From: Saccoglossus kowalevskii
Taxonomy: Eukaryota; Hemichordata; Enteropneusta; Harrimaniidae
Length of the DNA: 42,618 nt
Direction of reading: 5' to 3'
Assembly: GCF_000003605.2 (NCBI RefSeq)
Contig: NW_003148769.1
Location: 1-42,618, forward strand
Each line of letters opens with the position of its first letter. The first letter of the stretch is position 1. A program made the position numbers and the translations under genes. A model generated the notes under the pieces. The model made no database searches and was not told the DNA's origin. It was given only the letters and a program-made list of their open reading frames with translations. Below are positions 1 through 42,618 of the stretch, piece by piece.

Positions 1-350
1 CCATTTTGTTAAAGAATTCAGTTCTGGATCCGTATCCAAGACATGTCTGGATTGATCAAGTTCAAACTTCACACACACATGGTACATCATGTCACAAATA
101 GATATGTGCATTTGTTTCATGATCTGCTTAACAATAGTGGAATGATGGCCATTTTAAGGCCGAAAATGCATCAAAATCACGTATTTTCACAATTCCAGAA
201 CCGGATCTCAGTCATGCATGGATGGATTTTGTTCAGATTTAGCACAATGTGTTGTACATATGCAGGTGCATTTCGGTCATGATCTGCTTTGAATGTATAT
301 GTCACTCAAATATGAACGGAACGGGGACGTGTCATTGACAATGACTTGTT
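1..350 (+). mobile_element. Right end of a Helentron-like repeat (family H2), cut by the window edge
   Basis: This segment carries family H2 paragraphs, such as a 'GATGGATTTTGTTCA' stretch and 'GATGGCCATTTT'. It ends with the family's right terminus at 320-350: AACGGGGAC, then a hairpin (GTCATTG-A-CAATGAC), then CTTGTT. The left end lies outside the window. The 79-residue open frame at 43-282 lies wholly inside the repeat and is not a gene. Confidence 0.6.
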
Positions 351-1163
351 TAATTAATTAATTAATTACACTAACACTGATTTATGCAAATTAAGCCACC
401 TATTGTGTAGAACAATGCTTCCAATTATATGCATCAAATAAATAATGATTCAAGTTTATTTCATTAAACATTTGTAAAAAAAAAAAAAAAAAAAATTTAA
501 ATGAAATAATATTTTATTGAGTGAGTACAATTGTTTTAATTACCATAGAGGAACAAATATGTTAGAAAAGCATGTTTAAATATCTGGAATGCTTGAAGCC
601 AACAAAATCAGAATATTTTCAACATTTGATCCTAACTGGAATAGTTTTATCCCACACTATTGCAATTGTTGTATCCCCATGATATCACTTTGGATGAATG
701 CTGTGACCTGCAACTTTCTGCAAGAATTAAAAGTAAACATTATTGACCCACAGCTACCCATTCCAACAAATTGAATCTCTAGCACAGCAGTCAATAATTT
801 GGTTGAAGGGGATGGGGCTATCAAGTCTGACACCTTAAAAATGACTACTGAATATTATGGAAAGAAACAAACATGGACACTACCACTGTCAGTGGTGATC
901 ATTGTGCAAAAAAAAAAGTGCCACTATGACTTAAAGAAACTGAATATTTTATTTTACAATTTGAATAAAACAATCCTACCACCACCCTATTCGCTATCAG
1001 CTCCCCTGTCCAGTGCGGCATCATCTGAATCAGCAATATTAGGTATTCCATAGTCACAAAACACTGCTTCTAGAATCATATGACTTCAATCCAAGCTTAT
1101 TAATTACTACACTAAAAGTAATAACAACAATACATTTTGTGGAAAAATCACTGCCAATTTATC
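351..1163. other. Gene-free AT-rich stretch
   Basis: It holds a short TTAA repeat at 349-368 and an A tract at about 477-495. The short open frames at 589-774 and 799-1053 have no recognisable domain or splice context. I see no gene here. Confidence 0.6.
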
Positions 1164-1974
1164 AGTCCCCGTTTGGACGAAGTCCGAAAACGGGGACTTA
1201 TAATTCGGTCTCCGTCTGTGTGTCCGTCCGGTGTCATATCTCAGAATCCCTCGGATCGATTCCGTTTATTCTTTGCATGTGCCTAGTACTTTATGTGGGT
1301 CATATGCACATGCAGTGGTTTAGCTATTCGATTCAAAATAGCCGACTGGCAGCCATCTTGTTTTTTGAAAATGTTGTATTTTGGACATGCTTTGTCAGTT
1401 GTCATTCAAACTTGGTACATAGATTATACATGTTACAGGATACATGTCCATGACGATTTATTTCGCAATTGGATCAAAGCTGGTCGACTGGCATAGTGGC
1501 AGGCATCTTGTTTTGTTTTTTTATGCGGTATCTTGGATGTACTCTGTCAGTTTTCATTCAAATTTGGCACATACATGTACTTTATACATGTTAGGATGCA
1601 TGTCCATGACAATTTGTTTCAAAATCTGGTCAAGGATGGCCGATTGACAGCCATTAGACCTTTTGGCCTTACTACTATATTTCCACAATTTATGTACCAT
1701 TTTCATTCGTATTTGGCATATACATCATACATATCAGTGTGTTTCATAATCAGATTAAAGATGGCCGAATAACAGCTGTTTTTATTTTTAGCCATATTAC
1801 TACTACATGAAATATGTGTTTTGATGTAAATACCGGTAAACAATCTGTTGTATATGCCACTTGGAACTCAAGTTTCAAGGACACGCTCGCGACAACCCCT
1901 CCGCTTTAATATGACGAGCACAAAGAGAACTTTCAAAAATTTAACGGGGACTGTGTCATTTACAATGACTTGTT
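1164..1974 (+). mobile_element. Helentron-like non-autonomous element, family H2, copy b
   Basis: The left end (1164-1198) is a double hairpin: outer stem AGTCCCCGTT / AACGGGGACT, inner stem GGAC-GAA-GTCC. The right end (1943-1974) repeats AACGGGGACT, followed by the hairpin GTCATT-TAC-AATGAC and CTTGTT. The body is built of ~150-bp paragraphs, each with a 'CAAA..TGGCC' module and a variant of AAACTTGGTACATA (best at 1408-1421). The copy at 19617-20369 is closely related. Open frames at 1139-1772 are repeat-derived. The Helentron/HINE assignment is inferred from terminal structure only; no transposase is present. Confidence 0.65.
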
Positions 1975-2151
1975 TTTGAATAATACTTCTTCCACCAATT
2001 TGCTAGTATAATCAGTCAATGTTGGAAGATATGAACCGTCATTATGATATTGTGCAATATCTGGATTGTGTCTCAGTAGTATGTGAGGAAGTGTAGTCAC
2101 CAGACTGATATATGTTGACTGAAGGGCAAGATTTTTTAACGCCGTTATCAT
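1960..2151 (-). other. Unidentified coding-like open frame
   Basis: A 63-codon minus-strand frame has a balanced amino-acid composition (for example 'TLPHILLRHNPDIAQ' and 'DYTSKLVEEVLF') unlike the repeat-derived frames nearby. It stops where the right end of the H2 element begins. It could be an exon or pseudogene fragment interrupted by that insertion, or chance. I recognise no family. The rest of 1975-2511 holds nothing else I can name. Confidence 0.2.
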
Positions 2152-2511
2152 CGTAGCGGAGCTGTTGGTATGGGGGTCTCTCCGGCGTTGTCTGTCCTGT
2201 GTCCCGCATGAAGTTTTCCTTTAAACGACTTCTTCTTCAAAAGTACTTGTAATGACCAATTACATTCATATTTGTACCAAAGATACTTGGGGTGATCTTT
2301 CTGTCAGATTTGTTAAATTTGTGTCAAAGTATGCAAATTTGGATTTTTAGTGAATATTTTTGTCATTTTTGGTAAAAATGTTATTTTCGACTATTCCGAA
2401 ACCGTCAACCACAATGCCACTTTACTGATTCTTGTTCCATGATAATGAAGACAGCGGAGCTATTTTGACCGTCAAGTCGCTTGTATAGTTGTACTATGTT
2501 TTGACTTGCAG

Positions 2512-2764
2512 AGTGATATGAAGAAACTAAGAAAACGTGTATCTGAGACCATCAAACAAGGCAATAATCTAATGTTGATTAATTCTAACACTGCTGTTAA
2601 AGAAGAATCCTTCATCACTGTCTGTGACTTACTTGTCACATTCAGTAAACAGCTGGGTAAAAATGCTGCAGTCTTATCCTCGCTTATTTATACCCCAGAC
2701 AGAGATCTACAGGACAATGTCACATCATTTATCACAGAAAATATTTTTGTGGAAGAAGATGATG
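2512..2764 (+). CDS. STAG-like exon 1 of 3 (internal exon)
   Basis: It begins after TTGCAG in phase 0 and ends GATG|GTTAGT in phase 1. It encodes a helix-rich HEAT segment with '[13 protein letters not shown]' and the acidic end 'NIFVEEDD'. Confidence 0.8.
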
Positions 2765-3925
2765 GTTAGTGTTTATTACTTAGCTTTCAATAATGAGTCA
2801 TTGTTTGGTGCATGCTCTGACCAAACTTTCAAACATGTTCAAACTTTATACATTTCTTAAATTTGAGAACTCTCATAAAATATGTCATGCATTTGCATGT
2901 TATTATTATTAATAATTATTAATATTAATTATTAATAGCACATCACGATGATGAAGAAGATGATTCAGCAAAGATTGAGATGCTACATAAACGTCGTAAT
3001 CTTCTAGCATGCTTTTGTAAATTAATTGTATTCAATATAATCGAGATGAAGGCAGCGGCTTCTGTCTTCAAGCACTACATGAAGGTAAGCATCTGATTTT
3101 GTTTATTTAGAGAATAACCATTGGCATTAAGCAAAAGTGTTGGATCAGTGATACTTTCTGCTTTGAAAGATTTAAAAAATAATATTCGTATTAAATATTA
3201 TATCTATATTTAATTTCTTTATCGATTTGACTCGTATTAGATAAATTGAGAAAGTTATCAATAGCAGCGTACATGAGAGTTGTAAAAAATATTTAACAGC
3301 GCCGCTATCGATGAATTGCAGGCTTCCACTTTATGATTACGTGTACATCTGTGTTCCACTATAAATAAGAAATTCCACAGTGCATTCCATTTTTGGACAC
3401 ATCGTGTATCAGACCTTGACATCAGCTGTACAAATATTGTTCAAAATCAAGATCACCCGTGAAGTTAGTTGTTAACAACAAGTCAGTAGCTGCAGTATTA
3501 CAAGGGTATATCGTTGTTTTATTGCCAGTAAGATTATTTCGCCGGTCATTGAACTAATTTTAAATATGCACAGAACGGCAGCTATGCATCTACATTTGTA
3601 GTGACAGCGATGCATCATGAGTGACCGCACAACATAACGATTATTACTGTTGCCTACCGCCCTTTGAATAACTTGTACATTTTTTATGTAAATCAGTCTT
3701 GTTTTAAAACACTCCAATTTATATGTTTATATTCTATCAGGTTGTATATGCAGTATGCATCTTATGCAGAGCTATTTCACAATTATTGCTAATTATTTCG
3801 TATGTACAATATTTTTATTGCAGTATTATAATGATTATGGAGACATAATAAAAATGACTCTAGCTAAATCAAGGGAGATCAATAAAGTAGATTGTGCCAG
3901 AACTCTTGGACTTAGTCTTACGCAG
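2512..3925 (+). CDS. STAG/stromalin (cohesin subunit SA)-like, three-exon fragment
   Basis: The exons are 2512-2764, 2939-3084 and 3824-3925, joined in phases 1 and 0 with GT-AG introns. Together they encode 167 residues that align, from memory of the family, with the HEAT-repeat region in the C-terminal half of metazoan STAG1/2/3. Diagnostic stretches are '[15 protein letters not shown]', 'FKHYMK' and '[19 protein letters not shown]' (family: [32 protein letters not shown]). STAG binds the RAD21 kleisin and DNA or CTCF as part of cohesin in the nucleus. Family proteins are about 1,200 residues, so this is only about one seventh. Upstream exons could lie left of the window. The next conserved exon (LFNEL... 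and LARRFALTFG in the family) was not found anywhere downstream. This is either a partial duplicate or pseudogene, or a gene whose next intron spans at least the rest of the window and hosts NAGS. No stop or frameshift occurs in the three exons. Confidence 0.85.
2939..3084 (+). CDS. STAG-like exon 2 of 3
   Basis: The acceptor is AATAG at 2934-2938 and the donor is AAG|GTAAGC. It encodes an acidic stretch (HHDDEEDDS), then the signature '[14 protein letters not shown]' and 'SVFKHYMK'. The upstream intron is only 174 bp and its acceptor tract is AT-rich rather than pyrimidine-rich. Confidence 0.85.
3824..3925 (+). CDS. STAG-like exon 3 of 3
   Basis: Thirty-four codons, phase 0 on both sides, between ATTGCAG and CAG|GTACTG. 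'[18 protein letters not shown]' is the most conserved stretch in the fragment. As I recall the vertebrate genes, an intron falls at the equivalent 'SLQQ' position. The frame happens to run on to 4297 through intronic repeat; that extension is not coding. Confidence 0.85.
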
Positions 3926-4039
3926 GTACTGTGTCTAGTTTATTTTATGTGTTTAGCTTATAGAACACTGTTACAACTACACATGTATGTAGGAGTTCAC
4001 ACAACTAATGATTATTCACTGGTAACTAAAAGCCATTTG

Positions 4040-4312
4040 GCATATTTGTATCAAAATTGTATCAGTTGTTCTAATGCTATTCTGGAGCAAAATCTCAGTC
4101 ATGTATGGATGTATTTTGTTCAAACAAACTACATAGATCAGACATTATGGGATTCTGATGAACATAATTTTTTTTTTATCAGATTCAAATGCAGTTCTGT
4201 TTCCATATCTTTCACAATTTTGAATCATTCACGTCCAAACTATATTATGATAAACAAAACTATATGTCTTAAACTTAAAATTAACGGTACTATGTAATGC
4301 AATTACTTGACA
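4040..4312 (+). mobile_element. Decayed H2 element fragment
   Basis: It matches the 3' part of the element at 5535-6536: a 'GGATGTATTTTGTTCAAAC' paragraph and the pre-terminal 'ATAAACAAAACTATAT'. The right end has decayed to AACGGTACTATG and the hairpin is lost. It lies just downstream of the last STAG-like exon. Positions 4313-4639 hold nothing I can name. Confidence 0.5.
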
Positions 4313-4640
4313 ATGTTCATTTATTTATATTCTCATTTTATGAGGATAACCTGATAAGCCTCAACATAGAAATTTATCTCCTCAAAGTATAAAAAAAAAA
4401 GTTGCTTAGTAAATTACAATAATTTCCTTTTCCTATATTAGGGGTCATGATTGGCTAAGCATCTATCCCTGCCAAAATGTCCCAAATTTTACTGTTTAGT
4501 CATAAAACCTAGTCTTTGAGCATTGTTTGACTTTTCCCAAATAGTTGTAATCAAACTTGTATTATAATAATACAGTGTTGATATTGTCCAGCATGACTAT
4601 GTTGTGAATAAGTAAACCACAGTAACCATACATAAATTAT

Positions 4641-4937
4641 ACTTCAACAATGACCTGTTAACGCCAGTGAAAGGAGGTGTTGTACTTCAACAATGACCTG
4701 TTAATGCCAGTGAAAGGAGGTGTTATACTTCAACAATGACCTGTTAACGCCAGTGAAAGGAGGTGTTATACTTCAACAATGACCCGTTAACGCCAGTGAA
4801 AGGAGGTGTTATACTTCAACAATGACCTGTTAACACCAGTGAAAGGAGGTGTTATACTTCAACAATGACCTGTTAACGCCAGTGAAAGGAGGTGTTATAC
4901 TTCAACAATGACCTGTTAACGCCAGTGAAAGGAGGTG
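4641..4937 (+). repeat. 43-bp minisatellite, seven copies
   Basis: The unit starts ACTTCAACAATGACCTGTTA and ends with GCCAGTGAAAGGAGGTG. Copies start at 4641, 4684, 4727, 4770, 4813, 4856 and 4899, an exact 43-bp step with only one or two changes per copy, so the array is young. Confidence 0.95.
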
Positions 4938-5534
4938 AACAAGGTTTACCTTTCAATAATTGCTCATTCCGTATTCAGTTTACATTCAAAAAATTACTGT
5001 TTTTTTCAAAAAATCATGCCGTTTTTTCAGCAAAATCAATTCCAACAAACCATACTTAAATTAATTCACTTCAGCATTGCGTTACTAAAATGCCTTCAGG
5101 AATTCCCCCCACCCTGAGAATTGTGTCCGTACAACACAGCATTCTGATTGGTTAATAACATTGACTTGATCTAGCAAGACCTTGTTGCAGGTCAGGTCTA
5201 CAATAAAACCTTTTGACAAGAGTTTGCATGTAATTGAATACATTCAGCAATGATGATAATGATTTTGACTGTTACAGCCATTCTGAGAATTATTCGGACA
5301 GTCAGTTAACAATATTAGCAAAACACTTGGGTCAAAATATCAGCGTTCAAGTAACTGCATAGCTCTGATGTTTTGCAGCACGTCAAAGTATCAGCTTATT
5401 TGTTGTTATCACAGTGGGTAACGGCTGTGTTTCAAATTCAGACAAAGATCATCACGGTTAGAGACATTTTGTCTTACACTAGTGCCTGGGGATTGTTTTT
5501 TTTATGCAATGTTACAACAGGTAGAGTTGTTTTT
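4938..5534. other. Gene-free stretch with one exon-like segment
   Basis: Nothing is recognisable except 5379-5456, which is preceded by TTTTGCAG, followed by GTTAGAG, and open for 26 codons ('HVKVSAYLLLSQWVTAVF'). It is phase 0 at both sides, so it could join the last STAG-like exon, but it does not resemble STAG. An AATAAA lies near 5202. I make no functional claim. Confidence 0.3.
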
Positions 5535-6536
5535 AGTCCCCGTTCGGACGAAGTCTGAAAACGGGGACTTATGTTTTGACCTTCGTGTGTCTGTCCGTGT
5601 GTGCGTGCGTCCGGACCTGTATCTTAGAAATGCCTGGAACAATCACAATCAAACTTCACACATACATCATACATGATATCATACATATGCACGTCAATTT
5701 GTTTCACGATCTGATTCAAGATGGCCGAATGGTGGCCATTTTTTGTGCTAAAAATCATCAAAATCAAGCATTTCCCGGCTGTTTACAGATGGATTTTGTT
5801 CAAACCTTGTATATACGTTGGACATTATAGGACCTTGATGAACATCATTTTGTTTTACGATCCTATTCAAAATGGCCTAATGGTTGTCATTTTTGTGCTA
5901 AAAAATCATCAAATATTAAGCATTTCTGGCATTTATAGATGGATTGCATTCAAACTTGGTACATACATTGGACATTACGGGTTCCTGGTGCACGTCATTT
6001 TATTTTTCAGATCAGACTCAAAATGGCTGTCCGGTGGCCATTTTGTTTTAATGAATGGGTTTCAAGACCCATATGTCTGACTTGTTTTGACTGATTATGT
6101 TCAAATTTTTAATATTCATTATACATCATGTCACAGATATACGGATATATTGGTTTGACGATCCTTTTCAAAGTGGCCTAATGGTGGCTATTTTTGTGCT
6201 AAAAAACTTGTTTTATTTTTTAGATCGGATTCTGAATGGCTGACTAGTGGCCATTTTGTTTTAATGAATGGGCTTCTAGAGCCATATCTCTGACATGCTT
6301 TGACTGACTATGTTCAAATTTCATATATTCATTATACATATATTCAAAATGGCTGATTTTGTTTTAATTAATGCTGTTCCAGAGCTCATTTGACGATCAG
6401 ATACAAATGTCAATCATTTAATTGTTAAACAATCATCATATTCCTGACATGTTTATATTCCAGCTATATTACTATAAACAAAACTATATATCTTAAATTT
6501 GATAACTAACGGGGACTGTGCCATGCATGGCTTGTT
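5535..6536 (+). mobile_element. Helentron-like non-autonomous element, family H2, full-length copy c
   Basis: The left double hairpin is at 5535-5569 (outer AGTCCCCGTT / AACGGGGACT, inner CGGAC-GAA-GTCTG). The right end at 6508-6536 is AACGGGGACTGTG, then palindrome GCCATGCATGGC, then TTGTT. The ~1-kb body holds five or six paragraphs with 'TCAAAATGGCC..ATGGTGGCC' modules; AAACTTGGTACATA occurs at 5952-5965. Open frames at 5482-6080 are repeat-derived. Confidence 0.7.
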
Positions 6537-6660
6537 AATTCCAGCTGAGGTCACAAACCCAGGATTACATTTGGGGATTGATACTATGTCGCGATGTCCA
6601 ACATTGAAAGCCAGCGACTACCTCCCATCCCACCCCCAGACCCTGTTGAAGGAAATGTTG

Positions 6661-6826
6661 GATGCGTAATTCTATAGATTGAATGCTGGCACTACTTAAC
6701 GGTCGGCAAGTTCACTGCAGTTCGTTTAATCACACCTAAAACAATGAAAACATAAGTGTGGATGCGTAATCCAATAGATTGAATGACGCGCTACTACTTA
6801 ACAGTTGGCAAGTTCATCGGAGTTCA
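6661..6826 (+). repeat. ~100-bp direct duplication, two copies
   Basis: GGATGCGTAATYCWATAGATTGAATG occurs at 6660 and 6760, followed in both copies by CTACTTAAC, GGCAAGTTCA and AGTTC. The second copy has diverged. Confidence 0.8.
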
Positions 6827-6839
6827 ATTAATTCATTAA

Positions 6840-8925
6840 TTAATGATCGCATGAATGGTTGAGTCTAAGATTGCGTTAACAAGAACAACCACATGCCAAG
6901 CGACCACAACTCCTTTAGTTTACTTATCAAAAAACTTGTACCAGAGGCAATTTCAAATGTTTCAGTACTATTAATCATTAGAAGATCATATTTCCTAGCG
7001 TACTGTAATTCGATCAATGCAAATCGATGGTGACATGTCAAACATCTAGAATTTATTTTCAACAAATGTACCGTAGTGATGTTAGTAATCAGTGAAATAC
7101 TAATTACAAAAATGTATTTGTGTATATCTAAGTCTACATTTCAAACGTATTTTATGATATTAGCAGTACGATCACGAATTGATTCACGCACTTCAAACGT
7201 ATTTGCATAAATGTCACGACTTGCAACTTTCACTACCATTACTGTAGTGTAAATCTATGAAGGTTAATCCGAATATATGAGCAAAATGGGAATGTACATT
7301 TCATTAATAAAATGTCATTTTTGTAGGTGTGCACACTTTCACTTGTCACTGAGCGTTGTTTACAGAGGCCGAAAAATGAAAACACTCAAGACAAAACAAT
7401 CGTCAGAGTTGCATCTTTATTACTATTAAATATAATTGTGGCCTGTCTCGACATTTATCTTGCATAAATCAAAATGGTACTCTCAAAAACATTTATACAC
7501 TGGCGATTTATGGTTGAAATCAGACACACGCACTTCTCATTCCATTGTTGGTCCCATGCCTACTATTACATGTAAAAGTGAGCGTAGTCTCTCATTACCA
7601 GATACGTCCATCTTACAAGGTCATAGGGTTCAAACTGCGTGAATATTCAATTAAATATGGTTGCGTCTGTTTTAACAAACATCCTCTCATGTGAATGTGA
7701 TATTAGCACCAGATTGGATTCTTTAACTTAAGTTAGACCTCTGAAACAAACTTGTAACAACTTCATGTTAAACTGAGCGTAGCTTTCATTACATTACCAG
7801 CATTTTATGGTTTGTTCTCACGCTTACTTTTAAAAGTGAGTGCACTCAATCATTGCATTGTTTAGCTCCACGCTTACTTTTGAAAGTGAGCATATGCTGA
7901 ACTCATTACAAGGTACTGTTATTTACTATTACATTGTATCATTAATTAACTCAACTTTCTTTTAATACTTTATTGGTGTAGACTGATAGATTGTATTTAT
8001 AAGGATGCAATAAAGATTGTTATTATATCTTCGTGAAAACTGAGACGCTCAGTTTACCACGCTCAACTACTACCTAGAGACTCGTACATACTTCAAAATG
8101 TGCATAATTTTGGTGACCATTTCTGTATCTGTTATGTTATTTCTACAACTAACAAAAAGATGTAATATTCCTCTGTTTATCTGGAACATGGTGGAATAAA
8201 ATTATCATGTGCATACTTTTTTGAGGGGGAGGACCTTGGGTAAGTGCCCACCTCCTAAAACACCTGATTTTTGGGTGCTGAGTCAGACAAGTACAATATA
8301 TGACAAGACAGTTTACTCTGTGACAAAAAATATGAGAGTCATTTCCAGTAGGCCTTGCTCTAATTGCTATATTGATAATTATAGGGTACGTCTTTTCACA
8401 ATTTATTATTGTATTATTTTTACACCAATCATTGTAGATTTGACAATTGTATAAAATATACTAACGTCACTAGTATTGATACATTTGTTTGAAAAAGTAC
8501 TGGACCAGGGACTGTTTTTGTGAACTACTCGCAAATGCACGTACATGTTTGACAGTTCATAACATTCGGCTTCAGTAAAAATCAAAATATACACAAACAC
8601 CATTCATTGAATTGTAACGCGTGAACATGAAATATTCCTGATGGTTCTGAGTATTTGTCAGTAGTGTAGTAGTGAAGCTTTTTGAGTAGTGAAAATGAAA
8701 AATAGAAGAAAATCCATTGAAGTAGGGGAAGGAATTGTCTAAGTTTAAATCCATGAAGGCGCAACAATGTCATGTAAATCATTATCGGATAATAAAATCT
8801 AATGAAATGTTGGCAGAGATGTCTAATTTAGACATTTTTAGACATTATTATCAGATAATATCAGAGAAAAACCAACTGTCCCAAATAATTATCGAAAGAG
8901 AGATGTGTAACTGCGACACATTTTT
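6840..8925. other. Gene-free intergenic stretch with palindromic motifs
   Basis: No exon with a recognisable product was found on either strand. At 7540-7890 related motifs recur: AAAAGTGAGCGTAG (near 7567), AACTGAGCGTAG (near 7772) and two near-palindromes at 7821-7840 and 7871-7890. Open frames at 7436-7642, 8209-8454, 8735-8930 and on the minus strand at 6865-7065 have no family match or convincing splice context. Confidence 0.5.
7821..7890. repeat. Pair of palindromes 50 bp apart
   Basis: CGCTTACTTTTAAAAGTGAG (7821-7840) and CGCTTACTTTTGAAAGTGAG (7871-7890) are near-perfect self-complementary sequences. Half-copies lie upstream at about 7567. They may be remnants of a small element or paired binding sites. 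Confidence 0.5.
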
Positions 8926-10055
8926 GACTCCCGTGTGCGAAGCACAAAAGGGAGTCTTTGCATGTATGCATGTATGCATGTATGTATGTATGTATGTCAC
9001 TTTTTTTGTTCCACCGTTATCTCAAGAACCACTAATCAAATGTTGATGAAACTTGGTACATAGATGCTCTGGGATAATGCGCAGAGTTGATTAGGTTTTG
9101 GTAAAAATCTATGAATATTAATTACCTAATTTGCATGATAATTAGCTGATTTTTAGCTGTTCCAAGACTGTTCCACTGATATCTGAAGAACCACTCATTG
9201 GATTTTGATGAAATTTGGCACATGGATGCTCTGAACTAATGCACAGATTTGATTAGTTTTGGGTAAAAATCTGTTAATATTATTAATTACCTAATTTACA
9301 TAATGATTAATCAATTGAGGACTGTGCAGAGACCTAATTAGTTTTTTGGTAAATATTTGTGCATATTAACCACCTTATTAGCATAAATTAGTTAATTTTC
9401 AGCTTTTCACCTGATATCTCAAGTACTAATCATCACATTTCAATGAGACTTGCGACATAGATATTCTAGGATTATGCAGAGACCTGATTAATTTTGAGAT
9501 AAAAAATTGTGCCTATTAATTACCTAATTTGCATAATTAGTTAATTTTTTGCTGTTCTATGGCTGTTGCACTGATGTCTAAAAACCACTCATTGGATTTC
9601 AATGAAACTTTTAAATAGTACCCATCACATTTCATTGAACCTAAGACCACCATATTAGTTTTTGGTAAATATTTATGCTTCTTAATCACCTAATTAACAT
9701 AATTAATTAATACTAATATCTCAAGTATTGATCATCACATTTGAATAAAACTTGGTACATAAATGCTCTAGGACAATAGACAGCCTGATTAATTTTGGGT
9801 TAAAATCTGTTCATATTAATTCTCCAATTAGCATAATAATTAATATTTTTTTGGTTCTAATCACATTCCAATGAAACTTGGTACATTGTGCAGACCTTAT
9901 TAGTTTTACACCTAAATCTGTTCATATTAGTTACCTTATTTGCATAATTAGTTTTCAGCTATTCCATCAATATATCAAGTATAAGTAATTTTGAATTATT
10001 TTTAATGTGTCTCCAAAACTCTCAGCACACGGGAGTTCTTTCTAAGCTTTCTTTG
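8926..10055 (+). mobile_element. Large non-autonomous element, family H3, with internal paragraphs
   Basis: The left end at 8926-8956 is a double hairpin: outer GACTCCC / GGGAGTC, inner GTGC-GAA-GCAC. It is followed by a (GCATGTAT/GTATGTAT) microsatellite at 8960-8998. The right end at 10022-10036 is AGCACACGGGAGTTC, the inverted complement of the left terminus. The body is about eight ~130-150-bp paragraphs of the form 'ATCTCAAGTA..CACATTTCAATGAAACTTGGTACATA..AATTACCTAATTTGCATAAT'. The same family is inverted at 41150-42618. No protein is encoded. Confidence 0.7.
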
Positions 10056-10067
10056 ATTCTTTATATT

Positions 10068-10246
10068 CTTTAATATTTCTGGAAATGAACACTTATTTTG
10101 GAGCTAACTGACAAAATTGGAGTAAATTTTCAGTTTTTACTAAAAAATTTGACAATTCTAGTCCCAATCTTCTGAAGAAAAGTGCAGACTATAAACATGA
10201 CTATTATGTGATTTGTAATGAAAAGCGGGTGGTGGTAGAAAGGTTA
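10068..10246 (-). mobile_element. TTAA-flanked miniature element (family P), divergent copy
   Basis: It shares 'TTTCTGGAAATGAAC', 'CAGTTTTTACT' and 'CTTCTGAAGAAAAGTGCAGAC' with 34951-35108 and, inverted, with 37330-37546. It ends GGTGGTGGTAGAAAGGTTAA at 10246. The other end is not clear. Confidence 0.55.
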
Positions 10247-10645
10247 ACAAAGAACAGTATTTATTGGACACAGAATTGTGGGAATACATAGACATACATG
10301 TACATTGTACCTTTGTTTATTTTAACATATCCACCACTGGCACTTTTTTTTTTATCCCCTTTTATTTTGCGCTATTTGTGGCGGCTTTTATCAAGCAATG
10401 TGTTAACCATGCACTAATAATAGCCCAATCATGCATGTATGTTAAAATTTACTGTAATAAAGCCATTGCCGCATTTACAGAGTAACTATTGGTTTGTGTG
10501 AACTCATGTAGTTTTAATGTCTATTAAAATCGTGTCTCTGTTGAATAGAAAAGCACTTAAACTAAAAATTATCTTGATTGCATACTTACTCATCAAAATA
10601 CAATTGATTTGGCCCACAATAACACCTCTGTATTTTATGTAAGCA

Positions 10646-10858
10646 TACTGTACAATACTTTATTTTCACTTGGAATTTATTTTTGCTATTTTCGCTGAAG
10701 GAATAATTCAGTGAAAATAAAATCCAGCGAATATACCTTTTTTCCTATATTTTAAATTCAACTTGTCAATAATCAGTGAAAATAAATTCCATACACAACA
10801 GCCTAAAAAGTGTTTTCAGCGGAAATTAATTCCAGCTAAAATAAAATGTTTCACAGTA
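10646..10858. mobile_element. TA-flanked MITE, family T, copy 1
   Basis: The termini are TACTGTACAATACTTTATTT and its inverted form ending TTTCACAGTA. Internal AGTGAAAATAAAATCCAGCG and GAATATACCTTTTT stretches match the copies at 12786, 24733, 31330 and 32045. Positions 10859-11085 carry nothing I can name. Confidence 0.85.
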
Positions 10859-11085
10859 TGCACTAGGGTCAAAATGATGCAGTAAAATGAAGAGACAGAG
10901 CCGATTGTCTCAGGTGTTTCTTATAGGCTGGGATTACATTGGTTTCAACAACATATGGGCTAATACTACATTTTTTTCCTTGTTTGTGTCGTTTTTCTAC
11001 AGATAATATATATAACAGTGTTTGACAGTTGTAGCTTTTGTACAAAATTGGTAACAAATTGCTGTTTGTTTTTTCTTCCTTTCAG

Positions 11086-11145
11086 GTTCACCAGTTTTCT
11101 AACTGTTCAATCTGACTTGTCAAGTTGTAGAAGCATATCAGCAAC
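11086..11145 (+). other. 5' untranslated part of the first identified NAGS exon
   Basis: A strong acceptor (TTTTTTCTTCCTTTCAG) ends at 11085, so at least one non-coding exon lies further upstream; I cannot locate it or the promoter. An in-frame TAG upstream of the ATG at 11146 fixes that ATG as the first possible start in this exon. Confidence 0.65.
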
Positions 11146-11649
11146 ATGCAAATTCTTCTGAGCAAGAAAGCCAGCTTCTGGCATCGAAGGATGCACTGTT
11201 TATTGTTGTGTGTATCAAAAGGAGGACATGCATCAAGCGACAATGGTATCTTACAAGGGGTGGCCTTGCTAATTGGAAAGACACTATCACGTAATCAAAC
11301 CACAACAACTTCAAGCCTCACGCAGGCCAAGGCTAACAAACAAATATACAAAAACTTGCACACATGCAGTGCTCTGTCAGCACAGGCAGTATCGAATCTG
11401 CAACAAGGTGGACAGCAGATGTCCATGTTTGGACCATCAGAGAATACCAGCACACCGACGGATACAGGACACCGAGCTCTGTTCTGTAATTCTGGATTGA
11501 TCGCTGGGACACGTGCGTTCCCAGGCAGACCGGACAGCCGTGGAATCATGAATATGCCGTACACGGCGGCTACGCACCCACAGCAGCAGTTTTCATCGGT
11601 GTACGCGATGTCTAGGACTGCGCAGGATCTCAAGCGTTTCCTTGAGGAG
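11146..11649 (+). CDS. NAGS: NAGS exon 1 (coding): presequence and variable region
   Basis: 168 codons ending GAG|GTTAGT in phase 0. After the basic presequence comes a long Ser/Thr/Gln-rich region unlike any domain I know, matching the variable segment of animal NAGS. The last residues 'DLKRFLEE' begin the conserved domain. Confidence 0.88.
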
Positions 11650-14600
11650 GTTAGTCAGTTTTTCTAAACAGTTTTGATTGAATGGTACCCTAGAAAAGTT
11701 TTGTCATGATTCTCAGAGTAATGATGAAAATGATGTCTATTCCTTTAACTTTATTTTCCAAAGACAACTTCTTTGTCCTTTAGCAAATTAAAATCCTCAT
11801 AAATTTTTCCAGATTTGTTTTAAAATTTTGATGGAGACTTATAGCCAATGAGAAATTATTTTTATTAGGTCCAAAATTGAGATAGAATCTGTAGAAAAGA
11901 AAAAATGATGCACCCAAACTTGTTTGAAAACATTTTGACGTTCTGTATGAATCAGTTTTGTGTCATAACTTGTTTAAAGGAGATTGTAGTAAACTAAAGT
12001 GAGTAACTGTTTTGTTTCTTTGATGTTTGTTAGTTCGGTACAGACCCTCGGGAAGCCCGCTACTGGTTGAAAAACTTCCAGCGAAATACTGATCCTTGGA
12101 AGCCTTTTGCTGTGGTTCAAGTTGATCAAGAAGTCTTCAAAAAACCTGAACTTGTAAGTACAAAGCATTGCATTATGGGTACACAACACTATGGAGAGAA
12201 ACATTAAATAAGGCTTACCCGGTAGTTATAATTCAAACCATTCAACTGACAAGTCAGTCCTGGTTGCACCATTTATGAATAGCACTCTTGTAAAATGGGA
12301 ATGGATTATAGAAATTCTAATGAATTTCATATTAGATTAAATACTGTAGAATACTTTATTTTAGCTAAAATTAATTTTCGTATGGAATTTATTTTTACTG
12401 TTTTTTGATAAGTTGAATGTAAAATATAGGAGAAAAGGTATATTTGCTGGATTTTATTTTCAGCGAAATTTTATTCCGAGTGAAAGTAAAGTATTTTACA
12501 GTATATATTAATAAAGCTGTTACAAAATCATGTTGACAACTTTGTATTTTAATATCAGTTCATTAGAACAACAAAACGTCTGTGTTGTGTTTGGTTTCAT
12601 GAGTTGTCATAGTAAATTATAAATGGATATATTTACTGGTATGTACAACATTACATGTAGTCTGCACTTTCCTTCAGAAGATTGGGTAAAAATAGTTGAA
12701 ATTTTGGGTAAAAACTGAAAATTTACTCAAATTTTAGCTCCAAAATTCAAGTTCATTTGCAGAAATATTGAAGAATATAAGAAAATACTGTAGAATACTT
12801 TATTTTCGCTTGGAATTTATTTTCGCTATTTTCGCTATTTTCGCTGATTGGATGATTCCGTGAAAATAAAATCCAGCGAATATACTTTTTTCCTATATTT
12901 CACAATAAACTCATGAAAAATCAGTGAAAATAAATTCCAAGCAAAACGCCCAAAAAGCCTTTTCAGCGAAAATTAATTCCAGCGAAAATAAAGTATTCCA
13001 CAGTAGTGCAGAAAAATTTGGGCGAAAAAGTCTGGTGGTGAAAAAGCTAGATCTACTGAAATAAAGAAAAACACAGGTTTCTCTTTCATCTGCTGTTTTG
13101 TTTATCATAGTTTGCTCTAACAACATAGAGGGCACTGTTTCTGATAAAGCCCATTTAATGTGCAGACCTGACACTGAGGGCGCTGTTTGTAATTTGACAA
13201 ACTTCATCAGTCACTTCAAATAATGTTTGCATCCAATTGACGTTGCTGCATGATGGACTTTGTGGTTCATAATTCAATTTGAGTAAATAAACACAAATCA
13301 AGACGAAGACTTCATCCTAGAAATAGACATGGCTATATTTTATTTACATGTCGCAAATAGAAATTGTATTTGTTTTCTGTTTCATGTTTTGCTATGTTTT
13401 AATAAAAATGATCAGAGCTTAATGAGTGTGAAGACAGCGTTCGGTTCATTTCGCGTTCAATTCATGTTCGTTTCGTGTTCAATTGATGTACGTTTCTCGT
13501 TTGATTGACGTACAAATTTGAAAATATCTATTTTCCACAAAAGTTTATATATAAAAAAAATGGGGATCAACCTATTCCTTTTGGAGAAAATCATGGTTAA
13601 AAATAGTCCTACTATCTCGCTCACATCGGAAGTCACATGGGCCCAAACAAGTATAAAATAGCCATAGAAACAGACGAGAAATGCATATATATGTTTAAGG
13701 AAAATGAATCTTTTGTAAAAAAAAATTATATAGTCACAAATTATCACCACTCAATTCAAAAACAAATAAAATCTTTGAAACAAGGACGTTGATGATATTT
13801 TTTATTTATAATCATTGTCCTTTGACCTTCTGCGCATTCGCTGTCATGGGCACTATGAAAGTATTTCCAAAGAAAATGCTAAATTGATCTCTATTTTCCC
13901 CGCTCAAAAATATTGTTAAATTATCTGAAATTGCTATATATCAACATTTGAGTGAATTATAGGTATTTCAGTGGACGTTTCAATCGAATGCTAATCGAAC
14001 TGAACGCTGTCTTCACACTCGTTGTGTTTTATCAATAGAAAATATAATGTTTGTTTGTTTGTGTATTAATTACTATATCAAATGTTTGTTTGTGTTTTAA
14101 TTACTATATCGAATGTTTGTTTGTGTTTTAATTACTTTATAAAATTTTTGTATGCAGATGGATAGTCTTGGCTCCAGTATATCATTCCTACTGCGACATG
14201 ACATGAAAGCCGTTGTTGTTCATGGGAGTGTTTTACCAGAGGAGGCAGCTCTTTCTAATGACATCCTACAAGTAAGTGTCTGAATTTGTTGTGAAATTGC
14301 TAAAAACATTAAAAAGTGGAAATAAATAGTATTAAGCGCCCAGGGGCCTGAACATGGAAAATTGCCAAAATATAGGGGTTGGTGTTAGCCCGGACAACCT
14401 CCCCCCCCCCCCCCTGCAAAAAAAACAAAAACAGGTATGTCCTCAACTTCTTTATTGTATCAAAATTGGTCGCTTACCCAGATAAATACGGTATTGTATT
14501 TACAGTATTTGGTTGGATTCCTATGAATAACCTTAAAAAATCATTTTTTTTTCAAAATGTCAAATATAAAATATTGGTGTTCTGGTTTCATATTTAGTAA

Positions 14601-17600
14601 TGTGGTTTGCAATACGAGAACTTCTTGCAAAAACTTGTTTTGCAAATAAAGTGTTTAATTTCTGTTGCTAGGAATTGTTGTGATTTGATGAATTAAAGGA
14701 ATTAAATTCATGAAGACAAGATTTGTCAAAAGTCACTGTTACTTTGTGTCATACATATCGGGCCCAATCTAGTGAGATCTCACTGAAATAAAACTCCTGA
14801 TTTTCACTTAATTTCTTGTGAAAATTTGCAAATAAAATGTCTGTTTTTCTGGCAGTACATTTGACAATACCTTGCGTATAAATACAATTTCTCGTTGTAG
14901 TGTGTAATATATCCTGCTTTTCTGAGGTTGTAAACATACATTTGTACATGTCATGAGATTATGTGTAGATCTTGTGTGCAATCCCATCTTTATGCAAATG
15001 TGAATAATTGCTAATCAGTTTCATCGTTACTTTCTTTTTAGGCGAGTCGATATCAATTGACCACTGAGACAATGCAGATGGTAAATGCATTGGAAGCACA
15101 CGGCGCACCGGCACATCCGTTGTTTAGCGGTGGGAATGTACTTAAAGCTGACCTCACCAAGAGTGGTTTCAACGGGAAAATAACACACGTCAATACACAA
15201 CCTTTAGAGTGGTGCTTAAGGTAAGTCAGTCATATCCACACTGAGACAGGTTATACACTGTCTTCTAATAAGCTTGGTTATAAAGCATTCGTTTTGATAG
15301 CCGAGGATGCATCATCATGTGTGGCTAGGCGGTTTGGTGCCGTATAGAGCACCAGTTTGAGTCTCTTATGCGGTACATGTTTACTTTGATTTTAACGTAG
15401 TATTTACAATGTCATGTATTCGCCCTTATTTTACTTCCTATGTTTATTTAATATGATAAAATTGTTAAGAGTTATATTTAGATTGGCATGTGGCCTTATT
15501 TAAAATTGTTGTAACAGTGGATCACTTAAAGCGGGGGAGTCGTCACCTGCGCATGCGTCAGATGGCCATAGTGTGTCATTGTTTACAAACAAGTGTCTAC
15601 CCATGAGCCTTTGTGTTTTTAGCGTGTGTTTTTATCGTCGATTGGGACTCAATTCTTACACGTGCCCAGACGATGACCCTCACGCTTTAATTTTGCAAGT
15701 TTGCCTTGTACCAGTTTAGAAGAGGTTGGATCTCCTCGGTCGCCTGCTCACTCGGTTCTTTAAATTACTCTGTCAAGTTCTTCCCCCCGAAAAAGTATGT
15801 TCACATCTAATGACAACCATGGTGCAGTATGTTGCAATGTAGAGTAACATTTGTGCGGTTATGCATGTGTTTAGGGTACATGTGATTATTTCTATAAAAT
15901 AACAAAAATTTCTCGTCCTAAATTACATCTTATTTTCTAGATCCGGTCATGTGCCAGTGGTCAGTTCGATCGGCGAAACAGACACTGGACAGTTGGTCAA
16001 CATTGATGCTTGCCACACGGTAGAAGAAGTGGCCAAAGTACTGAAGCCGCTCAAAGTAATGTACCTGAACACTAGTGGAGGTTTCATGAACGAGAATAGC
16101 CAGGTATGGTCAAGCTATCAAATGTCTGTGATTGGTCAAACAAGGCTTGACCTATGTCTGTGTGCGATATCAACCGATATTTGCTAGTTGTGGCAAGACT
16201 GACCGTCCCATTATTCATAACATTGAAATAATTGAACATGATTAATGAGCAAAATATTATAGGGATGGGGTAACCATGGAAACAGTAACCCAGGCTAGTG
16301 ATTGCCTTCATCAATAAGTCATTGCTACAATATCACCTCCATTGTATGAGTGGTGTGTAGATGGAAAGCCAACATGGCCGTCTCTTGCAATTGTTTGTTT
16401 CTCACAAGAACAAATAATGTTTTTGTAATATCGTAACATATTGCCTGATGAAAGCATTTACGAATTGTCTGAGTGAATAGGAAAATAGTGGCGTCAACAG
16501 GTAGTGGGTTAAATGGTACCAGTAGTTGTCGTTGCTTAGTGGTGTCCGAAATTTTGTGTAAACACATTGTATTTTACATGTACTGTATACATCCATATTG
16601 AGCAGGATGTGGAATGACGACCACCGCCATTTATTCATGAAAACGTCTTCTATACATTCATTCATTGCCTCGTATCATACAATGTAGTGAATGTACGACA
16701 TTAAATTTTGTTACAAAAATGAGTTTGTGTACATGTAATTGACCAATCATCTTTGTTCTTTAATTTCTTGAAGGTGATCGTAATAGATAGAAAGAGAAAT
16801 TCCACCTCAATTTAAATCAAAATGACTCAACTTCATATTGCTTACAAGTTTTAATCGAAATTTTTTACAATTTTGTTGACACCAAGAAAATGATAGTACA
16901 CAGATTTTTTTTTTTTTATTTGAATGTTTCAAACTTCTGTAATCAAGGCAAGGCTGTGTAAGGGTATCAAGATCATATACCCTGTATTGTCCCACAACTC
17001 TGCAATATTCTTTTTTTTTTTTTTTTTTTTTTTTTTTGGGGTTAAAAAAAATTTCAAAATAATAACTTTTTGTATTAATCCTAGTAATTGCCAATGGGAA
17101 TTTACCCACTGACTGGGAGGGGCTTTTAAAACAACCTTGGTGTAGTCCAGCAACTAAACACAAGGAAACAACATTTTATGTGAAGTCCTTGCTCTGTATC
17201 CTACATAGTGCATATAGTTATAGTGCTTGGAGTGTTGTGCTTGCTATGAAATTGCTACATGTTTGCATGCATGCATTTGCTTCCACATTTCATTTGCTTT
17301 TAAATAATTTTTATTTATTTCTGTAATCGTATAAGAATGGTCTCACATTGTTGCAGACACTCGACAAACAGGCGTAGTCTTTTGAAAATGGCTCTCGTAG
17401 ACACAGAACTGTGTTTGATTAGGTTAGCTATGCAGTTAAGTTTTAAAAAAGACAAAAATTGCAAGACTGAGAACTACCCCAGTAGCTCTCATAGGTTTTA
17501 ATTTGTGGAGGTGAGAATTATTGTTTCATTTGAATGTATATCCCTGAAAAAAATTTAATTTGTTTGTGAGGGAGATGTCATTTTAGAGCATTTCAGTAAA

Positions 17601-20600
17601 TGAACATCAAAATGGATGCACTGAAACTGAGACACAATTTTTTCTCAATGTAAAAAAAAAACGATCGTCGAAAGTATAAAAAAAAGTTCTGTGACCATTC
17701 AAGATTAGTCTTTAGTTTTTTCTGCATGTGGTAATGGTTTATGCATGTGGTAACTTTGATCATTCTGGATAAATGTTGAACTACTGAACTGCGGCGTATA
17801 GTCACTTCATGTTGGTTGCATGCATTGTTTTACTGTCGTTTCAACAAAACTTCAAATAAAAATGTTGTCTCAAAGTGTAAATTTGGAGTCACATTGTATC
17901 ATTTTGGAATCATCTGTTTCACGAATACAACTGCCAGTTAATATCAGCTTCTTGCATATTTTGCACGCTGCAGATTTTGCGTTACAAACTTATTTAGAAA
18001 TCCAAAATTTGGCATATAAACTGACCAACGTGATGCAGAGCTGAGATTTCTTGTTAGCGTCATAACAGAGTGATAACAAGTGAGCAAAACCTCAGATAAC
18101 AATTCTGAATTGGAGGCACGTGTGTGGATGGATTACAATTACAAACAAAATTACCGAACGTATCATTATTATGAGACAGCATTTGTATATGTTGAAACAA
18201 CTGTAATCCAGTAGTAGAATTGCTTGTATCTGTTTGAGCAATGTTCACAGCGTTGAATTGTAGTGTTAGTTGTCTTAAATTATGTGTGCCTCAGATTGAA
18301 AGTTTCATCAAAATCTTGTCTTGCCTTTGCTTGCCAATATAATGTATTGTATTCTGTAACAAATATATCCATGCTACTGATTTTGTTTCTATGGTTACAT
18401 TGCATCAATTCGTGATGAGAAGTCAACTTTTAGATTAGCTGTTTTTGTGATAAGATGTGGAGCACGATGCAAGGATTTTGATAGTAAATCTGTACAGGAC
18501 CTCAAGGATTAATATGGTTTGTTTTTCTGCAAGCTGAATTAAAATAAAAATTTAAATGTAGTAAAGAATTATTACATTTATTAACCTACAAGGTTCAGGT
18601 TCACTATCTAAACCGGACAGAACATTCTGGCTTTTGTTTTTAATATTTTGTAAAAAAAATGGCTTGTTTGTCTTCGGCAAAATTCGTGCTACAAAAATCA
18701 GTTGTGAATGTTGAACCATCTGACGGTGTCATTCACACGAAACATTTGATTCCAAGTGAGAGTGTAACCTGTGGATGGAATTTCATATGAAACGTAACAC
18801 TGCCAGAGTTCTTGTATCTGCTGAAAAGGTAAATACCCTCAGTTTTGAGTAGCTGTTAGTGTTATAAATGAGATGCGTTTCTTCTTGTAGGTTCAACGAA
18901 TTTCTTCGTTACTGAATCAGCTTCCGTCACAATCGTCTGTGGTTATAACATCCGCCAATACACTGCTCACTGAACTCTTCACACATCGAGGTAGGTCCAT
19001 AAATTACGATCATAATCATTTTATTTTAGCTGGAATTAATTTTCGCTTACAATTTTTGATTTTTGATAAGTTGAATGTAAAATATAGGAAAAAAAGGTTT
19101 ATTTGCTGAATTTTAAGCGAAACTAGCGAGAATAAATTCCAAGTAAAAATAAAGTATTTTACAGTGCTTGACAGATCTGAAGCATGAAACAAAATTTTGC
19201 AGACTGTGCAATTTTAACATAAGCAGTTACTTTGAGTGTTCATTTCGAAATACTGTATTTGCTCTACTAGTAGTGCACGTACAAATGACAGAGGTACAGC
19301 TATGGTCAAAAGAAGTTATAATACAATGATCCAGTATATAATAAATGCAACATTTGTTTTTTGTGCTTCTCATAGTCTAGAGGAAATATGGTACTTTATC
19401 TTAGGTGAACAAATTATTTTAGTACTTTTGACATTTTACTGGAAATATTCTTCTGAATGTTTTTTTTTTTTTCTGCTGACAGGTTCGGGTACTTTTTTCA
19501 AGATAACAGAACCAATACATGTTTATCATGATCTTGATGACATATCTTTAGACAGAATGCTGGCGTTGCTCACAAGGTACGTTTAACTATTGGCCTCGTC
19601 TGTAGTAGTGTAATTGAACACCACACTGTGCGTCCGTCCGGAGTCATATCTCAGAATCTTTTGGACCGATTCCGTTCATTCTTTGAATGTGCCTAGTACC
19701 TTATGTGGGACATGTGCAAATGCAGTGGTTTAGCGATTCAATTCAAAATGGCCGACTGGAGGCCATCTTGTTTTTTGAAAATGTTGTATTTTGGACATGC
19801 TTTGTTAGTTTTCATTCAAACTTGGTATATAGATTATACATGTTAGGATACATGTCCATGACGATTTATTTCACAATTGGATCAAAGATGGCCGACTGGC
19901 AAGCATCTTGTTTTTGTTTTTTTATGTGGTATCTAGGACGTGCTCTGTCAGTTTTCATTCAAATTTGGCACATACATGTACTTTATACGTGTTAGAATGC
20001 ATGTCCATGACAATTTGTTTCAAAATCTGGTCAAGGATAGTCGATTGACAGCCATCTGACTTTTTTGCCTTACTACTATATTTCCACAATTTATGTACCA
20101 TATTTATTCGTATTTGGCACATACATCATACATATCAGTGTGTTTCATATCAGATCAAAGATGGCCGAATAACAGCTGTTTTTATTTTTGGCCATGTTAC
20201 TACTACATGGAACACGTGTTTTGATGTAAATAAACAATCTGTTGAACACGCCACTTGGAACTCAAGTTTCAAGGACACGCTCGCAACAACCCGTCCACTT
20301 TAATATGACGAGCACAAAGAGAACTTTCGAAAAATTTAACGGGGACTGTGCCATTTTCAATGACTTGTTCTCATTGAGGACTATGAATAAACAAGATTGT
20401 GCGTGGTAACGACTATATACGATGTTTGTCCACATTTGTAAGGGTTGTTTTTAAACAACAAACCCATTATGCAAATATCGAGCTGTAAAATGCCAATATG
20501 GCGGCAATACATCCTGTCAACTAAATGACGTGACATCGCTATTTTAAAATTTGTTTTCAGGGCATTCGGGCGAATGCTGAGTAAAGATTACTTCACAAAC

Positions 20601-22000
20601 CTTGGTGACAGACTGCATACATTGTATCTGTCGGAGAATTTCAATGCATGCGCCGTGATTACGCAGGAAAACGAAGTCGCTGTTCCGTACCTGGATAAGT
20701 TTGCTGTCAGTGCACACTCGCAGGTAATTGCATTCAATCTGTCAGGGTGAAATCCTTCAATATGGCGGTACTCCCATGGTGCAACATTCTGTTGTCCACA
20801 CCGGGGAGGTGCATCATGGGAGTATGGAAATGTACATATGGTGTCCATTATTGATAGCCTGAAGACTATGTGTAACATTTTAACTTTTTTATCGGATGCT
20901 GTTACCTAAACACCATTCTTTCCTTTTAAATAAAACTCGAATTTTGTCACCTCCTATGAAATAGTGTGCTACTCAGAATTATTTCCATAAAAGATTCTGA
21001 TCAATAAATAAATGAAATTTATTTGCTTATTTCGCTGACTGGAAAATGTGCTAAATTAAAACCCAGTGAATATGTAAAATTTAGCATAGAACATCTAATT
21101 ATCTAAATGATAAAACCGTGAATTTAAAACCCACTGAATATGCCTGAAACGGTGAATCAGCAAAATTTAAACCCAGCGAAAATTACGACTGGAATTTTTT
21201 GAATAATTTCTGAGTGTACAACTTTGATATATTTGTTTTATTGCTGACAGGGTGAAGGTACAAGTGAAATGCTGTGGGAAAGTGTCAGGAAAGATTTTAA
21301 AAGTCTCTTCTGGAGATCCAGAAGTTCTAACATGATAAATCCATGGTAAGATAACTATACTGTAAAACACATTGAAATAACCAAGTGCCATTTTAGCAAA
21401 TTTGATCCAATGTATGAATTGTAATTTTAATTTTAAACAAAATTTTAATTTACCAACAATCTTATTGTGAGAATGTACTTTATTTAAAATTAGAGAAATC
21501 TCAAATTAGTGAAATCAATGATTATCTAAAATAATTACATGCTAGTTAATGACACGTCATTAACTACATCTAGCGTTGAAAACAATTCTGTAAAATTATA
21601 GTCATTCAAAACATACTTGTTCTTGCATTTATCCCAAAATTTCCCTTCTTTGGGGAAGCTGCATCACCAACATAGAAGGCATTCTGGATTATTTATATTA
21701 TATATTCAAGCATTTTCTTTTGTGTTCATGGTTTGCTGCAGGAATATCATCAATATTTCTATATCATGAAGAGTGCATATAAAAATTCTTTGCAAGCAAG
21801 GCTTCTTTAGTTTCAATTTTTTTTTTTCATTATACCTCAGGTACTTCAAAAGATCTGAAGGAAGTTGGAGCAACGGTGAGTGGACGGTGTTTTGGTACGG
21901 AGTATCTGATCCCAAGGTGTCTTACGAACTTGTCGACTACGCAGCCAGTCTACCATCATCGTTCGTTGAAGACGGGAATGTAATAGTCACCGGTCGTTAA
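11146..22000 (+). CDS. NAGS: N-acetylglutamate synthase, mitochondrial, vertebrate-type
   Basis: NAGS makes N-acetylglutamate from acetyl-CoA and glutamate in the mitochondrial matrix; the product activates carbamoyl phosphate synthetase. Exons: 11146-11649, 12034-12153, 14158-14271, 15042-15220, 15941-16103, (18763-18828 uncertain), 18891-18990, 19483-19576, 20561-20723, 21251-21345, 21841-22000. All secure junctions are GT-AG and keep phase. The product is about 585 residues, against 534 in human. The basic N-terminus ([15 protein letters not shown]) looks like a mitochondrial presequence. Residues ~161-360 form the start of the amino-acid-kinase-like domain ('[13 protein letters not shown]', 'GGNVLKADL', 'IGETDTG'). 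The C-terminal acetyltransferase domain has '[14 protein letters not shown]', 'GSGTFFK', 'PYLDKFAV', 'LFWRSR' and 'INPWYFKRS'. The reading continues to a TAA at 21998-22000. Assignment is by remembered family motifs; it is clearly NAGS and not a bacterial ArgA or ArgB. Confidence 0.93.
12034..12153 (+). CDS. NAGS: NAGS exon 2
   Basis: Forty codons, phase 0 both sides (TTGTTAG acceptor, CTT|GTAAGT donor). '[16 protein letters not shown]' and '[11 protein letters not shown]' are family signatures. Confidence 0.92.
12342..12503. mobile_element. TA-flanked MITE, family T, short copy 2
   Basis: TACTGTAGAATACTTTATTT at the left and AAAGTATTTTACAGTA at the right. It is ~50 bp shorter than the other copies because the centre is deleted. 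It lies in NAGS intron 2. Confidence 0.8.
12657..13052 (+). mobile_element. Family P element interrupted by a family T MITE
   Basis: The P element begins near 12657 (TAGTCTGCACTTTCCTTCAG), is interrupted at 12786-13006, and resumes with 'GAAAAAGTCTGGTGGTGAAA' to about 13045. The outer TTAA sites are not clear here. Confidence 0.65.
12786..13006. mobile_element. TA-flanked MITE, family T, copy 3 (nested)
   Basis: The ends are TACTGTAGAATACTTTATTT and AAGTATTCCACAGTA. The interior is rich in TTTTCGCT and its complement AGCGAAAA, so a single strand can fold over most of its length. Confidence 0.88.
13423..14022. mobile_element. ~600-bp terminal-inverted-repeat element
   Basis: GAGTGTGAAGACAGCGTTC at the left (13424) is inverted at the right (GAACGCTGTCTTCACACTC, ending 14020). 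The left interior has short repeats of the TTCGTTTCGTGTTCAATTGA type. No long open frame is present. It lies in NAGS intron 2. Confidence 0.75.
14045..14150 (+). repeat. ~38-bp tandem repeat before NAGS exon 3
   Basis: Three copies of 'AATGTTTGTTTGTGTTTTAA' + 'TTACTATATC', the last running into the acceptor region of exon 3. Its T/G-rich units supply the intron-end pyrimidine tract. Confidence 0.8.
14158..14271 (+). CDS. NAGS: NAGS exon 3
   Basis: Thirty-eight codons, phase 0 both sides (ATGCAG acceptor, CAA|GTAAGT donor). It encodes '[17 protein letters not shown]', matching the first strand and loop of the kinase-like fold. A ~38-bp tandem repeat runs up to its acceptor. Confidence 0.92.
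14272..15041 (+). other. NAGS intron 3
   Basis: It contains a C tract at about 14399-14414. The open frames at 14379-14597 (+) and 14749-14949 (-) lack splice context. Nothing else is recognisable. Confidence 0.6.
15042..15220 (+). CDS. NAGS: NAGS exon 4
   Basis: It ends TTAAG|GTAAGT in phase 2 and encodes '[18 protein letters not shown]', 'GNVLKADL' and 'NTQPLEWCL'. Confidence 0.92.
15295..15375 (+). mobile_element. tRNA-like SINE head
   Basis: A polymerase III box A (TGGCTAGGCGG, 15322-15332) and a degenerate box B (AGTTTGAGTCTC, 15354-15365) are spaced about as in a tRNA. The arms do not form a good cloverleaf, so it is more likely a tRNA-derived SINE remnant than a functional tRNA. The remainder of NAGS intron 4 holds nothing I can name. 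Confidence 0.45.
15941..16103 (+). CDS. NAGS: NAGS exon 5
   Basis: It completes an Arg codon across the intron, encodes '[17 protein letters not shown]' and '[15 protein letters not shown]', and ends CAG|GTATGG in phase 0. Confidence 0.92.
16104..18762 (+). other. Large NAGS intron after exon 5
   Basis: It carries T tracts (17011-17037 and nearby). Open frames on both strands (16084-16665, 16807-17163, 17593-17805, 17820-18044) have no family match; several are low-complexity Lys or Phe runs. The missing NAGS exon could also lie here, but I found no better candidate. Confidence 0.55.
18763..18828 (+). CDS. NAGS: Candidate NAGS exon 6 (uncertain)
   Basis: Between exons 5 and 7 the family has about 27 residues (human NVNLPADLDLV...AEWVSTKERQQ). 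This 66-bp segment is phase 0 at both ends, has a good donor (AAG|GTAAAT) and ends 'VLVSAEK', which lines up with WVSTKE. Its acceptor (GTGAGAG) is poor. Just upstream, in another frame, 18703-18760 reads 'VVNVEPSDG', resembling the NV-LP-D part. One explanation is a single exon with a frame-breaking difference; another is that the true exon lies elsewhere in 16104-18890. Confidence 0.3.
18891..18990 (+). CDS. NAGS: NAGS exon 7
   Basis: It starts after CTTCTTGTAG in phase 0 and ends CGAG|GTAGGT in phase 1. It encodes '[19 protein letters not shown]', the entry to the acetyltransferase half. Confidence 0.92.
19019..19165. mobile_element. Family T MITE, decayed copy 4
   Basis: 'TTATTTTAGCTGGAATTAAT' at the left and 'AAAGTATTTTACAGT' at the right match family T; the left TACTGT end is lost. 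It lies in NAGS intron 7. Confidence 0.65.
19483..19576 (+). CDS. NAGS: NAGS exon 8
   Basis: It begins with the Gly codon split across the intron ('[11 protein letters not shown]') and ends ACAAG|GTACGT in phase 2. The acceptor lies behind a long T tract and CTGACAG. Confidence 0.92.
19617..20369 (+). mobile_element. Family H2 element, 5'-truncated copy
   Basis: It is closely related to 1164-1974 paragraph by paragraph (for example 'CAAAATGGCCGACTGGAGGC' and 'GGACACGCTCGC'). It lacks the left double hairpin but keeps the right end AACGGGGACTGTG at 20338. It lies in NAGS intron 8. Confidence 0.7.
20561..20723 (+). CDS. NAGS: NAGS exon 9
   Basis: Phase 2 to 0. '[11 protein letters not shown]', '[14 protein letters not shown]' and 'VPYLDKFAV' form the core of the GNAT-type acetyltransferase domain, including the strand that precedes the acetyl-CoA pyrophosphate-binding loop. 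Confidence 0.93.
20770..20824. repeat. Inverted repeat (hairpin) after NAGS exon 9
   Basis: TACTCCCATGGTGCA (20770) pairs with TGCATCATGGGAGTA (ending ~20824) around a ~25-base loop. It begins about 46 bp past the exon 9 donor. Confidence 0.65.
21251..21345 (+). CDS. NAGS: NAGS exon 10
   Basis: Phase 0 to 2. It encodes '[16 protein letters not shown]', in the position of the Gly-rich acetyl-CoA loop of GNAT proteins, and '[14 protein letters not shown]'. Confidence 0.93.
21841..22000 (+). CDS. NAGS: NAGS exon 11 (last coding exon)
   Basis: It completes the Trp codon, continues '[18 protein letters not shown]' and '[14 protein letters not shown]', and ends at a TAA (21998-22000) at the usual family length. 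Confidence 0.93.
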
Positions 22001-22147
22001 CTCACAAAAATAACATTGATGTTGATTATATTGTTGATAGCGAAGTTTAACCTGGATTAACATCGATTCAGAAATTTTTTTGGGACAAAGCTTCTGCGGA
22101 AGCAGCATGTTTACGTCTGCGCTACTGCCAGTGTAACGTTTGGTTTC

Positions 22148-22153
22148 AATAAA
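22148..22153 (+). terminator. Likely NAGS polyadenylation signal
   Basis: AATAAA lies 148 bp after the NAGS stop codon, a normal distance for a short 3' untranslated region. Confidence 0.6.
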
Positions 22154-22426
22154 AAGAAATTTACATGTGTAGATCCACATGTACTCATTCGTGCTATCGT
22201 TGAACCTAGACTACCAAAGTGCAACATGTAATTAATTAAATTATATCATATAATTGGTAAATTTAAAATAACTAACGCAGTCATCACGTAATCTAAAAAT
22301 TTACAAAATCTTGTATATTATTGGACACTCATTAACAAATATCTCTCGCATACCAAATCTCTTATGTCAATTTTCTCACACAGTGAAGTGCTGAAAGATT
22401 TTTTACTTTCTGAAATTTATAACTGG

Positions 22427-22610
22427 TACCGTAAAATCTGTATTAGAAGCTGCATCCCCAATAGAAGCCGCACCCATTCTTTTTGAACAATCGAGACCCA
22501 AAAATTCACCAGGTCGCATATGTTTAGATGCTCTTATAGAAGCCGCATCTCCTCTGTTGCATTTTACCACTTTAATAGAAGCCGCGGCTTTTAATACAGA
22601 TTTTACAGTA
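22427..22610. mobile_element. 184-bp palindromic MITE
   Basis: TACCGTAAAATCTGTATTAG at the left is inverted at the right as AATACAGATTTTACAGTA. Inside, AATAGAAGCCGCA-type motifs recur three or four times. It is flanked by TA. Confidence 0.75.
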
Positions 22611-24732
22611 ATATAAACCACAAAAACAGTAGAGACTGAACTTATTTTGGTTTGTGAAAAATATGTGTTTATGGTTTAGCAATGATAAAGCATCCTCTGC
22701 CCCTCCGTGATTTGCTACTCGTCGTGTAACAAAACATTATTTTTATCTGCACCTTTCTCTGAAACCCAACGCTGTATATACAACTTTTTATTGTCTGGGT
22801 CCACTAAGGTGTCAGCTCCTCTAGTTTAGGCAGCCATGATGGATTATGCTAATTTGTACCCCTGTATTCGGCTTTTCAAAGAAAAAAAGATTTTTTGAAG
22901 AACCTGTTGATTTCCAAGAATGTTGGCTGTTGTCATTAAGGCCAGTATCCCAGTGTATCTGTAATTTTTAGCAGGTTTTTCAGCAACTTGTTCTTCTACG
23001 ATCACATATACTGTATCGCACAATTCAGAGGTTATATTTTGCACAATTCTATCAGGGTCTAAGTGCAAAAAATTCACCTTCAAAACTAAACAGTGAGATT
23101 TTGAAACTGTTCCCTTTATCTAAAAAAAAACTTAACACAGCTGTTGTGGCGCCCTTTATTGGCCATAATCTAAGATGTTAATTTAATTTTAGATGTTCAC
23201 TCTCATTTTTTTTTCTGCCGAATTCTTCTGAATTAGGTAAATAATGAGCCATAAATTTTTTTTTCTGAAAACTGAAATTCCAGAAAAAATGGCAAGTTAA
23301 CAATTTCCATATTTTGTGGTTGTAAATAAGTATGTAACATTTGTACATTGTTTCATTTCATAACTGCAGTAGTTTTGTAGAAGTGTCTAATTATTGGTTG
23401 CTAATTTCCTGAATATTGTTTGCACTGTATAAAGTAAAAACAACTACACTAGATTTATGCTATGCTTTCTCAAGCTGTAAAAACAAAAGCAATCTCTGAA
23501 TGTTATAATGCTTGTCGTGGATTCTACAAAGTAAAAACAACTACACTAGATTTATGCTATGCTTTCTCAAGCTGTAAAAACAAAAGCAATCTCTGAATGT
23601 TATAATGCTTGTCGTGGATTCTGCTCACCTGAAAATAGCTGCTTATTGCAAAAGAATTTTAATTTTGACTGTAAAAATGAAAGAACCTAAAAGAATGACC
23701 ACATGAGGGGGCACATGTAAATAGTTCATTATAGGTACTCATTTCAGTATTTGTGATGAGTGTTGGTTCTGCTGAGTACAGAAAGCGTCAGAATTGATGA
23801 GATTTCCTGGTTAAAATATGAGTATGTTTATTTTTGCATTTTTCAGTTACTTGTAAAAGAAATTTAAGAATGGAAAACTTTTTTTTCTTGGGTAATAGTT
23901 TAAAGGCATTTTTTTTTTCTTACAAGTTATTGGTAGATATTTAGTTCTGTATGTTGCCATGGTTTTTCTTGTATTTTCTTTCTCCTATGCAGCTTTAATA
24001 GTTTAAGTGAGAGATATTACAAATAAATAAACAGTAAAATAAAAAAATAATAAAAAACGTAATTGCTATTGCTAAGTATAAAATAGAAGACATAAAAATG
24101 AAAAAAATCTCTCATTTGGTGAATTCTTGGCACTCTAATATAACCATATTTGCTCTATTTGAAGTGCATCTGTAATAAAAACGATTGTAAACCAATAGCT
24201 GCTGATATAGTGGATCATCAAAAAGATTATCTGTTTTGAACTTTGACTCGCACCTGTCAAATATGGTTTTTGTTTACCATAACAGAGTGCAACATTATTG
24301 TTTTTTTCAGCCACTTTTTTAAAAATTGAGCAAATATGGTATACACTGCCTCTTGCAAGTATGAGGAATATCTCGATCTGGTTTCGGGATTGAGTTCATG
24401 CATGATATTTTATGGGTGAAAGGTCGTGTAATCTGTTTACCATATCAAACTCTACCAAAGGAAAGAACGGGTCAGTTTTTTTTGTCATTCATTTTTTTGT
24501 CATTAAATAAATGTTATGCGTTTAGAAACATACTGAAATATTTGAATTTATGATTTTCAAATCGCAAAGAGACTGATTATAGTTTTCTCATTTAAATAAA
24601 TACTGACGAGGATGCCAGATTCATTCATGCTGTGCAACCCTCAGCTTGCTTATATGGAGATGATATTGTTAGTACAAGACATTCCAGCCTGGACAGCAGA
24701 TCATTTGATACCTCTCCAAATATTGCCAAGAT
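22611..24732. other. Intergenic stretch between convergent genes
   Basis: No exon was found. It contains a 97-bp direct duplication (23431-23527 and 23528-23624, nearly identical). The minus-strand frame at 22844-23083 (79 codons) has a protein-like composition but no family match. Confidence 0.5.
23431..23624 (+). repeat. 97-bp tandem duplication
   Basis: AAAGTAAAAACAACTACACT starts both copies, and both end with GCTTGTCGTGGATTCT. The identity is nearly complete, so the duplication is recent. Confidence 0.95.
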
Positions 24733-24930
24733 TACTGTGGAATACTTTATTTTCGCTTGGAATTAATTTTCGCTGAAGGAATGATTCAGTGAAAATAAAA
24801 TCCAGCGAATATACCTTTTCTCCTATATTTTACATTCGTCAAAAATCAGTGAAAATAAATTCCATACAAAACACCACAAATATCTGTTCAGCGAAAATTG
24901 ATTCCAGCTAAAATAAAGTATTTTGCAGTA
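24733..24930. mobile_element. TA-flanked MITE, family T, copy 5
   Basis: The ends are TACTGTGGAATACTTTATTT and AAAGTATTTTGCAGTA, with the internal 'ATTCAGTGAAAATAAAATCC' typical of the family. Confidence 0.88.
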
Positions 24931-25679
24931 TGTCAAATTGCAATGCAGATTTTGATGGTTGTATTTTTATCATGGCAAGAAGCTTATAACTGTCAGCCAG
25001 TATTTGAAAAATTAGCACATCTTTGTGGTCCTCCTCTGACCGTGGAGGCTAAATCCTAGCAGGCTGTTTCAAGTAATGTGGAGAGGGAACAGTTGTTTGG
25101 TATCCAGGCTGTAACAATAGACTAGTATGGGACCATAATGCTGCATGAACATAATTGTGAAAGACTTTATCTTTCTAGGGAGTTTATAGCAAGTCTTTTA
25201 TTGCTTGTACTGAAAATTTAGATTTTTTGGTTGCATTTGCATTCTTTAATGCCAAACAAGAGATTGCTGAATTAAGTTTAAACTTTGACTCGTTTTCACC
25301 GAAATGTGAATATTGTCAAGACTTGTGAGATTTGGGACGAGACGATAATTTACCACTGAGGTCGGTAACTACCAGCAGTACCTCTTTGTGGTGAATAAAT
25401 TAACCCACTGCTTTTCATAAAAGTAATTTTTGTTTTAAATATTAGGGTGTATTTATACTCTGTGATGAACAGTGTAATAAGTGATCACCAATAAAATACG
25501 TGTCAAACTGGACTTTTTGTTTGCATGATTAAAATGTAGTTCGTGTCTAATCACCAGGATTGCACCAGTGCATCCTGGGGAAATGTATGTGCGTGCGTGT
25601 ACTCAAGTCTGAAATCTTTCATGCAAGACCCAGTTCCAAAGTGGCAGAAATGCTTGATTTTAAACATTGTATGACATGA
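24931..25679. other. Gene-free intergenic stretch
   Basis: I see no exon, repeat family or RNA gene here. Confidence 0.5.
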
Positions 25680-25885
25680 TTGGTTATGGCGGGTCAGATA
25701 TGGCTCTTTTACAGTATTTGTTAAAACTTTGCCATTTTATATTCAATCTGAAAAACCAAATGATGTGCATCAAGACCCCACAATGTTGAATGTATTTACC
25801 AATTTTGAACAAAATCCATCTGTAAACCGCTGAGATCTTGCCCTGGAATGGCAAATGCTTGATTTTCATTGACTAAGCACAAAAA
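25680..25885 (-). mobile_element. Inverted H2 element fragment
   Basis: In reverse complement it reads family H2 paragraphs ('GGATTTTGTTCAAAATTGG' and 'GGTCTTGATGCACATCATTT'). Neither end is preserved. Confidence 0.5.
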
Positions 25886-26125
25886 TGTCCGCCATTTGGC
25901 CATGGACATGCAGAGGTCAATCCATATCTGTGTCTGGACTTCATTTGAATATGGACCAATAGCAAGCCACGACAGTATTATGCTTAGAAAATTCATAGAA
26001 CTGAGATGCTGACATTTAGAAGACTATGATGGTCTCAAGAGATAGCTGCTCAACATTTAGATGCAAGGTAAGTTTGAAAGAAAAAAATCAGAACAACAAC
26101 ATTTCATCTTTAAAACATATCTTTT

Positions 26126-26131
26126 TTTAAT
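26126..26131 (-). terminator. Possible polyadenylation signal of the minus-strand gene
   Basis: On the minus strand ATTAAA lies ~48 bp after the stop codon. It is the common variant signal, and no AATAAA was seen closer. Confidence 0.35.
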
Positions 26132-26178
26132 GTACATCAGTAACGAATTACAGAAAATAATTGAAAAAAAAAGACTCG

Positions 26179-26314
26179 TCAATACCACTTGTCCCATTCC
26201 TCTTCACGATGTGGAACGTGTTCAAAAGGTGATTCTGTAACCAGAAACGTGGCTAATGGTGGCAGACGACATTGACCTTTGTTGTCACCCATAGACTGTG
26301 GAACGCCTAGTGTC
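26179..26314 (-). CDS. Coiled-coil gene, last exon P
   Basis: Phase 2 into a TGA. It encodes 'LGVPQSMGDNKGQCRLPP' and the aromatic-acidic tail 'EEEWDKWY'. Confidence 0.83.
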
Positions 26315-29300
26315 CTGCAAAGAAACAGATTATAGATTTAATTTTTTAGTATGACAGACATACAGACCTGGTTATGACATAGGATCCCAATTTATAATTC
26401 TGGATATTCAGTGAATGACAATGTGTTCTATTGTAATGTAATTTCACATGTTTATGTGAATTCAATTGAGCAGATTTTACGAAAAAGGCAAAATTAAAAC
26501 CATATGTGTATAATTACAGTTTTACATTTCCCCTACACATAAATCATACACATTAATTAATTTCAAGAAAAATGTGTGCTCTACTGTTTTGCTTTTGTTT
26601 TTATGTATCAGTCCCTGTATGGAAAAAGTCCCAAAACAGGAACTAATGTCTTTGGTCTTGGTCATGCATAGAATATTTATGTAAGCTTTAGAGGAAACTT
26701 TGTTTATTTCACAAACTGTTACTTACTTTTTGGCTTTCCTTCTATCTCTGTTGACATCCAATTCAAGCATTTTGGGTGTGGTTACCATGGCAGCTGGACT
26801 TTCCTCAGTGTCTGAAGATGGAATCTAAGAAAAAACAAGTTTAATTTACTTTTGTCACTAGCCTCCAGAAGTTAGTGAAGAATAATCTGATGTCCTGAAA
26901 TCCCCAACACTAATATGTGATAAACACCCTAGCATACCAGCTATTTGATGATGCAATGAATAATTTTTATAATATTGATACAGTTAAAGCTATTTAGGGA
27001 GGACGTCAAAAGATCAATGTTGGATAAAAAACTAAAAAATTCTTTTAGCCCCCCCCCCCACACACACACTGAAACTTAATTGATAAATATTGATCATGGC
27101 GTCAGACTACATTCACCATTAAATACAAATTGATAATCGGACAGTAGTATGGCATAGCAGTTGGTTGTACTAATGAAGTGGAATATATGCATGCGCACAC
27201 TAGTTTTCTGGGTTCTGCGCATGCTCTAGGTCCATGCCCTGAAATTGACCTCATTTGATGCACATATTTACACTCGGACCAAACCATTTTCTCGTCTTGG
27301 ATGTGTTTTTTTTCATTTTCTGTTATTTTTGTCTATGATTGGATAGAAAAAAACGAACTACAAATACTCCAACGTTTTTTGGACTTCATTAAAAAATAAA
27401 ATCGTTTTTGTAGGATGGAAACTTTTTGAGGTTAAACGCCCCCCCCCCCCCAACTAAAGAAAATAAGTTTTTTATCCAACATCGATCTTTTGACGTCGTC
27501 CCTTAAACTAAACTCTATGAACTAGAGGTTTTCTAAACACCTGTTCACTTAACCACGAACTAGGATTCTAAAATAAAACATTTGTAGATACCTTCCAGTA
27601 AGGCCCCCTATCTCCAATCAAAATATACCATCCTTAATTTCCTTTCCATTACCGGTAAAAGTGACTACTTAATAGTACACTGTCCTTACCTTTCAGTAAG
27701 GCCACCTATCTCCAATCAAACTACACTAATAAGGCCCTTCATCCCTAATCAAATTACATTATTCTTCCCTTCCAATAAGACCCCTTATCTCCAATCAAAT
27801 TAATTACTTATTACACTATCCTTACCTTCCAATAAGGCCCTCTATCTCCAATCAAATTTACTTGAGTTCCAAAAAGAGCAGAAGGAGACACTGTGTCAGC
27901 GCGCACCCCTTTGAGGTAGACCTGCATAGCAACGGACCGTTTCTTGCTACTACCTGGCACAATCATGTTCTTCTTATTGGTGGAGTACACTAAGACTGGT
28001 TTGACCAGCAGAATACCACTCTCTTCGTGAACTGTCTCAAAACTGGAAGAGGAAAAAAAATCTTGTCAAGAGGTTAGAGGTCAAAATCATCCAACAAATC
28101 AATGAGCCAGAAAGCGTTGGACTTGGCAAAATAATCTTGTGAAGTCAATGCGTTTTCTACGAGTCACACGCACATGAATGTTGTATTTTGTCAGCCAAAA
28201 TTACCACCAATTTAAATTTGTTTCCATGGTACCGGTAACACTGCATCATGCACACAAAGAATATCACAAAGCATTCGCCAATGCACTACGGTAATCGTAA
28301 AAAGTGTTTTATAGATGTACCACCTACGAACATGCCCACAATTTAATTTTTAAATGCTATTGTTTTTACTGCTCTATGATTGACACGTTGTCATTGCGAT
28401 GAACACCAATTAAGTAACTTACATAGCTTGCATCTGCTCGTACAGTTTGGTTCGCTCTTGTTTGAGTTGATCTGTTCTCTCAAGCCAACGCTGATTAACC
28501 TACGAATATACAGATGAATAGTCAATGTGTTTGCTCTCCTTGAATTGAAAACTGTTTGATTTTTGTAATCACAACTCAATTATTAAAAAAGAAACCAGTT
28601 TATAGCGATGAAAGCTAAATACCGTTTGCATTTTCTTTTCCATATTTTCAATAAACTGTCTGAGTTCCCAGTGTTCAGCACCAGTTGTCTTGTTCAGCTG
28701 CTTTTTGAGTATATCTGCAATGTTGAAAATATAATAATAAGTAAGGCAACTCGGCTCAGGTGTCAAAAAAATGTCCTTGGCTAAATACCAGATGTAGATG
28801 AGTATTGTGTCCCCGTGGTGGGTTTAGAGGGATGAATAACAGGTATCCCTCAGTGTGCTTAGAGAGGTACACAACAAGAGCTCATAGGATGGTTTAGAGG
28901 GGAGGAACATAACAGGTGTCCTGGGAGAGAATACAGGGGTACAAAAAGAGGGGCTTCCTCCTTGCATTGATATAAATACACAATACCAACAGGGTGGGCT
29001 GGGTATAGATGGGTACACAACCGGTATCCTGGGATGATTTATAGGGATACATGACAAGCATCATTGGGTGGATTAGAGAGGTTCACAAATGACACTCAAT
29101 GCCCCTGGGTGGAGTAGGCTTATACAAGTACACAACGGGTGTCCTGGGATGGTTTAGAGGCATACATGACAGGCAACCTTGGGTTGCATTAAAGATGTAC
29201 ACATACTAATGCCCCTGGGTGTAAAAGGTTGCACATGTGCTCCTGAATGGGCTTAAAGGGGTAAAGATGTTTCTGGGTGGGTTTAGAGTGACACATAATG

Positions 29301-32300
29301 GGCATACCGTGGTGTGTTTAGAGAGACACAAAACGTCAGAAGCTTTGGGATTGACTTTGAGGGGTACGGAAAAGCATCTTTATGTGGGTTCTGAAGGGAC
29401 AACAGCTGACCCTGGGTAGGTTAATAGAGGGATACACAAAATGTGTCCTTGCGAGGTTTAAAGAGATACATAGCAAGCACCCTTGAATGGGCTAAAAGGG
29501 ATACACAACAGGGATAAACAACCCAATAACAATAACATCCTAACACATTTTTTTTTCAACCAACCCATTAATTTAAATAAAAATACAATGATCATACCAC
29601 ACATTGAATACTGAGAAAAAAAAAGATATGCGTTCTGTTTTAAAGAAATGCTTGTTGAGTATTTCTCAAAAGTTACTACACGTTTCCAAGAAGAAACACC
29701 TCCCCAATCCTATTTTTAATCCATATAAACATTAGCACACAATTAACAGATTAAAATGGCACCAGCTATTAAGCGACAAATAAAAATAACCACTGCATAC
29801 AAATAACTTAACAAGAATTAACTCACTGTTGCAGCTCACTTAGTCTCTCATGGAAAAAGTCAGAGTGACACAGTTGTTAAAATCAATTTATTTCTCCCCG
29901 GACTGAAAACTGATCTGCCTCTAAGTGTTACGCGATAACCCGTAGTCAGTCAGCGGAACGACTTTGAATGATGCCCTTGTATGGATGGATGCACGAATTG
30001 AAATACATTTTGCGTAAGGTTCCAAATGACTTGTATTTCGAAAAAAATGTGTAACCAATCAAAAGGTACTTGCAACATTCGAAAGTAAATTAGGTTGACC
30101 CCCTAACTCCCAATTAAAAAAATTGTGTATGCTTTTCAGTAAGTTGATTCACAAATAAGAATTATTGTTGACTTTAATCCTCTGAGTGTCAATTTCAACT
30201 TTTGTAATCATTTTAATAAACCTACAAAAATTTTTCATAATTTTTCCAAAATTTTGATCACGGCTTGTAGCCAAACAGAAATCATGGTCACTTGTACCAA
30301 AATTATAAAAAAACAATTTTGAAAATTACATAAAAACAGACAAAATGCATTAAAATCCGGGAAAAATTATAGTGCTCAAAGTGTTATGCAAATTTGACAG
30401 CAGCAAGATACCAGAAGACAAAATTGTATGTACTTGTTTTTATACTATACATTACAACAAATAACCCGATACTGTTACAAAGTTGGTAAACGAATAAGAA
30501 TAACACTGTATCAAGTTACTGAAAGTTGAATTTTTTAAATTGTTTGTGTATTTTTATAATTGTAATTATTAAGGTATTTGCGCTATTTATAGTGTGTATT
30601 TGTTTATGTTAATGATGGAAGCATGTCGTTCGCCAAGATACTGAAAACATTCATTTTTTAAAGGCCCAATTCACTTGCTTCGGGTAAGTGTGAATTGGAG
30701 GTGTGGCTATGCTAATGAGTGTTGTTAATCACTTGCACAGCCTATGACGCATCCTGTTTCAGCTGTCCAACATCACGTGACTTTGATTGACAGTAGTTAA
30801 TTATTCAAGATTAGTAGCGCGTCCCTTTCCTCGGTTCGTGTTTTTGACTTTTATTCGCTAAAATCTCAGCTCGTACACTATTTATTGTCATAAATACTAC
30901 ACACAGTCACTGCTGTGGTATTCATAGTCACATGCATGCCCTTTGGCACAACATAATCGACCTGTAAGTTTGAGAAAACATGTCTTTATCAGAGCTTGGC
31001 TGGAGCTGTTTACTACAGCGTGACAAGCAAGGAAATAATCCCTATTGTTTAGGAGCGTATTTATAGTATACCTGGGCCTTTAAGAGACAAAGTTTCAAAA
31101 ATGTTGCGAGTCAGTGAATTTTGCAAAATTTTGTAATAGTAGAAATTTTTCTGGAGTCCTATGACTTTTGCAAAGTTTGTTTTCACAAATGCCATAACCA
31201 TGAAAGTGTGAAAATTTATCACAGTGAAAATTAGCGGTTTACGACACGTCATATTTGAGTAATACAGTATCAATGTAGTTGTCGCTTTACATGCACCGAT
31301 ATAATCCTTTTCTCGTAGAGCAAATGCACTACTGTAAAATACTTTATTTTTCGCTTGGAATTAATTTTCACTAAAAAAATGATTCAGTGAAAATAAAATC
31401 CAGCGAATATACCTTTTTTTCTATATTTTACATTCAACTCGTCAGAAATTTGTGAAAATAAATTCCATACAAAACGCCCAAAAAGTCTTTTCAGCGAAAA
31501 TGAATTCCAGCTAAGATAAAGTATTTTACAGTAATTTAATACTGTAGTACTTTAAAATAAAATTATTTGTAGTAAAAAATATTTTTTGGAAGTAAATTTT
31601 ACCCACAATGCACTGACATTATGTCATAGATAAATTAGATGTTATACATTACCATGATTATCTTTGAACTTCTTGTGTTGTATGTATCTTTCAAATAGAT
31701 TGCGAAGACAAACGATTGGTATATCCATGGAACGCTTAATCACCTGCATTGTTATCTGAAAGCAAATAATCAACATTGTCATAAGACAGATGCCCTCACA
31801 GTTGAGAGTATGTCTGTAACTCAGATTGAGGCTAATTGGTCTACTGTGCAACAATTGCTGTAAACGACTAAGCTTTTCACTACCGGACTTTCTCGCCCAA
31901 ATTGACTGCACTTTTTTTTTTTATATTCCACAAAATCTCTGGAAATGAACTCTTATTTTAGACAAAATTTTAGTCAATTTTCAGTTTTTACTCAAAAAAA
32001 AAATCGGCTATTTTGGTTCCAATCTTCTGAAGGAAAGTGCAGACTACTGTGGAATACTTTATTTTCGCTGGAATTAATTTTCGCTGAAAAGGCTTTTTGG
32101 GCGTTTTGCTTGGAATTTATTTTCACTGATTTTTCATGAGTTTAATGTGAAATATAGGAAAAAAAGTATATTCGCTGGATTTTATTTTCACGGAATCATC
32201 CCTTCAGCGAAAATAGCGAAAATAAATTCCAAGCGAAAATAAAGTATTCTACAGTATAACAGGAATTTGTGATTAAATGAGGGAACTGGTGGTGAAAAGG

Positions 32301-35300
32301 TTAATTTCACAAGAGATAGCATTTTACGATTCCTTGTATTTTCTTTTCATTGCCAAAGCCCTCGCATAGTTAAACAAATATTTCTAGTATCAAAATTTTC
32401 AATACACATACACAAATAGTAAATAAGTCCAAACTAGTTTTGGAACTTCATTTGATCTTCTGAAAAATTCTTAATGATATCATTCATATAGTATAAATTT
32501 AATATTAGTACTCATTAATATAGGTATTATATAGGTATTATATATTAATTTCCACGTTGGAGAATTTGTCCAAATTATTTTATCTACCCCCGGTACTTTC
32601 ATGTACAAATGAAAATAAAATTGATACTTTATCAATAATAATATTAAAATAACTTTTTACCCCGAACATCTATGAGTTTTCTAAAATTAGTCTGAACAAG
32701 CCATGCATGGCACAGTCCCTGTTAGTTATCAAATTTAAGTTATATAGTTTTGACTATAGTAATATAGATTGAGCTTAAACATGTCAGAGATATGAATTAA
32801 GAAGCTGATGCTTGATTATGATAATTTTCTTACATTGAAATGATTGACATTCAGTCATCTGATCGTTAAACGAGTACTTGTCCATACAGTAATTAACATG
32901 TGTCACATGAAGTGCAACGTCGCTGTAAAACGTGATTGCAATCACCCAAAGAATATCATAATTTTTTTTTAAATTAAAACAGAAGCCATTTGACAATCTT
33001 CAATCTGATACTTGTGCATATGTGCGACATGATGTATAATAAAGATAATTTATTGCATCCTTAGAAATACAGTGTTTCCATCAGTTTATAGCAACAAAAG
33101 TAAGATATTAAAAAACAAAATAACAAAATAACTATATATAAAGTTTGAACATGATCAGTCAAAGCACGTCAGATATTGCTCTGGAACAGCATTCATAAAA
33201 ACAAAATGACCGTCGCCACAAATTGATATGAATCAAGGTCCAATAATGTTCAATGTATGTACCAAGTTTGAACAAAATCCAGCTGTAAAGCCGAGATCAA
33301 GTTCTGGAATGCCAGAGCACACAAATGGCCACCTTTCAGCCATCTTGAATCAGATCATGAAACAAATTGATGTGCATATGTATAATGTTATCTATGATGT
33401 AGGTATGTTAAGTTTGAATGTAATCAGTCGAGGCATGTCTAACATATAGGCACTACCACACAAACACACATTTTGGTCAATCCACAATTCCAGTTTTTGA
33501 GCGGGGTCTGAACAGTGACTAAATATCTGTGCAATATAAAGTTGTACTATGGGATACCTTTTATTTACAGCCCTCGACAAATGAAGTTGTATGTGCTATA
33601 TATCAAATATAACCAGGGTGGAATCTTGGGATGTCAGAGCCAAGCGAAATAGAACGTGATTTACCATGATTAAAGCCAAGAGGACAAGAGACGAGACTTA
33701 CTATATGAAGATCTTCAGATATCTTGTTATTCTTGAGGGCGTCTCCCAAAATATCGAGATTCTTCTTCTGATCTTGAAGACTCAATTTGATGTTCTCGAC
33801 GTCAATTCGCTGGTCTTGCATACCGCGATTGGCCATCATTATTTTGCTTTTCTGTATAATATACATGGTAACAAAGTTAAATTGAATGTTGTTTAAATTT
33901 CAATTTATTTTGAGATTCAGAGAATAGCTCTTAACATGTGGTGACCATTGTGAATTGCATTTTATGTCTCGCTTTCAGGTTCCCTGCAATGCTAAGATAC
34001 ATATGATTCAACAGATGCATTCCATCAATGCAAAAACAAGGCTGGGAACGCGAAAGGTCAGCAATAGTTGCCGCATGATAAGAACGAACTCAGTTGTCTT
34101 AAATTTAGCTTAGGTCAAAATGGCAACAAGCATTTAAATTTAGCTTAAGTTAAAATGGTACCAAGCATTATGAGACTAATTAATTGCCATATTTTGGGTG
34201 TAAAACACTAAATTTAACAGAAAATACTTAGACCCTTCGTCTGAAATGATTGAACCAAATTTAGTACATTTTGAAAAAGTACCAGCAAATTGCTGATGTC
34301 CAGAGAGCACAAAAATCACTTGGGCTTAGTGTGAATACTGCATTTCTTCCACAGCAATAGGTCACTTTCATGACCCCTAAAGGTCACACATCCTGGTACT
34401 TTCATTGGTATGACTGCATCACAAACATGTACAGTTGGTGCACTTTAATGTGACTTTTTGGTCCTGACAGAAATATTTTACTCTAGCTGAAACAAATCAA
34501 GTCTGGGAAATTTCAATAAAATAAATTCATTTTCGATTTTGATAAAAATGAAAGTACCAGGATGTTTGACCTTTAACGATCATAAATGTGTTCGTTTTAA
34601 TACGAGATCATAAATGTGTTCGTTTTAATACCAGAAATTTATGTAAGTGCTCATAATAAAGTAAATAGAGACATAAAAGAGATGTAATGCGCGCGTGAAG
34701 AGGAACTTACAGCGTGTCTGGAATTCTGTTTAAGTTTCTTGAGTGCTTGGTCATGGGTGTGTCCTAACTGAGCCATGGCGACTCTCAGATGCTGGAGTTG
34801 CACGTCTCTGTTCTTTATTTCATCAGTCATTTCTTTACGACTGTCAAAATAACAATACATTGTAGATGAATTAAACGAAAATCACAAAATCAGCTTTTTA
34901 ACATAAAATAGTTTACATCCTCATATTTTATAAATATCTGAATTTCACCAATATTTCTGGAAATGAATTCTAATTTTGGAACCAACAGACAAAAATTTTC
35001 AGTTTTTATTCAAAAAAAATGGCAATTTTTGTTCCAAAAGTGTGGATTATAAAACCAGACTATTTGTGAGTTTGGGATGAAAAGGGGGAACTGGTGGTGA
35101 AAAGGTTAAATCATGATCCTGAGCACTACGTCATGTTATTATTTATTCATGAAGATGATCGATTCGGACAAACAAATAAGGAAACACAAACTGAAATAAC
35201 GACAGACATATTTAAAACTGCACCAGGGTTTTGTTCTGGCGATAAATTTCCCCACGATTGATAGCAAATTACCAAAAAGTCACAGTGAATTTTTGGATTA

Positions 35301-38300
35301 AAAATGTCTTTATCGACTACACACGTCATCCTCATTTAATTTATAACAAATTCTACATTTATGTCAAATCTAGTTTTAGTATGGTCTCAAAATTGTGACA
35401 AGCACTGTTTCAATATAATTTTTATAAAAATCACAAACAGGATTGAATTGAAAGACAATGTTCAGATACTACTTACACAACGGCCAGTTCTCGCTGAGTC
35501 GTATTACTACTAATGATCATATTCTTATAGCGTTCTAACAGAGACTGGTACTTCTCCTCCTAAAAAAGAAATGAAACACACAATGAAGATTATAGCCAAT
35601 GAGAGAAAATTCAACAGGGCAAGAATCGGGTCATACAACAGAATGATAGACAAGTAGCCTGTCGGCTGAGATAGCTCCGCTGTTAGCAATGAATAAATAT
35701 TTGTAAATAATACAAGGTTAATGCGATAATACCGTTATATTTGCTCTATTAGAAGCCTATACACTTACGTAAATAACAGAGGTGTGTCTGTGTTTCCGAA
35801 AAATAAGTCGCAAAGAATGCACGAAGACAGTGCAAGTACACAGGTGTTGTTTTCACCATGCACTGTCGCGTACTTAATCCATATACTGGTAGTAAAATTC
35901 AGTCTGTGCATTTCAGATTACAAATGTACTAATCAATCCTATGACAGCCATCATTTCTACCACCAAAAAAATATTCATATATTTTTCTGTAATTTCAATA
36001 ATAATAACATCCTTGCTACCGTTTCTTACTGTAGTCAGCTTGTTGTGGTACAAAGTATTATTATGAGTTACAACCTGATTAGCAATCACACTAGCAAGGT
36101 ACGTGTACCCTGATTGGTTAGATGGTAATGTGTTAGGGTTGGGTAACCAATCAGAGGCACTAATACACTCACTTTAAAAATGAAAAATATCAGTTTGATT
36201 TTATCATCACTTGAGAATAAATAATAAATGCTGTAGTCTCTCGGTTATGAATCAGAGTAGAAAATATAAGAACATACAAAAAAATTGAATTACTACTCAC
36301 ACTAATTCGCTTCGTCTCAGCAAGTAGGATTTCAAACGCACCAACTTCTTCTTTAGACTGGAATATAGTAATATCAAAATAATTAGTTATTTTTTGTTTT
36401 TTTATCATTTTTCTACACTACCACTACTTTTTACAGATATACTATGTCTTTCCTTAGAACTTCTTGTCAGAGGTGTATGTGACTATCTTTGTGTTATAAC
36501 TGCATTATAGAAATGTAATGCACTATCTTGTAGTTAACCAGGGCCAGGCATACACAAGCACTTGCAGACCTTGCCCAAGTTCAAAGTCAAACTTGTTAGT
36601 GAATAAATCCAGTCACAGCCCTTCTCATCGCAAACTTACTCAGTGTGACCTGTCAACCCTTTTTGGTGTTCAACCCCGGGTTGGATTTGAACTTGGGTCT
36701 ATCAATCACGGGTCTGCAGCAACAACCACTACGACATCAGTGATAATTGTGCACACAGTTTTTAATACAGTTCCAGGATACATTACGAGTGGACGTATTC
36801 AGTACTAATTCAGATATTATGTGATCTGATACCTTGTTAAGTTTCTCCGTGAGTTGTTCAATCTGTTGCCTGGCTCTCAGCACTCGACTGTCTTGAGTTG
36901 GATGGTCATCATCCACATCGATATGACTACCCCTCTTCGCCAGCTGGCCCTCTTTCAACTCAATTCTCTGTTATCATACGAAAAACACAAGATAACTACA
37001 AGTATTTGATTTATAAGGTTAAGAATACGAGTATGAGCTGTATACTGCCTTCTGGTGATAACAAATCACAATTATATGGTATTTGTTTTTATATACAACA
37101 GTTGATAAAAAGTCTAAAATTCCACAAATGAATAAAAAATCAACAATCTTACCTTATTTATCATTGCCTGAGAAACTTTAAATTCCAGAGCAACCATTAC
37201 TGAAAACGATAACAATAAGATGAGAAATACAAGTACTGTCACATTTATAAATATTCTGTATGGAGTAAAATGTGGCCTATACTGCCCTCATGAGGTGAGA
37301 AATGTGTAAGATCATTGGAACAATTTGAGTTAACCCTTTCACCACCAGTTCACTCTTTTCATCACAAATTTACAAAATAGTCTTGTTTATAGTTAGCACT
37401 TTCTTTCAGAAGATTGTGATAAAAATAGCCAAATTTCCTGAGTGTAAACTGACTCAAATATGCCTGTTGGATCCAAAATTAGGATTCATTTCCAGAAATA
37501 TTGAAGAATATAAGAAAAAAAGAAAGTCTGGTGGTGAAAACGTTAAACCAACCTCAATAGTAGACGTAACACTGAGAGACACATTGACTATCAATAGAAG
37601 ATGTAATTAATTTTCAATTTATTCCATCATAAATCGCTATATATGTGGCAGAGTTATCAAAACTTATCATAAACAAATTATTACTGAGCAGTCTAACATG
37701 CATGGGGTTGCTAGGTTACTTTAGTAGGAACTAGTAAATGAGACAACTGGATTGGCTATAATAAATCAAGCAGTGTTCCACGATGTGCCACAAAGCCAAT
37801 CATATTCTGGTTGATACACCTTCAAGGGGCTTTGAGTTTGAGGAAACAAGGTTTTCAAACATATGTATTAACGATTCCAGCTTCGTAACGACATTTCAAA
37901 ATTGAGTTTTGAACTTGACTTACATTCAATAGCTAAACCGGATACAGTGCTCATCATTGACTTGGTGTCTTGTGGTAGCTATAATGAAATAAATGATACA
38001 TTAAAATCTTGGAATAGAATAGAATAGAATAGAATAACAGTTCTCGAATGAATAAATGATACATTATAATCTTAGAATAGAATAGAATAGAATAGAATAG
38101 AATAGAATAGAATAGAATAGAATAGAATAGAATAGATAAATAAATAAATAAAACATAGAATGATACATAGAATGATACATAGAATAGAATAGAATAGAAT
38201 AGAATAGAATAGAATAGAATAGATTATAGAATAGAATAGAAATTCACACATAGAATAGAATAGAATAGAATAGAATAGAATAGAATAGAATAGAATAGAA

Positions 38301-40902
38301 TAGAATAGAATAGAATAGAATAGAATAGAATAGAATAGAATACAATACAATAGAATCACCTGTAATTCATCCATAGGTAAATCTTTAACGTTGGTCTTAA
38401 GTTCATGAGACAAATCGAGAAGTCCTGGAGTAAATAATAACAGAAATGTGCAAACAATCAAATACACAAGAGATACTATCCTCGGGGGCGGACATCCGGA
38501 CATTTTCTACCTCCTGGCAACCCTCGCAGTGAAAACAAAGACCAAAAACGCACAGAAAACGATACTTTGCAATGGTTGTTGAGAGTCCCCTGAACAGTGT
38601 AACAAGATTAGCCCTACGTGTGTAAAATATATGAATTTGGTTGTTCAGGATTACTTCAAAGTTGAGTTTGTGTTGTTTTCTCGAGTTTTCACCGGCTCCA
38701 CCGGCGTTCCACAGCAGCGCGCACAAAGCCGATAGAAATACGTGGTACAGTGGTGCGCGTCTTAGCAACGTAGAACGTCTGTGACGTAGCTCCGCCCCCG
38801 AGGATAGCTTTATTCCCATAGGTTGGTGTAATGTCTGTTACACAGCATGTGTTCAATTGTGTGAGTTTGCAGTTTAACGTAACACTTATTTCATCCTAGT
38901 GTATCAGCAGTTTAATCTTTAATAAAGTTTTATCAGAGTTCAGGGCTGAAATTAGACTTTCGACAATAAAAAAGATGAAAATTACGAACATAAGAAATGG
39001 TGCAGTGTTGGTGAAATGAAAAATCTCTAAAATTCGAATTCAGACATTGAATTTAAATACATCAATGTGTATACGACCACAGAGTTTGTTGTCACTACAT
39101 ACCTTCTCGGTCAAAGATACCAGCGAGAGATTCTTTAAATCTGTTAACTGCTCGGAATAAATGTAAACATTCTTTGTGGATTCCTTGTATTCTTACATTC
39201 AATTCTTGTTCCTGTTTACGAAGTTTGGCTTGACACCTGCAAAAGAAATGGTTATACTGCCATCATTAGATACAAACAATCTAATCTTTTGTTTTTACCT
39301 GAAATTTGCCTTCTGGGCCCAATACAAATTGGACAAGATGAAACAAAATACTGAACAAAAGTACTTAAACAATCCCAGAAGACCACAATGTTGCCCAGTG
39401 GCAATTGTAAGTTTATTTTACTCTCAGTTTGGTTTGTTCTGGTGCATGCAATATTCTGTCCAATTACCTTACTAAATTGTCGGCTCGTTGTTCTATGATT
39501 TGAATGGTCATGAGCATTTCATATTTTCAAACTTTTCTGTATTTCATATTTTCAAACTTTTCTGTAAATCATATTTTCAAACTTTTCTGTAAATTATATT
39601 TTCAAACATTTCTGTGTTACAAATTTTCAAACTTTTCTGTATTTCATATTTTCAAACTTTTCTGTAAATCATATTTTCAAACTTTTCTGCATTTCATATT
39701 TCAAACTTTTCCGTATTTCATATTTTCAAACTTTTCTGTATTTCATATTTCAAACTTTTCCTTATTTCATATTTTTAAACTTTTCCGTATTTCATATTTT
39801 CAAACTTTTCCGTATTTCATATTTTCAAACTTTTCTGTATTTCATATTTTCACATTTTTCCGTATTTAAAATCTGATCTGATAGATCTAAATTTGTAGGA
39901 TTATTTTAGTAATTATGAGACAAGTAGATACAAACTAGGATGCACAAAATGGTGCATTTGATGACATAATCAGACAAATATATGATACTGAGACTTGAAA
40001 ATCTATTATGCTAAATACAAAAATTGACAGTACCGTAACTATGGGCAACAACAACATAATAATGTACAAGTCATGGTTATTATTTATTTCAATATTGTCC
40101 TTAAATGAACTAAATGGGCCGCATGATATAGGTCAAATCAGAACACTTAAGACAATGATCCATTAAATCAGTCTAGGAATAAGTACAAATGAAATAGGTG
40201 ATCCGTTTAGTGTGATATCTGGTGAATTCCATGGAAGGCACAAACTGAACGCCTGTCGCAAAAATCAAATGATTGGACTTTTAACTTGAATTTTTGTTTT
40301 TCATAGCTCAATGTTCAAATGCTGATTTTTCAGAGAAGAATATAATTACATTAATATTGACCATCTCAAATGCATATAGTCCATCATTAAGTGTGGAAAT
40401 ACCCCCAAAATATTTTCAAGTTTATCAAATCCCTACCCATGTTGTGATGCCACTATGTGGCAGTGACCTTTGTTTGACCTGTTTTTATGTATGATTTCAT
40501 TCATAACGTAGGATCTCACAGAGAACAAAAAATGGTCAATTGTAAACTGATGTACGTATGACGCCCTCACAGTCAAAACAGAGTAATTTGTATGACGCCT
40601 TCACAGTCAAAACAGAGTATTTGTAAGAAGCCCTCACAGTCGAAACAGAGTAATTTGTATAACGCCCTCACAGTCAAAACAGAGTGATACCTTTGGGTTT
40701 CTTTCAACACGTGTTCCTGTAACCTGTGCAGTTCTGCTTCATAATCAGCTTTCATTCGGTTGAACATCTGCTTCACAGAAGGGTCATCAGACTCCATGTT
40801 TACTTGAACCTGACCTTGACTTTTTCCTGTACTTCTCCGGCCCCGGATATTAGATGTCTGCATCTGGTTGTGCTCAGCCATAACTTCTTTCAGTCGTTTT
40901 TC
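26179..40902 (-). CDS. Unidentified coiled-coil protein, 16 exons, 5' end not found
   Basis: Exons in transcript order: 40691-40902, 39103-39236, 38360-38424, 37924-37978, 37153-37199, 36833-36967, 36301-36357, 35477-35559, 34711-34840, 33702-33851, 31653-31755, 28623-28714, 28423-28499, 27826-28042, 26727-26824, 26179-26314. All junctions are GT-AG and every phase matches, giving 596 codons to a TGA at 26179-26181. Most of the chain is charged, helix-forming and heptad-like ('LHRLQEHVLKETQR', 'RARQQIEQLTEKLNK'). The ~70-residue exon 27826-28042 is different, looking beta-rich ('ILLVKPVLVYSTNKK', 'VNLIGDRGPYWK'), and the C-terminus is 'EEEWDKWY'. No signal peptide is visible. A ciliary or cytoskeletal role would be a guess. 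The first listed exon starts in phase 0 behind a CAG acceptor, so upstream exons exist, probably beyond the right edge. Confidence 0.85.
26609..26643 (+). mobile_element. Solo left end of an H2 element, decayed
   Basis: AGTCCCTGTATGG-AAAAAGTCCC-AAAACAGGAACT keeps the outer pairing (AGTCCCTGT with ACAGGAACT) of the H2 double hairpin after several substitutions. No body follows. Confidence 0.45.
26727..26824 (-). CDS. Coiled-coil gene, exon O
   Basis: Phase 0 to 2; encodes an acidic Ser/Thr-rich stretch ('IPSSDTEESPAAMVTT') and a basic end ('DVNRDRRKAK'). Confidence 0.83.
26994..27507. mobile_element. ~514-bp terminal-inverted-repeat element
   Basis: The left end AGGGAGGACGTCAAAAGATC, continuing into 'TTGGATAAAAAACT', is inverted at the right as 'AGTTTTTTATCCAAC' then 'GATCTTTTGACGTCGTCCCT'. 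C tracts (27049-27059 and 27439-27451) sit just inside both ends. It lies in the intron between exons N and O. No transposase. Confidence 0.8.
27587..27860 (-). repeat. Degenerate duplications of the exon N 3' end and donor
   Basis: On the plus strand 'CTTCCARTAAGGCCCYCTATCTCC' + 'AATCAAA' recurs at 27590, 27684, 27727, 27768 and 27826; the last is the true end of exon N. Copies at 27590 and 27684 keep a GT at the donor position (GTATC and GTAAGG). The other two have lost it. Confidence 0.85.
27826..28042 (-). CDS. Coiled-coil gene, exon N (non-helical domain)
   Basis: 217 bp, phase 2 to 0. It encodes a ~72-residue domain with alternating hydrophobic residues and few helix formers. Its last ~35 bp and donor (GGAAG|GTAAGG) recur in degenerate copies downstream in the intron. 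Confidence 0.86.
28423..28499 (-). CDS. Coiled-coil gene, exon M
   Basis: Phase 0 to 2; encodes 'VNQRWLERTDQLKQERTK' and 'LYEQMQA'. Confidence 0.84.
28623..28714 (-). CDS. Coiled-coil gene, exon L
   Basis: Phase 1 to 0; encodes 'ILKKQLNKTTGAEHWELR' and 'FIENMEKKMQT'. A degenerate minisatellite (28806-29515) lies ~90 bp upstream of its acceptor. Confidence 0.83.
28806..29515 (+). repeat. Degenerate minisatellite, ~50-65-bp units
   Basis: 'TGGGTGGGTTTAGAGGG' + 'TACACAACAGGTGTCC' recurs a dozen or more times with many changes. Frames at 28824-29057 (-) and 29237-29419 (+) are products of this repeat. Positions 29516-30657 hold nothing I can name. Confidence 0.8.
30658..31083. mobile_element. 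TTAA-flanked miniature element, ~425 bp
   Basis: TTAA + AGGCCCA at the left and TGGGCCT + TTAA at the right give a 7-bp inverted terminus with a TTAA target duplication, as in piggyBac-type elements. No open frame of note. It lies in the intron between exons K and L. Confidence 0.65.
31330..31533. mobile_element. TA-flanked MITE, family T, copy 6
   Basis: TACTGTAAAATACTTTATTT at the left and AAAGTATTTTACAGTA at the right, with the family interior. Confidence 0.88.
31653..31755 (-). CDS. Coiled-coil gene, exon K
   Basis: Phase 0 to 1; encodes 'MQVIKRSMDIPIVCLRNL' and 'FERYIQHKKFKDNH'. It contains two prolines or turns and so may end one coiled-coil block. Confidence 0.84.
31925..32304 (-). 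mobile_element. Family P element interrupted by a family T MITE
   Basis: P sequence runs from 'TCTGGAAATGAACTCTTATT' to 'GGAAAGTGCAGAC' (31940-32044), is interrupted at 32045-32256, and resumes 'TTTGTGATTAAATGAGGGAA' to 'CTGGTGGTGAAAAGGTTAA' (32304). Confidence 0.72.
32045..32256. mobile_element. TA-flanked MITE, family T, copy 7 (nested, inverted)
   Basis: TACTGTGGAATACTTTATTT at the left and AAAGTATTCTACAGTA at the right. The interior is in the opposite orientation to copy 3. Confidence 0.88.
32305..32694. other. Gene-free intron stretch
   Basis: AT-rich, with a short TAGGTATTATA duplication at about 32522-32543. Nothing else is recognisable. Confidence 0.5.
32695..33465 (-). mobile_element. 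Family H2 element, inverted copy
   Basis: In reverse complement the right end is AACAGGGACTGTG, palindrome GCCATGCATGGC, then TTGTT (32695-32722). Paragraphs with 'GTTCAAACTTGGTACATACA' (33249-33268) follow to about 33465. The left hairpin is absent. Confidence 0.68.
33702..33851 (-). CDS. Coiled-coil gene, exon J
   Basis: 50 codons, phase 0 both sides; encodes 'RIDVENIKLSLQDQKKNL' and 'GDALKNNKISEDLHI'. Confidence 0.85.
34372..34578. mobile_element. ~207-bp palindromic element
   Basis: CCTAAAGGTCACACATCCTG, continuing GTACTTTCAT, at the left is inverted at the right as ATGAAAGTACCAGGATGT then TTGACCTTTAACG. A half copy lies at 40969-41042. Confidence 0.7.
34711..34840 (-). CDS. Coiled-coil gene, exon I
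   Basis: Phase 2 to 0; encodes 'EMTDEIKNRDVQLQHLRV' and 'HDQALKKLKQNSRHA', heptad-like throughout. Confidence 0.85.
34951..35108 (-). mobile_element. TTAA-flanked miniature element (family P)
   Basis: It runs from 'ATTTCTGGAAATGAATTC' to 'CTGGTGGTGAAAAGGTTAA'. The left terminus has decayed. Confidence 0.62.
35477..35559 (-). CDS. Coiled-coil gene, exon H
   Basis: Phase 0 to 2; encodes 'EEKYQSLLERYKNMIISS' and 'TTQRELAV'. Confidence 0.84.
35560..36300 (-). other. Intron between exons G and H
   Basis: The 109-codon plus-strand frame at 35784-36113 has no domain or splice logic. No repeat family was recognised. Confidence 0.5.
36301..36357 (-). CDS. Coiled-coil gene, exon G
   Basis: 19 codons, phase 0 both sides: 'SKEEVGAFEILLAETKRIS'; donor AGT|GTGAGT. 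Confidence 0.82.
36530..36745 (-). mobile_element. tRNA-derived SINE
   Basis: On the minus strand a box A-like GTCGTAGTGGTTGTTGCTG (from ~36738) is followed by box B AGTTCAAATCC (36683-36693) and then CAACCCGGGGTTGAAC, as in the T-arm of a tRNA. About 150 bp of non-tRNA body follow. It lies in the intron between exons F and G. Confidence 0.6.
36833..36967 (-). CDS. Coiled-coil gene, exon F
   Basis: 45 codons, phase 0 both sides. An acidic linker ('HIDVDDDHPTQDS') separates two helical stretches. Confidence 0.85.
37153..37199 (-). CDS. Coiled-coil gene, exon E
   Basis: Only 47 bp, phase 1 to 0, encoding 'MVALEFKVSQAMINK' after a codon shared with exon D. Confidence 0.78.
37330..37546 (+). 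mobile_element. TTAA-flanked miniature element (family P), complete copy
   Basis: TTAA + CCCTTTCACCACCAG at 37330 and CTGGTGGTGAAAACG + TTAA ending at 37546: a 217-bp element with 15-bp inverted ends and TTAA on both sides, the target preference of piggyBac-type transposases. It defines the family ends for the decayed copies. Confidence 0.8.
37924..37978 (-). CDS. Coiled-coil gene, exon D
   Basis: Phase 0 to 1. It encodes 'LPQDTKSMMSTVSGLAIE' and ends GAAT|GTAAGT. Confidence 0.8.
38011..38357 (-). repeat. (ATTCT)n pentanucleotide array
   Basis: On the plus strand AGAAT repeats in blocks at 38011-38035, 38073-38138, 38161-38245 and 38250-38355, with short interruptions (for example AAATAAATAAAACATAG). 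On the transcribed strand it is ATTCT, starting ~10 bp after the exon C donor. The 143-codon frame through it is a low-complexity artefact. Confidence 0.95.
38360..38424 (-). CDS. Coiled-coil gene, exon C
   Basis: Phase 1 to 0. It encodes 'LLDLSHELKTNVKDLPMD'. The donor (CAG|GTGATT) is followed within ~10 bp by an ATTCT pentanucleotide array. Confidence 0.85.
38477..38808. promoter_or_regulatory. CpG-rich segment bounded by inverted repeats
   Basis: TATCCTCGGGGGCGGA at the left is inverted at the right as TCCGCCCCCGAGGATA. The interior is the most CpG-rich part of the window and has GC-box-like GGGGGCGG, a CRE-like TGACGTAG and an RFX-type half-site TTAGCAAC. It could be a MITE or an internal promoter of the minus-strand gene, since exon C starts 53 bp beyond it. 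A minus-strand ATG at 38503 reads in frame into exon C through a hydrophobic stretch ('SLVYLIVCTFLLLF'). Confidence 0.4.
39103..39236 (-). CDS. Coiled-coil gene, exon B
   Basis: Phase 2 to 1 (TTTGCAG acceptor, GAAG|GTATGT donor). It encodes 'KLRKQEQELNVRIQGI' and 'HLFRAVNRFKESLAGIF'. Confidence 0.85.
39514..39868 (+). repeat. ~25-bp satellite-like array
   Basis: 'TTTCATATTTTCAAACTTTT' + 'CTGTA' repeats about fourteen times with small length changes. It lies in the intron between exons A and B. The plus-strand open frame is a product of the repeat. Positions 39869-40556 hold nothing I can name. Confidence 0.95.
40557..40687 (-). repeat. ~35-bp tandem repeat abutting the exon A donor
   Basis: 'GACGCCCTCACAGTCAAAAC' + 'AGAGTAATTTGTA' occurs four times (about 40560, 40595, 40629 and 40663). 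The last copy ends within a few bases of the GT donor of exon A. Confidence 0.9.
40691..40902 (-). CDS. Coiled-coil gene, exon A (first one found)
   Basis: Phase 0 to 2. It encodes 'EKRLKEVMAEHNQMQ', a basic Gly/Arg-rich linker, then 'VKQMFNRMKADYEAELHR'. A Met codon occurs at residue 8, so an internal start is possible, but the clean acceptor argues for an internal exon. Confidence 0.8.
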
Positions 40903-40968
40903 CTGGTGAAAAATCGATCAAGTGAATTTTTGAAAATAATATTTTTCTTCCAATTAGGCCACTTTAAT

Positions 40969-41042
40969 GACCCCTAAAGGTCACACATCCTGGTACTTTT
41001 GTTGATATGACTGTATTACAAACATACACAATTTGGGCATTT
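40969..41042 (+). mobile_element. Half copy of the 34372-34578 palindromic element
   Basis: CCCCTAAAGGTCACACATCC + TGGTACTTTTGTTGATATGA matches the left arm of that element. The right arm is missing. A short ATA/AAT-rich tract follows. Confidence 0.65.
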
Positions 41043-41149
41043 TAATAATAATAATAAATTTATTACACAACTGCACCATCGGTGGGTGCTGTCTGGTAAG
41101 GATACAGATCAGAAAAAACAAACACAAATAAACAAAATCAAAGAAAGCT

Positions 41150-42618
41150 TAGAAAGAACTCCCGTGTGCTTGAGAGTATTGAAGACATGGTAAAAATTAA
41201 TTCAAAATTACTTGTACATGAGATATTGATGGAAAAGCTGAAAACTAATTATGTAAATCAGGTAACTAATATGAACAGAACAGAACAAAAAAATTATGAA
41301 TTATTATGCTAATTAGAGAATTAATATGAACAAATTTTAATTCAAAATTAATCAGGCCTTTATTCAAATGTTATGATCAGTAATTGAGATATCAGTGTTA
41401 ATTAATTATGTTAATTAGGAGATTATTAAGCATAAATATTTACCAAAAACTAATTGGGTTTCTGCATAGTTCTCTTTAAAAGTTTCATTAAAATCCAATT
41501 TGTGGTTCTTTATATATCAGTGGAACATTATGTAAATTAGGTAATTAATATCCAATTAAAACTAATCAGGTCACTGCATAATCCTAGAAGATCTATGTAG
41601 CAAGTCTCATTGAAATATGATTACTACTTGATATATCAAAAGCTGAAAATTAATTAATTATGCAAATTAGGTAATTAATATGTACTCATATTACCCTAAA
41701 AACTATCGGGTCTGTGCAGTGTCCTATGACATCTATGTACCAAGTGTCATTGAAATGTGATGATTACTACTTGAAATATCAAAAGTTGAAAATTAATTAA
41801 TTATGCAAATTACTGGTAGCTAATTAATATATACTGATATTACCCTAAAAACTATCAGGTCTGTGCAGTGTCTTATGACATCTATGTACCAAATTTTATT
41901 GAAATGTGATGATTACTACTTGAAATATCAAAAGCTGAAAATTAATTAATTATGCAAATTAGGTAATTAATATGTACTCATATTACCCTAAAAACTATCA
42001 GGTCTGTGCAGTGTCCTATGACATCTATGTACCAAGTGTCATTGAAATGTGATGATTACTACTTGAAATATCAAAAGTTGAAAATTAATTAATTATGCAA
42101 ATTACCGGTAGCTAATTAATATATACTGATATTACCCTAAAAACTATCAGGTCTGTGCAGTGTCTTATGACATCTATGTACCAAATTTCATTGAAATGTG
42201 ATGATTACTACTTTAAATATCAAAAGCTGAAAATTAATTAATTATGCTAATTAGGTAATTAATATGTACTTGTATTACCCTAAAAACTATCAGATCTGTG
42301 CAGTGTCCTATGACATCTATGTACCAAGTGTCATTGAAATGTGATGATTTCTACTTGAAATATTAAACAGCTGAAAATTAATTAATTATGCAAATTAGGT
42401 AATTAATATGTACTCATATTACCCTAAAAACTATCAGGTCTGTGCAGTGTCCTATGACATCTATGTACCAAGTTTCACTGAAATGTGACAATTACTACTT
42501 GAAATATCAAAAGCTGAAAATTAATTAATTATGCTAATTACGTAATTAATATCTACTGAATATTACCCTAAAAACTATCAGTTTGTGCAGTGTCCTATGA
42601 CATCTATGTACCAAGTTT
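41150..42618 (-). mobile_element. Family H3 element, inverted, with a higher-order tandem array
   Basis: The right terminus in inverse is at about 41158-41172 (GAACTCCCGTGTGCTTGAG). Degenerate paragraphs follow to ~41590, then a homogeneous array to the window end. Landmark CTATGTACCA falls at 41592, 41733, 41882, 42025, 42174, 42317, 42461 and 42604, giving steps of 141, 149, 143, 149, 143, 144 and 143. The element's left end lies beyond the window. Confidence 0.75.

Follow-up and report, generated by a model that had tools for sequence, protein, structure and literature searches.

H2 and H3, two probable HINE families with nested, GAA-capped terminal hairpins in Saccoglossus kowalevskii

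H2 and H3, two repeat families in a 42,618-nt stretch of DNA (the window) from the hemichordate Saccoglossus kowalevskii, are very probably two families of HINEs, non-autonomous Helentrons of the DINE-1 type. With the same high confidence, rolling-circle replication by a Rep-helicase of the Helentron (Helitron2) group, supplied in trans, is taken to mobilize these short, gene-less elements. The type of element is already known, and H2 and H3 add members to the HINEs, not another class. The first-pass annotation had offered this class as a best guess, which is borne out in that most testable features fit. The ends carry an asymmetric (sub)terminal inverted repeat (ATIR), a 5′ hairpin and, in H2, a 3′ hairpin; the body consists of a left-module microsatellite and central ~150-bp tandem repeats without coding capacity; H2 follows TT, its 12 paired flanks show no consistent target-site duplication, and the genome contains a Rep/PIF1/endonuclease Helentron. 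Saccoglossus would join the animals known to have satellite-carrying HINEs.

The copies in the window and their parts are as follows.

1..349, + strand: H2 copy C0, cut by the window edge so that the right part alone is present; third arm at 320-329
1162..1973, + strand: H2 copy C1, full length, from T-C-AGTCC to CTTGT
1164..1198, + strand: C1 left double hairpin with C-GAA-G loop (DNA fold −14.1 kcal/mol, z −5.1)
1943..1952, + strand: C1 third arm (3′ ATIR), AACGGGGACT
1955..1969, + strand: C1 3′ hairpin, GTCATT-TAC-AATGAC (z −2.2)
4075..4309, + strand: H2 copy C5, degenerate, retaining a remnant of the central repeats together with a right end whose hairpin is GTAAT-GCA-ATTAC
5533..6535, + strand: H2 copy C2, full length
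5535..5569, + strand: C2 left double hairpin, AGTCCCCGTT-CGGAC-GAA-GTCTG-AA-AACGGGGACT (strict scan and fold)
5585..5612, + strand: C2 left module, GTCY-like microsatellite (seen directly in the sequence)
5649..6340, + strand: C2 central ~150-bp repeats
6508..6517, + strand: C2 third arm, AACGGGGACT
6520..6531, + strand: C2 3′ palindrome, GCCATGCATGGC (alone folds no better than shuffles, z −0.3)
19626..20368, + strand: H2 copy C3, 5′-truncated, 90.5% identical to C1; third arm at 20338-20347
32696..33522, − strand: H2 copy C4, old, left hairpin eroded; third arm at 32714-32723
8924..10058, + strand: H3 copy a (H3a), full length
8926..8956, + strand: H3a left double hairpin, GACTCCCGTGTGCGAAGCACAAAAGGGAGTC, with GCGAAGC cap (strict scan and fold)
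8959..8997, + strand: H3a left-module microsatellite, (TGCATGTA)n
9007..9980, + strand: H3a central ~150-160-bp repeats
10025..10036, + strand: H3a third arm, GCACACGGGAGT, complementary at 12/12 positions to the 5′ strand of both stems
10037..10058, + strand: H3 3′ terminal segment, common to copies a and b; hairpin weak (z about 0)
41136..42618, − strand: H3 copy b (H3b), continuing past the window's right edge, with the third arm at 41158-41169

The central regions of H2 and H3 repeat with periods of ~143-162 bp, and H3b contains an amplified 143/292-bp array. The eroded left end of C4 still aligns with a score of 45, reached by none of 500 shuffles (max 30). C3 sits within an intron of NAGS.

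Both families share one left-end plan, in which an outer stem encloses an inner stem closed by a C-GAA-G loop and is accompanied by an A-rich spacer; ~1 kb downstream of the left hairpin lies a third arm that pairs with the 5′ arm. This architecture, proposed in the first-pass annotation, is confirmed by a scan of the window and of 200 dinucleotide shuffles of it for an outer stem of at least 7, an inner stem of at least 4 and a third arm of at least 10 nt. The loose form of the scan gave 17 matches, for the most part AT-rich, against a shuffle mean of 3.98 (max 11). A GC filter (third arm GC at least 6) was added after this looser scan, which AT-rich matches swamped. The strict form recovers exactly three left ends, those of H2 at 1164, H2 at 5535 and H3, while the shuffles average 0.015 (max 1) and reach three matches in 0 of 200. 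Folded as single-stranded DNA and compared with shuffles, the three left hairpins have z values of −5.1, −5.0 and −2.6.

The third arm had been described as the end of the element. Instead, it is subterminal, with H2 continuing for 18-21 nt beyond it and H3 for ~22 nt. The inverted repeat (10-11 bp in H2, 12 bp in H3) is asymmetric, being terminal at the 5′ side with its 3′ arm ~18-22 nt inside the right terminus. Past the third arm, H2 has a second hairpin and then CTTGT; the five H2 right ends with third-arm positions at 320, 1943, 6508 and 20338 on the + strand and 32723 on the − strand have a further palindrome and CTTGTT in common and diverge afterwards. The two H3 right ends have TCTTTCTAAGCTTTCTTTGATT in common, and their 3′ hairpin comprises five pairs and one mismatch (z about 0 in each copy).

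A repeat of the outer stem at the far end, claimed for both families, is found in H2 (AACGGGGACT) but not in H3, in which the third arm is no copy of the 3′ arm. All 12 of its positions are complementary to ACTCCCGTGTGC, which forms the 5′ side of the outer and inner stems as far as the loop, and GGGAGT alone is in common with the 3′ arm of the hairpin. The subTIR of D. melanogaster likewise passes through the outer and inner stems to a GTA loop. That the primary sequences of H2 and H3 differ holds for their interiors, which give no blastn cross-match at 1e-5; however, both ends keep CCCGT/ACGGG, making the original wording slightly too strong. No ORF of at least 120 aa occurs within C1, C2 or H3a as regards coding capacity, a 121-aa frame between two stops in C2 matches no Pfam family, and an Rfam search at the gathering threshold gave no match.

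H2 is abundant and dispersed across many contigs. In the genome (572,110,611 bases), the left end has 1472 matches (725 + 747) with at most 3 mismatches and the right end has 761 (379 + 382), with 0 for the control in both cases; these numbers suffice to measure which end base pairs are under selection. On the same contig, blastn found no H2 or H3 copy elsewhere in ~43 kb of readable sequence, and five further stretches, two wholly N and one about half N, had none. The exact H2 pattern occurs 0 times in each of viral_contigs and genome_contigs.

The covariation test suggested by the first-pass annotation was positive for the H2 3′ hairpin. One pair of this hairpin, followed through the first 100 right ends listed of the 761, is T-A in 56, C-G in 31 and A-T in 6. 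This gives 93 Watson-Crick pairs, 2 G-T and 5 unpaired, against 46 Watson-Crick pairs expected were the two sides independent; the pattern stems from a small number of events at subfamily level and does not amount to 100 independent changes. Across the six window copies, 94.1% of the cells of the hairpin are paired, a value reached in 14 of 500 shuffles, and slid versions reach at most 53.6%; two pairs are altered on both sides, with 69 of 500 shuffles as high. Folded alone, the 3′ end clearly beats shuffles in C0 and C1 (2/5) but not in C2, C3 and C4. A C-to-T change in the 5′ arm of C4 and a G-to-A change in its 3′ arm restore pairing and were not counted as covariation because both fall at one CpG. 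At least one position of the 10-nt third arm is altered in 8 of 12 fetched right ends while the left arms are exact, but the fetched copies were chosen from exact left-end matches, rendering this sample uninformative on matched change between the ends.

The insertion context bears on the class of transposon. TT precedes AGTCC in 20/20 fetched H2 copies, the right flank opens with T after CTTGT in 11/12, and the H3 left end follows TTTTT (one left end seen). H2 and H3 could be viewed as MITEs of a cut-and-paste DDE transposase, their palindromic ends merely Helentron-like, in that they are short, AT-rich, gene-less and numerous and have inverted repeats. When shifts are allowed, the flanks of 6/12 copies match over 3-7 nt, which would also suit MITEs (mean 2.0 vs 1.23 for re-paired flanks; 14/200 re-pairings as high), although T runs may lie behind this. 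However, a comparison of the flanks alone revealed no consistent target-site duplication across the paired flanks of the 12 H2 copies, TT stands ahead of every fetched left end, and the inverted repeat is terminal only on the left, with the second palindrome of H2 outside it. An origin as MITEs is accordingly very unlikely.

Canonical Helitrons (Helitron1) belong to the rolling-circle class as well and are defined by 5′ TC, 3′ CTRR, an A^T target and a 3′ hairpin only. C1 does start with TC, yet the TT of the fetched copies, a 3′ end of CTTGT instead of CTRR, the T-rich insertion context, and the presence of a 5′ hairpin and ATIR leave this assignment an exceedingly small probability. An equally slim chance is given to a selected cruciform or satellite feature (e.g., replication-slippage arrays with chance hairpins) that is no mobile-element end. 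The central repeats are indeed satellite-like and H3b holds an amplified 292-bp array, but boundaries are sharp and flanks unrelated at 20 left and 12 right ends, and the copies are spread over many contigs.

The HINE assignment is supported by likeness to described elements. DINE-1/INE-1 of Drosophila has subterminal inverted repeats with a partial inverted repeat next to the 5′ one, a GTCY-rich microsatellite, central repeats, TT insertion, and a 3′ stem-loop whose stem varies between species, for which compensatory change was suggested (Yang and Barbash 2008, PMC2374699). It differs from H2 and H3 in sequence and in host phylum, and in Drosophila it has a conserved core of ~90 bp; the D. 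melanogaster subTIR is printed as ATACCCGTTACTC (PMC2374699), and a literature search for these letters found none. Cg_HINE/Pearl elements of bivalves have on the left a subTIR, an inverted repeat and a microsatellite, which is GTCY/GTCC/GTCK in several of them, then satellite-like middle repeats mostly of 140-180 bp and a right subTIR with palindrome; host and sequences differ, and the available text of PMC7492417 does not give the loop sequence. HINE-Mo elements of the mite Metaseiulus, deletion derivatives of Helentrons, resemble H2 and H3 in 12-15 bp subTIRs, a 3′ palindrome and a T-rich target without duplication, and differ in that two of their subfamilies have known autonomous relatives (PMC4067079), while none could be linked to the H2/H3 ends.

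Helitron2 elements, including FoHeli1 and FoHeli2 of Fusarium oxysporum, have an ATIR and hairpins at both ends; the T-N-AGTCC start of FoHeli2 is that of H2, and the printed target TNAT resembles the TTAT-T of H2 (PMC5148889, PMC3627910). In contrast to H2 and H3, they are fungal and autonomous and, as printed, have no endonuclease domain and a single rather than nested 5′ stem. Among the literature matches listed, no title concerned hemichordate HINEs, and the titles listed for the H2/H3 end sequences, searched as words, were unrelated to transposons.

The first-pass annotation also suggested a search for a Rep-helicase flanked by the same ends. The S. kowalevskii genome has eight PF14214 (Rep) matches, the best of which is adjoined by PIF1 (3.7e-24) and Exo_endo_phos (5.1e-12), but no H2- or H3-type ends were found within 4.5 kb on either side of this one of the eight loci, and it is not linked to them. 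The S. kowalevskii protein XP_002741052.1 is among the Helentron proteins of Thomas et al. 2014 (PMC4067079). Two Rep stretches gave no tblastn match in the window, and no match of Helitron Rep queries to viral_contigs was confirmed.

By analogy with the end-point model for Helitron2 (Bao and Jurka 2013), the Rep enzyme may nick at the T-rich junction just ahead of the 5′ ATIR and recognize the GAA-capped hairpin in single-stranded form. One strand would then be peeled off through the central repeats until the 3′ ATIR is exposed, and its pairing with the 5′ ATIR would open the 5′ hairpin. The opened 5′ hairpin, together with the 3′ hairpin, could mark the point of second cleavage. The H3 third arm, which reaches along the 5′ side of the outer and inner stems to the loop, is better fitted to this switch than one that simply repeated the 3′ arm.

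A more tentative idea, which we consider rather doubtful, is that the Helitron2/Helentron 5′ hairpin has as its cap a DNA mini-hairpin that is dedicated to this role and of extraordinary stability, C-GAA-G (or perhaps C-GNA-G), retained from fungi to hemichordates; Rep might recognize the start by the structure of this cap, with the 3′ repeat as the opening strand. If true, one structural rule would serve to find and test the origin of a whole transposon class; a shared GAA cap, if upheld, would supply a motif to search for and, for end recognition, a contact that can be tested. What carries weight in the window is the coincidence of C-GAA-G hairpins with left ends, at which all three such hairpins are found. 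Their count by itself, tried as a marker, proves nothing (shuffle mean 1.67; three reached in 66/300), and the DNA energy parameters give no bonus for a GAA loop. The cap is likewise present in Fusarium Helitron2 elements (PMC5148889, PMC3627910), which is the least documented point. No literature combining Helitron with triloop was found, and none of the matches listed concerned a triloop, mini-hairpin or GAA loop. Loop sequences are not given in the available text of PMC8268682 nor in PMC11136912, from which the searched terms are absent. Two further C-GAA-G hairpins with stems of 4 are located away from recognised ends, in stretch L022 and beside the Rep locus.

H2 and H3, two gene-less repeat families, are a new pair of families within an already known class. 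The first-pass annotation had guessed at Helentron-associated elements (HINEs), and the guess was right. Their anatomy matches that of DINE-1 (PMC2374699), Cg_HINE (PMC7492417), HINE-Mo (PMC4067079), and Helitron2 (PMC3627910). A switch model, in which the 5′ hairpin is destroyed when the two repeats pair, was previously printed by Bao and Jurka. The most specific parallel comes from Fusarium: the 5′ ends printed for FoHeli1/2 carry the same C-GAA-G loop as H2 and H3; FoHeli2 also shares the T-N-AGTCC start of H2, and the printed target of both is TNAT (PMC5148889). The sequence d(GCGAAGC), an extraordinarily thermostable mini-hairpin per a reference title in PMC10527192, occurs verbatim in H3, and a small literature search found no link between this mini-hairpin and Helitron-type ends. 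Of greater interest is whether Helitron2/Helentron origins are generally recognised through such a GAA cap.

The left-end double hairpins proposed for both families (outer and inner stem, C-GAA-G loop) are present in the window exactly as described, and another intact H2 left end lies at 1164. Under strict architecture criteria, just three places in the window pass, namely, these two H2 left ends and H3. Three matches occur in 0/200 shuffled windows, and the shuffled average of 0.015 is somewhat flattering because the GC threshold was picked after a looser scan. Genome-wide, 1472 H2 left ends are found at ≤3 mismatches (control matches, zero). The 100 listed are all without mismatch and thus uninformative on loop variation; by our own reading of these 100, a Watson–Crick or G-T pair is kept in 98 at the inner stem's two free positions. 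Since CCCGT/ACGGG is common to the ends of both families, their sequence makes descent from a common source possible.

Six H2 copies occur in the window, two intact and four partial or decayed: one lies partly outside the window, one is 5′-truncated within an intron of the N-acetylglutamate synthase (NAGS) gene, in another the left hairpin is eroded, and the last is degenerate. The two H3 copies, the second of which is cut by the window edge with its left end beyond it, are only about 70% alike. The central array of this second copy (b) is a later satellite-like amplification within an old element. The 42.6 kb window holds six H2 and two H3 copies, and the contig's other readable sequence (~43 kb) yields none; clustering of the copies is possible.

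Further repeat features of the window
41591-42616: 292-bp higher-order repeat units, 94% alike, each of two ~146-bp monomers, making up the central array of H3 copy b
25731-25903, minus strand: solo central monomer of H2 type, without ends
10645-10858, 12342-12472, 12786-13007, 24733-24930, 31330-31533, 32043-32257, both orientations: MITE-like family, ~130-220 bp, ends TACTGTRGAATACTTTATTTT / AAAATAAAGTATTCCACAGTA
4594-4980: seven tandem copies of a 43-bp repeat, lying downstream of the right end of the degenerate H2 copy
23431-23622: perfect 97-bp tandem duplication

The third arm, the 3′ repeat pairing with the 5′ arm, is not the terminus it had been taken for: H3 sequence extends ~22 nt further, and H2 continues through a palindrome to CTTGT. 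All five aligned H2 right ends in the window share the palindrome and CTTGT, and diverge only thereafter. The palindrome takes the form GTCATT-NNN-AATGAC or GCCATGCATGGC, with copy C3 (19626..20368) being of the former type with one C-A mismatch; the degenerate copy supplies a sixth right end (4283), with GTAAT-GCA-ATTAC. Genome-wide, 761 H2 right ends are found (control matches, zero). Folded alone, the right end is clearly better than shuffles in C0 (1..349; z −2.6) and C1 (1162..1973; z −2.2) but not in C2 (5533..6535; z −0.3), C3 (0.6), and C4 (32696..33522, minus strand; −0.9). In both H3 copies, the 3′ hairpin shows no folding advantage over shuffles. The H3 third arm complements the 5′ strand of both stems as far as the loop, rather than repeating the hairpin 3′ strand.

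Covariation, which the first-pass annotation had proposed to check, is seen in the H2 3′ hairpin. Across the six window copies, 94.1% of cells are paired (reached in 14/500 shuffles), and two pairs changed on both sides (69/500); sliding the partner by 1-3 columns leaves at most 53.6% paired. In the first 100 of the 761 right ends, the second pair is T-A in 56, C-G in 31, A-T in 6, wobble in 2, and unpaired in 5, against 46% Watson–Crick expected under independent sides. Only a few subfamily events lie behind these counts, but a position that shows three pair types between nearly invariant neighbours looks like maintained pairing. For the 5′–3′ arms, no covariation was found among 12 fetched copies; the third arm carries at least one change in 8/12 right ends, but the left arms are exact by selection, making this sample indecisive. 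Copy C4 is suggestive, but its change sits at a CpG.

Insertion sites were read in 20 fetched H2 copies, drawn from the 100 listed and partly picked for variants. TT directly precedes AGTCC in 20/20, the five preceding bases being T (20/20), T (18/20), A (12/20), T (20/20), and T (20/20). A right end is recognised within the fetched stretch in 12/20, and T follows CTTGT (CTAGT in one) in 11 of these 12; for 2 of the 8 others, it is probably in the genomic right-end list, at the stretch edge or just outside. The target-site duplication typical of a DDE transposase, named earlier as evidence against this class, is not consistently present in the 12 copies with both flanks, 6 of which show shifted flank matches of 3 to 7 nt.

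The S. kowalevskii genome holds 8 Helitron_like_N matches, and 14 control genomes hold none. At the best locus, the Rep match has a DUF6570 match upstream; downstream, a helicase (PIF1) and an endonuclease (Exo_endo_phos) lie in frames broken by one frame change and one stop. PIF1 with Exo_endo_phos beside Rep is the Helentron combination, and the locus is a decayed Saccoglossus Helentron with DUF6570, Rep, PIF1, and endonuclease pieces in broken frames. The sequence read here leaves out ~500 bases holding most of the Rep match, and a 551-aa piece just past it matches nothing in Pfam by itself. H2- or H3-type ends were not found beside this one locus of 8. A Saccoglossus protein is named among Helentrons in the available text of Thomas et al. 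(PMC4067079).

The host sequence is animal DNA with introns. A NAGS query built from window exons has S. kowalevskii NAGS as its top match among the 120 listed of 995 proteins, and this protein aligns to the window over ten stretches of exon length, of which six reach 100% and the other four 91.7-97.5%, one further match (E 0.13) being chance.
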